Of a stretch of 54,708 nt of DNA, positions 1 to 54,708 are shown in pieces. The notes under the pieces were generated by a model. The model had not been told where the DNA came from. It was given only the letters and a program-made list of their open reading frames with translations, and searched no databases. The stretch is from a virus. The DNA lies in IMG/VR virus record IMGVR_UViG_3300035670_000266, positions 1 through 54,708 of that record; one strand, written 5' to 3'. Every line of letters begins with the position of its first letter. Within the stretch, counting starts at the first letter, position 1. The position numbers and the translations under genes were made by a program.

Positions 1-17
1 ATATAGAATAGATTGTT

Positions 18-743
18 ATGTCTTCACCATTACCTACTTTGTCTGTGCCTACTTATGAGGTAGCACTACCATCAACAGGAAAGACAGTTAAATACAGACC
101 ATTCCTAGTAAAAGAAGAGAAGGTTTTACTTCTTGCTATGGAATCAGAAGATGAAAAGCAAATCGAATCTGCTGTTAGAGACATCTTAAAGAACTGTATT
201 CAGACTAGAGGATTCAAAGTTGAGAGCCTGGCATCTTTTGATCTCGAATACTTGTTCCTGAAGATTAGATCTGTATCAGCAGGATCAGAAGTCAAGATGA
301 AAGTGACCTGTCTTGATGACAACGAAACTCAGGTTACTGTTTCTATTGATCTTGATGAAGTTGAGGTAGAAAAACCAGAAGGTCATACTAATAAGATCAT
401 GGTTCAGGATGATGTTGGTATGGTCATGAAGTATCCTGGTATGGATCAGTTTATTCAAATTACTTTACTCAACAAAGATCTATCAACTACAGAAGAACTC
501 TTTACTTTGATTGCTAAGTGTGTTGATCAAATCTTTAGCGGAGAAGAAGTATGGGAAGCATCTGATCTGAAACCTCAATACATTATTGACTTTCTGGATC
601 AAATGACTCAAGAACAGTTTGAGAAAGTACAACAATTTTTTGAAACAATGCCTGTACTTAGACACAGTTTCAAGGTAATCAATCCGAATACTAATGTTGA
701 ATCGACATATACGTTGGAGGGTTTACAAAGTTTTTTCGGATAG
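18..743 (+). CDS. 26: gp26-like baseplate hub / tail-assembly chaperone protein
   Basis: This 241-residue protein looks like the T4 baseplate protein family that includes gp26, which helps assemble the central hub of the baseplate. The basis is the overall pattern, an N-terminal beta-rich part with YRPFLVKEEKVLL near residues 26-38 and an acidic helical C-terminal half, plus the position before tape-measure, hub and spike genes. T4 gp26 is slightly shorter (about 208 residues). The reading frame ends in TTT TTC GGA TAG, where a T-run forms a slippery heptamer, so a minority of ribosomes may continue into the next frame. If so, it would be the short member of a G/GT-like chaperone pair acting on the tape measure. 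The start is the ATG at 18; few upstream bases are visible. Confidence 0.8.
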   Translation: MSSPLPTLSVPTYEVALPSTGKTVKYRPFLVKEEKVLLLAMESEDEKQIESAVRDILKNCIQTRGFKVESLASFDLEYLFLKIRSVSAGSEVKMKVTCLDDNETQVTVSIDLDEVEVEKPEGHTNKIMVQDDVGMVMKYPGMDQFIQITLLNKDLSTTEELFTLIAKCVDQIFSGEEVWEASDLKPQYIIDFLDQMTQEQFEKVQQFFETMPVLRHSFKVINPNTNVESTYTLEGLQSFFG

Positions 744-781
744 GGATGTTCTATAATAACCTTGAGAATTATTATAGAACA
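731..781 (+). promoter_or_regulatory. Probable programmed -1 ribosomal frameshift signal
   Basis: The heptamer T TTT TTC occupies 731-737 in the zero frame of the gp26-like gene (codons TTT 732, TTC 735). A 9-base spacer follows, then a perfect 13-bp inverted repeat (747-759 with 769-781, loop 760-768). The gp51-like frame is exactly -1 and stays open from the slip site (CGG ATA GGG ATG). A slip would give a product of about 301 residues: 240 of gp26, three linking residues R-I-G, and all 58 of the gp51-like protein. The stem is AU-rich, so its strength is uncertain. Confidence 0.7.
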
Positions 782-922
782 AATTTCTCCCTCATGCAGC
801 ACCATAAATATAGCTTGACAGAGGTCGAGAATATGATGCCCTGGGAGAGAACTGTTTACATCTCTCTGTTGAACCAATGGATTAAGGAACAAGAAGAACA
901 GAGGAAAGCAGCACAGAGATGA
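746..922 (+). CDS. 51: gp51-like small tail-hub assembly protein, possibly made as a fusion
   Basis: This 58-residue frame starts two bases after the gp26-like stop codon (ATG 746) and ends in an ATGA overlap with the next gene. It begins MFYNNLENYYRTNF and contains a helical MMPWERTVYISLL motif around residues 30-42. That resembles the small second component of tail-assembly chaperone pairs. In T4 the matching position is filled by gp51, a hub-assembly catalyst. The ATG has poor ribosome-binding context (AGGG abuts it, and it lies at the base of a hairpin). Expression is therefore more likely by -1 frameshifting from the upstream gene or by stop-start coupling. The name gp51 rests on gene order and general character and is less sure than gp26. 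Confidence 0.65.
   Translation: MFYNNLENYYRTNFSLMQHHKYSLTEVENMMPWERTVYISLLNQWIKEQEEQRKAAQR
803..810 (+). promoter_or_regulatory. Possible late promoter (CATAAATA)
   Basis: CATAAATA fits the NATAAATA form of T4-like cyanophage late promoters. It lies inside the gp51-like gene about 110 bases before the tape-measure-like gene. AT-rich coding sequence makes chance matches likely. Confidence 0.3.
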
Positions 923-3900
923 TCCCTCAAAAGGCAATCAAAAAATTTAAAAACGATGCTCATCGAGAAATCGTTGCTGGGATTTTACTTGCCTATGGAT
1001 TCTTTCCTAGAACATCCGAGGGTATTGAAGAAGCAAAAAGATTTGTTGCTGGATTGACTGAATGGATTGCCCCATCTGATTTACCTAATTATTATAATGA
1101 GATTGAAAGTGATCTAATGACTGGCAGAGAAACTGCTGGCATTATGAATATTAGAATGATAATGCAGGAGTTTTATTTTGGCGGAGGTAATAAAGAATCG
1201 GAACAAGAAGAGATACCTGTTGAAGTAGAAATCGTTGAGGTTGAACAGAAGCAACCAGACGAACCTGTTGTTGTAACAATAGAAGCACCATTCGAAAATC
1301 CAGTATCACCTGGACTTCCACGTAGGATTAGATTACCACGTAGAAAGAATGTAATTAGAGTTCCTAGACAAAAGAAAAAAGATACTGCCGAGAGAATGGC
1401 AGATGCTTTTGATGCTAGGTTAGACGATCTTCTTGATACAATTAGAAATCCAGATCCAGGATCAGCTCCACCTAGAGTAAGAAAAAAGAAGCAAGTACTG
1501 GCAACTAAAGTTAAGAAAGTATCTGCTAAGTTTGAAAATATAGATCCATACAAAGCAAAAACATTTACTGGGTTTTTAGGATTAAAGGTAAAGAAAGCAT
1601 TTGGTAGAGCTGCCGAGGCAAGAAGGATTGCTAAGGAGCAAGGTGCTGAGGAACAAGGTAGGGGTTATTTTTTAAAGAAGGCACTAGGATTTGAGTTTGG
1701 TGGTGATAAGTTATCAAGAATAAAAGGAACATTTTCCAAGAGTCCTACTGCTGTAAATGATCCAGCTCTAAGTCCAGATCAAAGATTCCTTGCTGGCATT
1801 GCTTCTGATATTACACCACCTCCAGTAAAGCAGGGAGAACTATTCAACACCAAACAGTATGAAACTAAGACAGGTCTAACAAAATTCTTTGATGACAGTG
1901 TAAGTAGATTACAAAATTCATTTGCTAGAGTAGATAAGAAGTTTGCTGATCTTATTCAGATAAAGAGAAGTGTTTCTGATGATCGTAATCAATTACTAGG
2001 AATACAAAAGACTATTGATGGATTGAAGAATGCTTTAAGAAAAAATAATGATACTCAGTCTGATATTAATGACACAAAGACGAGACAACTAGAATTATTA
2101 TTTGATATAGCAGATGCTGAACAGACAGCAGCTGCTGAATCTGGATTGGAAAAAGGTGAAGACTTAAGTACAACAGTAAAATATCAAGATCCTTATGGAA
2201 AACTTAAATCTATAGCAGCAGGGGCCACTGGAGGTGGACTATTAGATGGATTACTTGATTTCTTAGACCTCAAAGATTTAAAAAATGTGAAAAATCTTGG
2301 TCGTGGTGCTTTGAATGTAGGAAAGAATATTGGTCGTGGTGCTTTAAATTTAGGAAGAAATGCTGTAAGTGGTGTGAAAGGGTTTGTTTCTGGTGGTGCT
2401 GCTACAGCAGCTGCTATAGTTGCGGGAACTGGACTTGCTGCTTCTGGTGTTGGAGAAGGCTTTTTTCAACTGACAAAAAAAGGCGGAATTGGTGAGCAAG
2501 TTAGAGACTCCCTTAAACAAATGGGAGAAAAAAGATCTAAGCAAGATCCTATAGGAGGAATGATATTAGGAGGACTTGGGAATCTTGCTGGAGTATCAAC
2601 CGAGGCAACTAAAACTACTGGTGTAGCACTCGATGCTATCGGTGCTCCTTTTAGATATGCTGTAGAAGCAATACGAAATCCTTTCTTAAACAAGGAAGAT
2701 AAAGAAAAGCAAGCAAATAATCTTGCTAAATTTGATTCCAGAATAAGAGAGTTCTCTCGTGGGTGGATGAACCAAATAGATTTTCTTAATGTTATTTCTG
2801 ATGAAAAGGGTGGTTTTGGAAACATTTATGGCAATGCCGAAGCACAATCTCAGATGATGGAAAAAATGTCTGAAGGTGGTGTAGTCAAGTTTGCTGAAGG
2901 TGGAACAGTTAAGGCAATGATTGGTGAAGCTGGTCCCGAAATGCTATTAAGAAATGGTCAAGATGGTGGACTCAATCCATATCAATCTCTAGCACCAATG
3001 ATCATTGCTACCAGGGAAATTACGAAACGAGTTGGTAACTGGGCAGATCCTATAGAAAATTATGTCAAGAAAATTACAGATCCGATTGCTAAACAAATGA
3101 GACTGTCAGTTGTTCCATTGTCCACTTCTTTGGGCAAAACTGAACCACCAAAAATTCAACAAGAAGATCCAAACAAAAAAGGTGGTATATTAGAATTCTT
3201 GAAAAATCTTTTTAAAGGAAAAGACGATAAGAAATCTAACTCTACTGGATCTGGAGGAACTACAGATCCAGGTCCAGGTCCAGCTTCTGGGGATTTTTGG
3301 TTATTGGCTGTAGCTTCTTTGTTTGAAAATTCTAATCCACAAGGAGCAGCAGATGTTGCTCAAGCAATATATAACAGACTTGCTTTACCTGGATGGGGGA
3401 AAACAATTAGAGATATTATTTTATCTCCAAATCAATTTCAACCAGTAAGACAATATGGTGGAGTTGGTCAATGGTCTAAAATTACTGATAGACAAACAGC
3501 TGTTGATTTTATAACTAAACACGGAAAGACAGAGGATCAATTAAACAAAGTAGTTTCTGCCTTACAAGATCCAGCGATGCAATCTAATGCCAGACAATTT
3601 GTTGGTGCTAGAGATAATTTTAGGGCAGATTCGTATGAGAGAACCGCTAATCATTTAGATGATTCGACAGAAGTTAGTCGTCATGGGCATACATTTGGAA
3701 TGGAAGCAGGGGGTGCTAATTATGGTGCTTTCAAAGCAGGTAAATTATCTGCTGGTGGTGTCCCTACGTTTGATTCATCAGGAACCTCAGATGCTCAACG
3801 TGCTCAATTACAAACACCACAACCACCTTCCCCCGCTAAGGCGTCAATGAAGTCTCCTATACAACCTCCATCCAGTAATTCTTTACAACCTCTAGCACTC

Positions 3901-4065
3901 CCAGCAGCACCAGCACCTGGCGGTGGAATATTTGTGATGCCAGGAGCAGCCCCAATGCCAGCAGCAGGAACTGGTTCACAAGCATTTTCATTTTTACCAC
4001 AGAGCAATAGACAACCAGAGTTATCACTTGAAAGTATTAGACAGCTGTCTCTTGGTAGACGATAA
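919..4065 (+). CDS. Tape-measure-like virion protein with SleB-type cell-wall hydrolase domain
   Basis: This is a 1048-residue tail protein. The N-terminal third is basic, helical and likely coiled coil. A glycine/alanine-rich hydrophobic stretch lies around residues 430-535, followed by repeats of the SEGGVV / AEGGTV / IGEAGPEMLL type, common in C-terminal parts of phage tape measures. Residues about 790-945 resemble the SleB (hydrolase 2) fold: SLFENSNPQGAADVAQAIYNR, with Glu near 803 in the usual acidic position, then SPNQFQPV. The tail of the protein is Pro/Ala-rich. It shares an N-terminal block (FGGD..R.KGTFSK, NDPALS) and a DLSTTV.Y.DPY block with the next gene, so the two are paralogues. 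I infer roles in setting tail length and in local peptidoglycan opening. The start overlaps the preceding stop (ATGA). Confidence 0.75.
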   Translation: MIPQKAIKKFKNDAHREIVAGILLAYGFFPRTSEGIEEAKRFVAGLTEWIAPSDLPNYYNEIESDLMTGRETAGIMNIRMIMQEFYFGGGNKESEQEEIPVEVEIVEVEQKQPDEPVVVTIEAPFENPVSPGLPRRIRLPRRKNVIRVPRQKKKDTAERMADAFDARLDDLLDTIRNPDPGSAPPRVRKKKQVLATKVKKVSAKFENIDPYKAKTFTGFLGLKVKKAFGRAAEARRIAKEQGAEEQGRGYFLKKALGFEFGGDKLSRIKGTFSKSPTAVNDPALSPDQRFLAGIASDITPPPVKQGELFNTKQYETKTGLTKFFDDSVSRLQNSFARVDKKFADLIQIKRSVSDDRNQLLGIQKTIDGLKNALRKNNDTQSDINDTKTRQLELLFDIADAEQTAAAESGLEKGEDLSTTVKYQDPYGKLKSIAAGATGGGLLDGLLDFLDLKDLKNVKNLGRGALNVGKNIGRGALNLGRNAVSGVKGFVSGGAATAAAIVAGTGLAASGVGEGFFQLTKKGGIGEQVRDSLKQMGEKRSKQDPIGGMILGGLGNLAGVSTEATKTTGVALDAIGAPFRYAVEAIRNPFLNKEDKEKQANNLAKFDSRIREFSRGWMNQIDFLNVISDEKGGFGNIYGNAEAQSQMMEKMSEGGVVKFAEGGTVKAMIGEAGPEMLLRNGQDGGLNPYQSLAPMIIATREITKRVGNWADPIENYVKKITDPIAKQMRLSVVPLSTSLGKTEPPKIQQEDPNKKGGILEFLKNLFKGKDDKKSNSTGSGGTTDPGPGPASGDFWLLAVASLFENSNPQGAADVAQAIYNRLALPGWGKTIRDIILSPNQFQPVRQYGGVGQWSKITDRQTAVDFITKHGKTEDQLNKVVSALQDPAMQSNARQFVGARDNFRADSYERTANHLDDSTEVSRHGHTFGMEAGGANYGAFKAGKLSAGGVPTFDSSGTSDAQRAQLQTPQPPSPAKASMKSPIQPPSSNSLQPLALPAAPAPGGGIFVMPGAAPMPAAGTGSQAFSFLPQSNRQPELSLESIRQLSLGRR

Positions 4066-4068
4066 ATA
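4061..4068 (+). promoter_or_regulatory. Probable late promoter (GATAAATA)
   Basis: GATAAATA overlaps the stop codon of the SleB-bearing tape-measure gene and sits 26 bases before the ATG of its paralogue. It matches the NATAAATA late motif at the expected distance from a start codon. Confidence 0.5.
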
Positions 4069-4093
4069 TTCACGGGATAAAGTATCTTTATAA

Positions 4094-6328
4094 ATGGCAC
4101 ACGGGTTTGTATCATATTCAAAACCAAAGTACGGTAATTTATCAGGATACATAGCCGATAAAATTAAATCTGCTGCGGGAATGGCGGCAGAAGAAAGAAA
4201 GGCAAGAGACGAAGAAATAAAATCATTACAGAAGAAAGAAGAATTAACAGATGAAGAACAAGAAAGATTAGATTTTCTTACAGAACAACAGGGTGGAAGA
4301 AAAGGATCTTTCTTCGGTAAAGCATTAGCAGCAGAGTTTGGTGGCGATAGAGCAAGAAGATTAAAGGGAACTTTTTCTAAAGATCCTTCCAAAGAAAATG
4401 ATCCAGCACTATCAAAGGGCGAAAGATTTAGTGCTCTTCTAGATAAACCAGATGCTCCAGCAGAAGAACCAGTAAAACCAGAGACGCCTTATACTCAGTT
4501 GTCTTTACCTGGCATGGGTGCTGAACCAGAATCTGGAGACATCAAAGAATCTTTAAGCAAAATATTTTCTACGATATTAAAATCGTATGATACTATTGCC
4601 GATAGAGTTTCGGCGGTTGGATCTGCCGAGCGAGAAAATGTATCAAAGTCTGATAAAAGAAATAATTTTCTAGCATCTATATCTTCTGGATTGGCATCTT
4701 TTAAAGATTATTTTTCTACTGATAATAAGTTAAAAGAAAAGGAATTAGATACTGAAGTAAAACAATTAGAGTTCGCTATTGATCAGCAAGAAAATGCTGA
4801 ATCAATAGCAAATGAATCTAAGTTAGAAGCTGGTCAAGATCTTAGTACCACTGTTGGATATGAAGATCCATATGCTAAGAAAGAAAAAGAAGGCGATGAT
4901 GGCGGTGGTATCTTAGGTTCTATTGGTAATCTATTAAAAAATTTCCTTCCTAAAGGTGGAAAAGTACCAGGCAAAGGTGGTGGTAAGTTTGGTGCTCTTA
5001 AAAATATAGCGGGATCTTTTGGTAAGGGAGGAATGTCTCCCACAAAGATGTCAGAAGGAGGAGTTATATCTCCTGTAAAAAAAGAAGCACCAAAGAAAGT
5101 AGAAGCAGCAAATAATATTAAGAAACTTTCTAAAGGTGGCATTGTTCCTTCACCAAAAGCAAAGCCAGAGAAAACAAAAATGGCTGCTGGTGGAATAGTT
5201 GACAATCCAACAGTAACGAATTTAAATCCTGGTGATGCTGTTGTTCCTTTGAATAGAAACAATGCCATGGGTAAGATGTTCCAGTCTGCTGGATCATCTG
5301 CTAGTAGAGTAATGGCAGATCCGCTAGCAAAGGTTATGCAACTTCCATCTCAAGTTGGTGGTGGATTGATGATGGGATTATTGTCTCAAGGCATGGAAAA
5401 ACTTGGCGGTATTGCCAACTTTTTCAAACCAGCAATCATGAAGATTGCTACTCCGTTAGCACAGATGTTTGGACTGCCAGCAACTATCATCTCATCCTTC
5501 TTTGGTGGCCCAGCAGCAGCTGCTACTATGGACTTCGATCCAAGCAAGTACATGGGCACTGGTGGCGACTCTACTGCCCCTGGCGGCGCTGCTCCTTCGT
5601 CCCCAGCCCCTCCCCCTGGTGGGTCTGGTGGGGTTGGTCCTGGAATGACTGCTAGTGGAGGTTCAAAAGCATCTGGAAACATCACTTCTGGGTTTGGTAA
5701 CAGATCATCACCTGGAGGTATTGGATCTACTAATCATGGTGGTATTGATATTGCTGGTGGTGCTTGGGTACAAGGAGCTCCTGTTTCTGTAATTAAACCT
5801 GGAACTGTCGAAGAGACTGGAGATCTTGGTAAAAGTGGTTGGGGTAAGTATGTTGTGGTTAAACATGATGATAAAACTCATTCTTTATATGGTCACTTAA
5901 GTCAGATTAATGTAAAGAAAGGAGACAAAATAGAAAATAAAGCTGGTGCTGCCAGAGTTATTGGAAAAATTGGAAGCACGGGAGCATCTACTGGACCACA
6001 TTTACACTTTGAATTGGGTAGTGGGTGGAATGGAACTATCACGGGCAAAATGGATCCTGCTCCATATGTTGATAATTATATTAGAGGTGGCGGCAATGTT
6101 ATGATTGACGCTCCAGTAATGGCAGCTGGTGCTCAACCAGCACCAGCAGGAACACCAGTACAACCTAATAGACCTCCAGCACGAGCAGCAAAACCTGCTT
6201 TTGCTGGACTGACACTGCCATCAGCACAACCACCACAGCAACAAGCAGCTGCTCCTATGGGTCTTAATGCTGCCTTTGGATTAACCAATCCAACTGGAAT
6301 CTATAACAACTATTACAATGGATGGTAA
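4094..6328 (+). CDS. Tape-measure-like virion protein with M23 peptidase domain
   Basis: This 744-residue protein is a paralogue of the preceding gene. They share the FGKALAAEFGGD..R.LKGTFSK block (about residues 75-95) and DLSTTVGYEDPY (about 250-262), then tape-measure-type SEGGVI / AAGGIV repeats. Residues about 526-660 form an M23 (LytM-like) zinc endopeptidase. The HxxxD pair is His548 and Asp552 in HGGIDIAG, YGHLS carries His601, and HLHFEL carries His636 and His638, so the expected zinc and catalytic residues all appear present. M23 enzymes cut peptide cross-links in peptidoglycan. Residues about 455-515 are hydrophobic, Pro- and Gly-rich. I infer a virion protein that opens the cell wall during injection. 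The C-terminus is a Pro/Ala/Gln tail. Confidence 0.8.
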   Translation: MAHGFVSYSKPKYGNLSGYIADKIKSAAGMAAEERKARDEEIKSLQKKEELTDEEQERLDFLTEQQGGRKGSFFGKALAAEFGGDRARRLKGTFSKDPSKENDPALSKGERFSALLDKPDAPAEEPVKPETPYTQLSLPGMGAEPESGDIKESLSKIFSTILKSYDTIADRVSAVGSAERENVSKSDKRNNFLASISSGLASFKDYFSTDNKLKEKELDTEVKQLEFAIDQQENAESIANESKLEAGQDLSTTVGYEDPYAKKEKEGDDGGGILGSIGNLLKNFLPKGGKVPGKGGGKFGALKNIAGSFGKGGMSPTKMSEGGVISPVKKEAPKKVEAANNIKKLSKGGIVPSPKAKPEKTKMAAGGIVDNPTVTNLNPGDAVVPLNRNNAMGKMFQSAGSSASRVMADPLAKVMQLPSQVGGGLMMGLLSQGMEKLGGIANFFKPAIMKIATPLAQMFGLPATIISSFFGGPAAAATMDFDPSKYMGTGGDSTAPGGAAPSSPAPPPGGSGGVGPGMTASGGSKASGNITSGFGNRSSPGGIGSTNHGGIDIAGGAWVQGAPVSVIKPGTVEETGDLGKSGWGKYVVVKHDDKTHSLYGHLSQINVKKGDKIENKAGAARVIGKIGSTGASTGPHLHFELGSGWNGTITGKMDPAPYVDNYIRGGGNVMIDAPVMAAGAQPAPAGTPVQPNRPPARAAKPAFAGLTLPSAQPPQQQAAAPMGLNAAFGLTNPTGIYNNYYNGW

Positions 6329-6334
6329 CTAGTA

Positions 6335-7732
6335 ATGGCAACTAATAAACAAAGTTTAAAAGCAATTGAAATAAAAGAGATGATCGTCTATGATGTAGAC
6401 GGTGATCCTCATAACTTAACTAAAGTTGTCACTGGATTTTTTTATTATGAAAATATTTTTCAACCATTTGTATCTGGAGTTGCAAACATAGCGGATTCTG
6501 GTAATAACTTTATTGGAACTCTACCAATACAAGGTGGGGAAAGAGTATTCATTAAGATTAAAGATGCTTTCGAGGACACCCATGAGTATGAGATGTACAT
6601 TTGGAAAGTATACAATAGAACTTTCACTAAGAATCTACAGACATATAATTTAGCATTGATATCTAGAGAAGCATTATATAATGAAGGTGTTAGATTAACC
6701 GAGATACTCAAAGGAACACCAGACAATATTACTAAAAAAATTCTAAAGGATTATCTAAACACTGGCAAAGAAATTATTACAGAAACTAGCAAGTATCAAG
6801 TAGTCTTCTATCCTAACGGTAAGAAAGCACATAGTATTATACAATCGTTAGCACAAAAAGCAGTTCCTTCCGTATCATCTTCAGCAAAAGGTGATGCTGG
6901 TAAAACAACACAGGGGGGAAAGACTGGTTTATCTGGCGACACCAAGAAAGCATCTGGTACAGCTGGGTATCTTTTCTTTGAAAACAAAGATGGATTTAAT
7001 TTTAAATCTATAGATTATTACTATAGTACGGGAGATGATAAATTTGGTGGTGACCAAGAAGTAGCGGAATACTCTGCTCGCCCAGCAAATCCAGATAATA
7101 GATTTACTATTGAAGAGTATAAATTCTCAAATGAAATTGACATCTTAGAACAGATGAGAAGTGGTGCTTATGCTAGTCACTTAGTTCTTTATAACTATTC
7201 GACAGGTTTTTATGAAGAGTATAGATTTAATTTAAAAGAAAACTTTGATAGCATGGCTCACTTGGGAAGTCAATCTAAACTAGGATCAATGCAAGAAACA
7301 TTATCGGTAAATCCTAGTAGAGTTATGTCTATCATTTTAGACCATGAAACGTTTCATGATGATAAAGCTCCTGGATCTCCAGATGAACGAGATAATGCTG
7401 ACGGCAAAGGGGCAGACTTTCCAGACTATCAAAAGCATTGGTTAGCACAAAGCATTGCTCGTAGATACTTCATGGAAAATCAGAAGATGGAAATTACTAT
7501 TCCAGGTAACATGAATTTAAAAGTTGGAGATAAAATTAAAGTGATGCTACCCAATATGGCGGCAGAAACTATAAGAAAAGAAGAAAAATATGATAGAGAA
7601 AACAGCGGAACGTATTTGATTTCCGCTCTATCACATAACAATGTCTTCCTAAATAGTAGCACATGTACAACCAAGTTAGAATTGATAAGAGATATTTACG
7701 GAATGAAGGATTATACTAGCAACGTAAAGTGA
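6335..7732 (+). CDS. 27: gp27-like baseplate hub subunit
   Basis: This 465-residue protein lies between the tape-measure-like genes and an OB-fold spike, where T4-like phages carry the hub ring protein gp27. The N-terminal half has the pattern of tube-like hub domains (ATNKQSLKAIEIKEMIVYD, YYENIFQPFVSGVANIADS). A Gly/Ser/Lys-rich insert lies around residues 185-212. The C-terminal half contains ARRYFMENQKMEITIPGN and LKVGDKIKVMLPN (about residues 380-412), typical of the gp27/late-control-D fold, where a short beta domain follows a loop stating the basis of the tube. T4 gp27 is 391 residues, so this version is longer. It would form the trimeric ring on which the spike sits. It starts six bases after the preceding stop. 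Confidence 0.7.
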   Translation: MATNKQSLKAIEIKEMIVYDVDGDPHNLTKVVTGFFYYENIFQPFVSGVANIADSGNNFIGTLPIQGGERVFIKIKDAFEDTHEYEMYIWKVYNRTFTKNLQTYNLALISREALYNEGVRLTEILKGTPDNITKKILKDYLNTGKEIITETSKYQVVFYPNGKKAHSIIQSLAQKAVPSVSSSAKGDAGKTTQGGKTGLSGDTKKASGTAGYLFFENKDGFNFKSIDYYYSTGDDKFGGDQEVAEYSARPANPDNRFTIEEYKFSNEIDILEQMRSGAYASHLVLYNYSTGFYEEYRFNLKENFDSMAHLGSQSKLGSMQETLSVNPSRVMSIILDHETFHDDKAPGSPDERDNADGKGADFPDYQKHWLAQSIARRYFMENQKMEITIPGNMNLKVGDKIKVMLPNMAAETIRKEEKYDRENSGTYLISALSHNNVFLNSSTCTTKLELIRDIYGMKDYTSNVK

Positions 7733-7733
7733 T

Positions 7734-10700
7734 ATGGATCCAGCACTATCTTCGCTATTTCCGATACACCAGATTGGTTCTGATGGTTTCTCTTGGTGGA
7801 TAGGACAAGTAGAATCAGAAAAATCTACAGACCCAAAATATTCTGGCAGGTATAGAGTACGTGTTGTTGGCACACACCTGAAAGATTGTGATGCCACACC
7901 AACAGAACAATTACCATGGGCCCAGGTAATGATGCCTGTCACCACACCATTTAGTGATGGTGGTGTTACTGGTGCCACAGTAGATCTTAGACAAGGCAAT
8001 TGGGTTGTTGGATTTTATTTAGATAATGATAGACAGAAACCAATCATCATGGGATCGATTGGGCATACTGCTGGTGCTACAAAGAAGTCTAACGTTGACG
8101 GTGCTGATCCAAATCCTGGTGGAACATGTAAATCATTCACAACATTTCTTAGAGATGATGTGAATCCAAATCTCCATAAGCCTATGGCTTCTAGTGAGAA
8201 AAGAAATGGAGATCAACCAGCAGCATCAACTACAGCAGAAGACACTGGGGTCACATCCCCTGGAGAGGCAGGACAAATCGCTGCTGCTGTTCCTGGTCAG
8301 ATGCCAGCAGCATTTTATGGATTGTTTGCCGAGGCATCTACAACTAACCCAACAGGTAATAAAGTCTGTGTGGAGATTGCTAATCCTAATTGTGGATCTG
8401 AAAATGATCTAAAGGGTGGACTAACAAATATTATTGGAGAGATGCTAAAAGCAACTCAACAATCTGGTGGCAACATAGGAACATTTTATGTTAGCAAAAT
8501 CAATGGAGAACTGAACAGTTACATTGATCATGGAATGGAGTATGTAAACAAAGCTGTTAGACTTGTTAGGAGTTTTGTTTCTAGAGTTAAGGGGGAGATT
8601 GTAAAACTTATTAGGCAAGGTGTTGATAAACTGGTTGATCTAATTTTATTTGAAGAAGTAGCAGCAACTGATGAATTAGGAAATACAAACACTGGTCCTG
8701 TTGCTCCAGATCTAGGAGTTGAACCATTCAAACCAATCACCAAAAAACAAAGTAGATTAAAGACAATTATTGATACTGTCAACGACGTGTTGGATGATCT
8801 TGGTTGTTCTATGGCAGATCTAACAGATAGATTAGCACAGTGGTTGACTGATCTTTTATTGGGATTCTTGATGGATGCCTATTCAAATGCTGCTTGTCTT
8901 GTGGACACTATTGTTAATGGTATCCTAAATCAAATACTTGCTTTCCTAGAAGAACTAATCTCTACAGTTCTTGGTCCCTTACAACAAATTCTATCTCTCA
9001 TAGCATCGCCATTAGATATGATTGGTAATGCTATAGCAACTGTGTTAAATCTTTTGGGTATATCTTGTGATGGTCCAAACTCCCAATGTGAAAAGACAAC
9101 TAAAGAGTGTACTGATTGTGGATCGGGTGAGACTGAGGACTGGTTGGACAGTTTAATTAAACAACTAGAAGACGGCAATCTAGATAGTTCTTCTTACGTT
9201 TGTGATGAGGCAAAGAATACAACAGCTTTAGATTCTTTACCACCAACTGATATTATTTTCGTCGGAGGAACTTTCCCACCTGGAGAAGAAGATCCAGTAG
9301 AAAATACTATCCCAACAGATATCTTTATTAGATACAAGTCTACTGATATTGAAGTAACTGAAGGAGAAAAAGCAAAATTTGTTATCGAAAGATCTGGCAA
9401 TATTACAACAGCATCTAGTCTAACGGTTACTATTCTTGGTGGTACTGCTACTCAAGGTGTTGACTACGATAAAATTTACACAGGAAGTTCTATTGGTTTT
9501 GCTCCTGGAGCTTCCAAAAAAGAAATTACATTTGAAACATACAAAGATAGTGTATCCGAAGGACCAGAAACATTCTATATCAAAATAGAACCAAACTTTA
9601 CTCCAGATGGATTGTATCCAACATTCCCAGGCGGAAATGTTTATAAGTGTACGATCAATGACTTTGATCCACAAAAAACTATCGGAGTTCCATTTGATTT
9701 GCCACCAGGAACACCATACATTCCACCAGCACTAAAAGGTGTTGACGATATTGTACCTGGAGAACCACTTAAAAAGTTTACTCCATTACTACCAACATTT
9801 GAGGTCACTACTGATAAACAATATTATAAAGAGGGAGAAACAATAACATATACTATCACAACTGCCAACGTTACTAATCTTGGTCCATATACTTACACCT
9901 TAGAAGGAGATATTATAGCAAATGATATTGTTGGTGGTAACTTAACTGGAAACTTTACACTAGATGCTACAGGTCAAGCTACAGTTACTGTTGGTCTTGT
10001 TGTAAATACAGACAGTCCTTCCTTCGAAGTTACTTCTATTGATGAAGATGGAAATGTGACTACAGAAACTGTGACTCCAGTTGATGGTATCGAGAGCATT
10101 ACATTCTTTATAGAAGATACTCCTGCTTATGCTACAGCTTTCATTCTTGGTGATGATGATCCTCTTGCTACAGAAGCAACATGGTTTGTTTCTAGTGATC
10201 TAGGATATGTTTCAGAAGGAGAAACAGTTACGTTTACTGTATCTACAGTTAACGTTCCTGATGGAACTAATTTTACCTATAAGATAGTTGGTGATAACAT
10301 TACCAAAGATGACATTGTTGGTTATAGATTAAAATCTAGTGTAGATTTTGATGGAAACCCATTACAAATAGTTAATGGTAAGTGTACTATTCCTATTCAG
10401 ATTGCTGCCGATGTATCCATAGAAGAATCCGAGAACTTTGATTTTATTATTGAGTCATATGTAGATGAAGATGGTGTTATTCAATTAGTAGATGATGTAA
10501 GTACAAATGTTATTATTCTAGGAGATTCTACCACAGTTATCACGCCTACACAAGTAACACCAGCATTCTTTGTCAGTGCTGACAAACTTGTGTACAAAGA
10601 AGGAGAAACAGCAATCTTCACAATTACATCTACTAATGTAATCGATGGGACAGTTCTTCAGTATGGATTGTATGGAGATAATTTAACCAACGAAGACTTT

Positions 10701-11441
10701 GTTAACAACTCATTGTTTGGATCATTCGTTATGATCGACAACACCGCTAAAGTTTATGTTGGTATTGCTGATGATTTAAGTATAGAAGGAAGTGAGTCTG
10801 TTACATTCTTGATTTCTGGTACTGGTGCTTCAGCTGATATTATTATCACAGATAACACTGCCGAGGAACCTCAAGCACCAGATCCAAATCCAAGAAAACC
10901 ATGTTTTGATAAACCAATTGCTGGAGCTCCAATTACAGATGCTAATGGATCAATCATTAGTATTCCTATTGTCAGTACTGGTTGTCCCTATGTGTTCCCA
11001 CCAAAAGTAATCATCACTGGTCCTGGTTACGGTGCTTCTGCTATTGCTTTAACTGATTCTCTTGGTAGAGTAACAGAAATTAGAGTAACAAGATCTGGTA
11101 TTGGATATAACTTGAATCGTCCAGAAGATTCAGACTTACGTTGTGTCATTGATTCATATACCATCATCAGTCCTGGTGTTGGATACACATCGGCCCCAGA
11201 TGTTTATATCGATGGTGTTGCTGGTAGAGCAACAGCTATCATCGATGATAGAGGATATGTTGTCAGTATCCAACCAACAGATAGAACTACAACATACAAT
11301 GAGATACCACAAATTAAAATCATTGGTGGGGGTGGAGCTGGTGCCAGAGTTTTACCTTCTGTTGTCTGCCTAGATACTACAGAATATGAAAATCAAGGTT
11401 ATGCCAAGATTGGTACAGGTCGTTATGTTGATTGTCCATAA
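7734..11441 (+). CDS. 5: gp5-like spike protein with OB-fold and Calx-beta-type repeats, no lysozyme domain
   Basis: This 1235-residue protein has an N-terminal gp5-type OB-fold (about residues 12-115: WWIGQVESEKS, GRYRVRVVGTH, LPWAQVMMPVT, GNWVVGFYLDND, PIIMGSIGH). That fold anchors the spike to the gp27 ring. Helical and hydrophobic segments follow (about 240-465). Residues about 525-640 look like a Calx-beta domain (TEGEKAKFVIERSG, GGTATQGVDY), and three related beta repeats with the KEGET or SEGET signature follow to about residue 1045. The C-terminal 160 residues repeat a GPGYGASA / SPGVGYTSAP / GGGGAGA pattern. T4 gp5 carries a lysozyme domain after the OB-fold; I see none here, which fits the hydrolase domains in the upstream tape-measure-like genes. 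The Calx-beta repeats may bind calcium or host surface sugars (inference). Confidence 0.75.
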   Translation: MDPALSSLFPIHQIGSDGFSWWIGQVESEKSTDPKYSGRYRVRVVGTHLKDCDATPTEQLPWAQVMMPVTTPFSDGGVTGATVDLRQGNWVVGFYLDNDRQKPIIMGSIGHTAGATKKSNVDGADPNPGGTCKSFTTFLRDDVNPNLHKPMASSEKRNGDQPAASTTAEDTGVTSPGEAGQIAAAVPGQMPAAFYGLFAEASTTNPTGNKVCVEIANPNCGSENDLKGGLTNIIGEMLKATQQSGGNIGTFYVSKINGELNSYIDHGMEYVNKAVRLVRSFVSRVKGEIVKLIRQGVDKLVDLILFEEVAATDELGNTNTGPVAPDLGVEPFKPITKKQSRLKTIIDTVNDVLDDLGCSMADLTDRLAQWLTDLLLGFLMDAYSNAACLVDTIVNGILNQILAFLEELISTVLGPLQQILSLIASPLDMIGNAIATVLNLLGISCDGPNSQCEKTTKECTDCGSGETEDWLDSLIKQLEDGNLDSSSYVCDEAKNTTALDSLPPTDIIFVGGTFPPGEEDPVENTIPTDIFIRYKSTDIEVTEGEKAKFVIERSGNITTASSLTVTILGGTATQGVDYDKIYTGSSIGFAPGASKKEITFETYKDSVSEGPETFYIKIEPNFTPDGLYPTFPGGNVYKCTINDFDPQKTIGVPFDLPPGTPYIPPALKGVDDIVPGEPLKKFTPLLPTFEVTTDKQYYKEGETITYTITTANVTNLGPYTYTLEGDIIANDIVGGNLTGNFTLDATGQATVTVGLVVNTDSPSFEVTSIDEDGNVTTETVTPVDGIESITFFIEDTPAYATAFILGDDDPLATEATWFVSSDLGYVSEGETVTFTVSTVNVPDGTNFTYKIVGDNITKDDIVGYRLKSSVDFDGNPLQIVNGKCTIPIQIAADVSIEESENFDFIIESYVDEDGVIQLVDDVSTNVIILGDSTTVITPTQVTPAFFVSADKLVYKEGETAIFTITSTNVIDGTVLQYGLYGDNLTNEDFVNNSLFGSFVMIDNTAKVYVGIADDLSIEGSESVTFLISGTGASADIIITDNTAEEPQAPDPNPRKPCFDKPIAGAPITDANGSIISIPIVSTGCPYVFPPKVIITGPGYGASAIALTDSLGRVTEIRVTRSGIGYNLNRPEDSDLRCVIDSYTIISPGVGYTSAPDVYIDGVAGRATAIIDDRGYVVSIQPTDRTTTYNEIPQIKIIGGGGAGARVLPSVVCLDTTEYENQGYAKIGTGRYVDCP

Positions 11442-11453
11442 GGAGTGTGAATA

Positions 11454-12713
11454 ATGGCAGACTCAACCAACAAAGCTCCATCAAAATCTACACAGAAGAA
11501 AATAAACAATGGGTTTACTACTGATGTAGAAGGTTTAGGTAGTAATTATTATGCTGAAGGACCTATCCCAGATTACTCACAGGTAATTGGTGGATTTAAT
11601 ATCACAGCATACAAATTTCCAGATGGAAGTAATGGCATTGCTTTATATAATGGTAAAGCAGCATTTCATATTGACAACAACAATAACATAACTCTTGCTG
11701 CTGGACCACCAGGACAGTCTGGTTGTGGCGGTAAAATGATTGAAAATGTTCAATCAAAACTTACAAAAGCAAAGTCTGTAACAATTGAAGTTACTGGTAG
11801 AGATGATGGTGGTGTTGTAGACAAGAAAGAGAATGCTGATGGTAACATAGAGGAGTCCACTTTACCAGCATACTCTCTTAAAGTCTATGGTCCTTGCTAC
11901 ATTGAAGCTATTGGTGGGGACGTAGCAATTAAAGGAGATAATATTACACTCAATGCTAGTAGCACATTAAATCTCAAATCAAATAAAGATATTAACATAC
12001 AAGCTGGAGAAAACGGTGGAAAGATTAGTATGTATGGTGGATCATTTGATCTCAATACAGCATTCTTCAACAAAAAACTAACTGGCGGTGAATATAGCGA
12101 AGGTTCTGGTGAATTTGCCGTTGATCAAAACAAACCAGGAGCAAGTGTTAACATCAACACACCTGGCGGAGTTAATTATACGGTCAATGGAGATTATACT
12201 GTCGGCGTGACAGGTGATTATAAACTAGGAGTTTCTGGTAACTCCGCAATCAACGTGAAAAAAGACTTTGCCTTGGAAGTAAAAGGAAAGTATGGTGAAG
12301 TCATCGACGGCAAGATGAAGACAGAAATTAAAGGTGTTGATAGTAAACCAGCATCATCACAGCAAGAAAATTATGTCATTGAAGTTGGACCAAATTCCAA
12401 GAAAAATAATGCTGGATTAAAAATAAGTTCTGATAGCAAAGTTGAGTTTGCCAATAGAGAAGGCGGATACAAAATGGAAGTTGGTAAACAACTAGCATCA
12501 CTTGAGTTGAATAGCAAAAAATTTAGTGCTACAACTGGATCTAAGTTGGGATCTATTAACATGGACGAGAAGCAGGCACAAATGAAATTTGGTGAGACTG
12601 CTAAAGTATCTGTTAGTCAAAAAGAATCTGTACTTGAAAATTCTAAGTCATCTAAGATCACTGTCAAGCCTGATGGTGTTGACATCGTTGGTCCTAAGAT
12701 TTTCCTAAATTGA
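11454..12713 (+). CDS. Spike needle, gp5 C-terminal / VgrG-like beta-helix protein
   Basis: This 419-residue protein is preceded by a strong ribosome-binding site (AAGGAGTG). From about residue 145 it consists of short alternating beta-strand repeats (DVAIKGDNITLNASSTLNL, KDINIQAGENGGKISM, NINTPGGVNYTVNGDYTV). This is the pattern of the triple-stranded beta-helix in gp5 C-terminal domains and VgrG proteins. An N-terminal globular part contains SNYYAEGPIPDYSQVIGGFN. T4 cuts gp5 into an N-terminal OB/lysozyme part and a C-terminal needle; here the two functions appear to be separate genes. A direct role as the membrane-piercing needle is inferred from fold and context. The two gp5-related genes are 12 bases apart. 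Confidence 0.65.
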   Translation: MADSTNKAPSKSTQKKINNGFTTDVEGLGSNYYAEGPIPDYSQVIGGFNITAYKFPDGSNGIALYNGKAAFHIDNNNNITLAAGPPGQSGCGGKMIENVQSKLTKAKSVTIEVTGRDDGGVVDKKENADGNIEESTLPAYSLKVYGPCYIEAIGGDVAIKGDNITLNASSTLNLKSNKDINIQAGENGGKISMYGGSFDLNTAFFNKKLTGGEYSEGSGEFAVDQNKPGASVNINTPGGVNYTVNGDYTVGVTGDYKLGVSGNSAINVKKDFALEVKGKYGEVIDGKMKTEIKGVDSKPASSQQENYVIEVGPNSKKNNAGLKISSDSKVEFANREGGYKMEVGKQLASLELNSKKFSATTGSKLGSINMDEKQAQMKFGETAKVSVSQKESVLENSKSSKITVKPDGVDIVGPKIFLN

Positions 12714-12783
12714 TTTTTTGATTACCTGAATTCGGAAAAAAATTTCCCGCCAAAAATTTAATAAAAAGGTTGACCTAAATAAA
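12707..12783 (+). repeat. Copy A of a ~70-bp intergenic element ending in a late promoter
   Basis: This stretch (core 12712-12782) matches 15279-15350 over its whole length. Shared blocks are AAATTGA, TTTTTGATTAC, GGAAAAAA, CCGCC, AAAAAT and AAAAAGGT, then a late promoter. It overlaps the end of the needle gene and fills most of the gap before the next gene. The centre can fold into a short hairpin around an A-run. Function is unknown; it could be a terminator coupled to a late promoter. Confidence 0.6.
12775..12782 (+). promoter_or_regulatory. Late promoter (CTAAATAA)
   Basis: CTAAATAA matches the CTAAATA form of cyanophage late promoters and lies at the 3' end of the repeated element, 24 bases before the ATG of the following gene. 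Confidence 0.55.
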
Positions 12784-12805
12784 CCTAGTTGTGAACGAGT
12801 GTTTT

Positions 12806-13132
12806 ATGCTTTCTACACAGTATCGTCTTCGCCTTGAATCAATCTGTGGAAAAATTGTAGCAAATGGAGAAGTGAGTTTGGAAGATATGATATGGGCAGA
12901 AAAGTTAGCAAAAGCAAACAGAACAGCGGGAACAATGCTTCGCCAAGCAAGAAGGACAGCAGCAAATCCTGAAATGCAAGAAGGAGACATGGATGATTTT
13001 TTAAACCAACTTGATATCGGCGGGATTGGTCACGAAGCAAAGGGTATTGCTCGTTTCAATTCTGTTGATGAAATTGTTGATTTCTTTACTGATGGCAGGG
13101 ATAAACCAGAAGACTGGCGCCAAAGGGATTGA
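12806..13132 (+). CDS. Conserved cyanophage protein of unknown function
   Basis: This 108-residue, mostly helical protein begins MLSTQYRLRLESICGKI. It continues with SLEDMIWAEKLAKANRTAGTMLRQARR (about 25-52), an acidic central part and a DEIVDFFTDGRDKPEDWRQRD end. I recall similar proteins in cyanomyoviruses, always without assigned function. An in-frame GTG at 12791 exists, but it lies almost on the predicted late transcription start, so the ATG at 12806 is preferred. The stop codon TGA lies inside the TTGACA box of the next promoter. Basic and helical stretches would allow nucleic-acid or virion binding, but nothing shows it. Confidence 0.7.
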   Translation: MLSTQYRLRLESICGKIVANGEVSLEDMIWAEKLAKANRTAGTMLRQARRTAANPEMQEGDMDDFLNQLDIGGIGHEAKGIARFNSVDEIVDFFTDGRDKPEDWRQRD

Positions 13133-13157
13133 CAAACCTCACAAAACTCAGTAGAAT
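13129..13157 (+). promoter_or_regulatory. Sigma70-type promoter
   Basis: A perfect TTGACA (13129-13134), a 17-base spacer and TAGAAT (13152-13157) lie 21 bases before the ATG at 13179. The TGA inside TTGACA is the stop codon of the gene upstream. Confidence 0.7.
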
Positions 13158-13178
13158 AACTCTGTGGCAGGTTAAGCA

Positions 13179-13802
13179 ATGTATGCGTTAAATGATATTA
13201 CTATAGTAGATAATTTTTTAGAGGATGAGAGTTATCTAAAAATATATTCTTTAATTACTAGCGGTCCTTTTACATGGATTAGAGGATCTATTTTAATGAA
13301 AAGAACAGAGGATTTAGATTCAGATCTTTGTTACTATCAAGACGAAGAAATGTATAACGTACAAATGATGCACGTTATATACAGAAATTTAGATCCTTAT
13401 TCTAAAGAAAAATCTTTAATTGTAGCTGGTAAAAATAAATCTACAAATTTAATTACAGAAACTGAATATATGAGAGTTTTTGTTCCGTTATTATCTAAAA
13501 TAAAACCAGAAATATTAACGAGAATGAAAGTAAATATGACATTTAATTGGGGCAAACAGATATTTTCTGGTTATCATATTGATGAATCTAAATATGTTGA
13601 CAATGGAATGGTTGGTATATATTATTTAAATACCAACAATGGATACACTCAATTTGAAAATGGACAGATAGTAAATTCTGTTGCTAATAGGATGTTATTT
13701 TTTCCGATGAATATGTATCATAGTTGTGTTACTGCTACTGATGTTTCTAATCGATTTGTAATAAATATGAATTGGATTGACAGCAGACGGTTGATCGGGT
13801 AG
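13179..13802 (+). CDS. 2OG-Fe(II) oxygenase-like protein (1 of 5)
   Basis: This 207-residue protein has the plan of small 2-oxoglutarate/Fe(II)-dependent dioxygenases, close to prolyl-4-hydroxylase-like enzymes. Likely iron ligands are His133 and Asp135 (GYHIDES) and His181 (MYHSCV). The 2OG-binding arginine is Arg192 (NRFVINMNW). The beta strands VGIYYLN and MLFFPM flank the ligands as expected. Such enzymes hydroxylate proteins, nucleobases or small molecules; the substrate here is unknown. It has its own sigma70-type promoter, unlike the late genes around it, so early expression is likely. Base composition is very AT-rich. Confidence 0.7.
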   Translation: MYALNDITIVDNFLEDESYLKIYSLITSGPFTWIRGSILMKRTEDLDSDLCYYQDEEMYNVQMMHVIYRNLDPYSKEKSLIVAGKNKSTNLITETEYMRVFVPLLSKIKPEILTRMKVNMTFNWGKQIFSGYHIDESKYVDNGMVGIYYLNTNNGYTQFENGQIVNSVANRMLFFPMNMYHSCVTATDVSNRFVINMNWIDSRRLIG

Positions 13803-13814
13803 GATAGGGACATC

Positions 13815-13887
13815 GCTCGATTAGCTATCTGGTGAAAGCACCCGACTCATAATCGGATATAGGTGGGTTCGATCCCCTCATCGAGCA
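13815..13887 (+). tRNA. tRNA with CAU anticodon (Met or Ile2)
   Basis: A 73-base cloverleaf: acceptor GCTCGAT pairs fully with ATCGAGC, the anticodon loop CTCATAA carries CAT at 13848-13850, the T-loop is TTCGATC, and the discriminator is A. The T-stem has one mismatch. No CCA is encoded. A second CAU tRNA lies at 14982, so one of the two may read AUA after lysidine modification. Confidence 0.8.
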
Positions 13888-13888
13888 C

Positions 13889-13917
13889 TTGACAGTCTCG
13901 GCACTCTATGCTATGAT
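13889..13917 (+). promoter_or_regulatory. Sigma70-type promoter within the tRNA cluster
   Basis: TTGACA (13889-13894), a 17-base spacer and TATGAT (13912-13917) lie between the first two tRNAs, starting two bases after the first one ends and 15 bases before the second begins. Confidence 0.65.
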
Positions 13918-13931
13918 TGTCTCATACACAA

Positions 13932-14004
13932 GCCCGTGTAGTCCAACGGTAGAGACAGGAGACTTAAAATCTCTACAGTGTCGGTTCGAATCCGACCACG
14001 GGTA
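13932..14004 (+). tRNA. tRNA-Leu (UAA) with a short variable arm
   Basis: A 73-base cloverleaf with acceptor GCCCGTG / CACGGGT (first pair G-T), anticodon stem GGAGA/TCTCT around loop CTTAAAA with anticodon TAA at 13965-13967, T-arm GTCGG TTCGAAT CCGAC, discriminator A. The variable arm is only five bases (ACAGT), whereas bacterial tRNA-Leu normally has a long one. Confidence 0.8.
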
Positions 14005-14029
14005 TTCCACTAAATAATTTGTAGTGGAA
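14005..14029 (+). promoter_or_regulatory. Late promoter inside a hairpin that covers the next ribosome-binding site
   Basis: A perfect 8-bp inverted repeat (TTCCACTA 14005-14012, TAGTGGAA 14022-14029, 9-base loop) follows the tRNA directly. The late motif CTAAATAA (14010-14017) lies in the left arm and loop. The GGAA of the likely ribosome-binding site, five bases before ATG 14035, lies in the right arm. Read-through RNA would fold and hide it; RNA started at the late promoter would lack the left arm. T4 gene e uses the same arrangement. Confidence 0.6.
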
Positions 14030-14034
14030 ATGCT

Positions 14035-14301
14035 ATGAAATACGCGCTATCTCAAGCATATGTCTTTTATATGGGAGAGGTTGTTCGTATGTATTTCATA
14101 CAAAACATACCATATACTTTTGATGAACTCCCACAAATAATACAAGATCATCCATCTGTTCAAACAGAAGCTCTTCAAAATCGTGATTATGATGACGAAG
14201 ATTTATATATGTCTTGCAATTATTTGATGATAGAAGCATGTCATCCATTAATGTTTGAACTTGAATTAGAAAATCCTGATTTATTACCACAAGATGATTA
14301 A
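14035..14301 (+). CDS. Small conserved phage protein, unknown function
   Basis: This 88-residue acidic protein begins MKYALSQAYVFYMGEVVRMYFIQN and ends PDLLPQDD. It is predicted mostly helical, with an aromatic N-terminal helix and a CNYLMIEACHPLMFELELE segment around residues 62-80. No domain is recognised. It overlaps cpeT by 8 bases, so the two are probably translated together. The hairpin and late promoter just upstream suggest that it, and perhaps the lyase gene behind it, is held back in early RNA and translated from late RNA. Confidence 0.65.
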   Translation: MKYALSQAYVFYMGEVVRMYFIQNIPYTFDELPQIIQDHPSVQTEALQNRDYDDEDLYMSCNYLMIEACHPLMFELELENPDLLPQDD

Positions 14302-14818
14302 AGAATTTTGTAGATTACTTGAAGGAAAATTTGAAAACAAAATTCAAGCATTTTCTCATCCCAGTAAGTATGCTTTTATTCGTGTCACTCATGTGCTATT
14401 AGGTGATGGATTGTTTTACGGTGAGCAAGCATATAATTATCAACTAAATAAACCTTATAGACAGTTTGTTCTTGAACCTATTCTTGAAGGAAATCATATT
14501 CGTATATACAATTACGAAATAGATGATAAGCAAAATTATGTTAATTTTCAAAATCTTGACCAAATCGACCGTAGTGTGCTAAAATTAAAAAGTGGTTGTG
14601 ATGTGGTTGTCGAGCAATTTGATGATTCTTTCAAAGGGAGCTTGACAGGTTGTGATTGTATGGTAGATTGGATGGGGAGACAAACCTATCTTCAAAATGA
14701 GATAGAATTGACTCCCACACACTACTATGTTATGGATCGTGGATTTTGTGCTGAACATCATCATCAAATCTGGGGTTCAAAGTATGGTAGATTTGAGTTT
14801 GCTAGAATGCCCTTGTAG
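14294..14818 (+). CDS. cpeT: CpeT/CpcT-type phycobiliprotein lyase
   Basis: This 174-residue protein matches the CpeT/CpcT family, which attaches bilin chromophores to phycobiliprotein cysteines in cyanobacteria. Recognisable parts are the N-terminal LEGKFENKIQAF, then YAFIRVTHVLL, FYGEQAYNYQLNKPYRQFVL (about residues 42-61) and a C-terminal GCDCMVDW segment (about 121). The family fold is a lipocalin-like barrel of about 190-200 residues, so this is near full length. Phage copies are auxiliary metabolic genes thought to alter light harvesting during infection. It starts inside the end of the preceding gene. Its last ten bases, including the TAG stop, are also the 5' part of tRNA-Thr. Confidence 0.85.
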   Translation: MIKEFCRLLEGKFENKIQAFSHPSKYAFIRVTHVLLGDGLFYGEQAYNYQLNKPYRQFVLEPILEGNHIRIYNYEIDDKQNYVNFQNLDQIDRSVLKLKSGCDVVVEQFDDSFKGSLTGCDCMVDWMGRQTYLQNEIELTPTHYYVMDRGFCAEHHHQIWGSKYGRFEFARMPL

Positions 14819-14880
14819 CTCAGTGGTAGAGCAACGGTTTTGTAAACCGTTGGTCGTCTGTTCGAATCAGATCGGGGGCT
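14809..14880 (+). tRNA. tRNA-Thr (UGU)
   Basis: A 72-base cloverleaf: acceptor GCCCTTG / CGGGGGC with two G-T pairs, anticodon loop TTTGTAA with TGT at 14841-14843, T-arm GTCTG TTCGAAT CAGAT, discriminator T. Its first ten bases overlap the end of cpeT, so processing of this tRNA would cut the lyase message at its stop codon. Confidence 0.8.
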
Positions 14881-14886
14881 TTGATA

Positions 14887-14943
14887 GGGTTGGAAATATC
14901 CGATCTTATCATACGTTTCGGGATCATCATAACCGAAACAACC
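14887..14943 (+). other. Structured non-tRNA segment between tRNAs
   Basis: A perfect 7-bp hairpin (GTTTCGG 14915-14921, CCGAAAC 14933-14939, 11-base loop) is enclosed by a possible GGTT/AACC pairing (14888-14891 with 14940-14943), with a small GGA/TCC hairpin between. It has no anticodon arm or T-loop and does not fit a tRNA. It may be a spacer, a tRNA remnant or a small RNA. Confidence 0.35.
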
Positions 14944-14954
14944 AAGTGCCTGGT

Positions 14955-14981
14955 GTGCCGCTGGCACTAGCGGCACCTTTT
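14955..14981 (+). terminator. Probable intrinsic terminator in the tRNA cluster
   Basis: A perfect 8-bp GC-rich hairpin (GTGCCGCT 14955-14962, AGCGGCAC 14969-14976, loop GGCACT) is followed by CTTTT. It ends directly at the first base of the next tRNA, so it may also act as a processing or insulating element. Confidence 0.6.
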
Positions 14982-15055
14982 GTCGGGGTAGTGAAGCCTG
15001 GTATCACGGCGGTCTCATAAGCCGCAGAACGTGGGTTCAAATCCCACCCCCGCTC
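14982..15055 (+). tRNA. tRNA with CAU anticodon (Met-like)
   Basis: A cloverleaf with D-stem GTGA/TCAC, anticodon stem GCGGT/GCCGC, loop CTCATAA (CAT at 15016-15018) and T-arm GTGGG TTCAAAT CCCAC. The acceptor is CGGGG/CCCCG extended by a G-T pair and one T-C mismatch near its end. The bases after the discriminator read CCA (15056-15058), so the 3' end may be encoded. Confidence 0.75.
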
Positions 15056-15059
15056 CCAA

Positions 15060-15131
15060 ATCCTGTTAGTCTATTGGTAAGGACGGGTGGACAACACACA
15101 TGGAAACTGGGTTCGATTCCCAGCCAGGATT
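15060..15131 (+). tRNA. Aberrant tRNA-like gene, identity unclear
   Basis: The acceptor (ATCCTGT with CCAGGAT, one mismatch), D-arm (GTCT/GGAC with TTGGTAA) and T-arm (CTGGG TTCGATT CCCAG) are good. The anticodon arm is not: the best fold is GGGTG/CACAT around GACAACA, with a mismatch and without the conserved T33. That reading would give CAA, but it is unreliable. It may be a decaying tRNA. Confidence 0.45.
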
Positions 15132-15135
15132 CAAC

Positions 15136-15173
15136 ACCCCTCAAGCCTCTCAACGATGCTCAAACAGAGGGGT
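15136..15173 (+). repeat. 7-bp inverted repeat between tRNAs
   Basis: ACCCCTC (15136-15142) pairs perfectly with GAGGGGT (15167-15173) across 24 bases. The 7-bp length resembles a tRNA acceptor stem with the body deleted. It could also be a processing or termination hairpin. Confidence 0.4.
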
Positions 15174-15178
15174 CACTA

Positions 15179-15260
15179 GTCGATGTGGCGGAATTGGTAG
15201 ACGCGCTGGGTTTAGGTTCCAGTGAGGTAACTCGTGGAGGTTCAAGTCCTCTCATCGACA
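15179..15260 (+). tRNA. tRNA-Leu (UAG)
   Basis: An 82-base class II tRNA: acceptor GTCGATG / CATCGAC, anticodon stem CTGGG/TCCAG with TAG at 15213-15215, a long variable arm (TGAGGTAACTCGT), T-arm GGAGG TTCAAGT CCTCT, discriminator A. This one has the normal leucine layout, unlike the UAA tRNA at 13932. Confidence 0.9.
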
Positions 15261-15273
15261 TATATAAATTTCA

Positions 15274-15350
15274 AAATTGACTTTTTGATTACATAAATTG
15301 GGGAAAAAATTCTCCGCCCAAAAATCGTCAAAAAGGTCGTGTATAAATAC
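15274..15350 (+). repeat. Copy B of the ~70-bp intergenic element ending in a late promoter
   Basis: This matches 12707-12783. In this copy GGGGAA pairs with TTCTCC around AAAA to give a small hairpin. Together the two copies bracket the tRNA and auxiliary gene region, each pointing into a downstream late gene. Apart from this element and the tRNAs and hairpins listed, 14881-15388 shows nothing else. Confidence 0.6.
15342..15349 (+). promoter_or_regulatory. Late promoter (TATAAATA)
   Basis: An exact T4 late promoter consensus lies 40 bases before the ATG of the 3792-residue adhesin gene, at the 3' end of repeat copy B. Confidence 0.75.
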
Positions 15351-15388
15351 ATTGAAGAAGAAAGAAACTATCCTGGGTTTGGCTAATT

Positions 15389-18300
15389 ATGGCTCTTACA
15401 AGACTTGATAATCTGTATTCAAGCAAAACTGGTAAATACCTTTATGTATCTCCAGATGACTTTAATGCTACTGACGAATTAGATAACAGAGGCAATTCTC
15501 CTCTACGTCCTTTCAAGACAATTCAAAGAGCATTTATTGAGGTAGCAAGATATTCGTTCCTACCTGCTGAAAACGGTCAAAGCGTTCCTGATAGATTTGA
15601 CCAGTTCAGCATCATGCTAATGCCTGGTGATCACTATATTGATAACCGTCCAGGTCTTGTAGAAATTGATACTGGTAAAAAACAACGTTATTATGATGCA
15701 AAAACCCTAATTACAGCAAACCGCCAAGAAATTATTGATCGTGCGTTTGCTCAGATTGCTATTGATTACAATGAAGTACTTTGGGGCGCTAATTGGGTAG
15801 TTCCTGGCGATCCTGCTGTTCAGGATAAAAATAGATATTATGATTCATATCGTTTAATTCAAAAAAATAGAGATTATATTAGAGATAGAGCAACTGCTGA
15901 GGTAGCCATTCAATTTCCTGATTTTTATTTTCCAGATGAACCAGAAACTGATACTGCTAGCAGATTTGCTGATGCTTATCGTTTAATTCAGCAAAATAGA
16001 CAAAATATTATTGATTCTGCCTTTGCTAACACCGCTTTAACTTATCCTGCGGTTGGTTCTGTTGGAGACAAGTGTAAGCGTGATATCGGTTACTTTATTG
16101 ATCACACTACACTAGACCTTTTCTTTGGCGGCAACAAGTACACCAGAGAATTTGTACTTCAGTACTTTGATGCTAATGGTAACCAAATTACCAATGGTCT
16201 TCAAGGCGAAGAAACTCAATCTAACTATGCTTTCAATGCTGCTAAAGCTTTCATGAAAGCAGCATTAACAAATCAAAGTTCTGTTGTTGTTAATGGAACA
16301 ACTTATAATATTGCTTCTTGGACAAAAGACTTAACTATAACTGCTGATCCTTTAACTGGTTCTAATACTAGTGCTGCTTCTTGTGCTAACGTACAGACTA
16401 CACTTGATAACTTAACTACCATTGTTACTGATGTTTTCCTTGCTGGTAATCTTTCAAGTCTTCCTCCAGTAAACACAGGAAATGCTTCTGTAGGTAAATT
16501 AAAGTGTGCTAGAGATATTGGATTCTATATTGATGCTATTTCTCTAGATATTGCTCAGGGTGGTGGTAACGTATACACTAGAAAGTATATCAAAAACTAC
16601 TTCAACCCAGCTGGCACTGCTTGGATTGATGATGGTCTACAGGGAGAAGAAGTACAATCTTTAGTTGCTTTTAATTTTGCTAAAAATTTGATGAAGCAAG
16701 CAGTATCCAATCAACTTGGATACAAAGATCTATCTTTAACTCACAACACATCTAATCCTGGCACTTATAATGGGGACAATTATGACCCAGCTTCTTGTGC
16801 TAATGTAAAAACAACAATTGACAACCTTGCTGGTATCGTACAAACTTTCTTCACTCAAGGTACATTAGATAACTTTGTAGCAGAAACTGTAGCAGACACA
16901 GAACCAGGCGAGAGCAAGTGTAAGCGTGACATTGGTTATATTGTTGATGCTGTTGCTGCTGACTTAGCAAATGGTGGTAATGGTAGCATTATTGCTGCTG
17001 CTAAAGCATATTTTAACAAAAATGGCACTCCAATCAGTAATGGTTTAGTTGGTGAAGAAGCACAATCAATTGTTGCTTTTAATGCCGCCAGAGACATGAT
17101 GAAGAAAGCTGTAACCAACCAGCTTTATTCTAAAGATCTCACTATTCTTGCTGGCCCTGCTGAGTACATTGGATATGAAACTAACGAACCAATTGTACCA
17201 AATCTTCCATCAGGTAATGCTGCTACTTGTATTGATGTACAAGCAAGTATCGATACTCTTGTTGGTATTATCACCACAGTTATCAATGATGGAAATCTAG
17301 ATAGTCTCACTAATGTACAAATCACTGGTGATATCCCAGTATTTAACTTTAACAGAGCTCTACAAGAATGGCAAGATAACAGTATTCTTGACCTTAGCAA
17401 CCCAGATAACGTTCTTTACAAGTTTAACTCTTCTACAGGCGGTTGTATCGTTCCTAGAGGTTGTTCTTTGATTGGTTATGACCTTCGTAGAACGATTGTT
17501 CGTCCTCTTTATGTTCCAGATCCTGCCGATGGAACACAAGAAAGAACTTCTATCTTCAACTTAACTGGTGGTTGCTATATTTGGCAGTTTACTATTAAAG
17601 ATGGTGATCTCTCTTCAAATTCACCGCTATTTGATTCAACTGCTAATGTTGGTAAGGTTTACTTCCAGAAGGGCAATAACTCACAGTTAGCTATTCCTGA
17701 GTATTCTCACCATAAGATCACTATTATGACTTATGCTGATCAAGATGATCTTGATCTGTATTATCAAAAGGTAGCAACTGCTTTTGCTTTGTTCCAACCA
17801 ACTATTGATGATGGTGATTTTGAAGCACTGCCACAAGAAAACAGAATTGTTGGTCCTCTTTCTGATACCAGAAGTATTAGTAAAATTAGACTAAAGGGAC
17901 AAACTGCTGGCGGCAAGACAACCATTGAAGCTACCACAAAAGTTGCTCATGGATACTTCAAGGAGCAGTATGTTGCTATTATTGATACTGGATTGAATGA
18001 TGGATTAAACGGTACTTTCAAAATTACCGCTATTTCGGATAATCCTAAGATTTTTGAATATGAAGTTGATCTAACTCCTCAGCAACTAGGATTGGATATT
18101 AACGAGACTGGATATACTATTCCAGATCTTAGCTTAAATGCCAGAGCACAAGCAGAAATCGACTCTGTAGAATCTGCTTCACCATACGTCTTCAACTGCT
18201 CAATCAGATCCACCTGGGGTATCTGTGGTATGTGGGCAGATGGATCCAAAGCAACTGGATTCAAGTCGATGGTTGTTGCTCAGTACACAGGTGTTTCGCT

Positions 18301-21300
18301 ACAAAAAGATGACCGTGCTTTTATCCGTTATGATGAATTTAGCAACACCTGGAACCAGGCATCACTAACTGATGCTTTTGCTACCGTTGCTTATCATACT
18401 AAAGGTGATGCTTATTGGAAAGATGACTGGAGAAACTTCCACATCCGTGCTTCGGATGACTCATTTATTCAGTGTGTTAGCGTCTTTGCTGTAGGATTCT
18501 TTGATCACTTCTTGATGGAGTCTGGCGGTGACATGTCAATCACCAACTCCAACTCTAACTTTGGTAATACATCTCTACACTCTATTGGTTATAAGGGATT
18601 TTCTTTCAACCAAGATAAGGGTGGATATATTACTGATATTATTCCTGTCAAAAAAGTTGATACCAGTGCTTTTAACGAATTAGAACTTAAGTATTATCCT
18701 CTGTCTAATCAGGCTACTAAAGTTAATGGTAATCAAACTAAACTATATTATAGTGGAGATGATGTATATTCTCCATTTGAAAAACCAGCAACTTCAATTG
18801 ATGGTTATAGACTTGGCGCTTTAACTAATGATAAATTGTTCCTAAAACTACCAAAACTTGGTGGCGGGACGGACATTTACGAAGCAACTGTTTCTCCATC
18901 TGGATTTGAACAGTACAAAGTTTCTCTAGAAACTCTAAATCCAGATGGTGTTCAGATTAATAATCTAGCACAAGATGCTTCTAATTTGATTGAAGCAAAT
19001 AAGGAGTTTATTCAAAGTGAAGCATACAAGTATATTATTACGAAGTATCCAGCTCTTCAGACAAATACTAATATCACTATTTCTAAGTGTGAAAGAGATA
19101 TTGGTTATATCGTTGATGCTGTAATTCAAGACTTGAGACTTGGCGGTAATATTAATACTATTCAAGCTGCTGAAGGTTATTACGTTGGTGGTACGCTTGC
19201 TTATATTGATGGAGAACTCAACGAATCGATTGAAGCATATGAGTATGTGAAGAATCTTTGTATTGCTGCTATGAGAAATTTTGACTATCTCATTAGAGAT
19301 TGTCAAACAACTAATGGATCTGCTATTATCAATGTTGGTAATACACAAGGACTTCTCGTTGGAATGAGAGTCACTCAGTATGATTATAACACCACTAATT
19401 TCACCAATGGTAGACTAAATCGTGGTACTGCTGTTCCAACTACAATAAATCCATCAATTCCTACTGGTGCTTACGTTAGAAGAGTTATTGACTCCGAAAA
19501 GATTGAAATTGGAAATAGTGCTCCTGTATTGACGGAAACTAATGGTATTTTATCAGCAACATTTGGAAATGCTATTACAGCAAACTTAACTTCTACTTCT
19601 GGCGTATATCTACACTTTGAATTCTCACAAACAGCATCTATTTCAGATAGCAATGATGTTCTTGTTGGTGGATTCAGCTCAGTTAATCCTGTAAGAGATA
19701 GTTCTGTTCTTCAAGACACAACAGCGTGGTCTCCAACTGGTGCTGATGGATATCCTGAATGTGCTAGCATTGCTGCTACTATCGAAGAATATTTCACTAA
19801 CTTCTTCTTGATTCTAAACAATGGATTAACTCCCCTTGGCGGTAAAGAAGTAGATGCTTCTAACTTAATTCTTGCTAATAAAGAATTTATTGCTGCTGAA
19901 GCTGTAGATAGAATGTTGGCAAACAATCCAGGATTTAGTGTTCCTGGCGGTAGTCAAAATTGTATTGATGACGTTATTGATGTTCTAGAGACATATGCCT
20001 ACAATATCAAGTTTGGTGGAAATGATAAAGTTTATGATGCTGCTAGAATCTATGTTCTACAACCAGGACTACTAGCTGGAGAAAGAACACAATCTGTTGA
20101 AGTTTATACAGAAGCAAGAGATCTTGCTACTTCTGTAATGAGAAATCAACCAATTATCATTGAAGGTTCTCATGGTTTGACTCAAACTTTTGATAATAAT
20201 GTCATTGGTGAAACTTCTAATCAAGCTGGCGTTTATAACTATGCCAATGATTGTGTTAGTGTTGCTCAAACTCTAACTACATTTACTGCTATTATTACTC
20301 AAGCAATTGGTACTGAAGCAAATCCAGGAAATCTAACTGGTATTACTAGAACAGAACCAACATTCAATGTTGTCACTAGAGTAGAACCAGTAGTAGATAC
20401 TGCTAATCTTGCCACTCGTGCTACATTATTCACTGTTAACACTGGTGCTTCTACTTCAGATCCACACTTATTTGAAACTGGAACTCCTGTAAGACTTGTT
20501 CCAAAAATTAGAGATGGTGTAGACCCTGCTACTGTAGATAAGAGAGTAATTCGTCTTCCAAAAGGATTTGATACTAATACAATTTACTATGTAATTGCTC
20601 CTGGTAGAAGAACTGAACCTGAAGATTATTCTGATGGTGCTACATATCCAAATGTTTTCACCAAGAATCAAACAACTAAGTTGATGTTGGCGACAACAAA
20701 AGAAAATGCGGCCGCTGGCATTTACATGTATTCGCCAGAGACTGACTCTGTTGATTTCAACGTACAAATAGAACTTCATCAGTTTGTTCTTGATGAAAGT
20801 TATGATCTTCATCAATATCTCTGTAATTTCCCAACTGGTCAAACTAATGTAATTCAAACTGATGTTCCCCACATTTTTGATGTTCCAGGAACTCAGGCAC
20901 ATGTACAAAAAATCTTCTTTAGAACATTTGGAGAATCATCAACTCTACCTCAGTTTACTGATGGTTCGAGTGTAAATCCAAATCAGTATTACTATGCTAG
21001 ATTTGTAACTCCAAAGACATTTGCTGTTTATCTAACAGCTGCCGACGCTGTTAATGGATCTCTTAGCGTAACATTTGCTAATGGATTTGGACAAAACTTC
21101 TATGTATTTGCTGATAAGAGGGTATCTCCAGTAAGATTTGATGCTACTAGAGATGATAGTGCTTTACCAGAAGATGATCGTGAAACAACAACTGGACAGT
21201 GGTACATTCAGACAACTGATGATTATGATCCAGCTGTAAACATTCAAGCTAGAATGAATCAAATTGGTGCTGATTTGAAAGATGCTAGATCTAAAAATAC

Positions 21301-24300
21301 TACATTCAAGAGACTTAAGGACGATAGAACAGCACAAGATAGAATCTATCGTTTACGTTATGTAATTCCTAAATATGCTGATGGTGTAAGAGATCCTCTA
21401 AATGGGTTTGTTCTCAAGGCAAGAACCGACGAAACAAGAAAACTGCTACCACAAAAAATTGTTCTTAAACCAGTTTCTAGTGGTATTGCTAGTGTTGCTT
21501 TGTTTGAAGTTGAAACTCAACTTGCCCAGGGTGGAACAATTAATCAGCAACTAGGTCTTCCAGCAAGTGAATTAAATTCGAGCTTTGACTATGATCCATA
21601 TAATGTAGATCAGGTTAAGATTATTCCTAGCGATAGAACGGAATCAAAAGTTTCTTTTACTATTCAATCTGCTAGAAAGGTAACAATTTCTAGCACTGAA
21701 TATTTAGAATTAACTGTATTTGATCTTGGAATCACTTCTGATTCTGTAAGAAACGAGCAGTTTGTAACTGTTAAGATTAATGCTCCTCAAGGCGGATCAT
21801 TCAGAATTAATTCTTCTGTAAGTAATGAGCTTAACAAAGTTACTTGGAATGGATTCTCCTCTGGATTTGCTTATATTCAAGGATACTTCAATCCAGATGG
21901 CACTGACGAACATTACTTAGTTCTTAAGGGATTAGATGAAGATGTGATTTCTTACAATAGAAATTCTTCAACTGTTTTCTCACAACCAGTATTAAATGTT
22001 GATAATGATCCAGTTCTTGATAGTAATGGCAATCAAGTTCTTATCTATGCTACTCTTCAAGCAAAACCAAATAGTGTAGGAAGTCCTAACAATACTCTCA
22101 GCAAGTCTGATAGAAAGGATTATCTCTATAGTGATAAGAACGCTAACGTTCTTACAATGACTCCTGGTGATAAGATTATTGATGACGATGGTAATCAATA
22201 TGAAATTGCTAGCGTTGTAGACGCTGGCGAAATTGAAGATACATTCTATATCTTTGATATTGAAGAAGTTAAGAGAAGAATTCCTAATCAGCAAGAAGGT
22301 ATTTACTACCTAACTTGTGTTAAGGGTAATGTTTCTCCATATCCAACTGGTCCAGGTGTTGGTACAAACTTCAGAAACTTTAGATTCTCTCAACCAATTG
22401 GTCAACTATATCCACTAGATTATAAGAACGATCCACTTTGGTTCCAAGTTAGACCAGATGGTACAAGAGATACCAGTATTCTAGATACTCCAGCTACTGT
22501 TTGTGCTGCTGATAACTTTATTCATGGTTTAGTAACAACTAATGACTATAAGAATAGTGAAACAAAAGAAGTTATTCTAGACTTCATTGAAAATCCTGCT
22601 TTAAACAGATATGATTATGTAACCAATGCTATTGAAGCACAGTCTGGAAACGCTGCTTCTGGATCTGAAGATAGATTAATTCCTATCTGTGGTGATTCTC
22701 CATATCCAACTGAGCGTAGACTGTATGTTGAACTACGTAGACCATCTATTGCTCGTTCTGGTAACCACACATTTGAATACCTAGGTTTTGGTCCTGGTAA
22801 CTACTCAACTGGTTTCCCACTTCGTCAGGAAGTTGTCCTTAGAGACATTCAGGACTTCTATGCTCAGGCAAAGCGTGAGGACGGCGGTATCGTCTTCTAC
22901 ACTGGTCTAAACTCTAATGGTGACCTCTATATCGGTAACCGTAAAATCAACGCTATTACAGGCGAAGAAACATTCTTAGAGAGAGCAGAATTGCTAGCTT
23001 CGGATGATGATGAAGGTGATATTGGTGGTCTTGTTACTACTTTTGAACTTCCTGTTGCTTTCGAACAAGAAATTACTGTTGATGGCGATGCTCTGTTTAA
23101 TAATCCAGTAACAATTAACGTTGATGATGATGAACCAAATGCTTTCACCGTTATTTCTAACGTTGATTCGAATGCTGGCGGTGATTTATCACTAGATAGC
23201 AGTGCCTTCAGTAGAAGTATTATTGCTTCTCAAGGTAATGTTGTTATACATCAAAACCAAATTTGGTCTGCCGTATACAGATTAAATCCAAGAGGAAATA
23301 CACTATTATCTGGTCAGGATTATAGCATTAGAACAGCTGTTGATAATACAGCTGGCAATACTCCCACTAACCAAACACCTAATCAAACAAATAGCAATCT
23401 TGGATATGCTGTAGCATATGGTAATCAGCAACCAACCGCTGGTGATATCATTCTAAAAGGTGAACAGGTAGATAGATCTGGATCTCTTGGTTGGATTTAT
23501 GCTAACTTCTATGATCCCGTAACTGCTTCTATTGAGTCTTCAACTGCTCTCGGCGGATCAACAGTTCAATTTAATACAGTAACTGGCACTTCAGTTTCTT
23601 CTCTTGGTATTGTAGTTAATACAATCATCAAGATTGAAGGTATGACTGGTAGATACCTCAATCTCAATGGATTAAGAAAGGTTACTGAAGTATCTGGGTC
23701 ATTCTTCAAAGTTAATGCTCCTGTATTGATTGAAGTTAGTGCTGTTGATGATCCTCAAGCTATTGGATCTGGAGTTGTTATTTCCGTTGCCAGAAACAGT
23801 TGGAAAGAAGTTGGAGTTGTTGGATCTGAAGTATTCAGAACCTACACCGATATTCCTGGTAAGTATGCTGTTGGTATCAACACTATTGCTAGAGCAGCAC
23901 ATGCTGATAAAGATACAGCATTTATTTCTACTGTTACATATCCAAGAGCAACCCTGGATGTTGTTGGTACTATGTTTATTAGTGGCAAGACACTATCTGA
24001 TACTAACTTTACTAACAACTCTACTCTTTCACAAAGAACATTTAATGTTGAAGATAACGCTGTATTAATTGGCGGCGATTCATTACTACCAAATACTACA
24101 GCTACATTAAGAGTTGCCACTTCTAATGGAACTCAGTCTAATGGATCTCCAAGACTTTATACTGGTGGTCGTTTAGGACTTAATGTTTCTGAATCAAATA
24201 TGAACCATACACTCACAGTTGTGGGTGATATGAGATTGACTGAAGATGCTACTTTTGAAGAAAATCTGGCAGTAAATGGTGGATCACTATCAACTACATC

Positions 24301-26767
24301 AACAAACTTTAGTTTACTTGACGGTGGTGCTACTACAGTATTCTTTGCTTCTAATGCTACGGAATTAAATATAGGTAATTCTGTAGCGTCTGGCGATGAT
24401 CAAGTAATTAACATTGGTACAAATGGTGATTCTCAGATTGTTAATATTGGTACTTCTGTTCCAACTACAGAATTAAATCTTCATAATGGTGGTGACATTG
24501 CCAAAGTCAAGATTGGTACATCTAGCAATGTAGGAACTACTAAAGTTTCTGTTATTGAAATTGGTGGTGCTTATGGTAAAATTTCAAACTCCTTAACCGA
24601 GGGTTCTGTTGTTAAGTTAAGAACTAGATTTACTGAAGTTGATGGAGATCTTACCATCGGCGCTGCTGTTGTCAGTGGAACTGGAGTTGCTTCTTTAGCA
24701 TCACCAGCAGAAAGATTTGATTTATTAACAGTAACTACATCTAGAATTAATTTTGGTAGTGCTGCTAGCAGAATCTCGATGGGTGCCCAGGGTGGATTTA
24801 CTCAAATTAATAACAGCCTTACTGTTAAATCTGCTACTAAATTAGAAGGTGATGCTACTTTATCTGGTGGATTAAACTCTGGTGAATTTGAAGTAACAAG
24901 AGGATCGTTTGGAACAACTGCTACGTCTCATGCTCAAGGAAGTATTGATCTTCCTAATATCGACTTGTTCACCAAACAAGAAATTGGACAATTTATCGAT
25001 CTTGAAGGTGGATCTTATTGGGGTCACACTGGAGTGGAAACTGGTGGCGTTAGTGATAATCGTTATCTTGCTGGTTTAGATACTAATGGTGAACCTCTGT
25101 ATTACTTACCAATCGCTATTCCGAGTAATACGACAGCATTCCAAGTTGGAATGTATATTTTACTCGATCGTTCACAGGAAGCACAATACTGGAATGGCAC
25201 TCAATTTGTTTCAACTCAAGGTAATGCTCCAATTGGCCAACAATATAGTGAATTAGTACAAGTTGTTGAATTAACAAACATCAACAACGTTTCTGATTTG
25301 CCATTAAGAGTGAAAGTCAGAAGAGCTATGAACCAACGTAATTCTGATGGTTCTCGTATTACTGGAACTCCTGCTGGATTGCCTGGTGATGTGACAAATT
25401 CTGGTTATAAGTTTATGAGAACTGATCACCCAGATAATACAGTTCTAATTCGTTATAACTTAGCAGAAAATGTGAGTTTTATTGATGATGTTGGTGGTAT
25501 TCCATCTGCTACTTCTGGAACATCGGCTGATATTAATACTGGAGATTTTTCTGGATCTGTTTTAGTAGGAGACATCTTAAGATTTACAGATTCTGAACTA
25601 GCTTTTATTACTGGCATCAATACTACATCTCCACAAAGATTTGTCATTACTGATGGCAATGATGCGAATCCAGTTGAACAGTTTGTAGTTGACTCTACAA
25701 ATGGTAATACATCAATTCTTGGTGACGTAACGGTATTTAAGAACTTCACTCTTTCTGGATCCACAACTGCTGGATCACAAAAATTAATTATTACAAATGG
25801 TGCTTCTACTCCAATTACTAAATTTGAAGTGGATTCTGCTACTGGCACTGTTTGCTTGAAAGGAGATCTTAAGGCTGGTGGAGATAATTGTGATCGATTA
25901 ACTGTAATTGGTTCTACTGGTAATACGACTTTATTGGGCGGAAACTTTGTAATTAGAAATTCTGATGCTACTGTTGACAAGCTTATTCTCCAGAATAGCA
26001 CTGGCAATCTAACATTAAGTGGAATAATTACCACTCAGGGTGCTGGAACTAGCACAATTGGTGGTCCGCTTAAAGTCAACGGCGGCACATTTACTGTCAA
26101 TAAGATTGATCAATCACCAGAATGGCAGGCAAATACTAATTATCTGAATGGTAGTACAATATTCTTTGGTGATAATATCTATACAGTTGTTACTGTTGGT
26201 GGTGTTGCTTCTGGACTTTCTGGAACAGTTGCTCCTATACACACTTCTGGAACACAAAATAATGGTGCTATTCAATTAACGTTCCTTAAGACTAAATCTG
26301 AAGAGCAAATCTTCCAGATTGAAACTGATGGTTCCATGAACTTTGCTGGTCAGCAAGGATTCTATACACCAACAGGTGCTAGAAAGTGGCAGTTTGTTGG
26401 CGCTGGTGAATCACAATTTGAAGTTGTGTCTAATATCAACTATTTTGTATCACCATCTTCTGACTTGACACTTCTTTTACCACAAAATCCAACTACTGGC
26501 GATATGATTAGAATTGTTGATGTTGGTGGAAATCTAACTTATAATGTTTCATTGAGACTTAGAGCACCAAACGGCATTAGTGTACAAGCAGATAACACAA
26601 ATGCTAATATTCCTAATTTAGCAAGTATAAATTATAATGGTGGTGAACTAGTTGTTCAAACTCCTAATGCTGGATTGGGTCTAATTTATCTTGGTAATAC
26701 AAATTATGATGGTACATCAACAGGTGCTCCATCATCTACACAAGGTTGGTGGTTAGTAGAAATCTAA
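15389..26767 (+). CDS. Giant virion structural protein, probable tail fibre or adhesin
   Basis: At 3792 residues this is the largest gene in the window. It begins MALTRLDNLYSS and carries DNRGNSPLRPFKTIQRAFIE (about 33-52), a start I associate with large structural proteins of cyanomyoviruses. Two helical repeat types follow. One is DAYRLIQ.NR..IID.AFA, with three copies near residues 90-220 and two later as DASNLI.ANKEFI. The other is a module starting C.RDIGY.VDA and ending GL.GEE.QS..A....K..M..A..N, at about residues 229, 373, 511 and 1233, with a diverged copy near 1525. From about residue 2500 the protein becomes beta-rich with fibre-like strand repeats (INIGTNGDSQIVNIGTS; FEVDSATGTVCLKGDL). 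I infer host attachment. Transcription is from the TATAAATA at 15342. Confidence 0.75.
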   Translation: MALTRLDNLYSSKTGKYLYVSPDDFNATDELDNRGNSPLRPFKTIQRAFIEVARYSFLPAENGQSVPDRFDQFSIMLMPGDHYIDNRPGLVEIDTGKKQRYYDAKTLITANRQEIIDRAFAQIAIDYNEVLWGANWVVPGDPAVQDKNRYYDSYRLIQKNRDYIRDRATAEVAIQFPDFYFPDEPETDTASRFADAYRLIQQNRQNIIDSAFANTALTYPAVGSVGDKCKRDIGYFIDHTTLDLFFGGNKYTREFVLQYFDANGNQITNGLQGEETQSNYAFNAAKAFMKAALTNQSSVVVNGTTYNIASWTKDLTITADPLTGSNTSAASCANVQTTLDNLTTIVTDVFLAGNLSSLPPVNTGNASVGKLKCARDIGFYIDAISLDIAQGGGNVYTRKYIKNYFNPAGTAWIDDGLQGEEVQSLVAFNFAKNLMKQAVSNQLGYKDLSLTHNTSNPGTYNGDNYDPASCANVKTTIDNLAGIVQTFFTQGTLDNFVAETVADTEPGESKCKRDIGYIVDAVAADLANGGNGSIIAAAKAYFNKNGTPISNGLVGEEAQSIVAFNAARDMMKKAVTNQLYSKDLTILAGPAEYIGYETNEPIVPNLPSGNAATCIDVQASIDTLVGIITTVINDGNLDSLTNVQITGDIPVFNFNRALQEWQDNSILDLSNPDNVLYKFNSSTGGCIVPRGCSLIGYDLRRTIVRPLYVPDPADGTQERTSIFNLTGGCYIWQFTIKDGDLSSNSPLFDSTANVGKVYFQKGNNSQLAIPEYSHHKITIMTYADQDDLDLYYQKVATAFALFQPTIDDGDFEALPQENRIVGPLSDTRSISKIRLKGQTAGGKTTIEATTKVAHGYFKEQYVAIIDTGLNDGLNGTFKITAISDNPKIFEYEVDLTPQQLGLDINETGYTIPDLSLNARAQAEIDSVESASPYVFNCSIRSTWGICGMWADGSKATGFKSMVVAQYTGVSLQKDDRAFIRYDEFSNTWNQASLTDAFATVAYHTKGDAYWKDDWRNFHIRASDDSFIQCVSVFAVGFFDHFLMESGGDMSITNSNSNFGNTSLHSIGYKGFSFNQDKGGYITDIIPVKKVDTSAFNELELKYYPLSNQATKVNGNQTKLYYSGDDVYSPFEKPATSIDGYRLGALTNDKLFLKLPKLGGGTDIYEATVSPSGFEQYKVSLETLNPDGVQINNLAQDASNLIEANKEFIQSEAYKYIITKYPALQTNTNITISKCERDIGYIVDAVIQDLRLGGNINTIQAAEGYYVGGTLAYIDGELNESIEAYEYVKNLCIAAMRNFDYLIRDCQTTNGSAIINVGNTQGLLVGMRVTQYDYNTTNFTNGRLNRGTAVPTTINPSIPTGAYVRRVIDSEKIEIGNSAPVLTETNGILSATFGNAITANLTSTSGVYLHFEFSQTASISDSNDVLVGGFSSVNPVRDSSVLQDTTAWSPTGADGYPECASIAATIEEYFTNFFLILNNGLTPLGGKEVDASNLILANKEFIAAEAVDRMLANNPGFSVPGGSQNCIDDVIDVLETYAYNIKFGGNDKVYDAARIYVLQPGLLAGERTQSVEVYTEARDLATSVMRNQPIIIEGSHGLTQTFDNNVIGETSNQAGVYNYANDCVSVAQTLTTFTAIITQAIGTEANPGNLTGITRTEPTFNVVTRVEPVVDTANLATRATLFTVNTGASTSDPHLFETGTPVRLVPKIRDGVDPATVDKRVIRLPKGFDTNTIYYVIAPGRRTEPEDYSDGATYPNVFTKNQTTKLMLATTKENAAAGIYMYSPETDSVDFNVQIELHQFVLDESYDLHQYLCNFPTGQTNVIQTDVPHIFDVPGTQAHVQKIFFRTFGESSTLPQFTDGSSVNPNQYYYARFVTPKTFAVYLTAADAVNGSLSVTFANGFGQNFYVFADKRVSPVRFDATRDDSALPEDDRETTTGQWYIQTTDDYDPAVNIQARMNQIGADLKDARSKNTTFKRLKDDRTAQDRIYRLRYVIPKYADGVRDPLNGFVLKARTDETRKLLPQKIVLKPVSSGIASVALFEVETQLAQGGTINQQLGLPASELNSSFDYDPYNVDQVKIIPSDRTESKVSFTIQSARKVTISSTEYLELTVFDLGITSDSVRNEQFVTVKINAPQGGSFRINSSVSNELNKVTWNGFSSGFAYIQGYFNPDGTDEHYLVLKGLDEDVISYNRNSSTVFSQPVLNVDNDPVLDSNGNQVLIYATLQAKPNSVGSPNNTLSKSDRKDYLYSDKNANVLTMTPGDKIIDDDGNQYEIASVVDAGEIEDTFYIFDIEEVKRRIPNQQEGIYYLTCVKGNVSPYPTGPGVGTNFRNFRFSQPIGQLYPLDYKNDPLWFQVRPDGTRDTSILDTPATVCAADNFIHGLVTTNDYKNSETKEVILDFIENPALNRYDYVTNAIEAQSGNAASGSEDRLIPICGDSPYPTERRLYVELRRPSIARSGNHTFEYLGFGPGNYSTGFPLRQEVVLRDIQDFYAQAKREDGGIVFYTGLNSNGDLYIGNRKINAITGEETFLERAELLASDDDEGDIGGLVTTFELPVAFEQEITVDGDALFNNPVTINVDDDEPNAFTVISNVDSNAGGDLSLDSSAFSRSIIASQGNVVIHQNQIWSAVYRLNPRGNTLLSGQDYSIRTAVDNTAGNTPTNQTPNQTNSNLGYAVAYGNQQPTAGDIILKGEQVDRSGSLGWIYANFYDPVTASIESSTALGGSTVQFNTVTGTSVSSLGIVVNTIIKIEGMTGRYLNLNGLRKVTEVSGSFFKVNAPVLIEVSAVDDPQAIGSGVVISVARNSWKEVGVVGSEVFRTYTDIPGKYAVGINTIARAAHADKDTAFISTVTYPRATLDVVGTMFISGKTLSDTNFTNNSTLSQRTFNVEDNAVLIGGDSLLPNTTATLRVATSNGTQSNGSPRLYTGGRLGLNVSESNMNHTLTVVGDMRLTEDATFEENLAVNGGSLSTTSTNFSLLDGGATTVFFASNATELNIGNSVASGDDQVINIGTNGDSQIVNIGTSVPTTELNLHNGGDIAKVKIGTSSNVGTTKVSVIEIGGAYGKISNSLTEGSVVKLRTRFTEVDGDLTIGAAVVSGTGVASLASPAERFDLLTVTTSRINFGSAASRISMGAQGGFTQINNSLTVKSATKLEGDATLSGGLNSGEFEVTRGSFGTTATSHAQGSIDLPNIDLFTKQEIGQFIDLEGGSYWGHTGVETGGVSDNRYLAGLDTNGEPLYYLPIAIPSNTTAFQVGMYILLDRSQEAQYWNGTQFVSTQGNAPIGQQYSELVQVVELTNINNVSDLPLRVKVRRAMNQRNSDGSRITGTPAGLPGDVTNSGYKFMRTDHPDNTVLIRYNLAENVSFIDDVGGIPSATSGTSADINTGDFSGSVLVGDILRFTDSELAFITGINTTSPQRFVITDGNDANPVEQFVVDSTNGNTSILGDVTVFKNFTLSGSTTAGSQKLIITNGASTPITKFEVDSATGTVCLKGDLKAGGDNCDRLTVIGSTGNTTLLGGNFVIRNSDATVDKLILQNSTGNLTLSGIITTQGAGTSTIGGPLKVNGGTFTVNKIDQSPEWQANTNYLNGSTIFFGDNIYTVVTVGGVASGLSGTVAPIHTSGTQNNGAIQLTFLKTKSEEQIFQIETDGSMNFAGQQGFYTPTGARKWQFVGAGESQFEVVSNINYFVSPSSDLTLLLPQNPTTGDMIRIVDVGGNLTYNVSLRLRAPNGISVQADNTNANIPNLASINYNGGELVVQTPNAGLGLIYLGNTNYDGTSTGAPSSTQGWWLVEI

Positions 26768-26768
26768 T

Positions 26769-28493
26769 ATGGCAGGATATAACGTAACAAAATCACAAAG
26801 AGCACTCCCCGTTGGATCTGTACAACCATGGGGAGGTAATCTTTCGGAGATTCCTAATGGATGGTTGTTATGTAATGGAGCAGAAATTAATGCTGGTGAT
26901 TATCCATTATTAGCTCGTATAATTAGAGATAGTTATGGCGGAACTGGATTTGAAGGAAATTTTCCAAATTATAGTGGAACTATTAGATTGCCACAAACTA
27001 ATAATAAAGCTATAGCAGATATATCAACAAATTATTTTGGTGCTTATAATTCAACAACAGGAACTGTACCATCACCAATTGATAATGAAGAAGCATTAAC
27101 TGTAGTTGAAGAATTTATTGGAGACTCTGTTCCAGGATTTGAACCAGGAGATCTTTCTCCTCCCACAGTTGTTAATGCTAAAACTGATTTGAATTTTACA
27201 TATACCCCAGATCCTCAGGGAACAATTGTTAATTTAACAACAACTGGCACAGCTCCTACTGTTGCTTTGACTAAAATATATAAAAATGTCACAGCAGTAA
27301 ATGGAACTAATTCTCAAACTGGTCTTGTTGTTACTGGATCTGGAGCAGAATTTACAGTTGTCTTGAATACTGATAATACGTATGATGTTGTTACGAAAGT
27401 AAAAGGTTCTGGATATAAAGTTTCTGATAGATTAACAATATCGGGGACAACATTTGCTGCTGATGGTGGAGCATCTCCAACTAATAATATAGAAATTACT
27501 ATTACACAGATTGGTAATTCATTTTTTACTGGAACTATTGCGGGGCAAAGTTTAATTCCAGGATTTAGTATTAAAGAAGTTTATATTGTTCCTAGAAAAT
27601 TAGGTAGATTGCATTTTCCTCAGCATATTCACGAGGATCAATATTCTAGTATTAATACAGGAGATAACGGAGAAAATCCTGGTCGTGGATCAACTGTTTG
27701 GTTAACTCCAGAAGTTAATATGAGAGAACACTATAATAGAGTTCATCCTTGCCCAGATGGTATTTTTACTATTATTAACCCATGCCCTAGACCTGGAAGC
27801 GGAATTTTACAATGTGCTGGTGACCCAACTACAGGATTTTACATTGGTAATTCTCCAACACAAACTATTACTGCTTTCAATACTTCCCCATTTCAACCTG
27901 GAGTCGGAAGATTTGCTATTGCTAGTATAGCTGGTAGTAAACCAATTAACGATCATAGACCATATTTAACTGAAGCTGCTGGCCATGGCGTAGCAAAAAC
28001 GTGGTTTATTGGATCTGGATCTAGATTTAATTTGAGAGACAAAGCAGCTGCTACTTCATCTGGATCTACCGCTAATAAAGATGGATCTGCTGGACAAAAA
28101 TTGGCAGCACTAAAACAGGACGGAAGAATATATCCAGGATATACAATACCATTTTCTGATTCTGCTACTACAGTAAAATCACCAAACTTTGATGATGGCA
28201 CCAATGGATCGGATAATACGCATGGTTATACTAAAACTTTGTTTAATCACGCTGGAGTTAAATTTACAAACGAAACCCAAACTGGCGGCGGTGTTCTTGA
28301 TTTAATTGAACCACATGATCATGATGGTACTATGAATATTAAATATGATGGTACTAATTTAGAAGTTACTGAAGAACTTGCTGTTCAAGTTCAACCAAAC
28401 GTTGTTCCAGATTCTCTTACTGGAGCTTTACAAGTTAAATTTATAACGACAGTTCCATCTTTGTCAATAACAAATTTAATTAGAGCTTATTAA
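26769..28493 (+). CDS. Tail-collar domain fibre protein (574 residues)
   Basis: The N-terminus has the phage tail-collar pattern: LPVGSVQPWGGN, IPNGWLLCNGAEINAGDYPLLARII (about 14-54), then IRLPQ. This domain occurs in T4 gp12 and many receptor-binding fibres. The remainder is beta-rich, with PRKLGRLHFPQHIHEDQYSS near residue 280, a second histidine pair in EPHDHDGTMNI near 515, and many Thr/Asn/Gly residues. In T4 gp12 histidines in such positions hold metal ions in the tip; the HIH and HDHD groups may do the same (inference). It starts one base after the stop of the giant gene. No strong ribosome-binding site is seen, so coupling is likely. Confidence 0.7.
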   Translation: MAGYNVTKSQRALPVGSVQPWGGNLSEIPNGWLLCNGAEINAGDYPLLARIIRDSYGGTGFEGNFPNYSGTIRLPQTNNKAIADISTNYFGAYNSTTGTVPSPIDNEEALTVVEEFIGDSVPGFEPGDLSPPTVVNAKTDLNFTYTPDPQGTIVNLTTTGTAPTVALTKIYKNVTAVNGTNSQTGLVVTGSGAEFTVVLNTDNTYDVVTKVKGSGYKVSDRLTISGTTFAADGGASPTNNIEITITQIGNSFFTGTIAGQSLIPGFSIKEVYIVPRKLGRLHFPQHIHEDQYSSINTGDNGENPGRGSTVWLTPEVNMREHYNRVHPCPDGIFTIINPCPRPGSGILQCAGDPTTGFYIGNSPTQTITAFNTSPFQPGVGRFAIASIAGSKPINDHRPYLTEAAGHGVAKTWFIGSGSRFNLRDKAAATSSGSTANKDGSAGQKLAALKQDGRIYPGYTIPFSDSATTVKSPNFDDGTNGSDNTHGYTKTLFNHAGVKFTNETQTGGGVLDLIEPHDHDGTMNIKYDGTNLEVTEELAVQVQPNVVPDSLTGALQVKFITTVPSLSITNLIRAY

Positions 28494-28495
28494 CA

Positions 28496-29389
28496 ATGAC
28501 AGTCTATTACACAAAGGAAAAAGCAAAATTTGGTGGCGTTAGTGGTACTATAATACCATATGTGAAAAAAATGCCAACAAGCAATGATCCTGGAGTAGGT
28601 GAGTGGAAAGAATTTCTTCCAGCTGGATTTTTGAGATGTAATGGCGAAATTTTTAAAGCAGTTGAATATCCTGTTCTGGCAAGTATTTTAGGTGTTGGTG
28701 ATGATTGTAAATTTAAAAAAGATGATCAAGAACTAGCAGCAGATGAATTTCAATTGCCAGATTTGGGGTCAAAATATGTGCTTGGTGGTAATTCTTCTGG
28801 TGCTTATTTAAATACTAGAGTATTGAATGAAGAAGGAAATAATCAATACAGAGTTGGGTGTGAAATTGAAGTAACTTCTCTTGTTGGCACATCAAAAGAA
28901 ATTTCTTATGGCGGAACTTTTACTGTTGTTGGGCAAGGAGAAATATCTTTTATCGGTAACCCGACCTTTACAACAACCACCAGCGATGGTAAAACATTAA
29001 ATGCTTTTCTGGGCGAGCAAAATTTCCAAGCACATGGTCATGAAGCTGATGTTGGTGTCTTTTCTTACTTGGGAAAATGGACAGATTCGGCTTTTATTGA
29101 TTCTGCTGCTTCTAACGGTGCTAATGATGGGCAAAATGAAGGATCTAATGAGTTAATTACGATCGATGCTCCAACGGGATCATCTGCTGTAGTTTCTCAT
29201 GGTCATTTAATAAATTTCCCAAATACCGCTACAATTACCACCAATAATCAGCTGAGATATTCTTTTGAGGATTTTCCAGTTGATGCTTTTGGATTGAAAT
29301 CTACGGTTACTATCACTACAAATAATATATTTAAATTAGATGAAGCAACTCCGCCATATATTTTAGTAGAATATTTAATTAAAATTTAA
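28496..29389 (+). CDS. Tail-collar domain fibre protein (297 residues)
   Basis: This is a shorter relative of the preceding gene. The collar pattern is clear: GTIIPYVKKM, EFLPAGFLRCNGEIFKAVEYPVLASIL (about 38-65), then FQLPDLGSKYVLGG. Later parts include QNFQAHGHEADVG and AVVSHGHLINFP, histidine-bearing loops like those near metal sites in short tail fibres. It starts two bases after the previous stop. It probably trimerises as part of the baseplate or fibre set. Whether it and the 574-residue protein form one structure or alternative tips cannot be told from sequence. Confidence 0.65.
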   Translation: MTVYYTKEKAKFGGVSGTIIPYVKKMPTSNDPGVGEWKEFLPAGFLRCNGEIFKAVEYPVLASILGVGDDCKFKKDDQELAADEFQLPDLGSKYVLGGNSSGAYLNTRVLNEEGNNQYRVGCEIEVTSLVGTSKEISYGGTFTVVGQGEISFIGNPTFTTTTSDGKTLNAFLGEQNFQAHGHEADVGVFSYLGKWTDSAFIDSAASNGANDGQNEGSNELITIDAPTGSSAVVSHGHLINFPNTATITTNNQLRYSFEDFPVDAFGLKSTVTITTNNIFKLDEATPPYILVEYLIKI

Positions 29390-29397
29390 TTAAAATA

Positions 29398-31290
29398 ATG
29401 GGATTATTTTATAGAGAAGATGGAGCTTCTGGTACTTGGACTAGACCATCAAACGTAAAAAAAGTTTATGCTTTTGGTATTGGTGGTGGTGGACCTTCTG
29501 ACGGAGCTAGTTATTCGGGCGGCGGTGGTGGATATGGATGGTTAGTTCCAGATGTTTCTTCATCTTCGACATTAACTGTTCAATCTGGTGTTTTTGGATC
29601 TATATGTTATACTGTTGTTGGTATAACTTGTCAAGCTAGAGATGGTGGAGACAGCACTGTCACTTGGAATGGTGGTTCTGTTACTGGATTTGGTGGAAGG
29701 GGATCTTTTGTTAGCACTGGACCTTTTCAGTATAGTGGATATAGTCAATATCCTTCTGGCGGTGGTCATACGGGAAATGGCAATAATGGTAGAGATGGGC
29801 GCCCAGGAAATCGAGCTGGAATTACTGGAGGTGATGTTGGCGCAGGAGAAGATGATTGGTCGGCTTCTAATCATCCTGGCGGCGGCGGCGCTGGAGGAAG
29901 AACTGTAATTGGTGATAATGGTAGATCAGCTCATGAAAATCTTCCTCCAGAAATTGCTGCTCAATATCCTCCGTGTCCATTTGAAGGATTAGGACCATAT
30001 ATAATCGGATATGGTGATAGTGATGGCACTCCAATTGTTCAATGTGGATATCTATGCGGATCTGAAGGTGGTCAAGGAGTAAGCTTATTAGGAAATTCCG
30101 TTACTTCTGGAAGTAGTTCTATAGGAATTTGTGGTGCTGGATATGGCACCACTAGTGGCGGCAATGCTATTGGCGGTGGATATGGTGGCGGCGGAGGATT
30201 GGATGTAAGTTACTATGGATGTCGTGGTGGCCCAGGCGCTGCTGGAATTGCTTGGGTTGATATAAATTCTGTTTCAAAAACTACATTAACTCCAGGAGAA
30301 ACTGCCACAGTATCTTGGAGTTCTCCATTTGGATCTGGAACTTCTGTTGCTGGACCTTTTACAAATACTACTGAAGGTAATATAACTGTAGAATATGATG
30401 TCACAGATCCAATCGGTGCTCAATCTACAGTAACTTTTACTATATTAGCGCCGACAAAAATTACCAATTTTACATATAATCCTAGTCCACAAAATAGTTC
30501 TACTGGTACACCTCAATATTCTGTACAGTTATTTTGGAGTGTTACAGGAGGAAATGGTTCTTTTACACACACAATAACTAATTTATCTACAGGTCAAGTT
30601 TATAATAATGTTTCTAGTGGAATGACTTTATCTGGTCTTCCTCAATCAAATGCTAATGGAAATTCTCCAGCATCTGTTAATGTTAAATTGACATCAACAG
30701 ATGGTTCTACGAGTGATGAAGAAACCATAACTATTCAAGTTCGTAATGATAATACTCCTTCAAATTCTTGGACTGCATCTTTTATTAATTTAGAACCATC
30801 AACAGAATATTCATTGTCATTGGGGCAACTTGAGGGAGTTGATATGCCAACGATAGCTTCTGCAGCTGGAGATGGAAATTTTGTTGGCAAATCTGTCAAT
30901 GGACCATTTGGAAATCCATTAATTTTCAATAATGGTGAAGGTGTATTTTTAAAATTTACATCAATGCCATTTAATACAACTGTTCCTTCCTCTGGGACAT
31001 TTGGATTTACAAATAGTAAAACTATATCCGTAACTATAGGATCTCAAGCTTTTAATGTAACGGTAACTACACGGGCACCAAGAGTTGCTGAAGATTTTAA
31101 TTACTTTGATAAAGAGGGCGAATATCCATATCAAGATATTGATCTTATATCTAACAACCCAACTCAATATTTAACAACTGCCAATGTCGTAACAAATGAC
31201 ATTGAAATACCCGTGGAGATTAAAGCATCTGATCCAGGTGTACAGGTAAATATAAATGGATCTGGGTGGCAAAATGTGAGGAGTATATAA
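29398..31290 (+). CDS. Modular tail-fibre protein 1 with Gly-rich head and shared C-terminus
   Basis: This 630-residue protein has three parts. Residues about 1-285 are extremely glycine-rich (GGGGYGW, HPGGGGAGGRT, GGGYGGGGG), as in phage receptor-binding tips built from polyglycine helices. About 290-445 are Ig/PKD-like beta domains. About 449-630 are a C-terminal module also present in the next two genes, with NLEPSTEYSLSLGQLEGVDMPT, APRVAEDFNYFDKEGEYPY and a final NVRSI. The codons of that ending (GTGAGGAGTATA TAA) include GAGGAG, which serves as the ribosome-binding site of the following gene. That gene's ATG follows the stop without a gap. A role in host recognition is inferred. Confidence 0.65.
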   Translation: MGLFYREDGASGTWTRPSNVKKVYAFGIGGGGPSDGASYSGGGGGYGWLVPDVSSSSTLTVQSGVFGSICYTVVGITCQARDGGDSTVTWNGGSVTGFGGRGSFVSTGPFQYSGYSQYPSGGGHTGNGNNGRDGRPGNRAGITGGDVGAGEDDWSASNHPGGGGAGGRTVIGDNGRSAHENLPPEIAAQYPPCPFEGLGPYIIGYGDSDGTPIVQCGYLCGSEGGQGVSLLGNSVTSGSSSIGICGAGYGTTSGGNAIGGGYGGGGGLDVSYYGCRGGPGAAGIAWVDINSVSKTTLTPGETATVSWSSPFGSGTSVAGPFTNTTEGNITVEYDVTDPIGAQSTVTFTILAPTKITNFTYNPSPQNSSTGTPQYSVQLFWSVTGGNGSFTHTITNLSTGQVYNNVSSGMTLSGLPQSNANGNSPASVNVKLTSTDGSTSDEETITIQVRNDNTPSNSWTASFINLEPSTEYSLSLGQLEGVDMPTIASAAGDGNFVGKSVNGPFGNPLIFNNGEGVFLKFTSMPFNTTVPSSGTFGFTNSKTISVTIGSQAFNVTVTTRAPRVAEDFNYFDKEGEYPYQDIDLISNNPTQYLTTANVVTNDIEIPVEIKASDPGVQVNINGSGWQNVRSI

Positions 31291-32598
31291 ATGCCATTAC
31301 CTCCCGTAGTATCTGTTAATTGGACATTATCTCAATCTGGAGTTGGATCTCCATATGGTTGGAATATTTCAAATAGTGGTAATACAATAAGATTTGATGT
31401 TCAAGATTCTGCCAATTGTGGTGGACCAAATAGTAATATTCAAAGTGGAACTGCTTCTGCTGTACTAACCGCTCAAGCAAGATTTAATATGCTTGTTTCA
31501 TTAACTGGTCTTGGGGAAACACAAGATTCTGGATATGAAAATATGACTCTTAGATATAATGGAACAAATATTATTACTGCCACATCTCCAGGTGGACAAC
31601 AAGGATGTGCTGCTGGAGGCCCAGTATTACAGACAATTTTAGTTCCAGGACCATATTTTATACCAAAAAATAGTAGTAATACGTTTGAATTATCATTTAC
31701 CACATTAGATAATTTATTTCATATCGGATGTTTTTACCAATGTAATTTAACATTTCAATTATTAGATCCTCCAGAAATAATTAGTTTTAGTGCCAATCCA
31801 AATCCACAAACAAATTCTAATGGTACGCCTACGTCTGATACTATTTTAACGTGGGCTACTTTTGGCGCCGAAACTCTTTCTATAAATCAGGGAGTTGGTG
31901 ATTTATCTACTGCTTCTGGAAATACGGGGGTTATTAGTGCTGGTATACAATCGATTGTGGGATCTTTATCTCCAGCACAAAAAACTTATACGTTGACAGC
32001 TACCAACACTGCTGGATCTGTTACACAAGATGTTACAGTTTCTGTTTTTAATGACAACACACCGTCAACTTCTTGGACTACTTCATTTAGTAATTTAGAA
32101 CCCAATACTGAATATCAATTGTCTTTGGGACAACTTCAGGGGGTAGATATGCCTACTGTAGGATCTACTTCCGCGTCTGGATCTTCTCTTAGCAATGGAG
32201 TTGGGGGAATATTTTCAAATCCAAAAACATTTACCAGTGGCAATAATGTTGTATTGAAATTTACTACTCTTCCTTTTAATACTGACATATCTGGAGAAAC
32301 TGGAATTTATGGAAAAACAAATAGTAAAATAATTCCAGTAACTATAGGAACTCAAACTTTTAATGTGACAGTAACTACAAAGGCGCCAAGAATAGCAGAA
32401 GACTTTAATTATCCTAATAGAGTAGTTGAATATCCTTTTGAAGATATTGATCTAATTAATAATTCTCCTACAAATTATATTAACAGTGGCACTATAGTTA
32501 CCGATGACATTGATATTCCTGTTGAAATAAAAGTGTCTGACCCGAATTTAGAGGTAAATATTAATGGAACTGGTTGGAAAAACGTGAGGAGTATCTAA
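31291..32598 (+). CDS. Modular tail-fibre protein 2 with a non-Gly-rich head and shared C-terminus
   Basis: This 435-residue protein has an N-terminal beta-rich head (about 1-160) with several cysteines (NCGGPN, GCAAGG, IGCFYQCNL). It shares nothing obvious with the glycine-rich heads of its neighbours. A PKD/Ig-like part follows (FSANPNPQTNSNGTP near 170), then the same C-terminal module of about 182 residues from near 253 (SNLEPNTEYQLSLGQLQGVDMPT, NVRSI end). It is flush with both neighbours (TAA then ATG). The head swap on a constant base suggests that the three genes bind different receptors or were built by duplication and domain exchange. Confidence 0.65.
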   Translation: MPLPPVVSVNWTLSQSGVGSPYGWNISNSGNTIRFDVQDSANCGGPNSNIQSGTASAVLTAQARFNMLVSLTGLGETQDSGYENMTLRYNGTNIITATSPGGQQGCAAGGPVLQTILVPGPYFIPKNSSNTFELSFTTLDNLFHIGCFYQCNLTFQLLDPPEIISFSANPNPQTNSNGTPTSDTILTWATFGAETLSINQGVGDLSTASGNTGVISAGIQSIVGSLSPAQKTYTLTATNTAGSVTQDVTVSVFNDNTPSTSWTTSFSNLEPNTEYQLSLGQLQGVDMPTVGSTSASGSSLSNGVGGIFSNPKTFTSGNNVVLKFTTLPFNTDISGETGIYGKTNSKIIPVTIGTQTFNVTVTTKAPRIAEDFNYPNRVVEYPFEDIDLINNSPTNYINSGTIVTDDIDIPVEIKVSDPNLEVNINGTGWKNVRSI

Positions 32599-34158
32599 AT
32601 GCCAACATTCGAATATACTAATCCAGGAGAATATACTGTTGCTATTCCAGGTAATGCTGTTAACATTACAGCAGTTGTTCGTGGCGCTAGAGGCGGCAGG
32701 GGTGGTACTGATGCTGGGGCTCAAGGTGGTCCTGGTGGAGTAACGACTATACAAAATTTTACTTTTACTCAAAATTTTGTTACTAGAACTGTAAGACTTT
32801 GGGTTGGTGGTGCTGGAGGAAATGGTGTAGATAGTCAAGGAAGTGCTGCTGGTGGTGCTGGTGGATATGGATTAGTTAGCGGAGGTACTGGTGGTAGAGC
32901 TGGATCTCCACCATTCTCTGGCGGTGGAGGAGGCGGAGGCGGAGCATCTGCTGTCGGTGTTGATGGTAGTGGTGTTTATATTGTTATGGGTGGCGCTGGC
33001 GGCGGCGGAGGTGCTTCTGACAATAGATCTGGTGCTCAAGGTGGATTTCCATCTGTTTCTGCTACACCAACAACTTCAATTTCCCCAACAGCAGGTGGAA
33101 CTGGACAAAGCCCAGGCGGATCTGATGGTGGTGGTGGCGGCGGCGGCGGCGGTGGTGTCCCTGGCGGTGCTGGTGGTATTTTTGGACTTGATAATAATAG
33201 AGGTGGCGGTGGTGGATCTGCTGGAACATCAGCATACAACGTAAATTTTGTTGTAGCTGGAACTGCTACTAGTGGTCAAGGTTCATTTAACGGATATGTA
33301 TCTATTTCATATGATATAGCTAATCCTGCTATTAGCACTTTTAATGCTAATCCAAATCCACAAGGAAGTTTTAATGGCATTCCTCAGTATTCTACTACTT
33401 TAAATTGGAATACAGTTAATGCCACTACTGTTACTATTACTAGTTCTGCTGGAGAAACTTTTAGTAATCTTTCTGCTGGTGGTAGTTTAAATATAACAAA
33501 TTTAGCACAGTCTGTAACTGGTAGTAATAGTCCTAGAATTAGAAGTTATACATTAACAGCATCAAATCCAGGTGCCACCACATCTTCTACTATAGAAGTC
33601 CAAGCTTATAACGATAACAGTCCAACAACTTCTTGGACAACATCATTTAGTAATTTAGAACCATCTACTGAATACGAATTCTTTATTGGTAAATTGTCTG
33701 GAGTAGATATGCCAACAAATATTTCTGTTTCTGGATCTGGCAATTTTGTTGGAAAAAGTTTTGGAGGTCAGTTCACAAGTTCAGCTTTATTCAATGATCA
33801 AGATAATGTTATATTGAAATTTACTACATTACCATTTAATACTGATATATCTGGAGAAACAGGAATATATGGCAAGTCAAATTCAAAAACCGTGCCAGTT
33901 ACTGCTGGTACACAATCATTTAATGTTACTGTAACTACAAGACCTCCTAGAATTGCTGAAGATTTTAATTATTTTGACAATCAAGGTCAATATCCTTATG
34001 AAGATATTGATTTAATTACAAATAATCCTGTAGAATACTTAAATACCGCTATTGTAACTGCTGATGATATTGAAGTTCCAGTCGAGATTAAAACTGACAA
34101 TCCTGATATACAAGTGAGAATAAATAATGGTACTTGGACTAACATAAGGCAAATCTAA
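32599..34158 (+). CDS. Modular tail-fibre protein 3 with Gly-rich head and shared C-terminus
   Basis: This 519-residue protein has a glycine-rich head (about 1-235, with runs such as GGGGGGGGGV and GGAGGGGGAS), a PKD/Ig-like part (FNANPNPQGSFNGIP near 250) and the shared C-terminal module from about residue 337, ending NIRQI. Between the beta-rich N-terminal start (YTNPGEYTVAIPGNAVNI) and the glycine repeats it resembles Gly-rich receptor-binding tips. It is the third member of the flush tandem array. The DNA of the Gly region is a long GGTGGC-type low-complexity stretch, prone to slippage and recombination. Confidence 0.65.
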   Translation: MPTFEYTNPGEYTVAIPGNAVNITAVVRGARGGRGGTDAGAQGGPGGVTTIQNFTFTQNFVTRTVRLWVGGAGGNGVDSQGSAAGGAGGYGLVSGGTGGRAGSPPFSGGGGGGGGASAVGVDGSGVYIVMGGAGGGGGASDNRSGAQGGFPSVSATPTTSISPTAGGTGQSPGGSDGGGGGGGGGGVPGGAGGIFGLDNNRGGGGGSAGTSAYNVNFVVAGTATSGQGSFNGYVSISYDIANPAISTFNANPNPQGSFNGIPQYSTTLNWNTVNATTVTITSSAGETFSNLSAGGSLNITNLAQSVTGSNSPRIRSYTLTASNPGATTSSTIEVQAYNDNSPTTSWTTSFSNLEPSTEYEFFIGKLSGVDMPTNISVSGSGNFVGKSFGGQFTSSALFNDQDNVILKFTTLPFNTDISGETGIYGKSNSKTVPVTAGTQSFNVTVTTRPPRIAEDFNYFDNQGQYPYEDIDLITNNPVEYLNTAIVTADDIEVPVEIKTDNPDIQVRINNGTWTNIRQI

Positions 34159-34404
34159 ATGACTGTTCGTAGAGAAGTAAGACTAGATAAAATAGAGTGG
34201 AGACCTAATTTAGATCCATCTGTCAAAGTTCCACATACAACTCCTCCAGGGCAAATAGGAGTTACTAAAATAGTAACTACATACGAAGGTGATGAGATTG
34301 TATCTACAAACATTCTACAAAATTATTATAAAGTGACTGATGATATTTCTGAGGAAGACGAAATAGTTCAAAAAGCAGCAAAATTATTTTGGAGCGAAGC
34401 ATGA
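34159..34404 (+). CDS. Small virion-associated protein (81 residues), unknown
   Basis: It starts directly after the stop of fibre protein 3, in the same flush arrangement. Charged and beta-strand rich (TVRREVRLDKIEWRPN, IGVTKIVTTYEGDEIVSTNILQNYY), ending in an acidic helix DDISEEDEIVQKAAKLFW. No domain is recognised. Its place within the fibre array and before a giant fibre gene suggests a linker or fibre-assembly role (inference). It overlaps the next gene by four bases (ATGA). Confidence 0.55.
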   Translation: MTVRREVRLDKIEWRPNLDPSVKVPHTTPPGQIGVTKIVTTYEGDEIVSTNILQNYYKVTDDISEEDEIVQKAAKLFWSEA

Positions 34405-34586
34405 GTAAATTTCCTGTTGTGTATGATATGGATCCAAATGATCCATATTACAAATCTAAAGTGTTTAAATTAGAAGATCTCGATGAAAATGAAAAGGTTG
34501 AGATCTCAGCTGACAAACCAATTCAAGTTAGAATTAATAATGGTCCTTGGATTGATGTTAGACAAGCAGACCTAAATAATCTGTAG
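34401..34586 (+). CDS. Small protein carrying only the end motif of the fibre C-terminal module
   Basis: A 61-residue protein that starts in an ATGA overlap behind a GGAG site (34391-34394). An upstream TTG is less likely. Residues about 37-53 (ISADKPIQVRINNGPWIDVRQ) closely match the last 20 or so residues of the three upstream fibre proteins, for example IQVRINNGTWTNIRQI in protein 3. The rest (PVVYDMDPNDPYYKSKVFKLEDLDENEKVE) is acidic and unlike them. It may be a free-standing copy of the terminal attachment or trimer motif, or a remnant of a fourth fibre gene. Confidence 0.6.
   Translation: MSKFPVVYDMDPNDPYYKSKVFKLEDLDENEKVEISADKPIQVRINNGPWIDVRQADLNNL
34572..34579 (+). promoter_or_regulatory. 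Probable late promoter (CTAAATAA)
   Basis: CTAAATAA lies in the last codons of the 61-residue gene, 41 bases before the ATG of the 1923-residue fibre gene, matching the spacing before other late genes here. Confidence 0.45.
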
Positions 34587-34612
34587 AAATAGTATTTGTG
34601 ACAGAGTAATCG

Positions 34613-37600
34613 ATGCCATTTAGTAGTTCTCCCGTATTAGTTGGTAGAAATGATCAAATACAGGTTCGTTATCCAACACCAGATTTCTGGAACGAGCAAG
34701 TTACCGTTCAGATAAAAATTGGTAACGGACAAGATCCTGATGGTATCACTTTTGGTACTAAGATTCCTGATGCAACACCAGATTCTTTTACTTTTACAAA
34801 TCAATCTGGATTTACTGGTGCTTTTAATGGCACTTCAAGTAGTGGTTCTACAAGTACTTTTCAAAGAAATACAACATACTATTCTCAGGTAATTGATATT
34901 ACTGGAATTGAAGTACCAATTCCTGCCACTATTTCTGCCGTATCTAGTGGACCCAAGAATAATAATACTGCTAATACTACAGCAGCTTTTAGAATCTACA
35001 GAAATGGATCTTTCTTAACAGGTTGGATTACATCCAGAACTGCTAATTATGTTACTCCAGGTGATAGTGGTTTACAACCTGGAGATAAGATTCAACTTAG
35101 AGTTACTACTCCAGATTGGTATACAACAGCGACTACAGTTACTTTCACAGTTTCTGATGAAACTTGGGGTACAAATATTGGACAACCAGCTGCTTCTTTC
35201 TCTAGAACATGGTCTATTACAACTAGAGCACAAGATCAAAATATTCCTCAGTATAGTTTTACTGATCAAGTAGATGTTAAAACAGTAGCTGATGGTGGAC
35301 CCGATTATCATTATCAAGATATTACAATAAACAACATCGATGGAGATGCTGTTTTAAGAGCAACCTCAACGGGTAATTTACAAGTCAGAAAAAATGGTTC
35401 TGGATCTTGGAGCACATCGGTAACTAATCTGGTATTGAACGATACTCTAAACACTAGATTATTGAGTGGTCCTGGATATACAACAAAAACAACTGGAGCA
35501 CTGGATGTTTTTGCTGTTGGTGGGGATACTTATACCTCTGGTGGAAACTCATACGAGAATAATATATCTGGAACTTGGGGATCTAGTACATATGCTGTTA
35601 CACAAAGTTTAGGAACTATAACTGATAACTGGCAGGCGTGGACTGAAGTAGATCGATATCCAAATGCCATTTCAGCTTCACCTATTTTTACATATGGTGT
35701 ACAACCTACGGTAACAGTTGCTAGTGGAGGATTTTCTGCTAACACAAACTATAGTCCAACTGGTGGTAGTGGATCTGGGATGGTCGTTAAGACTGTTGGA
35801 AATAATACTACTTTTGGATTTGGTGTAGTTGTTGTCGATCCTGGTTATGGTTATCAAATTGGTGATACACTTAGCGTAGCGAGTCCTGTGTCTGGAATTC
35901 CTCCAGCACAATTTGTATTGTCTGAATATCAGAAGATAAATGTATCTACTACATCTACTAATGCTGTAGCAGAACCAGGATTTATGTACTTTGCTGATTT
36001 TAATGTCAGTGGATTGGGTACAGAATATTCAAGTGGTTCTTATAACGATTTAGAATCTCCTATTTCTGGACTAGTTAATACTGTAGCAGTTGCTCAAAGT
36101 CGTGTTAATACTTTGAATGGATCTACAGTACAAATGACTGCCATTATTGATGGCACTGGTGGATTTATTAGAAAAAATAATAGCGGAACATGGGTACAAC
36201 AATTAACTGTACAAAATGGTGATGTAATTAATCTCAAAGTAGCATCAAGCACTACATATGGAGCTAGCGTTAATGCTTCTGTTAGATTAAAAGGTCCGCC
36301 AGATGGAAATCCAACAACAGGAAATCCAACTGGTGGACCATCTACAGCAACGTTTGCTGACAAAACAACCACATTATCATTAACGACACGAGCGGAAAGA
36401 TCGACTCCATATCCATTTCATGCTGAAGCAGTTTATCTTTCAGATCCTGGTGAGCAACATGTTGCTCAGGTTTATTTTTCTGGATTAGATGTTGCTACGA
36501 CAGCGGTTATTCAAAGTGGATCTGGATCTTTAAGTAGAGATGGTGTTAATTGGGGTAATAATATTACTGTACAACCAACAGATCAATTTATTTACGTAAG
36601 ACAAAATGCGTCTAGTTCTTCTGGTGGATTAGCACAGTTAACATATAGAATTGGAACATACAGCGATACATTTAGAATTTACACTATTCAATCTAATGTT
36701 CAAGGAGAATTTATTACTTATAGTCAAACAGGAGATGCTCAAAATAATTTTGTAGAATATACATTGCCAGATTTTGCTGGATACTTATTTTATCTTACTT
36801 TAGTTGGAGCTGGCGGCGGTAAAGGTGGGGATGATGCTCCAAATAGTTATGGTGGTCCTGGTGGAGCTGGTAATACACTAAGAGTTCAAGTACAAATACC
36901 AGATTCGGCATGGCCTTTAGATGGTGGTGGTAGTCCAGATAGAAAATTGAGAATATATGCTCCCGATCACGGTAATGATGGAAGTAACTTTGTACAGGGA
37001 TCTGGTGGCGGATTGGGTGGATTTGGGTATTGTTATGGTGGTGATGGCGGTAACGCTGGTCCTAGCGATAAATCAGGTGGCGGCGGCGGCGGCGGCGGAG
37101 CAGCTGCTATAACATTTTCTAATAATGTTTTGATCGCTATGGCAGGTGGCGGCGGAGGCGGAGCAGGTGCTGGTAACGATACAACAATTCCTGCTGCCAA
37201 TTCATACGGTAATTATGGAAGCAATTATGGTACATTACAAACCAGTACTGTTAATTTAAATCTTCCTGGTGATGATGGTCCAAATGCCACTGGAGAGGGT
37301 GGTGGTGCAGGTGGTGGTGGCGGTGGTTATGATGGTAATGCTGGTGTTTTATTAACACAAAAATTAGATGCTAGTGGTGGAGTTATTCAAACATCAGATT
37401 TAGATGCTACTGGTGGAACTGGTGGCGGATCATACTACAATGCAACATATTGTACACTTGTTTCTGCTGCTGCTGTGTCTGGAGATGGTGCTGCTCCTGG
37501 AGAAGCTGGTGCTGTTTATATTGAATTCCCCCAACAAGATATTACTCCAGATCCATTCTCTTTCCCAGATTACGAGGGTGCTGATATTGGCGAAACTGTG

Positions 37601-40384
37601 CTATCAAATATTGTTCAAATTACTGGCATTACTGGACCTGTCCCCGTTACAGTAAATGCTCCTGGATTTAGTGCTGATATGAGACTATGTTCAGGATCTA
37701 CTGCTGCTACTTGTGGATCTTTCAACAGTAGTATTTCTATTACAAATGGTCAATATCTTCAGATTAGAGCAATCGTTGGGAATCAATATAATAATACATA
37801 TACAGTTACGGTTTCTATTGGAACCGTAACTAATCAATGGAATATTAACACTGGACCACCACCAGATGATGAACCAGCTCCATATTTCTTTCGAGACGTT
37901 GATAACGCTAATATCAACACGGATACTTTGAGTGAGACTGTAACTATTTCTGGTATTAATGTTCCTGTAGTTGTAACAGCAACAGATGGGGCGTATGTTT
38001 CTATTAATGGTGGTTCTTTTGTTGATGGTGATACTTCTCCTGAATCACAAAGAACAATTACTAACGGACAAACACTACAAATTAGATTAACATCATCTCC
38101 AGATTTTCTAAGTTCTGTGTCAACGTCAATAACTGTTGGCACTGGTGATACAGCAGTGTGGACTGTAACAACAGCAGAAGAAAAAGATAGTGTTCCTATT
38201 GGATTTACTTGGATTTATAAACTTGGAGCAGATTTGTTAACAACCTATGAAAGTAATACTATTATTATGAAAGGAATTGAAGTGCCAGTGGATTTTATTG
38301 TTGAAAGTGGAAGTGGAGATGGAAATCCTTCTGGTCCTTTACCAAGAATTAAAGTCAATGATGTATTACAACCAGTAGGAGTCACTCAAGTAACTATAAA
38401 CAATTTTGATACTGTTGCTCTTGTTTATACTACTTCGAATGTTATTGGCGAAACTAGAATTTTTAATACAAAAACTGGATTGGCGACATCTACGGTTGGA
38501 TATTATGAAACAGAGTGGGGAGTTGTAACCGCTGGTCAATTTGGAACTACACCAACAGCATTTGCTTTCTTGACAACTTTAGCAACTGCTCCTAATGTAT
38601 ACACAGAAGCTAAAGATTCTGGTGGTAATGTTCAGGTAGTTACAATTAGTGGATTGTCAACAGGAATTTCTATTGCTTTATTTGGTAATAATAATATTGA
38701 GTTTAATATTAATAATGGTGGATACAACATTTATACTTTGGCATCTCCAGCTAACGTTTCTAACGGAGATACATTTAAAGTTAGATTAAGATCATCGGCA
38801 ATTCAAGGATTTACTAGATCTGCTCAAGTTTATGCTGGATCTTTTAGCACTACATTTAATGTACAAACACCAGCAGCGGTTCAAGATCCTATTTTTGGCC
38901 AATGGTATAGTGCTATACAACCAGTTAAATATGTTGGATCTCAACAAGTGAGGTACAGTACAAAATATGATGGATTGCCAGTAGCATCAATGATTCCTGT
39001 TTTCCAAGATGAAACTCAAGAAGACGGGTGGGGCAATTTAGATGGTAGTCTAGCTTCCAGATTCCATGGATGGTTATATTGTGATGGAGGATATTATGAT
39101 CCAGCAGATTATCCAGCATTGTATGAAGTAATTGGAACCAGTTATGGATCTAAATCTGTGGGTGGTGTTGTTTATTTTAGACTTCCAGATATGAGAAATA
39201 GATATCTGAAAGGAACTGGTGTTATTGATGGCAACTCTCTTGCTTCTCCAGGGTTAACCCCAGAATATAATAGAACTAAACAATCTGGTGCTCCTGGTAA
39301 TGAAGAACCAGGATCATTTGGTGGCATGTGGTTTATCGATACTATTGCTGATCCAGGGGCAGAATTGGAGCAAGTAGAGACACCAGCAACTGGACAACCA
39401 GCACAAGAATCTCAATTCTTTGGTATTGCTCAGGTAACTACCACTGGATACACTGATGTTACTGGGTTGATAGAATTTCAAACATATGGTAGCATTGATG
39501 TTCCTCTTAGCTTGGAAGGAGATAAACAGTATGATATACCATTACACTTTCACGACTTAGTTACTGGTGTTGCTGATCCAGGAAACTTCAAGGGAAGAAT
39601 TAACTGGAATGGTAGAGGTGGTGCTGGCGCTGACATTGCTGCTACAACTAACAATATTATTGGTACTAATAGCGCCCAATTTACAGCAGATACATCATTC
39701 TCAATTAATTTGTGGGGATATGCTGTAGCAAATTATACTTTAGATAGTAGTAATCTTCCTGATTCTTTATATTGTGGTGGTACTCCAGTTTGGTGGAATG
39801 GTAACGTTAGTTTTTATAATGGAAATGCTTTCATGTCTGGCGCTGGATATGAAGGTGCTGTTATAGCATCAACTGGACAATACGCAAATGTTACGGTTAC
39901 TCAAAGTTCTATTACTGTCGGAAGTTCAAATTATAATGAAATAAACACATATATTGATCTAGATACTAAACCTTTCTCGGGAACATCTGGAGCTGTTGGG
40001 TCTGACAACGCTTTGAAATTTGTTGGTGCTCTTGATATTCCGAGAAAAGATGTGACAGTTAAATCATATAATCCCCCATCTAAATTAAAACATACTCATT
40101 ACCTTTCATTGACTGCTATCACAGATACAAATACTGTTTATGGATACGGCAATAATGAAACTGGTGGAACAGCAAGTGCAGGATTACAGAGTTTTGTTGG
40201 TGGAATCAATACTACAGTAGATTTGAATTTCTCTGCTTTAGACATTGGTATCCAAGTTTTACCTGGATCATTTACATTGTCTGAAACTAAACAACTTATT
40301 CCAACACCAGAATTTGCTCCACAAGAGAAAGTTCCTTTGCTTACTCCGTATGTTTGGACTAAGTGGTTAATCAAAGCATTCTAA
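34613..40384 (+). CDS. Giant fibre protein with Ig-like repeats, Gly-rich segment and collar domain
   Basis: This 1923-residue protein is a mosaic. Residues about 1-720 and 1000-1430 hold repeated beta domains of about 90-110 residues. Recurrent motifs are ITGI.VPVPAT, an NGGSF-type loop, a phrase like NGQ.LQIR.TSS, and a WTVTT or LTTRA end. About 729-963 are a glycine-rich insert (VGAGGGKGGDD, GGGGGGGGAAA, GGGGGGAGAG) like those in the smaller fibre proteins. About 1470-1540 are a tail-collar domain (FHGWLYCDGGYYDPADYPALYEVIG, FRLPDMRNRYLKG). The final 380 residues are beta-rich, with HFHDL and KHTHYLSL histidine loops resembling short-fibre tips. Probably a long baseplate-attached adhesin. 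Confidence 0.7.
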   Translation: MPFSSSPVLVGRNDQIQVRYPTPDFWNEQVTVQIKIGNGQDPDGITFGTKIPDATPDSFTFTNQSGFTGAFNGTSSSGSTSTFQRNTTYYSQVIDITGIEVPIPATISAVSSGPKNNNTANTTAAFRIYRNGSFLTGWITSRTANYVTPGDSGLQPGDKIQLRVTTPDWYTTATTVTFTVSDETWGTNIGQPAASFSRTWSITTRAQDQNIPQYSFTDQVDVKTVADGGPDYHYQDITINNIDGDAVLRATSTGNLQVRKNGSGSWSTSVTNLVLNDTLNTRLLSGPGYTTKTTGALDVFAVGGDTYTSGGNSYENNISGTWGSSTYAVTQSLGTITDNWQAWTEVDRYPNAISASPIFTYGVQPTVTVASGGFSANTNYSPTGGSGSGMVVKTVGNNTTFGFGVVVVDPGYGYQIGDTLSVASPVSGIPPAQFVLSEYQKINVSTTSTNAVAEPGFMYFADFNVSGLGTEYSSGSYNDLESPISGLVNTVAVAQSRVNTLNGSTVQMTAIIDGTGGFIRKNNSGTWVQQLTVQNGDVINLKVASSTTYGASVNASVRLKGPPDGNPTTGNPTGGPSTATFADKTTTLSLTTRAERSTPYPFHAEAVYLSDPGEQHVAQVYFSGLDVATTAVIQSGSGSLSRDGVNWGNNITVQPTDQFIYVRQNASSSSGGLAQLTYRIGTYSDTFRIYTIQSNVQGEFITYSQTGDAQNNFVEYTLPDFAGYLFYLTLVGAGGGKGGDDAPNSYGGPGGAGNTLRVQVQIPDSAWPLDGGGSPDRKLRIYAPDHGNDGSNFVQGSGGGLGGFGYCYGGDGGNAGPSDKSGGGGGGGGAAAITFSNNVLIAMAGGGGGGAGAGNDTTIPAANSYGNYGSNYGTLQTSTVNLNLPGDDGPNATGEGGGAGGGGGGYDGNAGVLLTQKLDASGGVIQTSDLDATGGTGGGSYYNATYCTLVSAAAVSGDGAAPGEAGAVYIEFPQQDITPDPFSFPDYEGADIGETVLSNIVQITGITGPVPVTVNAPGFSADMRLCSGSTAATCGSFNSSISITNGQYLQIRAIVGNQYNNTYTVTVSIGTVTNQWNINTGPPPDDEPAPYFFRDVDNANINTDTLSETVTISGINVPVVVTATDGAYVSINGGSFVDGDTSPESQRTITNGQTLQIRLTSSPDFLSSVSTSITVGTGDTAVWTVTTAEEKDSVPIGFTWIYKLGADLLTTYESNTIIMKGIEVPVDFIVESGSGDGNPSGPLPRIKVNDVLQPVGVTQVTINNFDTVALVYTTSNVIGETRIFNTKTGLATSTVGYYETEWGVVTAGQFGTTPTAFAFLTTLATAPNVYTEAKDSGGNVQVVTISGLSTGISIALFGNNNIEFNINNGGYNIYTLASPANVSNGDTFKVRLRSSAIQGFTRSAQVYAGSFSTTFNVQTPAAVQDPIFGQWYSAIQPVKYVGSQQVRYSTKYDGLPVASMIPVFQDETQEDGWGNLDGSLASRFHGWLYCDGGYYDPADYPALYEVIGTSYGSKSVGGVVYFRLPDMRNRYLKGTGVIDGNSLASPGLTPEYNRTKQSGAPGNEEPGSFGGMWFIDTIADPGAELEQVETPATGQPAQESQFFGIAQVTTTGYTDVTGLIEFQTYGSIDVPLSLEGDKQYDIPLHFHDLVTGVADPGNFKGRINWNGRGGAGADIAATTNNIIGTNSAQFTADTSFSINLWGYAVANYTLDSSNLPDSLYCGGTPVWWNGNVSFYNGNAFMSGAGYEGAVIASTGQYANVTVTQSSITVGSSNYNEINTYIDLDTKPFSGTSGAVGSDNALKFVGALDIPRKDVTVKSYNPPSKLKHTHYLSLTAITDTNTVYGYGNNETGGTASAGLQSFVGGINTTVDLNFSALDIGIQVLPGSFTLSETKQLIPTPEFAPQEKVPLLTPYVWTKWLIKAF

Positions 40385-40388
40385 ATAG
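40381..40388 (+). promoter_or_regulatory. Possible late promoter (CTAAATAG)
   Basis: CTAAATAG overlaps the stop codon of the 1923-residue gene and lies 23 bases before ATG 40404. It fits the CTAAATA form, but could be a chance match given the stop context. Confidence 0.4.
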
Positions 40389-40403
40389 TTAATAAAATTA
40401 TAG

Positions 40404-41345
40404 ATGACGATGGCTTTTAATCCTGACGATTTTAAATTTGAAAGAATTCTACCTCCAGAAGAAATGAAACCTATTTTGGAGTGGGATGCTTTACATCGCT
40501 TGATTCTCGTTAGAGTGAAGGAAAAGGAAGAATGGATTTATCTAACAGCAAAGTTAGATCCACAAGTCAATAAAAATTTACACGATCACCTACCAGATGA
40601 ATGGTCTCACGAGAATGATCGTATTGTTAGTTTTTCTATCTATGAAGATGGCACCTATCTTTTAGAAAAAGAGAAACTTAAGTTTGACTTCGACAAAAAA
40701 ATGTCTAAGTGGGTGAGATATGAATATAAAGATTTAGATGTAGCACAAGTTAAAGAAATATTTGAGATTCTCAAAGCGGCATTAGCAGTACAACAACTTG
40801 ATAATGAAATTATTAAATCAAAAGCTATCGTAGATTTAGCAACTAGAGAAGAATATTTTGAGCAAGTTGAAGAAGATAAAATTAGAAAAGCAAATAAACT
40901 ACTAAGAGCATCCGACTGGACTCAATTACCAGATGCTACAGATACTTTCCCTGGAGAATTAGAATTGTGGAGTAAGTATAGAAAGTTCATTAAAGAAAAT
41001 GTAAAAAAACCATCTGATTTTGATGACGTTTTAGATTTTCTTATTTACGATGAAGAGTTTAGATGGCCTATTGATCCATTTAGATATCATGAAATAGATC
41101 CTGAACACGAAACAGAATATCTTACATCCAATGAACATTTTACATATATTGTTGAAGGTTCGGGAACATTTGCTGCTGAAACTCTGCTTGGCAATATCAA
41201 ACAAGCAGCAGCATATGAACTACAGAGACAGCAAGAAGGTGGTATTTCAATCCAAAAACAAATTTGGGATAAAGTTCAGCAATATAAGTTGAACGATGGA
41301 TTAACTGGTGCTATTATTGATAATATAAAAGTAGAGGGAATTTGA
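40404..41345 (+). CDS. Protein with phage tail-fibre-assembly-chaperone-like domain
   Basis: This 313-residue acidic, helical protein carries KANKLLRASDWTQLPDATDTFPGELELWSKYRKFI (about residues 172-206). That is the signature of the phage tail assembly chaperone family (R..LL..SDWTQLPD..... W..YR). Those proteins are small and help fold tail fibres. Here the domain sits in a longer protein with an N-terminal beta part (RLILVRVKEKEEWIYL), a central helical stretch and a C-terminal tail. Its position directly after the fibre genes supports a fibre-folding or attachment role. ATG 40410 is an alternative start; neither has a strong ribosome-binding site. Confidence 0.65.
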   Translation: MTMAFNPDDFKFERILPPEEMKPILEWDALHRLILVRVKEKEEWIYLTAKLDPQVNKNLHDHLPDEWSHENDRIVSFSIYEDGTYLLEKEKLKFDFDKKMSKWVRYEYKDLDVAQVKEIFEILKAALAVQQLDNEIIKSKAIVDLATREEYFEQVEEDKIRKANKLLRASDWTQLPDATDTFPGELELWSKYRKFIKENVKKPSDFDDVLDFLIYDEEFRWPIDPFRYHEIDPEHETEYLTSNEHFTYIVEGSGTFAAETLLGNIKQAAAYELQRQQEGGISIQKQIWDKVQQYKLNDGLTGAIIDNIKVEGI

Positions 41346-41346
41346 A

Positions 41347-41727
41347 ATGTACGTTACAACTAGAAACTTTATGCAATTTTTGGTGGAGTACACCAAATCT
41401 CTTAATACTACTATTGTTTTGCTGAGAACTATTGGACCAGATAATGTTAGCGATGCTGATAAAGCAAATGCTATCTATTCTGCTTATTATATGAATATGC
41501 AATCTGAGAATCCAAAGATTTTTGATACAATGCTATACAATGAGTTTACATTTGTTGAATTCTCGGATGAAGAAAGTGCTTGGGAGTTCTGTAGAGATAA
41601 CTTTCCACTCAATAGAACTATTGATGACGATTACTTTGTTCAGTATGTAATTTATTCTAATGGTAATTATCTTCGTGGCAATGATGGAAACACTGGGTTG
41701 AGGGAACCGCCCCCAGAACCAGTTTGA
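41347..41727 (+). CDS. Conserved phage protein of unknown function (126 residues)
   Basis: It begins MYVTTRNFMQFLVEYTKSLNTTIVLLRTIG. The middle has helical stretches (DADKANAIYSAYYMNMQSENPKIF) and the C-terminal half is strand-rich and acidic (FVEFSDEESAWEFCRDNFPL), ending in Gly/Pro-rich REPPPEPV. No family recognised. It starts one base after the preceding stop, so it is probably the last gene of the late fibre operon. A strong hairpin terminator begins six bases after its stop codon. Confidence 0.6.
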   Translation: MYVTTRNFMQFLVEYTKSLNTTIVLLRTIGPDNVSDADKANAIYSAYYMNMQSENPKIFDTMLYNEFTFVEFSDEESAWEFCRDNFPLNRTIDDDYFVQYVIYSNGNYLRGNDGNTGLREPPPEPV

Positions 41728-41732
41728 AAAGT

Positions 41733-41767
41733 GGCACAGGGGGGTCTTCGGACCCCTTTCTTGTGCC
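41733..41767 (+). terminator. Strong intrinsic terminator with UUCG loop
   Basis: A perfect stem GGGGTC/GACCCC (41741-41746, 41751-41756) closes a TTCG tetraloop and is followed by TTTCTT. An outer GGCAC/GTGCC pairing (41733-41737 with 41763-41767) extends it. It separates the late fibre operon from the helicase operon. Confidence 0.8.
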
Positions 41768-41768
41768 C

Positions 41769-41784
41769 TATAATAATGACATCA
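41769..41784 (+). promoter_or_regulatory. Early-type promoter with downstream extension (helicase)
   Basis: TATAAT (41769-41774) is followed by AATGACATC, resembling the extension after TATAAT at 47643 and 49078. There is no good TTGACA at the usual distance. The GTG start of the helicase lies 30 bases downstream, matching the spacing at the sister sites. Confidence 0.55.
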
Positions 41785-41798
41785 TCAGCGATGACCCC

Positions 41799-43046
41799 GT
41801 GATTCCGACTCTCCGTCCCTATCAGCAGCGTGTCCTTGATATTATGGCATCTGCTACTCATGGTCAGATTGTTTCCCCCACTGGCAGCGGCAAGACTCTT
41901 TGTATCATCAAAGATGTTGAGCGTCGCCTTAAAGATGCTACCCACAAAGTTGTTGTGGTGGTGGCACCGCGCATCCTGCTCGCTAATCAACTGTGTGAAG
42001 AGTTCATCACTGCCCTGAATGGTAGTGTTGAGTTTGTTCCTGGTCATGTTCACAGTGGTGAAACTCATCACTGGTCTAGCACCAAACCCGATAAAATTGC
42101 TTCCTTTGCTGAGCTTCGCCTTGTCTGTAATACAAACGTTGTACTTTTTACTACCTATAACTCTCTCCGTCGTGTTGTTGAGTCTGGTATTCCTATTGAC
42201 GTTATATATTATGACGAAGCACACAACGCTGTGAAACGTAACTTCTTCGAGTCTGTTCTCGAAGTTGACGCTACCAACTACTATTTCTTTACTGCCACTC
42301 CTAAGCACACTCGTAATGCTATGGGTCGTGGCATGAACAATAGTCTGGTCTATGGTCCTGTTCTTGTCAACATCCCTGCTCCAGAACTTGTCAACAACGG
42401 AGCTATTCTTCCTCCCGAAGTTTCTTCGTATGAGGTTGATTTCGAACGTATCAAGGGTCAATTTTCCTACGAGAATGACCGTGATATGCTCATCAATCTG
42501 ATCGATGACATTGATGCTCCTGGCACCAAGATTCTGGTTGCTGCTCCTAGTAGCAAAATTATGTTCAGTCTGCTTAGCAAGACTGACATTCTCAACCAGT
42601 TCCATGATCGTGGTTACGATGTGCTTCACATCACCAGTAAGTATGGTGCTTATGTGAACAAAACCAAGGTAAACCGTGAACAGTTCTTCGACACTTTCAA
42701 CGCTTGGGGTAAAGATTCTAACCGTAAGTTCGTGCTGTTTCACTATAGCATCCTGTCTGAAGGCATCAACGTTCATGGTCTGACTCACACGATCTTCCTC
42801 CGCCAACTGGACATTATTCAGATGGCACAAACTGTAGGTCGTGTAATCCGTCTTAACAAAGATGACGCTGCTGACATCGCTTGTGGTAAGATTATCCCAG
42901 GCAAGTTCGATATGTACCGTAAACCGTCTGGTAAGGTGATCGTGCCTGTCTTCAAGAACTACGGTTCTGCTACCATCAAGCGTCTACAGTCGCTCGTAGA
43001 CACCATCTTTGTTAAAGGTCTTCCTGCCATCTCTGTCACTGCCTGA
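41799..43046 (+). CDS. uvsW: UvsW-like SF2 DNA/RNA helicase
   Basis: A superfamily 2 helicase of about 415 residues. In order: RPYQQRVLD near the N-terminus, Walker A SPTGSGKT (about 26-33), DEAH box (Asp139 in YYDEAHNA), FFTATP (motif III), a second RecA-like domain with HYSILSEGINVHGL and the arginine-finger motif QTVGRVIRL. T4 UvsW unwinds branched DNA and R-loops and switches replication from origin- to recombination-driven. No other T4 helicase type fits as well. The chosen GTG at 41799 lies downstream of the promoter; a TTG at 41724 is in frame but precedes the terminator and would not be on this transcript. Third codon positions are more GC-rich than in the fibre genes. Confidence 0.8.
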   Translation: MIPTLRPYQQRVLDIMASATHGQIVSPTGSGKTLCIIKDVERRLKDATHKVVVVVAPRILLANQLCEEFITALNGSVEFVPGHVHSGETHHWSSTKPDKIASFAELRLVCNTNVVLFTTYNSLRRVVESGIPIDVIYYDEAHNAVKRNFFESVLEVDATNYYFFTATPKHTRNAMGRGMNNSLVYGPVLVNIPAPELVNNGAILPPEVSSYEVDFERIKGQFSYENDRDMLINLIDDIDAPGTKILVAAPSSKIMFSLLSKTDILNQFHDRGYDVLHITSKYGAYVNKTKVNREQFFDTFNAWGKDSNRKFVLFHYSILSEGINVHGLTHTIFLRQLDIIQMAQTVGRVIRLNKDDAADIACGKIIPGKFDMYRKPSGKVIVPVFKNYGSATIKRLQSLVDTIFVKGLPAISVTA

Positions 43047-43048
43047 TT

Positions 43049-44053
43049 ATGGAATCGAAACGTATCGTTGGGAATCAAATTCTCACCTGGCACCAAGTTC
43101 AGGGTCTCCTTGCTAATCGGGAGACTCTTTTAGCTGGTCCTGATGCTATTCGAGAGAAAGCATTTGTTATTGACACAACATGGAATGCTGCTGCTGAATA
43201 CTATTTCAGTCACACTACAGAGCAACGTGCCATGATTCGTAAGAATGGGCAGCAAGGTAAGTGTCATGATGGTGAAAATAGTCTTGGTTGGTGGGATCCT
43301 AAGACTCAAATTTACACTTCTAATCCTACCCATGAGCGTGGTATTCTGATCTGTCAGATGTACCTAAATCAGAATGGTCGTTGTGCTTACACTAGGACAG
43401 GACCTTACAGTATTCTTGACTTTCAAGTAGAACACATCAATCCTAATGCTGGAGATCATCCAGATAACATGATCCTGGTTGTTTACAACGTCAATGAGAA
43501 TCGTAAGCAGTCTAGCATGGAAACATTCATCAAGAGATGGGAGCATCGTGCTCGAAAGGGAGAAGAAGCATTCAATTTGTGGTGTGAAGACTTGAAAAAA
43601 GCTGTGTCTAAAGGACAAGCAGCAAAAATTAAAATTCTGGGCATGACAGAGGAGGAACTGGCAGACTATGTTCCCTCATGTCCAAAAAAATATGAAAAAT
43701 ACCTGTGGCGTGTGATTGGCATGTCCTCTCTACAACCATTCCGTCTCACTAAAGCAGGAGTTGCTCGCCCAGGTGGCAGTCAGGGCAACTACAAGGAGGT
43801 TCTGAATACAGTCTTGTACGAATACCTTTATGGCAACAAAGACTTGGCACAGAGGATCTACGGTATGGCACGATCAGCTGCTGATCGATACGTTCGTGGG
43901 TTCATTCAGAACACTCAGTATATCGAAGAGGTCTGTGATGCCATTGAGTTGTCAGATCACGTAGTTTCAGGTTATAATAGAAGCAAGTTCACTGCTAAGG
44001 TTCTCCGTAACACCTATTCTTGGTCCCATCTGTCATGTCATACCCGTTTATGA
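43049..44053 (+). CDS. HNH endonuclease
   Basis: This 334-residue protein contains an HNH nuclease core, about residues 108-155: CAYTRTG, then DFQVEHINPNAGDHPDNMILV with His129 next to Glu128, then NVNENRKQ. HNH enzymes make metal-dependent cuts in DNA. The N-terminal 100 residues and the C-terminal part (WRVIGMSSLQPFRLTKAGVARPGG, about 220-245, then a helical end) are not recognised and may recognise DNA. It starts two bases after the helicase stop and overlaps the methyltransferase start by four bases (ATGA). That coupling suggests a restriction-modification-like or DNA-metabolism pair. A free-standing homing endonuclease is the alternative. Confidence 0.75.
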   Translation: MESKRIVGNQILTWHQVQGLLANRETLLAGPDAIREKAFVIDTTWNAAAEYYFSHTTEQRAMIRKNGQQGKCHDGENSLGWWDPKTQIYTSNPTHERGILICQMYLNQNGRCAYTRTGPYSILDFQVEHINPNAGDHPDNMILVVYNVNENRKQSSMETFIKRWEHRARKGEEAFNLWCEDLKKAVSKGQAAKIKILGMTEEELADYVPSCPKKYEKYLWRVIGMSSLQPFRLTKAGVARPGGSQGNYKEVLNTVLYEYLYGNKDLAQRIYGMARSAADRYVRGFIQNTQYIEEVCDAIELSDHVVSGYNRSKFTAKVLRNTYSWSHLSCHTRL

Positions 44054-44877
44054 AAACAACTAATCATTCCCTGTATCGCTACGCTGGTGGCAAGAACAGG
44101 ATGAAGAAAGATCTGATTGAAATCATCCGTGATGTCAATCCTGGTCTGAAATATATTGTGTCTCCATTCTTTGGTGGTGGAAGTACAGAAATGCTCCTGG
44201 CATCTCAGGGCGTCAAGGTCCAAGGATACGATATTTTCCGACCCCTGGCAGACTTCTGGGAGATTCTCAAGACAGAGGGCGGTTGGCGCCTGGCAGACGA
44301 GGTTGAGAAGCATCATCCATTAGTTGACAGCGATCACTACAAATCCTTCCTTCCGTTGTTAGATAGTGACGATAAGTTCACCCGAGCATGGGCATTTTAC
44401 ATAGCTATCAAGGGTTCGTACTCAGGTAAGATCGGATGTTCGACCGTTCGTAGTAGAGCAGAGTTCAGACTTGTTGGAATTGATAAACTTAGGAATTTTC
44501 ATGCTCCGAACCTGTCGTTTGCCTACGGTAGTTGCTTCGACACGATCCCGAAGCACGAAAATGACTTTTTGTACCTGGATCCACCATATTATGAGACTGT
44601 TAGCCACTATTATGGCAAAGATGGTGCTCTTCATAAGTCATTTGATCACGAAGCTTTCTGTGATGTCTTGAAGCAACACAAAGGTGGGTTCGTGATGTCT
44701 TATGACAACAGCGATTCTGTTCGTGAACTTTACGAAGGATGGACTGAGTTCAGGTATCTCACATTTCCGTATCAAATGTCTGGCACCAAACGCTACGATA
44801 AGACGGAACTTGTGATTGTTAAATATCCTCAGAATGTACGACCAAAACAAAAAGCATTAGAGGCATTTTTAGTATGA
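44050..44877 (+). CDS. dam: D12-class N6-adenine DNA methyltransferase (Dam-like)
   Basis: From the ATG at 44050 the protein has about 275 residues. YRYAGGKNRM (about 9-18) and SPFFGGGSTEM (about 38-48) form the SAM-binding motifs X and I. DPPYY at 177-181 is the catalytic motif IV of the D12 family, whose members methylate adenine, often in GATC. The order and spacing match Dam. ATG 44035 is an in-frame alternative; 44050 makes the usual ATGA overlap with the nuclease gene. In phages such enzymes protect DNA from host restriction or regulate transcription. The paired HNH gene makes self/non-self discrimination possible. Confidence 0.85.
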   Translation: MKTTNHSLYRYAGGKNRMKKDLIEIIRDVNPGLKYIVSPFFGGGSTEMLLASQGVKVQGYDIFRPLADFWEILKTEGGWRLADEVEKHHPLVDSDHYKSFLPLLDSDDKFTRAWAFYIAIKGSYSGKIGCSTVRSRAEFRLVGIDKLRNFHAPNLSFAYGSCFDTIPKHENDFLYLDPPYYETVSHYYGKDGALHKSFDHEAFCDVLKQHKGGFVMSYDNSDSVRELYEGWTEFRYLTFPYQMSGTKRYDKTELVIVKYPQNVRPKQKALEAFLV

Positions 44878-45518
44878 ATATCACTAGACATACAAAATAC
44901 ATATGGGAAGTGGAAAATCTCATCACAGAAGAGGAATGTGATGAGTTTAATAATTTGTTTGATAATCTAGGATTAGAACCAGTAGAAGGATTCAGAAATC
45001 TCGTTAGGAAAAACGATTCATATTCGTTCGAAGATCAAACAGCACAAGAAGTAGATAATCTAGCTTGGAGTTTTGTGTTGAGAGCACACAAACTTTTCTT
45101 AGAAAAGAATCAATGGATTTTTTTTAATTGGGATAAAGGAGAATTGACAGGTGATACTGCTTGGAAAGGTAAGAATATTATTAGATCTTACAATGCTGAT
45201 GATTTTTACGACTGGCATACAGATCACAACAAAACAAACTTATCTGAGCTGTCGTATATCATCTATTTGAACGATGATTTCCAAGGAGGAGAAACATGTT
45301 TCAAGAATGATAATCTGTCTGTACAACCTAAAAAGTGTAGTGCTCTGTGTTTCCCTGTAGACCATTACCATATACATAGAAGTAATAAGATAATTTCTGG
45401 CAACAAGAGAATTATCTGGAATTGTCTATTCAGATCTGAATTAAAAGTTTCTGAAAGAACAACAGGTTATGGTTCTATAGTAGGAGCTCCCCGTGGAAGC
45501 AAAAAAAGTATTTGGTGA
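44874..45518 (+). CDS. 2OG-Fe(II) oxygenase-like protein (2 of 5)
   Basis: A 214-residue prolyl-4-hydroxylase-like enzyme. Iron ligands are likely His115 and Asp117 (WHTDHNK) and a distal histidine in DHYHIHRS. The 2OG-binding arginine is in NKRIIWNCLF. The strand LSYIIYLNDDFQGGETCF is typical of the family. Substrate unknown. It starts in an ATGA overlap with the methyltransferase, so the two are probably co-translated. The composition changes back to AT-rich here. Confidence 0.75.
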   Translation: MNITRHTKYIWEVENLITEEECDEFNNLFDNLGLEPVEGFRNLVRKNDSYSFEDQTAQEVDNLAWSFVLRAHKLFLEKNQWIFFNWDKGELTGDTAWKGKNIIRSYNADDFYDWHTDHNKTNLSELSYIIYLNDDFQGGETCFKNDNLSVQPKKCSALCFPVDHYHIHRSNKIISGNKRIIWNCLFRSELKVSERTTGYGSIVGAPRGSKKSIW

Positions 45519-45524
45519 TAGATA

Positions 45525-45755
45525 ATGACATTATACTATTATGGACTGCTAACGATTTTTGGCATTGTGGCTTGTATAATGGTCATTGATCCCAATGTTG
45601 GAACATATATTGATTTACAAGTAAGAAATGTATTTGTACAAATAAAACGATTTTGGTATCTTGCTACTTTATATCCAACAATTAAGTATAACAACTGGCA
45701 ATTGATGAGACAGTTGAAAAAAATTAGAAAAGAGCACAATTTACCCGATGAATAA
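45525..45755 (+). CDS. Small membrane protein (76 residues)
   Basis: One N-terminal membrane helix (YYYGLLTIFGIVACIMVID, about 4-22) is followed by an aromatic amphipathic segment (FWYLATLYPTIKYNNW) and a basic C-terminal helix. Similar small proteins occur in cyanomyoviruses without known function. It overlaps the following oxygenase gene by eight bases. An inner-membrane or thylakoid location is inferred. Confidence 0.65.
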   Translation: MTLYYYGLLTIFGIVACIMVIDPNVGTYIDLQVRNVFVQIKRFWYLATLYPTIKYNNWQLMRQLKKIRKEHNLPDE

Positions 45756-46290
45756 TCTATTTGATTACGTTTATGTAGAAAATATTCTATCTAAACAATT
45801 TTGTGAACGATCTATAGAACTACTTGATAATCTTAGATGGGAACCTCATACATGGTATGGTAGCGAGAATGGATCTGAACGAAAGCTATTAGATAGGAAA
45901 GATTTTTCGGTAACCTACGATCTGATGCTTCAGATTGAAATTAAGGATAGATTGTTTGATGCTCTTGAGAACTATTTCAAAAAGCATCCAGAATCATACT
46001 GTAGAGATTGTTCTGTTCTTCGATTCAATAAGTATTCTGTTGGAGAAAAAATAGATCCACATGTAGATCATATCAGTGGAATCTTTAATGACAAAAAAGG
46101 CATTCCAATTCTTAGTGTAGTTGGATTATTAAATGATAATTTTGATGGTGGTGAGTTTATGCTCTGTAATCAAAAAGTTGACTTAAAAGCTGGGGATGTG
46201 CTAATATTCCCATCTATCTTTCTCTATCCACATGAGGTAAAACCAGTGACAAAAGGAACTAGATACTCTTGGGTTTTGTGGGGGTTCTAA
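45748..46290 (+). CDS. 2OG-Fe(II) oxygenase-like protein (3 of 5)
   Basis: A 180-residue enzyme of the small 2OG-oxygenase type. The proximal pair is in DPHVDHISG (His and Asp near residue 108-110), the family strand in ILSVVGLLNDNFDGGEFML, the distal His in FLYPHEVKPV, and the arginine in GTRYSWVLWGF. This motif order is close to PKHD-type hydroxylases. Substrate unknown. It overlaps neighbours on both sides (eight bases upstream, one downstream). Confidence 0.75.
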   Translation: MNNLFDYVYVENILSKQFCERSIELLDNLRWEPHTWYGSENGSERKLLDRKDFSVTYDLMLQIEIKDRLFDALENYFKKHPESYCRDCSVLRFNKYSVGEKIDPHVDHISGIFNDKKGIPILSVVGLLNDNFDGGEFMLCNQKVDLKAGDVLIFPSIFLYPHEVKPVTKGTRYSWVLWGF

Positions 46291-46475
46291 TGACACACTA
46301 CGATAAGTTAATGGATGCTATTAAAGATCATTTGTATGCCTATTATATTAGTGGCACACATAATGATGGATGGGATGAAGCAGCTGCTCAAGAATCTGCT
46401 AGCGATATTCTACAAACTGTAGAAGAGTTTCAACAGAAACGTGCTGATTTTACTCGTTGGAGAGCATCAGATTGA
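46290..46475 (+). CDS. Small acidic protein (61 residues), unknown
   Basis: Start ATG 46290 overlaps the oxygenase stop by one base (TAATG). The protein is helical and acidic (MTHYDKLMDAIKDHLYAYYISGTH, then EAAAQESASDILQTVEEFQQKRADF). No domain recognised. A longer TTG start inside the oxygenase gene is unlikely. Confidence 0.6.
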   Translation: MTHYDKLMDAIKDHLYAYYISGTHNDGWDEAAAQESASDILQTVEEFQQKRADFTRWRASD

Positions 46476-46699
46476 AATACCTTAGAATTTATTGGAGAAT
46501 TTGGGCTAAAGCACTTGGTCAAAAAGCAAGTGATTGTGACAAAGAATCTGATAAAGTTGCTGTTGTCAGAACTATCATTTTGATGACATATATGATTACA
46601 AACATTGCTATTGTTGCTAACGCTATAAGACATTGGAACGATGATTCTAGACAACTCATATCTCCTGGAGGATGTATTCCAAATGCCAGGATACGTTAG
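46472..46699 (+). CDS. Small membrane protein, TTG start
   Basis: Starting at TTG 46472, in a TTGA overlap with the preceding stop, the protein begins KYLRIYWRIWAKALGQKASDCDKESDKVA. One membrane helix follows (VRTIILMTYMITNIAIVANAI, about 32-52), then a short hydrophilic tail. I recall cyanophage proteins beginning MKYLRIYWRLW of similar length, which supports this start. A TTG at 46457 is in frame but less likely. Function unknown. Confidence 0.6.
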   Translation: MKYLRIYWRIWAKALGQKASDCDKESDKVAVVRTIILMTYMITNIAIVANAIRHWNDDSRQLISPGGCIPNARIR

Positions 46700-46850
46700 T
46701 AAAAATATGGAATGGGCAGCTATTCCATATGCTGATGGACAGTTTATCGTCTGTCACAAGGGTCAGCAAGTCAAATGGTGTAAAGACTATAATACTGCTG
46801 TAACTTTCATTCAAAAGTACAACAAACCTAAGCGAAGGAAAAAATTATGA
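46683..46850 (+). CDS. Small conserved phage protein (55 residues)
   Basis: From ATG 46683 the protein reads MPGYVSKNMEWAAIPYADG, then QFIVCHKGQQVKWCKDYNTAVTF and a basic Lys/Arg-rich end. A GGAGG lies 11 bases upstream. An ATG at 46641 would add 14 residues but lacks a site. It overlaps the membrane protein gene by 17 bases. The fold is probably a small beta-sheet with a helix; function unknown. Confidence 0.6.
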   Translation: MPGYVSKNMEWAAIPYADGQFIVCHKGQQVKWCKDYNTAVTFIQKYNKPKRRKKL

Positions 46851-47101
46851 AACTCAACACTGTTGATGGTCGTCCCGAAGTTCAAGAAGATTGGAATGCT
46901 CGATTTAAGCAAGAACGTAAGGATCGTCTGGCTGATGCTATTGGTGAATATCTGACTGATGAAGATGTTACTGCCGAGTCGGCATATGAAGATATGCTTG
47001 CTGAGGTGGAAGGATGGGTGAAATACTATAGAACTTATCTTGATAAAGCAGAGGGTCTTCGTGATCGTTTGCTTGGAATGAAACCAGTTACTTTTGATTG
47101 A
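46847..47101 (+). CDS. Small helical protein (84 residues), unknown
   Basis: ATGA overlap with the preceding gene, with AAGGAA upstream as ribosome-binding site. Strongly helical and charged: EDWNARFKQERKDRLADAIGEYL, DEDVTAESAYEDMLAEVEGWVKYY, then KAEGLRDRLLGM. No family recognised. A coiled-coil or helical-bundle adaptor is possible. Confidence 0.6.
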   Translation: MKLNTVDGRPEVQEDWNARFKQERKDRLADAIGEYLTDEDVTAESAYEDMLAEVEGWVKYYRTYLDKAEGLRDRLLGMKPVTFD

Positions 47102-47102
47102 T

Positions 47103-47306
47103 ATGACAGAAGATTTTGTTAGACTTAATGTACATGAGATTGGCATCATTCTCTCAGCACTTCAGTATATTGATTTGAGAGAAGAGCTACAGATTGCTAA
47201 AGAATATGGTAGTGTGCCAGCACTGTATAACAAACTATACAGTGTCTGGGAGGGGATGGACAGATCTCAAACTGTCCTAACCAACGACGTGGTGCCGTCC
47301 TTCTGA
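47103..47306 (+). CDS. Small protein (67 residues), unknown
   Basis: ATG 47103 lies one base after the previous stop. Sequence includes LNVHEIGIILSALQYIDLREELQIAKEY and a helical ALYNKLYSVWEGMD. No family recognised. The next gene has its own TATAAT promoter just after this stop. Confidence 0.55.
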   Translation: MTEDFVRLNVHEIGIILSALQYIDLREELQIAKEYGSVPALYNKLYSVWEGMDRSQTVLTNDVVPSF

Positions 47307-47308
47307 CG

Positions 47309-47326
47309 CTATAATTACAAGGTAAT
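47309..47326 (+). promoter_or_regulatory. Early-type promoter (TATAAT family)
   Basis: CTATAAT (TATAAT 47310-47315) then TACAAGGTAATC, a variant of the downstream extension at the sister promoters. The ATG is 31 bases downstream. No TTGACA at the expected distance. The leader shares ACACCCCG with other members just before the start. Confidence 0.5.
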
Positions 47327-47340
47327 CGAGAGACACCCCG

Positions 47341-47604
47341 ATGTCCGACTTCCCCACCCTCCAGTCCAAAGACGGCACCATGCTGGTCGGATACTATCCT
47401 GTCAAGACCCCCTATGGTGACATCAGTAAAGAGTGGTGCCTTCAGGTTTTGTCCTGGAAAGGTGTAGACCAGATCTCCAAGAAGTTTCTCAATCGTGTTG
47501 AGAAGATTGTTGCTATTCGAGATCGTCTGGCACATGATTACGTTGTGACTGGTGACAATAGCGACCTGCCTCAACTCGGCAATCCTTTCTATGGAGCTTG
47601 CTGA
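47341..47604 (+). CDS. Small protein (87 residues), unknown
   Basis: It follows a TATAAT promoter and is closed by a hairpin terminator, so it is probably a single-gene unit. The sequence (MSDFPTLQSKDGTMLVGYYPVKTPYGD, EWCLQVLSWKGVDQISKKFLNRVEKIVAIRDRL) suggests two or three strands followed by a long helix. Codon use is biased to C at third positions, like the helicase gene. No family recognised. Confidence 0.6.
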   Translation: MSDFPTLQSKDGTMLVGYYPVKTPYGDISKEWCLQVLSWKGVDQISKKFLNRVEKIVAIRDRLAHDYVVTGDNSDLPQLGNPFYGAC

Positions 47605-47615
47605 ACTGGCACACT

Positions 47616-47635
47616 CACCCCACATTGGGGTGATT
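47616..47635 (+). terminator. Hairpin terminator
   Basis: A perfect 7-bp stem CACCCCA/TGGGGTG (47616-47622, 47626-47632) with loop CAT, followed by ATTTC. It separates the 87-residue gene from the next promoter. The short T-run makes it moderate. Confidence 0.6.
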
Positions 47636-47640
47636 TCACC

Positions 47641-47658
47641 CCTATAATGAGTACATCT
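47641..47658 (+). promoter_or_regulatory. Early-type promoter (TATAAT family)
   Basis: CCTATAATGAGTACATC: TATAAT 47643-47648 with the GAGTACATC extension almost identical to that at 49078. The ATG is 27 bases downstream. Confidence 0.65.
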
Positions 47659-47669
47659 TCAAAAGACCA

Positions 47670-47855
47670 ATGACTGTCTCCTATCTTACCAAAGATCATC
47701 ATCTTGCTGCTCTTTACGATGCTTGTGCTGTCATCGTAGACACGTATTTACATACGGATGTGCTTGATGGAGCAAATACTGAATTGTATACTCCATATCA
47801 ACTGATGAAAAGTGCTAGACTGATTATGAATCAAATTGCTGATGGTAATCTGTGA
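47670..47855 (+). CDS. Small protein (61 residues), unknown
   Basis: First gene of a small-gene operon behind the promoter at 47643. Helical, with DHHLAALYDACAVIVDTYLHTD (about 9-30) and YQLMKSARLIMNQIADG. No domain recognised. The stop overlaps the next start by one base (TGATG). Confidence 0.6.
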   Translation: MTVSYLTKDHHLAALYDACAVIVDTYLHTDVLDGANTELYTPYQLMKSARLIMNQIADGNL

Positions 47856-48010
47856 TGAAATTTTATCCTTGGTTCTTTCTTGTGATTGCTATTCTAATGT
47901 GGAATGGTATGTTGATCAAACGTGATCAAGAACTATTCAAAGCATATGATGAAGCATGTGCTGCTCTGCCTCAACCTCACCCCGATTGTATTTACGTTAA
48001 AAACAAATGA
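47855..48010 (+). CDS. Small protein with N-terminal membrane or export segment (51 residues)
   Basis: The protein begins MKFYPWFFLVIAILMWNGML, a hydrophobic segment that could be a signal anchor. The short hydrophilic tail carries two cysteines (DEACAALPQPHPDCIYV) that could form a disulfide outside the membrane. Overlaps of one base upstream and four downstream (ATGA) support translation. Function unknown. Confidence 0.55.
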   Translation: MKFYPWFFLVIAILMWNGMLIKRDQELFKAYDEACAALPQPHPDCIYVKNK

Positions 48011-48174
48011 ATCCCGACACTTACACTTTTGCTGGCGATGCTGTTACCTTCCTTGGTTTTGTTGGTGTTGCTTCGGCGTTTATTATCGTTGTTACTGCTT
48101 TCCGTCGTTTCTTCAACTCTCCTTATAACATTCGTTATGTGAAGACTGATAACAACGATAATATCGATCAATAA
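48007..48174 (+). CDS. Small membrane protein (55 residues)
   Basis: ATGA overlap with the preceding gene. One membrane helix (VTFLGFVGVASAFIIVVTAF, about 13-32), then RRFFNSPYNIRYVKTDNNDN. Function unknown. Two successive tiny membrane proteins here may act together. The stop codon lies in a possible late motif (AATAAATA). Confidence 0.55.
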   Translation: MNPDTYTFAGDAVTFLGFVGVASAFIIVVTAFRRFFNSPYNIRYVKTDNNDNIDQ

Positions 48175-48177
48175 ATA
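48170..48177 (+). promoter_or_regulatory. Possible late promoter (AATAAATA)
   Basis: AATAAATA overlaps the stop of the 55-residue membrane protein and lies 32 bases before the next ATG at 48202. It fits NATAAATA, but late promoters are unexpected in this early-type region. Confidence 0.35.
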
Positions 48178-48201
48178 TCTAACGTACTAAACATAAAACG
48201 T

Positions 48202-48357
48202 ATGTCTGATCTACAATCAGAAGCTATGTTAGCAGATCTTAGAAAACTCTTGGCAGAGTTACAAGTTACTATCATAGAACAGAAAAAACAAATTGAAGAT
48301 TTGAGCTATGAATTATACCTAGTGAATTCTGACAGGGACAAAGAACATGATTGCTGA
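48202..48357 (+). CDS. Small coiled-coil protein (51 residues)
   Basis: MSDLQSEAMLADLRKLLAEL then QVTIIEQKKQIEDLSYELYL has heptad spacing of Leu/Ile over almost the full length. No clear ribosome-binding site. The reading frame overlaps the next start by 11 bases. Function unknown. Confidence 0.5.
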   Translation: MSDLQSEAMLADLRKLLAELQVTIIEQKKQIEDLSYELYLVNSDRDKEHDC

Positions 48358-48619
48358 TATTGTTGTAGATTTTACTTCTCATCTTAAACATGGCAATGTA
48401 TTTCTAGTTGAACTAGATTTGCCATTACAAGATCATCCTGATGATGTTCCTAGTCATATTTCTGTAGAACTTTACTTAATTGCTCATGATTGTGAACAAG
48501 CCCAGTACATTGCCCACACAATGTATCCAGATGCAGAAGGAATCTCAGTCCACATTGACCCAATCGACGAGTTCACCTATGTATCCAGAAGGAATAGAAG
48601 TATACTACAGGGGACATAA
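48347..48619 (+). CDS. Small acidic protein (90 residues), unknown
   Basis: Begins MIADIVVDFTSHLKHGNVFLVELDLPL. It contains SVELYLIAHDCEQAQYIAHTMYPDAEGISV, an alternating strand-helix-strand layout that would suit a small alpha/beta fold. No family recognised. It overlaps both neighbours (11 and 41 bases). Confidence 0.6.
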   Translation: MIADIVVDFTSHLKHGNVFLVELDLPLQDHPDDVPSHISVELYLIAHDCEQAQYIAHTMYPDAEGISVHIDPIDEFTYVSRRNRSILQGT

Positions 48620-48773
48620 AGGTATCATTAAATTTTCGTGTCCAGATTATGTCAGTATATGTATTAGAGTCTTCCCAGATGAACCAGTAAGAAATGTTTG
48701 TCTAATATGCCATAAATCAAATTTTGATGAAATTGAACTTGTAATTGGAAATCATTCGAGACAAGATGACTAA
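48579..48773 (+). CDS. Small conserved phage protein (64 residues)
   Basis: From ATG 48579: MYPEGIEVYYRGHKGIIKFSCPDYVSICI, then PVRNVCLICHKSNFDEIELV. Predicted all-beta (SH3-like size), with two cysteines in VCLICH. Related short proteins with an RG.KG.I.F..DYV pattern occur in cyanomyoviruses. A longer frame upstream in the preceding gene is unlikely to be used. Overlaps the next gene by eight bases. Confidence 0.55.
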   Translation: MYPEGIEVYYRGHKGIIKFSCPDYVSICIRVFPDEPVRNVCLICHKSNFDEIELVIGNHSRQDD

Positions 48774-48921
48774 GTATGCCGTAGTTTACCTGGAACCTAA
48801 GAAAAAAGGATTTTCCCGCCAGGAAGCCGTCTTCTATGACCTAGAGGACGCTGCTGCCTGGGAAAAACATGTAAAAACATTGTTTAACACTAAAACTGAA
48901 ATTGTGCCTTTGTTTAACTAG
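48766..48921 (+). CDS. Small protein (51 residues), unknown
   Basis: MTKYAVVYLEPKKKGFSRQEAVFYDLEDAAAWEKHV: strand-loop-strand-helix, followed by TKTEIVPLF. Overlaps the previous gene by eight bases; one base separates it from the next ATG. No family recognised. Confidence 0.5.
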   Translation: MTKYAVVYLEPKKKGFSRQEAVFYDLEDAAAWEKHVKTLFNTKTEIVPLFN

Positions 48922-48922
48922 T

Positions 48923-49072
48923 ATGTACGACGATTTTGACTATTATTCTATTGATAACGACAGCATTTTTAACAATTACGATCTACGAGAGAGTATTATC
49001 AGGGAAATGAGTGAGCAAGAGCTGTGGGACACTTTTGAAACTGTCCCAGAGGACCTCCTGGCGAACTACTGA
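48923..49072 (+). CDS. Small acidic protein (49 residues), unknown
   Basis: MYDDFDYYSIDNDSIFNNYDL then RESIIREMSEQELWDTFETVPEDLLANY. Highly acidic, with a Tyr/Asp-rich N-terminus, which can be a nucleic-acid mimic feature, though nothing proves it. The coding DNA holds a perfect 7-bp hairpin (TGGGACA 49025-49031, TGTCCCA 49042-49048) near the end of the operon. Confidence 0.5.
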   Translation: MYDDFDYYSIDNDSIFNNYDLRESIIREMSEQELWDTFETVPEDLLANY

Positions 49073-49076
49073 CACC

Positions 49077-49093
49077 CTATAATAAGTACATCG
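49077..49093 (+). promoter_or_regulatory. Early-type promoter (TATAAT family)
   Basis: CTATAATAAGTACATC: TATAAT 49078-49083 with AAGTACATC. The ATG is 30 bases downstream, behind AGGGGA. The upstream stop codon is only six bases before TATAAT, and no TTGACA is present at the usual distance. Confidence 0.65.
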
Positions 49094-49107
49094 ACAGGGG
49101 ACATCCC

Positions 49108-49563
49108 ATGACCACCACCTTCGCCCAGTTCGCTTCTGAGCAGACTGCTCGTAACACTATCCATCTCAACATCGTCAAGTATTGCTTGATGCTGTGTGAT
49201 GCTCTTCGCCAGAACTACATTGATTACAGCATCAAGACTCACACTAGTGCTCTTGCTCGTCTTGAGGGTAACACCGAGACTGCTGTTGCTTATCACAAAG
49301 CATGTATCGAAGATCTTAAGAATGGTCGTTGTGACTATGACTTTACTATTGAGTCTGGTCGTAAGTATCACAAGATCATGATGAGTGCTGCTGGTGCTCG
49401 TTCTATTCATGCTTTTATTGACAAGAAAACTGGTGAAGTGTACAAACCTGCCAGCATTAAAGGTCCTGCCAAGAATGTTCGTTTCAATCTTCTCGTTATC
49501 AACGAACGTGAATGGTTGTTTCAACATGCTGACTGGGCGGGTGGTTATCTTTACCAACGTTAA
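49108..49563 (+). CDS. Conserved phage protein (151 residues), unknown
   Basis: MTTTFAQFASEQTARNTIHLNIVKYCLMLCDAL, then a helical central part (SALARLEGNTETAVAYHKACIEDLKNG). The C-terminal half includes GRKYHKIMMSAAGARSIHAFIDKKTGEVYKPASIKGPAKNVRFNLL, a strand-rich DNA-mimic-free region with positive charge. No family recognised. It has its own promoter and a good ribosome-binding site, and its codon bias matches the helicase gene, suggesting strong early expression. Confidence 0.65.
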   Translation: MTTTFAQFASEQTARNTIHLNIVKYCLMLCDALRQNYIDYSIKTHTSALARLEGNTETAVAYHKACIEDLKNGRCDYDFTIESGRKYHKIMMSAAGARSIHAFIDKKTGEVYKPASIKGPAKNVRFNLLVINEREWLFQHADWAGGYLYQR

Positions 49564-49583
49564 TTTTTAATTTAATTTTAATC

Positions 49584-49844
49584 ATGGCAAACATCAAATT
49601 TGGTTCATACGATCAGTTTAAAGTCACTGACTTTGGGCGAAAAGTTAATTATCGATATCCATGGGATAAAGTTGTTGCAACTGGTAGAGACTATGGTTTT
49701 TTTGTTGGTTGTAAAGATAAACCAGCACCACCAAAAACTCTCAAAAATCGTAAATGGGAAATTCTCCCAGCTATGGATGAAGGAGAACGTGGTTGGTATG
49801 TTTATTTAAAAAACTATACCAACGGATATAAGCCAGAGAGTTGA
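49584..49844 (+). CDS. Small protein (86 residues), unknown
   Basis: Basic beta-rich protein: IKFGSYDQFKVTDFGRKVNYRYPWDKVV, GFFVGCKDKPAPPKTLKNRKWEILPAM, ending NYTNGYKPES. Preceded by 20 bases of AT-only spacer. No family recognised. Its stop codon TGA lies inside the TTGACA box of the next promoter. Confidence 0.6.
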   Translation: MANIKFGSYDQFKVTDFGRKVNYRYPWDKVVATGRDYGFFVGCKDKPAPPKTLKNRKWEILPAMDEGERGWYVYLKNYTNGYKPES

Positions 49845-49869
49845 CAACCCTCTTTTTTTCTGATAAATT
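49841..49869 (+). promoter_or_regulatory. Sigma70-type promoter
   Basis: TTGACA (49841-49846), a 17-base spacer and TAAATT (49864-49869), 27 bases before ATG 49896. A T7 run inside the spacer might also help stop upstream transcription. Confidence 0.65.
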
Positions 49870-49895
49870 ACTAGAGTACATTCAACACGGAACAC

Positions 49896-50129
49896 ATGGA
49901 AGATCTCTTCATTGTAATTGAATCCCTTGGAATTGCCGTGGCACTTGATGATCGTGGCACTCCATTCACTTGTCCTATCGATTCTGATGGGAATATTGAA
50001 TGGGAGTTTGATTCCGATATTGATTGGGATGATCTCTCTCCTGCTCAATACAAACTGTTCATGACTGCTTTCAAAGCTCTTCAAGAACTGTCTCTGCTCA
50101 CCCAAAACGTTTCTCTTTTCGTAAAATGA
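49896..50129 (+). CDS. Small acidic protein (77 residues), unknown
   Basis: MEDLFIVIESLGIAVALDDRGTPFTCPIDSDGNIEWEF, then DSDIDWDDLSPAQYKLFMTAFKALQELSLL. Very acidic in the centre with a C-terminal helix. First gene behind the TTGACA promoter. ATGA overlap with the next gene. No family recognised. Confidence 0.6.
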   Translation: MEDLFIVIESLGIAVALDDRGTPFTCPIDSDGNIEWEFDSDIDWDDLSPAQYKLFMTAFKALQELSLLTQNVSLFVK

Positions 50130-50353
50130 AGAAATTTTCTCACATCTCCGATCTATTTGCTCCTATTAATTATGAAGAAGCACCAGTACGGATTCGCCCC
50201 CGTGCTGATCTTGAACCAGAGCAAGTGCAAAAGTTCTGGCGTTATCATGGACGCTTTCCAAATGACTTCGCCCGTGCTATAGTAGAAGTGCTGCCAGAGG
50301 GTAAAATCTTTGTTCAGTATGATCACCTTGCTAACTCGCTCGTTATTAAATGA
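50126..50353 (+). CDS. Small basic protein (75 residues), unknown
   Basis: MKKFSHISDLFAPINYEEAPVRIRPRADLEPEQVQKFWRYHGRFPNDF, ending in two strands (KIFVQYDHLANSLVIK). ATGA overlaps at both ends make a tightly coupled run of four genes (49896-51170). No family recognised. Confidence 0.6.
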   Translation: MKKFSHISDLFAPINYEEAPVRIRPRADLEPEQVQKFWRYHGRFPNDFARAIVEVLPEGKIFVQYDHLANSLVIK

Positions 50354-50562
50354 CCCAACAAGAAAAAGAACACGATTCTGTTTGTAATCAAGTAGAAACT
50401 ATTCTTAAGAATAGGTTTCGTAGGTTCAAGCACCTTATGAAGAACGATCGTGTTGAAGATGCTGTTGCGATTGGCGAAGAGTTTACAGAATGGATGCTAG
50501 AGACAGATGAAATCATATATTTCAGTCTCAATGATTTGAAAGAACTCCTCGAATCTAAATGA
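50350..50562 (+). CDS. Small helical protein (70 residues), unknown
   Basis: MTQQEKEHDSVCNQVETILKNRFRRFKHLM, then DRVEDAVAIGEEFTEWMLETDEIIYFSLNDLKELLE. Predicted two or three helices. Coupled by ATGA overlaps to both neighbours, the downstream one being an oxygenase. No family recognised. Confidence 0.6.
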   Translation: MTQQEKEHDSVCNQVETILKNRFRRFKHLMKNDRVEDAVAIGEEFTEWMLETDEIIYFSLNDLKELLESK

Positions 50563-51170
50563 AGAATCCAATCCAGTTAATTGAACCATCACCCTATGTA
50601 GTTTTTGCCACTAAACTGCCAGACTCATTGTGTGATGATATTTGCTCATACTTTTCTGATAAAGAAGTAGATATGGGCAAAACAGTCAATAACAAAGGTT
50701 ACCGTAGGGCGGGCATTCGATGGTCTAGCCCTGGTGATTGGATTGGACCTTTTATGTGGCAGTATTTGTCACAGGTAAATGAAACTCACTTCCAGTATGA
50801 TATTACTGGTACATATTTTGGTGAGACACATCAAATTGAATATCGCCCAGGTTGTCACTATAAATGGCATGAAGATGATAGCATCTCTCATTGTCTAATG
50901 TATGAGCATCCTGGATTTCATAAGTTTAGACCAGAGATAAAAGAATATATGAGAAAGCTGTCATATACTCTACAACTATCTCATCCTGATGATTACACTG
51001 GTGGTCAAGTACAGCTGTGGGATGAATCAAGAAAAATGTCATTCTTTATTCCAAAAGAAAAAGGAACGTTATGTATCTTTGATTCGAGAACTAGGCATCG
51101 TGTTCTACCAGTAAAAGAAGGAAAACGATTTGCTTTAGTTGGATGGGCAGTAGGACCAAGATGGAAGTAA
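50559..51170 (+). CDS. 2OG-Fe(II) oxygenase-like protein (4 of 5)
   Basis: A 203-residue prolyl-4-hydroxylase-like enzyme. The proximal ligands are in YKWHEDD (His and Asp near 110-112), the family strand in LSYTLQLSHPDDYTGGQVQLW, the distal His in TRHRVLPVKEGKRFALVGW together with the 2OG-binding Arg. The fit to the P4H pattern is the best of the five. Substrate unknown. Translationally coupled to the 70-residue gene. Confidence 0.8.
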   Translation: MKNPIQLIEPSPYVVFATKLPDSLCDDICSYFSDKEVDMGKTVNNKGYRRAGIRWSSPGDWIGPFMWQYLSQVNETHFQYDITGTYFGETHQIEYRPGCHYKWHEDDSISHCLMYEHPGFHKFRPEIKEYMRKLSYTLQLSHPDDYTGGQVQLWDESRKMSFFIPKEKGTLCIFDSRTRHRVLPVKEGKRFALVGWAVGPRWK

Positions 51171-51319
51171 CAATCACATTGGGCGATGATCTTCAAGAAG
51201 ATTACGAATCGTGGATGGCAGTAAAAGAAAGTTTGAATATAGATAGATCTATTAATTCTTTTTTACATTATGTTCATTACTACGGTACATTTAAAAATCC
51301 AAAGATACCAGAGGACTAA
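51161..51319 (+). CDS. Small protein (52 residues), unknown
   Basis: MEVTITLGDDLQEDYESWMAVKESLNIDRSINSFLHYV: one strand then helices, in the size range of ribbon-helix-helix proteins (a TITLGDDL strand followed by two helices), but this is only a resemblance. Overlaps the oxygenase gene by ten bases. The AGAGG near its end serves the next gene. Confidence 0.5.
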   Translation: MEVTITLGDDLQEDYESWMAVKESLNIDRSINSFLHYVHYYGTFKNPKIPED

Positions 51320-51321
51320 TC

Positions 51322-51597
51322 ATGACTGACATTCACTTGTTTGTACAAGAAGGTTGTCGCCCTTGTATGTACGCTGAGACACAACTTAAAAAGGTAGATG
51401 GTTGGGAGAATGTTGTCAACATCACCAACGCTAAAGATGGCAATCAGTGGACACAGTTTGCTACTGATTGTGGTGTAGTTGGCACACCAACTTTAATTGC
51501 TTTAATTGATGGTGTGGTTGTTGCTAAGGTTGAAGGATCTAATAGTATGACATCTGATTTCTGGAGGGCTACGGTAGAGAAGCATGGGAATGTTTGA
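51322..51597 (+). CDS. Thioredoxin/glutaredoxin-like protein
   Basis: A 91-residue thioredoxin fold: strand IHLFVQEG, redox motif C12-R-P-C15, then GVVGTPTLIALIDG with the conserved cis-proline after the TP turn, and a C-terminal strand and helix (VAKVEGSNSM). Such proteins reduce disulfides, for example in ribonucleotide reductase, which T4-like phages encode elsewhere. CRPC is not the usual thioredoxin CGPC or glutaredoxin CPYC. Preceded by AGAGG at good spacing. Overlaps the next gene by 14 bases. Confidence 0.8.
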   Translation: MTDIHLFVQEGCRPCMYAETQLKKVDGWENVVNITNAKDGNQWTQFATDCGVVGTPTLIALIDGVVVAKVEGSNSMTSDFWRATVEKHGNV

Positions 51598-52003
51598 TTA
51601 TTTCCGCTCATCGTATGATTTGGGTGAGCAGTTCACAAATGTAGTGTGTCAAACTAAAGATATCGAAGAGGGTATCGGTGGTACAATGACAGACTATTGG
51701 TTAGATCCAAATGGTTTGTTGTGGTATTCGAGCTATAGAGAAACTCATACCTTCCATGCTATTAATGAAGATGATCCTCGTTACGATCCAGATAAAAAGT
51801 TTCTGAACTTCGAATGGATTCCTACTGGTAAACATGGTAAGTTTCTAGCACATCCGATTACAAAGTACATTGAAATTCATCCAGAAGGGTGGAAAGGTAA
51901 GTGGGAAGACTGGCCTAGGTTGAAATTACACTTCAAATATGGTAAACTACAGGAATACATCAACATCACAGGAGAAAGGCAATGGCATTATCCCAATCAG
52001 TAG
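51584..52003 (+). CDS. Conserved phage protein (139 residues), unknown
   Basis: Begins MGMFDYFRSSYDLGEQFTNVVCQTKDIEEG, a start I associate with an uncharacterised phage and bacterial family beginning MGMFD. The body is aromatic and beta-rich (YWLDPNGLLWYSSYRETHTF, HFKYGKLQEYINITG). ATG 51590 is an alternative start. Overlaps the thioredoxin gene and the next gene. Function unknown. Confidence 0.65.
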   Translation: MGMFDYFRSSYDLGEQFTNVVCQTKDIEEGIGGTMTDYWLDPNGLLWYSSYRETHTFHAINEDDPRYDPDKKFLNFEWIPTGKHGKFLAHPITKYIEIHPEGWKGKWEDWPRLKLHFKYGKLQEYINITGERQWHYPNQ

Positions 52004-52173
52004 AAGAATCATTGAATGAAGCAGCATCAGCACTTCGTAATGCTTTAGCATACGCCGCTAGACAAGAACGACCAGTTGTGTGTAATTCAATTTCGGAAAT
52101 GATTTGCCGTATCGATCAAATTCAATCATTTGACGGTATCATGGATAAACTTGAAGAATTTAAAAATAAATGA
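51982..52173 (+). CDS. Small helical protein (63 residues), unknown
   Basis: MALSQSVEESLNEAASALRNALAYAARQERPVVCNSISEMICRIDQIQSFDGIMDKLEEF. Nearly all helix, with Ala-rich spacing suited to coiled-coil pairing. Overlaps the previous gene by 22 bases and the next by four (ATGA). GGAG lies 10-13 bases upstream of the start. Confidence 0.55.
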   Translation: MALSQSVEESLNEAASALRNALAYAARQERPVVCNSISEMICRIDQIQSFDGIMDKLEEFKNK

Positions 52174-52733
52174 TACGCCAACTTGAGAATCCACTTACCG
52201 AAACATATCTAGAATTTAAACAGATGTGTCTTGGTAAAGATATTCCATGGTTTTGGCACAAAGAACACATCGAAAATCTAAGTAAATCTGATTATGATCC
52301 TACTGAAAGATCTAACTTTGGATTCTATGGATTTGCTATTCTACAAAGGAAAGAATCTAGAGTTAAGGTTCCAACATCTGAACTAGGAACTGGTAAACTA
52401 ATAGAAATCTATCTAAGAAAAGCTGTACGAACATTCTCCGAAATTGCTAGACATAATGGAATAGAATACAGCACAATACATAGAATTTCTGTTAACGCTA
52501 CACATCCAGTTCCTCCTCCTAATCTTGGGATAGAACATGTTGACCATGAGTTTCCCCACAAAAACATGATTCTCTACTTTACAGATGTTGATAATGGTCC
52601 TACAATATGTGAGGGAGAATCATTTTATGGAAAAGAAGATGATGTAATTGTATTAGAAGGAATGCACTGTCTACGTGCTCCAGAAACCAAACGACGTATT
52701 ATTGTAGTATACACTTTCACACAAACTAATTAA
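52170..52733 (+). CDS. 2OG-Fe(II) oxygenase-like protein (5 of 5)
   Basis: A 187-residue oxygenase-like protein. Likely ligands are His and Asp in EHVDHEFPHKN (near 123-125) and a distal His in EGMHCLRAPETKRRIIVVYTF, with the 2OG-binding Arg nearby. The strand MILYFTDVDNGPT takes the place of the family GG.T strand. More divergent than numbers 2-4; the N-terminal half (FWHKEHIENL, SNFGFYGFAILQ) is not familiar. Coupled to the 63-residue gene. Confidence 0.65.
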   Translation: MIRQLENPLTETYLEFKQMCLGKDIPWFWHKEHIENLSKSDYDPTERSNFGFYGFAILQRKESRVKVPTSELGTGKLIEIYLRKAVRTFSEIARHNGIEYSTIHRISVNATHPVPPPNLGIEHVDHEFPHKNMILYFTDVDNGPTICEGESFYGKEDDVIVLEGMHCLRAPETKRRIIVVYTFTQTN

Positions 52734-52736
52734 TTT

Positions 52737-53159
52737 ATGAAACCTGATTACTCTATGAAACCCGATCACACTGTTCGTAACTTTATTATTGTTGGTTCTT
52801 CTTTCTTTGTATCGCTGATTATTATCAGTTCTGTTATTGGTCCGATGTACAATGTCTGGGCACAATCTCTCGCTGGTAAAGCAGAACTACAGAAGGCAGA
52901 ATACACTCGCCAGGTAGCAGTTCTTGAAGCACAAGCAAAGAAAGATTCTGCATCACAACTTGCTGATGCTGAGGTGATTCGTGCTCAAGGTGTTGCTAAA
53001 GCAAACCAAATTATCGGTGATTCGCTGAAAGATAATCGTGAGTATCTTCAGTATCTGTATATTACTGGTCTGGAAGAAGGTGCTAACAAAGGTAACGTGA
53101 CCATCTATGTTCCTACCGAAGGTGGTATGCCTGTGCCTACACTTCAAATGAACAAATGA
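52737..53159 (+). CDS. Membrane-anchored coiled-coil protein, SPFH/band-7-like tail
   Basis: One membrane helix (NFIIVGSSFFVSLIIISSVIG, about 15-35) is followed by a long charged coiled coil (KAELQKAEYTRQVAVLEAQAKKDSASQLADAEVIRAQGVAKANQII, about 47-93). This resembles the helical region after the SPFH domain of prohibitin/HflC-type proteins. The SPFH domain itself is missing. The end (GNVTIYVPTEGGMPVPTLQ) is beta-like. Such a protein could join or disturb host membrane scaffolds (inference). ATG 52755 is an internal alternative start. Confidence 0.6.
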   Translation: MKPDYSMKPDHTVRNFIIVGSSFFVSLIIISSVIGPMYNVWAQSLAGKAELQKAEYTRQVAVLEAQAKKDSASQLADAEVIRAQGVAKANQIIGDSLKDNREYLQYLYITGLEEGANKGNVTIYVPTEGGMPVPTLQMNK

Positions 53160-53359
53160 TGAAACAACTTCCAGATAAGAAAGCACTAGATATCATGTGG
53201 ACAGTGGCTACGAGTGGCAGTTTGGAAACTGGCACTCGCCCCCACTATGGGTTCGCTGATCTGCTGTATGATTACCTCACAGACAACCTCAAAAACAAGT
53301 ACGGAGTTGAACTCTGCTATGAACCTCAAAGAAAAGAAATCACTACTCAAGAAACTTGA
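53156..53359 (+). CDS. Small protein (67 residues), unknown
   Basis: ATGATG start overlapping the previous stop (ATG 53156 or 53159). MMKQLPDKKALDIMWTVATSGSLETGTRPHYGFADLLYDYL. Helical and acidic; no family recognised. Overlaps the next gene by 41 bases in a different frame. Confidence 0.5.
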   Translation: MMKQLPDKKALDIMWTVATSGSLETGTRPHYGFADLLYDYLTDNLKNKYGVELCYEPQRKEITTQET

Positions 53360-53591
53360 GACTGCTTACACATCATGTTCTGATTGTGGAAGTGAATATG
53401 GTGTGTATTCTGTAGGATGCTCATCTGTGTGGCAAGGAAAGTGTGATGTGTGTGGTGAGACCAAACCTGTCACTGAGTCCCGTGATTATGCTTACTTCAT
53501 TACTGGTATTCGTAAACTCAAACAAGAGATTCAAAATGAGAAAGGTAGTCGTCAAACCAAAGTCAAGCAAGGCGAAGAATCGCTTAGCTAA
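53319..53591 (+). CDS. Small zinc-ribbon-like protein (90 residues)
   Basis: From ATG 53319 (MNLKEKKSLLKKLETAYTSC). Two CxxC pairs (CSDCG about 20-24, CDVCG about 42-46) with aromatic strands between (YGVYSVGCSSVWQGK) form a probable zinc ribbon. The C-terminus is a basic helix (RKLKQEIQNEKGSRQTKVKQ). Could bind nucleic acid. The large overlaps on both sides make the start uncertain. Confidence 0.55.
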   Translation: MNLKEKKSLLKKLETAYTSCSDCGSEYGVYSVGCSSVWQGKCDVCGETKPVTESRDYAYFITGIRKLKQEIQNEKGSRQTKVKQGEESLS

Positions 53592-53766
53592 CACTATGGA
53601 TAACAATCCTGTCTGTATTGTAGAGCAGGATACTGGCGGTGAGTTGTTTCTTGCCGCCGAAAACCGTAAATACTTCTTCTGGGTCAGCACTAGAACTGGC
53701 AGCAATCGCTTCGGTGACAAAGCTGACAAAGATTGGGAAGTTATCACTGAAATCAATGTAATCTAA
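53536..53766 (+). CDS. Small conserved protein (76 residues), unknown
   Basis: From ATG 53536: a basic N-terminus (MRKVVVKPKSSKAKNRLAN), then strands (NPVCIVEQDTGGELFLAAENRKYFFWVS, DWEVITEI). Small all-beta protein with a basic leader, possibly nucleic-acid binding. ATG 53596 is an alternative start. Overlaps the previous gene by 56 bases and the next by one. Confidence 0.55.
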   Translation: MRKVVVKPKSSKAKNRLANTMDNNPVCIVEQDTGGELFLAAENRKYFFWVSTRTGSNRFGDKADKDWEVITEINVI

Positions 53767-53942
53767 TGAATTACCTTTGTCTTGTTGATGGCGTGGTAGA
53801 ATATGCCAGCACTTCTGAAAGTAGTTTTGCTCACTATCAGTTGGTGTATGCCGAAGAACATAAAGATGCTGATGTTCAGTATCTCACACTGACTGATGAA
53901 GAGTATGATGAAATGTTCCCCTACGAAGAGGATGAAGAATGA
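53766..53942 (+). CDS. Small acidic protein (58 residues), unknown
   Basis: One-base overlap start (TAATG). MNYLCLVDGVVEYASTSESSFAHYQLVYAEEH, ending in a very acidic tail (TDEEYDEMFPYEEDEE). ATGA overlap with the next gene. No family recognised. Confidence 0.5.
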   Translation: MNYLCLVDGVVEYASTSESSFAHYQLVYAEEHKDADVQYLTLTDEEYDEMFPYEEDEE

Positions 53943-54115
53943 AACCCAAGTTTCGTGAAGTATTAGAGATGGCGATTACTGAAGGAGTACAGTATGGATA
54001 TAGACGTGCTCACAAGCACGTTGAAAATCCTACTGAAGGTGCTATAATTGACAGCATCTGTGCCAATGTCATGGATTGTATCTACGAATGGTTTGAATTT
54101 GAGGATCTGAAATGA
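53939..54115 (+). CDS. Small helical protein (58 residues), unknown
   Basis: MKPKFREVLEMAITEGVQYGYRRAHKHVENPTEGAIIDSICANVMDCIYEWFEF. Predicted two helices. Its coding DNA contains a good promoter-like pair at 54021-54048. ATGA overlaps both ends. No family recognised. Confidence 0.5.
   Translation: MKPKFREVLEMAITEGVQYGYRRAHKHVENPTEGAIIDSICANVMDCIYEWFEFEDLK
54021..54048 (+). promoter_or_regulatory. Possible sigma70-type promoter inside a small gene
   Basis: TTGAAA (54021-54026), 16 bases, TATAAT (54043-54048), followed by TGACAGCATC, similar to the extension of the TATAAT family. It lies 64 bases before ATG 54112. A small hairpin (CGTGCT/AGCACG, 54005-54020) precedes it. Confidence 0.45.
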
Positions 54116-54324
54116 CTTACGACCAACTCTACGAGCACATTGTCAATTATGTTGCTCTGCCTCACACAGCTATCACCAAGCATGATAAACGTCGTGCTTG
54201 TTTGATCCTTGGTGCTGTGATGGAGTTTAACCTGGATTGTCTTGATGAAGGTGTAGATCCACGCACTCTTGACATGACTGGTTTTGTGAATGAGAAACTT
54301 GATGAACTGGAGGAAAACAAATGA
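54112..54324 (+). CDS. Small protein (70 residues), unknown
   Basis: MTYDQLYEHIVNYVALPHTAITKHDKRRACLILGAVMEFNLDCLDEG, ending in an acidic helix (FVNEKLDELEENK). Helical. ATGA overlaps at both ends. No family recognised. Confidence 0.55.
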   Translation: MTYDQLYEHIVNYVALPHTAITKHDKRRACLILGAVMEFNLDCLDEGVDPRTLDMTGFVNEKLDELEENK

Positions 54325-54692
54325 GCGGCGGACACTTCAACGATTGCGGATACGAATACTATAATGTCTCACAGTTTGCTGATGAACTTGAAGCAGAAGT
54401 TCGTAACAACTTTGAGAAGGATGAGTATGGTTTTTCTCACGAATATCCACCAGAAGTTTGTGAGTATCTGTTAGAGCAAGTTACCAAGATGCGTAAGATC
54501 GCAGAGATTATGAGGCATATTGATTATCTCTACAGTGGTGATCATGGTGAGGATACTTTTATGGAGCGTGTGAAAGAAGTAGAGAAAAAGTATAATGATC
54601 CTATTCAGCAGATCCTGAATGACCCTGATGATAACCTGAATGAAAAGATCGCAGAAGCCATGCAGCAAGCAGCAGCAGAGTATGACACTTGA
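54321..54692 (+). CDS. Conserved phage protein (123 residues), MSGGHF-type, unknown
   Basis: Begins MSGGHFNDCGYEYYNVSQFADELEAEV. This start is shared by an uncharacterised family common in phages. The rest is helical and acidic (CEYLLEQVTKMRKIAEIMRHIDYL, ERVKEVEKKYNDPIQQIL, EKIAEAMQQAAAEYDT). The preceding GGAGG lies within the end of the upstream gene. The last 16 bases of the window hold no complete feature. Confidence 0.6.
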   Translation: MSGGHFNDCGYEYYNVSQFADELEAEVRNNFEKDEYGFSHEYPPEVCEYLLEQVTKMRKIAEIMRHIDYLYSGDHGEDTFMERVKEVEKKYNDPIQQILNDPDDNLNEKIAEAMQQAAAEYDT

Positions 54693-54708
54693 TCAACTGG
54701 CACAGGGT

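Follow-up and report, generated by a model that had tools for sequence, protein, structure and literature searches.

Many tailed phages use a programmed shift of reading frame to make a short and a long tail-assembly chaperone. In phage lambda, for example, G and GT lie upstream of the tape-measure gene within the tail operon, and the model developed from lambda is that the short part oligomerises and the tail of the long part recruits the tail tube. The G/GT frameshift was reportedly described by Levin in 1993 and by Xu in 2004, and Vladimirov, Gautam and Davidson are said to have identified the tail-assembly chaperone genes of T4-like phages in 2022 (in Virology 566:9-15). According to a passage of the PRFect paper that cites Vladimirov, some T4-like phages carry a short copy and a long fused copy (PMC10885494), and a passage of the Adele paper, also citing Vladimirov, states that the TAC-N genes of T4-like phages are known to carry poly-T slip signals (PMC12846349).

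The locus described here stands at the beginning of a 54,708-base virus record (the window, by which we mean this whole stretch of DNA), which opens with gp26. The nearest named relatives of the window are cyanophages, and its phage is akin to T4 and to ocean cyanobacterial phages. Like lambda G/GT, the locus pairs a short protein with a predicted long protein reached by a -1 frameshift; the lambda slip site is G GGA AAG and that of the window is T TTT TTC, and the likeness drawn here is one of layout. T4 resembles the window in that gp26 is the putative short form and gp51 carries the same C-terminal segment, and differs from it in that genes 26 and 51 are two divergent genes without a heptamer. 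The chaperones of Vandenendeviridae and Andersonviridae, in the part of the Adele paper that describes them, share with the window a conserved T-rich slip site, an unbroken -1 frame and a history of being missed by annotation, but have a GTTTTT motif and belong to other phage families (PMC12846349). The features of the locus and its surroundings are as follows.

18..743, plus strand: gp26, putative short form (TAC-N / G-like), 241 amino acids; PF12322 T4_baseplate E=5.1e-71, phrog_150 E=2.4e-76.
717..721, plus strand: GAGGG, Shine-Dalgarno-like, possible stimulator, 9 nt 5' of the heptamer.
731..737, plus strand: slippery heptamer T TTT TTC in the gp26 frame; read directly, conserved in relatives.
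737..922, plus strand: -1-frame segment that the shift would add, 61 codons and a stop, the predicted C-terminal part of the long form (TAC-NC / GT-like); conserved, 78 complete loci.
738..746, plus strand: spacer of 9 nt between heptamer and stem; read directly.
741..743, plus strand: gp26-frame stop TAG, one codon past the heptamer; the same spacing in 80 of 80 loci and in the window.
746..922, plus strand: ORF usually annotated gp51, 58 amino acids from its own ATG; phrog_634 'baseplate hub assembly catalyst' E=2.4e-27.
747..781, plus strand: hairpin of 13 bp with a 9-nt loop, putative downstream stimulator, from sequence and folding.
919..4065, plus strand: next gene, 1048 amino acids, candidate tape-measure-region protein; phrog_5453, and a cell-wall-hydrolase match just below the Pfam cut-off.
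4094..6328, plus strand: 744 amino acids with an M23 peptidase domain, candidate tape-measure-region protein; Peptidase_M23 E=2.5e-21, phrog_5453.

The first-pass annotation had placed an in-frame T TTT TTC at 731-737, followed by a 9-base spacer and a perfect 13-bp hairpin, and direct reading agrees with every one of these coordinates. The gp26 gene ends AGT TTT TTC GGA TAG (729-743), and the stretches 747-759 and 769-781 are reverse complements without a mismatch, the first stem pairs also taking in two of the three bases of the ATG at 746. The -1 frame, described there as running open into the 58-residue gp51-like gene, is indeed open from 43 nt 5' of the gp26 stop through 922, and the fusion estimated at about 301 residues comes to 301 when computed (240 + 61). 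The match of gp26 to PF12322 scores 239.3 bits, with the curated Pfam cut-off at 24.5, and is the only match to that family in the 54.7 kb searched, the record being a genome fragment.

Further into the window, the ORFs at 919-4065 and 4094-6328 have look-alike segments in common when compared by eye, and they separately match positions 5-346 and 362-759 of phrog_5453, as if a single protein of other phages were split here; the first has a cell-wall-hydrolase-like part and the second the M23 peptidase. Two very long ORFs, at 15389-26767 (3792 codons) and 34613-40384 (1923 codons), perhaps encode tail fibre or other structural proteins, although this is a guess.

We propose, with high confidence and on comparative sequence grounds, that -1 programmed frameshifting at U UUU UUC yields both a short gp26 and a long gp26-gp51 chaperone. 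Most ribosomes would read one more codon, stop at the TAG at 741-743 and release the 241-residue gp26. A minority would move back one base with two Phe-tRNAs on UUU UUC, with probable help from the downstream stem and possible help from the upstream GAGGG, and would go on through the 61-codon -1 segment to make the 301-residue gp26-gp51 fusion. Oligomers would then form through the short part, and during tape-measure coating the tail tube would be brought in by the tail of the long part. We infer the slip itself, its ratio and the chaperone role from the sequence, its conservation, the constraint upon it and the homology of the fusion to T4 gp51.

Conservation was followed in two samples. The gp26-selected set holds the best 80 of 598 relatives in viral contigs, making 81 loci with the window, all distinct as DNA; the gp51-selected set holds the best 80 of 599 relatives, and 5 contigs are common to both by name. 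Being the best matches, both sets lean to close relatives. The heptamer by itself is weak evidence, since TTTTTTC occurs four times on the plus strand of the window; what lifts the slip site above chance is its conservation across relatives. An alignment of the junction across relatives had been suggested as a check at first pass, and in this respect the expectation was borne out: TTTTTTC, one codon and the gp26 stop follow one another in 80 of 80 relatives. In all 81 loci, then, the 3' end of the first ORF carries a heptamer in X XXY YYZ phase, which is a mark of the chaperone type. In the gp51-selected set the heptamer is again found in 80 of 80 loci, as TTTTTTC in 75, TTTTTTA in four and TTTTTTT in one, with a single codon between heptamer and stop in 77 of the 80; one locus of this set (L155) begins 15 nt before the heptamer and says little.

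Constraint on synonymous sites points the same way. In the 80 relatives and the window, the final two Phe columns of gp26 are TTT in 81 of 81 and then TTC in 81 of 81. Among ten other columns with at least 80% Phe, six are split between TTT and TTC (54/27, 41/40, 58/23, 48/27, 57/23 and 30/50), the remaining four lean to TTT (76/4, 65/3, 68/5 and 68/5), and none is TTC alone. A frozen TTT on its own would therefore be ordinary, and it is the frozen TTC that is unusual. Over gp26 as a whole the Phe codons are TTT 715 times and TTC 242 times, and elsewhere in the gene just 13 of 351 Phe codons that precede a G are TTC. The phages are related, whereas the p-values for codon choice presuppose independence between sequences, so these figures are to be read as effect sizes only. 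The codon 5' of the T-run is AGT, TCT, AAT, GGT, GAT or GCT, covering five amino acids and always ending in T. On these comparisons, the slip site is not a product of chance.

The same columns bear on transcriptional slippage, in which RNA polymerase would slip on the T-run and give mRNAs of altered length. The site is a T-run, of seven T in some relatives, which speaks for it. However, the final C of the heptamer caps the run at six T in 81 of 81 loci, even though TTT is the commoner Phe codon (715:242), when selection for transcriptional slippage should presumably lengthen the run; the X XXY YYZ phase, and a following RNA more folded than its recodings, also speak against it. We regard transcriptional slippage as a very remote prospect.

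As the first-pass reading requires, gp51 of the relatives lies in -1 register next to gp26. The -1 segment is complete in 78 of the 81 loci, and contig ends cut the other three (L025, L051 and L064), which were excluded from the complete segments. All 78 complete segments begin with Arg, and no variation is seen at residues 9 (Leu), 16 (Asn) or 17 (Phe). A conserved second ORF in -1 register, open across the junction, is a further mark of the chaperone type that is found here.

The start codons of this segment bear on the choice between frameshifting and an independent gp51, that is, a separate small protein made from its own codon (ATG 746 in the window), either alone or by re-initiation past the gp26 stop, with the T-run incidental. 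Records do give gp51 as a gene of its own, and the first ATG past the slip is often early, falling at the 4th codon in 43 of the 81 loci and at the 7th in 20, with the remainder at the 15th (3), 19th (1) and 20th (14). Frames are joined by TAATG in KVP40 and some others, and Vibrio phage D509 has a TAATG overlap without the heptamer. In eight of the 81 loci, however, ATG, GTG and TTG are all absent from the first 14 codons past the slip, and in ten more the sole such codon is a TTG at the invariant Leu. The residues of this startless early stretch are conserved nonetheless, and an ordinary fresh start cannot yield that part of the protein in the eight loci. Likewise, the first ATG, GTG or TTG in the -1 segments of Aeh1 and ZPAH1 comes at the 19th and 32nd codon (the 2nd codon of the Aeh1 segment is CTG), yet these segments match phrog_634 with E=1.1e-13 and E=1.2e-9. 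The T-run also occupies the place of a ribosome-binding site: 57 of the 63 early-ATG loci lack AGG, GGA or GAG 5-14 nt upstream. The window is among the six of 63 with a Shine-Dalgarno-like triplet in reach, a GGA 5 nt upstream of ATG 746, which favours an own start there. An independent gp51 would, moreover, leave the frozen synonymous sites and the in-frame fusion of T4 (see below) unexplained, and we consider it highly unlikely.

Existing annotation of this region is uneven. The unannotated stretches past gp26 in Aeh1 (L085, 4711-4887) and ZPAH1 (L121, 2199-2369) correspond to -1-frame gp51 segments, and the annotated gp51 of Syn1 (L083, 6051-6182) and of P-HM2 (L123, 2283-2375) starts from a Met inside the -1 segment, 19 and 32 codons past its beginning, respectively. 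Among the records listed, nine of 40 have no annotated gene in the gp51 region. In the portion of their comparison that deals with this gene, Sullivan et al. (2010) give gp51 as absent only from Aeh1 and the gp51 of cyanophages as having about 20% of the full length. Frameshifting would account both for the 'missing' gp51 of Aeh1 and for the cyanophage gp51 of about 20% length.

Folding of the RNA past the slip was assessed in 79 of the 81 loci, two being too short. In the window, 725-800 has a z of -3.37 relative to dinucleotide shuffles, and the 60 nt past the slip a z of -3.07 relative to synonymous recodings in which the -1-frame protein is unchanged; in each comparison, 0 of 200 randomised sequences folded as well. 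Across the 79 loci, the mean z of these 60 nt against synonymous recodings is -2.31, with p<=0.05 in 45 of 79; the controls, which themselves lie below zero, have mean z -0.68 within gp26 (n=243, 19% with p<=0.05) and -1.00 further down gp51 (n=78). Dinucleotide shuffles give mean z -1.59 vs -0.63, with z above 0 in nine of 79 loci. Thus, the recoding test is in line with a downstream RNA structure under selection, as in the chaperone type, with a stem whose shape varies. The window's own stem is common to L001, L002, L003, Syn1 and S-PM2, in which 91% of cells are paired, and other loci have stems built differently in the same place; judging from these alignments, the exact 13-bp stem is limited to close relatives. 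In this respect the proposed alignment of the junction fell short, the stem being local and compensatory changes numbering zero among the 13 pairs in six sequences of the closest clade: eight pairs are invariant, one varies on one side, and four depart by unpaired cells only. Covariation therefore gives the stem no proof, and it is the recoding test that carries the support for downstream structure.

Upstream, a Shine-Dalgarno-like sequence can stimulate -1 shifting, as in the dnaX case of E. coli. GAGGG ending 9 nt before the heptamer is found in 70 of 81 loci of the gp26-selected set, where its Glu codon is GAG rather than GAA in the ratio 70:9 vs 629:1366 elsewhere in gp26; GAG before GG elsewhere in gp26 occurs in 8 of 37 cases. 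In the gp51-selected set, 37 of 75 loci have GAGGG and 21 of 75 have GAAGG. We rejected GAGGG as a universal upstream element on the 37 of 75 in this second set; it is possibly a lineage-dependent aid.

The slip site is not confined to cyanophages. The heptamer stands in the right phase in 29 of 32 further loci, some of them near-copies: L096, L108 and L110 are KVP40, P10VF and HTVC008M again, and the gp26 of L109 and of L112-L116 is 97-100% identical to that of HTVC008M. One locus, L118, was left out of this count as its match is cut by the contig end, and L111 was retained and scored as a miss. The named phages were picked by us to widen the spread and are not a random sample. Among them, TTTTTTC is found in KVP40, nt-1, Aeh1, ZPAH1, Ps15, BUCT-ZZ01, S-CRM01 and IG49, TTTTTTT in phiN3, pf16, Atu_ph04 and HTVC008M, and TTTTTTG in P10VF. 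The hosts of phages with the slip site include cyanobacteria, pelagibacters, vibrios, aeromonads, pseudomonads and rhizobia. The three further loci without the heptamer are Vibrio phage D509, Acinetobacter phage AB1I1P and L111. The -1 segments of Ps15 and D509 match phrog_634 weakly (E=0.14 and E=0.043).

Two of these loci deserve a separate word. D509 (L094, around 4670) has one gp26 and a gp51-like -1 ORF joined to it through TAATG, without a heptamer, possibly a third way to express the pair. In L111, the gp26 frame stops after 162 codons and the tblastn match extends to residue 233; the early stop represents a change of frame or of stop, whether real or a sequencing error.

T4 itself appears to have reached the same products by another route. 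The 249-residue T4 gp51 matches PF12322 over residues 1-201 (E=3.9e-52), phrog_150 across 3-248 and phrog_634 across 147-246. A profile made from the 78 predicted fusions lines up with four T4-type gp51 proteins, mainly in their second half, and crosses the junction without a gap; against T4 gp26 it stops matching at residue 207 of 208, within a few residues of the shift site. The E-values of this profile were computed for a single-sequence search space and without filtering, and its reversed controls as reported gave E of 0.037 or worse. Together, the domain matches and the profile alignment indicate that T4 gp51 is best read as the in-frame long form, a gp26-like domain followed by the gp51 tail, and T4 gp26 as the short form. 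The first-pass suggestion that gp26 and gp51 of T4-like phages form the same system is therefore upheld as regards the proteins, with T4 gp51 as the in-frame long form, and not as regards frameshifting in T4, where the genes are divergent and the heptamer is absent.

The Phe-Phe near the end of T4 gp26 is encoded TTC TTT, and the heptamer was found in the last 10 codons of none of ten T4-type gp26 genes (T4, Aes012, AB1I1P and seven contigs; seven of the ten T4-type loci were used in the tree and the heptamer test). Copy number goes with this difference. Of 21 chosen phage records, T4, Aes012 and AB1I1P have two copies of PF12322 and none of these has the heptamer; the other 18 have a single copy, and 17 of the 18 have the heptamer. 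In the gp26 tree the T4-type phages fall into a single clade, and the change is thus probably a single evolutionary event and not three. The gp26 and gp51-N sequences of the T4 type each form one group (100/100), and a branch at 64/82 sets the two together apart from the rest, which is compatible with a duplication within the T4 lineage without proving it; the gp51 frame of L106, in the tree set, ends after 120 codons. It is tempting to extend this to the whole superfamily, and on balance we favour such a view: across the T4 superfamily, frameshifting would be the widespread route to the long chaperone, with the stimulatory RNA repeatedly rebuilt, and of the lineages surveyed only the T4 type would have swapped recoding for duplication, T4 gp51 being the GT form.

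What the two products do is a separate matter from how they are made. The frameshift could be real, with a mechanism just as we propose, and its products could be baseplate-hub proteins as annotated and not tail-length chaperones. The Pfam and PHROGs names refer to the base plate or the baseplate hub, and part of a T4 review counts gp26 and gp51 among the chaperones of hub assembly and describes evidence of gp26 in the hub (PMC3004832). On the other hand, a recoded long and short pair before a large tail-region ORF is the layout of tail-assembly chaperones, and the title of the 2022 paper on T4-like chaperones and the passages that cite it point to a chaperone identity. The next large ORF clearly matches tape-measure PHROGs in HTVC008M (E=8.4e-12) and weakly in S-CRM01 (1e-4, behind an endolysin family) and pf16 (0.0085), and no match to a tape-measure PHROG was found for it in KVP40, Aeh1 or P10VF. 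In the window, 4094-6328 matches tape-measure PHROGs only through its M23 peptidase stretch, and 919-4065 has no tape-measure PHROG match. The gene upstream of gp26 is annotated as tail tube or tube initiator in KVP40, Aeh1, phiN3, pf16, HTVC008M and P10VF and is without a tail-tube annotation in Syn1, S-PM2 and S-CRM01; gp26 is the first gene of the window, and its upstream neighbour lies beyond the edge of the record.

Predicted structures add a little. A model of gp26 (pLDDT 87.6) matches the HK97 chaperone gp13 (2ob9) with a Foldseek probability of 0.54, the highest among the 50 matches listed, at a weak E=1.6; a comparison with VIA-align ranks HK97 gp13 second among the 16 listed (Z 7.6 over 86 residues, rmsd 5.3), a value below the telling level that may reflect a common arrangement. 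For the T4-like gp51 model (pLDDT 90.4) no chaperone was among the structure matches listed, which is not evidence of absence, and by sequence no solved relative was found for gp26 (best E 0.29) or for T4 gp51 (best E 1.3). The layout and the natural fusion, by analogy with known systems, point to gp26 and gp26-gp51 as the short and long tail-assembly chaperones, and the structural models back this identity weakly. Products confined to the baseplate hub seem to us unlikely.

The equation of this locus with G/GT that was made at first pass thus finds strong support in comparative evidence. The accompanying belief that the system is undescribed is probably wrong in substance, as the T4-like idea is in print (Vladimirov et al. 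2022). From the window's match to T4, we infer that the chaperone genes of that paper are 26 and 51. We found no description of the cyanophage version of the gp26-gp51 frameshift in the open-access literature, outside which most subscription journals lie. With the basic idea already published for T4-like phages, the gain lies in breadth, detail and testability: new here are the breadth of the survey, the tests of synonymous sites and of recodings, the argument from start codons, the contrast in copy number and the case of the Aeh1 gp51.

If the proposed frameshift is correct, the annotation of a near-core gene would change in many cyanophage records, as 'gp51' probably forms the last part of a longer protein and not a gene by itself, and it is overlooked where a start codon is absent, as in Aeh1 and ZPAH1. 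The superfamily would also offer a natural experiment, in which the same protein pair is made by slippage or by two genes. Finally, T4 gp51 gains a testable role: this essential protein of 'unknown function' would, if the reading holds, simply be the GT form.

Follow-up and report, generated by a model that had tools for sequence, protein, structure and literature searches.

Between the tail collar gene and the gene for a gp12-like tail fibre is a tandem array of three genes, referred to here as cassettes. The sequence studied (the window) is a 54,708-nt (54.7-kb) IMG/VR contig (IMGVR_UViG_3300035670_000266, positions 1–54,708) from a T4-like marine cyanomyovirus that is Kyanoviridae-like; all features given below with coordinates lie on its + strand. 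Upstream of the array are baseplate genes (T4_baseplate and a gp5-like hub) and the gene for a 3792-aa fibre, and downstream are those for the gp12-like short tail fibre, a tail assembly chaperone and a helicase. Immediately 5′ of the array is the tail collar protein gene (T4-GC 736 / phrog_4714, 28496–29389), which matches 59 cyanophage records. The position of the array is constant, always between this gene and the gp12-like gene (T4-GC 740).

Cassette 1 (29398–31290, 630 aa) carries a unique glycine-rich head of ~353 aa, cassette 2 (31291–32598, 435 aa) a unique head of ~160 aa and cassette 3 (32599–34158, 519 aa) a glycine-rich head of ~242 aa that belongs to head class 0, each followed by a constant C-terminal module. 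The ORF coordinates bear out the first-pass annotation of this stretch (29398–34158), which described three flush genes, TAA directly followed by ATG, with different heads on a common C-terminal module: the stop of one cassette adjoins the start of the next at 31290/31291 and 32598/32599, and the ORF starting at 34159 is also flush with cassette 3. Cassette 1 does not abut the gene before it: the two are separated by an 8-nt gap, and no Shine–Dalgarno (SD) sequence is present. Following the cassettes are a small conserved ORF of 81 aa (34159–34404), which closes the array in most window-type relatives, a 61-aa ORF (34401–34586) and the gene for the gp12-like protein (34613–40384, 1923 aa). This protein combines a phage tail collar domain (PF07484, E = 5.6e-12) with many full immunoglobulin (Ig)-like repeats, and matches phrog_4924, short tail fibre.

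The constant module comprises ~277–279 aa, and its three copies (30457–31287, 31771–32595 and 33325–34155) are direct repeats whose products are 52–53% identical in alignment. At its start is an 'NPNPQ' Ig-like domain, followed by a full Ig-like repeat of ~100 aa and then by a further repeat of which exactly the first half is present. A shared module of about 182 residues had been proposed; the sharing is confirmed and the length is not, as homology reaches ~277 aa and the 182 aa are only the better-conserved distal part, which rules them out as a natural unit. Megablast of the locus against phages gave no match, tblastn with the whole of cassette 3 matched Sf-FR1 alone, Pfam searches of the window cassettes gave merely sub-threshold Ig/FN3-like matches, and a PDB sequence search with the module profile found nothing significant.

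All ORFs were scanned with a profile of the Ig-like repeat (~100 aa), for which the full-length copies in the gp12-like protein and in its relatives served as input. The C termini of the cassettes match the first half of this repeat (positions 1–50 of 100 in cassette 1, 31126–31275; 1–50 in cassette 2, 32434–32583; 1–49 in cassette 3, 33994–34140), and the extreme N terminus of the gp12-like protein matches the second half (positions 55–91; 34625–34735). We refer to the two halves as plug and socket, respectively. The C-terminal end of the 61-aa ORF is a stand-alone half repeat (positions 4–48), and this protein is a possible cap for the socket. Profile matches of the cassette C termini end at position 48–51, and that of the 61-aa ORF ends at 48; across all loci, the 60 C-terminal half matches end at 48–56 (54/60 at 48–50) and the N-terminal half matches start at 54–56 without exception (31/31). 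Internal repeats are truncated in the first-half fashion once in 260 cases, and in the second-half fashion in none (0/260). Taken singly, the half-domain matches cover few residues and often have E-values of 0.001–0.1; the case rests on their consistency.

The same pairing of half repeats is present in S-PM2, S-RIM32, S-RIM44, S-CAM4, ACG-2014e/i/j, Syn1, Sf-FP1, Sf-CH11, S-CAM1, S-CAM3 and S-H9-2; in the cassettes of Sf-FR1 the tip of the module is weak. Socket and cassettes occur together in 14 isolate species, and the four isolates without a socket carry no cassettes (Fisher P = 3e-4), although the test is uncorrected for phylogeny and kinship confounds this co-occurrence. The tip is the best-conserved part of the module, and the sole part recognizable between the window and S-PM2/S-CAM1. 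Conserved strands in the half repeats read IQVR..NNG.W and VQ(V/F)RY. Tips are more alike within a genome (58.7% identity, and 68.9% in isolates) than between genomes (50.0% and 56.7%, respectively), a pattern predicted both by the need for every tip to fit a single socket and by homogenization through recombination.

A second split point is found in Sf-CH1b and ten IMG/VR contigs, in which the donors end at position 80 or 86–87 of the repeat. The acceptor N terminus of this type, M(S/A)YTT(T/N)WSVST, corresponds to the missing last strand (positions 89–98), and ranks first for that strand among 467 distinct N termini. Without an Ig fold formed between chains, it is difficult to account for complementary splits at two different points. 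The half repeats could instead be relics of gene fission in an adhesin array that does not dock by a split domain: an ancestral multi-Ig fibre gene would have been cut mid-repeat and its 5′ part duplicated, with the module attaching by another surface. As an old fission would leave them, the 61-aa ORF and the gp12-like gene share a reading frame at 13 loci and are separated by only 1–4 stops. A relic should decay, however, yet the plug-bearing tip is the part of the module that has changed least; a different clade splits the repeat elsewhere with the same complementarity, and where the socket has been lost the cassettes are gone too, so that fission without docking appears distinctly unlikely. 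Completion of a split Ig domain is the likely reason for the constant cassette end, giving it a mechanical purpose.

Cassette 3 is predicted by AlphaFold2 (mean pLDDT 90) to consist of the head, two Ig domains, a linker and then the half domain. The head and the full Ig domains reach pLDDT values of ~90 or more; the lone half domain has values of 51–81 and forms no proper sheet. In Foldseek the head matches the glycine-rich TNF-like domain of ALK/LTK (E = 1e-6), a likeness of fold only. For one relative (L010), a tethered chain of plug and socket was modelled in which the natural stops separating the 61-aa ORF from the gp12-like gene were read as Gly, the tether being an in silico device for which no read-through is claimed. 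This model is weak (mean pLDDT 58, pTM 0.45; the halves 74–85 and 76–82), no contact can be claimed from it, and a fold search with it returned just generic Ig, adhesin and pilin matches.

A search of IMG/VR with the module profile found 28 further loci. Complete arrays among them have two cassettes (L003, L015, L016 and L024), three (most loci) or four (L019/L020), and named isolates have none (S-MbCM7, S-RSM4, S-H9-1 and S-WAM2), two, three or up to six, the maximum being in S-CAM3. About 14 head classes, with heads of 103–1825 aa, are carried on one module, and a single class can occupy different slots beside different neighbours; class 0, to which cassette 3 of the window belongs, comprises 20 cassettes including those of relatives. 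The comparison of cassette number and heads among relatives that the first-pass annotation called for thus gives 0–6 cassettes, with repeated gain, loss and exchange. A fixed single order in relatives, which would have refuted its cassette reading, is not what they have; the junctions lie where the head begins and within the module. The Sf-CH1b clade has a fixed two-cassette order, and no exchange was seen among its contigs.

Two close relatives, L018 with three cassettes and L019 with four, differ at such a junction. Cassette 3 of L018 is chimeric: the 5′ part of its module follows cassette 3 of L019 (mostly 90–100% identity), and its last ~100 nt together with the downstream DNA follow cassette 4 (90–98%). 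Judged from these identity profiles, the difference between the two loci is the deletion (or gain) of a cassette by recombination between tips. Complete replacement of a head is seen between L006 and L010, whose upstream flanks are 93–100% identical and whose slot-2 heads measure 820 and 208 aa, respectively; the giant head is common to cassette 2 of L006 and cassette 3 of L013, and so are the ~80 nt of upstream module that precede it. Among isolates, slot 2 encodes 486 aa in S-RIM44 Np42 and 884 aa in S-RIM44 Sn08/Syn1, between flanks that are 98.4–98.8% identical, and identity resumes 260 nt before the slot-2 stop; the difference in slot 1 is milder (85% identity). Slot 2 also differs between S-CAM4 (582 aa) and ACG-2014j US23 (1861 aa), with flanks ~94% identical; here the exchanged stretch runs from the start codon to a point ~205 nt short of the stop. 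The recombining unit is the last ~45–90 aa of the module, which is inferred to be the docking unit as well.

Embedded in the last codons of the module is a ribosome-binding site for the next gene. The earlier proposal that these codons carry GAGGAG or a related run for the following ATG holds at two junctions, where GAGGAG lies within the codons for N-V-R-S, 7 nt before the ATG of cassette 2 (31278–31283) and of cassette 3 (32586–32591); at the third junction there is just a weak AAGG (34146–34149) before the ORF starting at 34159. AGG is rare in the window genes (22/464 Arg codons), and both NVRSI ends nevertheless use it. At each of the two internal junctions of the window the SD energy is −8.1 kcal/mol, against about −0.8 kcal/mol for a synonymous-codon null (P = 0.001 each). 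For 28 internal junctions at 19 loci, the mean duplex energy is −6.2 kcal/mol versus −1.6 kcal/mol under the synonymous-codon null, whereas 17 terminal cassettes show no SD excess (−3.2 versus −3.0 kcal/mol). Owing to the relatedness of the loci, the combined P value of the SD test cannot be taken at face value.

Internal cassettes usually end in RSI or RST with AGGAG, and terminal ones usually in REI without SD selection, a contrast that holds across head classes. Cassettes of the same head class end in RSI with AGGAG when internal and in REI without AGGAG when terminal (class 2, L015 versus L017). Exceptions among the internal cassettes are the first cassettes of L004, L008 and L009, which end in REI and have a weak SD, and the isolates vary, with an SD at only some of their internal junctions. 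The first-pass reading holds overall, but the translation signal that it gave to each cassette is reassigned by these internal and terminal ends to the slot; a version in which each head brings its own ribosome-binding site is ruled out, as cassette ends track the slot and not the head. As far as can be read from sequence, the embedded ribosome-binding site is a property of the slot rather than of the head, and such slot-bound ends fit crossovers upstream of the stop. The embedded SD might be no more than the ordinary economy of a compact genome, uninformative about cassettes. Other window genes abut closely too, a few of them with an SD inside the upstream gene, and the variable SD of the isolates is in keeping with economy. 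This remains a possibility, if a doubtful one, given the use of rare AGG codons at internal junctions and the lack of an SD excess in terminal cassettes of the same family.

Heads with PA14 and Gly_rich_2 domains are found in the family, and most heads have no Pfam match. In the same block of S-PM2d, genes 218, 219, 220 and 224 mutate during Synechococcus–phage coevolution (PMC9910659). Receptor binding is the most likely function of the heads, an inference made without binding data from the PA14 and Gly_rich_2 heads, the tail location and these coevolution mutations. The cassettes could also be decoration or structural proteins, or enzymes, with variation owing to drift or to a function unrelated to the host; the lack of binding data leaves room for such a role, as do the PHROGs label of the nearest family ('head and packaging, virion structural protein') and the absence of Pfam matches for most heads. 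We consider a role other than receptor binding unlikely in view of the T4-like tail/baseplate position between the collar and gp12-like genes, the PA14 and glycine-rich heads, the replacement of whole heads between near-identical phages, and the mutations that nearby proteins acquire during coevolution with the host (PMC9910659).

Each cassette consists of a variable N-terminal head and a constant C-terminal module ending in half an Ig repeat; in the mechanism proposed here, this half would plug into its counterpart at the N terminus of the gp12-like fibre to form one Ig fold from two chains. Any head bearing the right plug could then be mounted on the fibre. The plug-coding DNA, most alike between cassettes, would be the site at which homologous recombination deletes, adds or swaps them; because crossovers occur before the stop is reached, the ribosome-binding site in the last codons would stay with its slot, and every new combination would remain translatable. 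That the locus is an interchangeable adhesin array docking on one tail fibre by split-Ig completion is, in our judgement, probable. The sequences establish the array with its changing copy number, the exchange of heads at mapped junctions, the embedded ribosome-binding site and the co-occurring complementary half domains; docking, surface display and receptor binding are all inferred. We lean only slightly towards a universal split-Ig socket, in which one gp12-like fibre would serve a recombining library with several adhesins, mixed or competing, and the complementary split would be movable between clades.

To the question of how marine cyanomyoviruses, whose host-attachment proteins are for the most part unassigned, alter or broaden their host range, the locus offers an answer that is concrete, conserved and testable. 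In the proposed plug-and-socket array the junctions fall together with the homology arms and the translation signals, and the locus names an acceptor, putative docking residues and natural single-slot swaps (S-RIM44 versus S-RIM44/Syn1; S-CAM4 versus ACG-2014j). A function is thereby proposed for a large class of ocean 'virion structural protein' genes, and the split Ig pair is a candidate natural protein coupling tag.

The closest known genes are the Kyanoviridae clusters T4-GC 737–739, 1047 and 1048 (S-PM2 p223–p225, Syn1_035–037; phrog_2155), which are annotated as 'virion structural protein'; virion proteomes are cited in PMC3037559. They resemble the window in the T4-GC 736–740 locus, the terminal half repeat and the flush genes. 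The window subgroup differs from these clusters in the length of its common module (277 aa, against a tip of ~45 aa) and in having the 61-aa half repeat as an ORF of its own. The literature searched, which did not cover subscription papers, yielded no description of the array or the plug, of phage fibres docking by donor strands, or of exchange at the locus. What appears to be new here, on the strength of the repeat profiles, is the complementary split Ig domain of the cassette tip and the gp12-like N terminus. The 1923-aa protein of the window shares the collar domain with T4 gp12 and other tail collar proteins, but is unlike T4 gp12 in its long Ig-repeat N-terminal part and in the half repeat at its N terminus.

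In chaperone–usher pili of the FimH/CfaE type, an incomplete Ig-like domain is completed by another chain through donor-strand complementation. The C-terminal half repeats of the cassettes satisfy one criterion for this, an incomplete Ig-like domain in one chain, and the Sf-CH1b arrangement would match the pilus topology, with the last strand supplied by the N terminus of the next protein. The comparison is meant as an analogy only, and no homology is claimed: no chaperone or usher genes were among the Pfam/PHROGs matches of the scanned tail-region proteins, and in the window type a half domain would be supplied rather than one strand, by several donors to one acceptor. Modular phage receptor-binding proteins, as in T4-like gp37/gp38 exchange, shufflons and the targets of diversity-generating retroelements (DGRs), likewise join a variable part to a constant anchoring part and vary by recombination. 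Unlike these, the window array consists of whole genes in tandem with the variable part at the N terminus, and on the proposed mechanism it would need neither the inverted repeats of shufflons nor the reverse transcriptase of DGRs. Its constant part would serve at once as anchor, as homology arm and as carrier of the ribosome-binding site of the next gene.

In the Sf-CH1b-type phages (loci L035 and L054–L063) there are two cassettes, of 681–684 and about 1,454–1,466 amino acids, in a fixed order; no cassette exchange was seen among these phages, in contrast to the other clade. In the related locus L028 lies a cassette (1480–7230) whose protein of 1,916 amino acids carries a DUF5648 head, and about 260 residues break up its constant module.

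Located between some cassettes are small ORFs, each accompanying particular heads (L018, 8838–9332; L008, 10276–10854; L003, 8841–9096; L021, 7028–7283). They fall into two families, one Cys-rich (CxxC...CxxC) and the other helical, and may be head-specific chaperones.

In 13 relatives, the 61-amino-acid ORF that ends in half of an Ig-like repeat is in frame with the gp12-like gene, with 1–4 stop codons between them, whereas in the window (34401–34613) the two are out of frame. They are arranged as if one ancestral gene had been split.

The baseplate region of the window (919–6328) encodes two long proteins with Hydrolase_2 (sub-threshold) and Peptidase_M23 domains, possibly virion-borne wall enzymes.

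The predicted fold of the cassette 3 head (32599–33324) matches the glycine-rich TNF-like domain of the ALK/LTK receptor kinases (Foldseek E of about 1e-6), a fold that, as far as the model goes, the two would share. BFVD attaches the label ‘receptor protein-tyrosine kinase’ to several proteins of phages, and this ALK/LTK-like glycine-rich fold is the probable reason.
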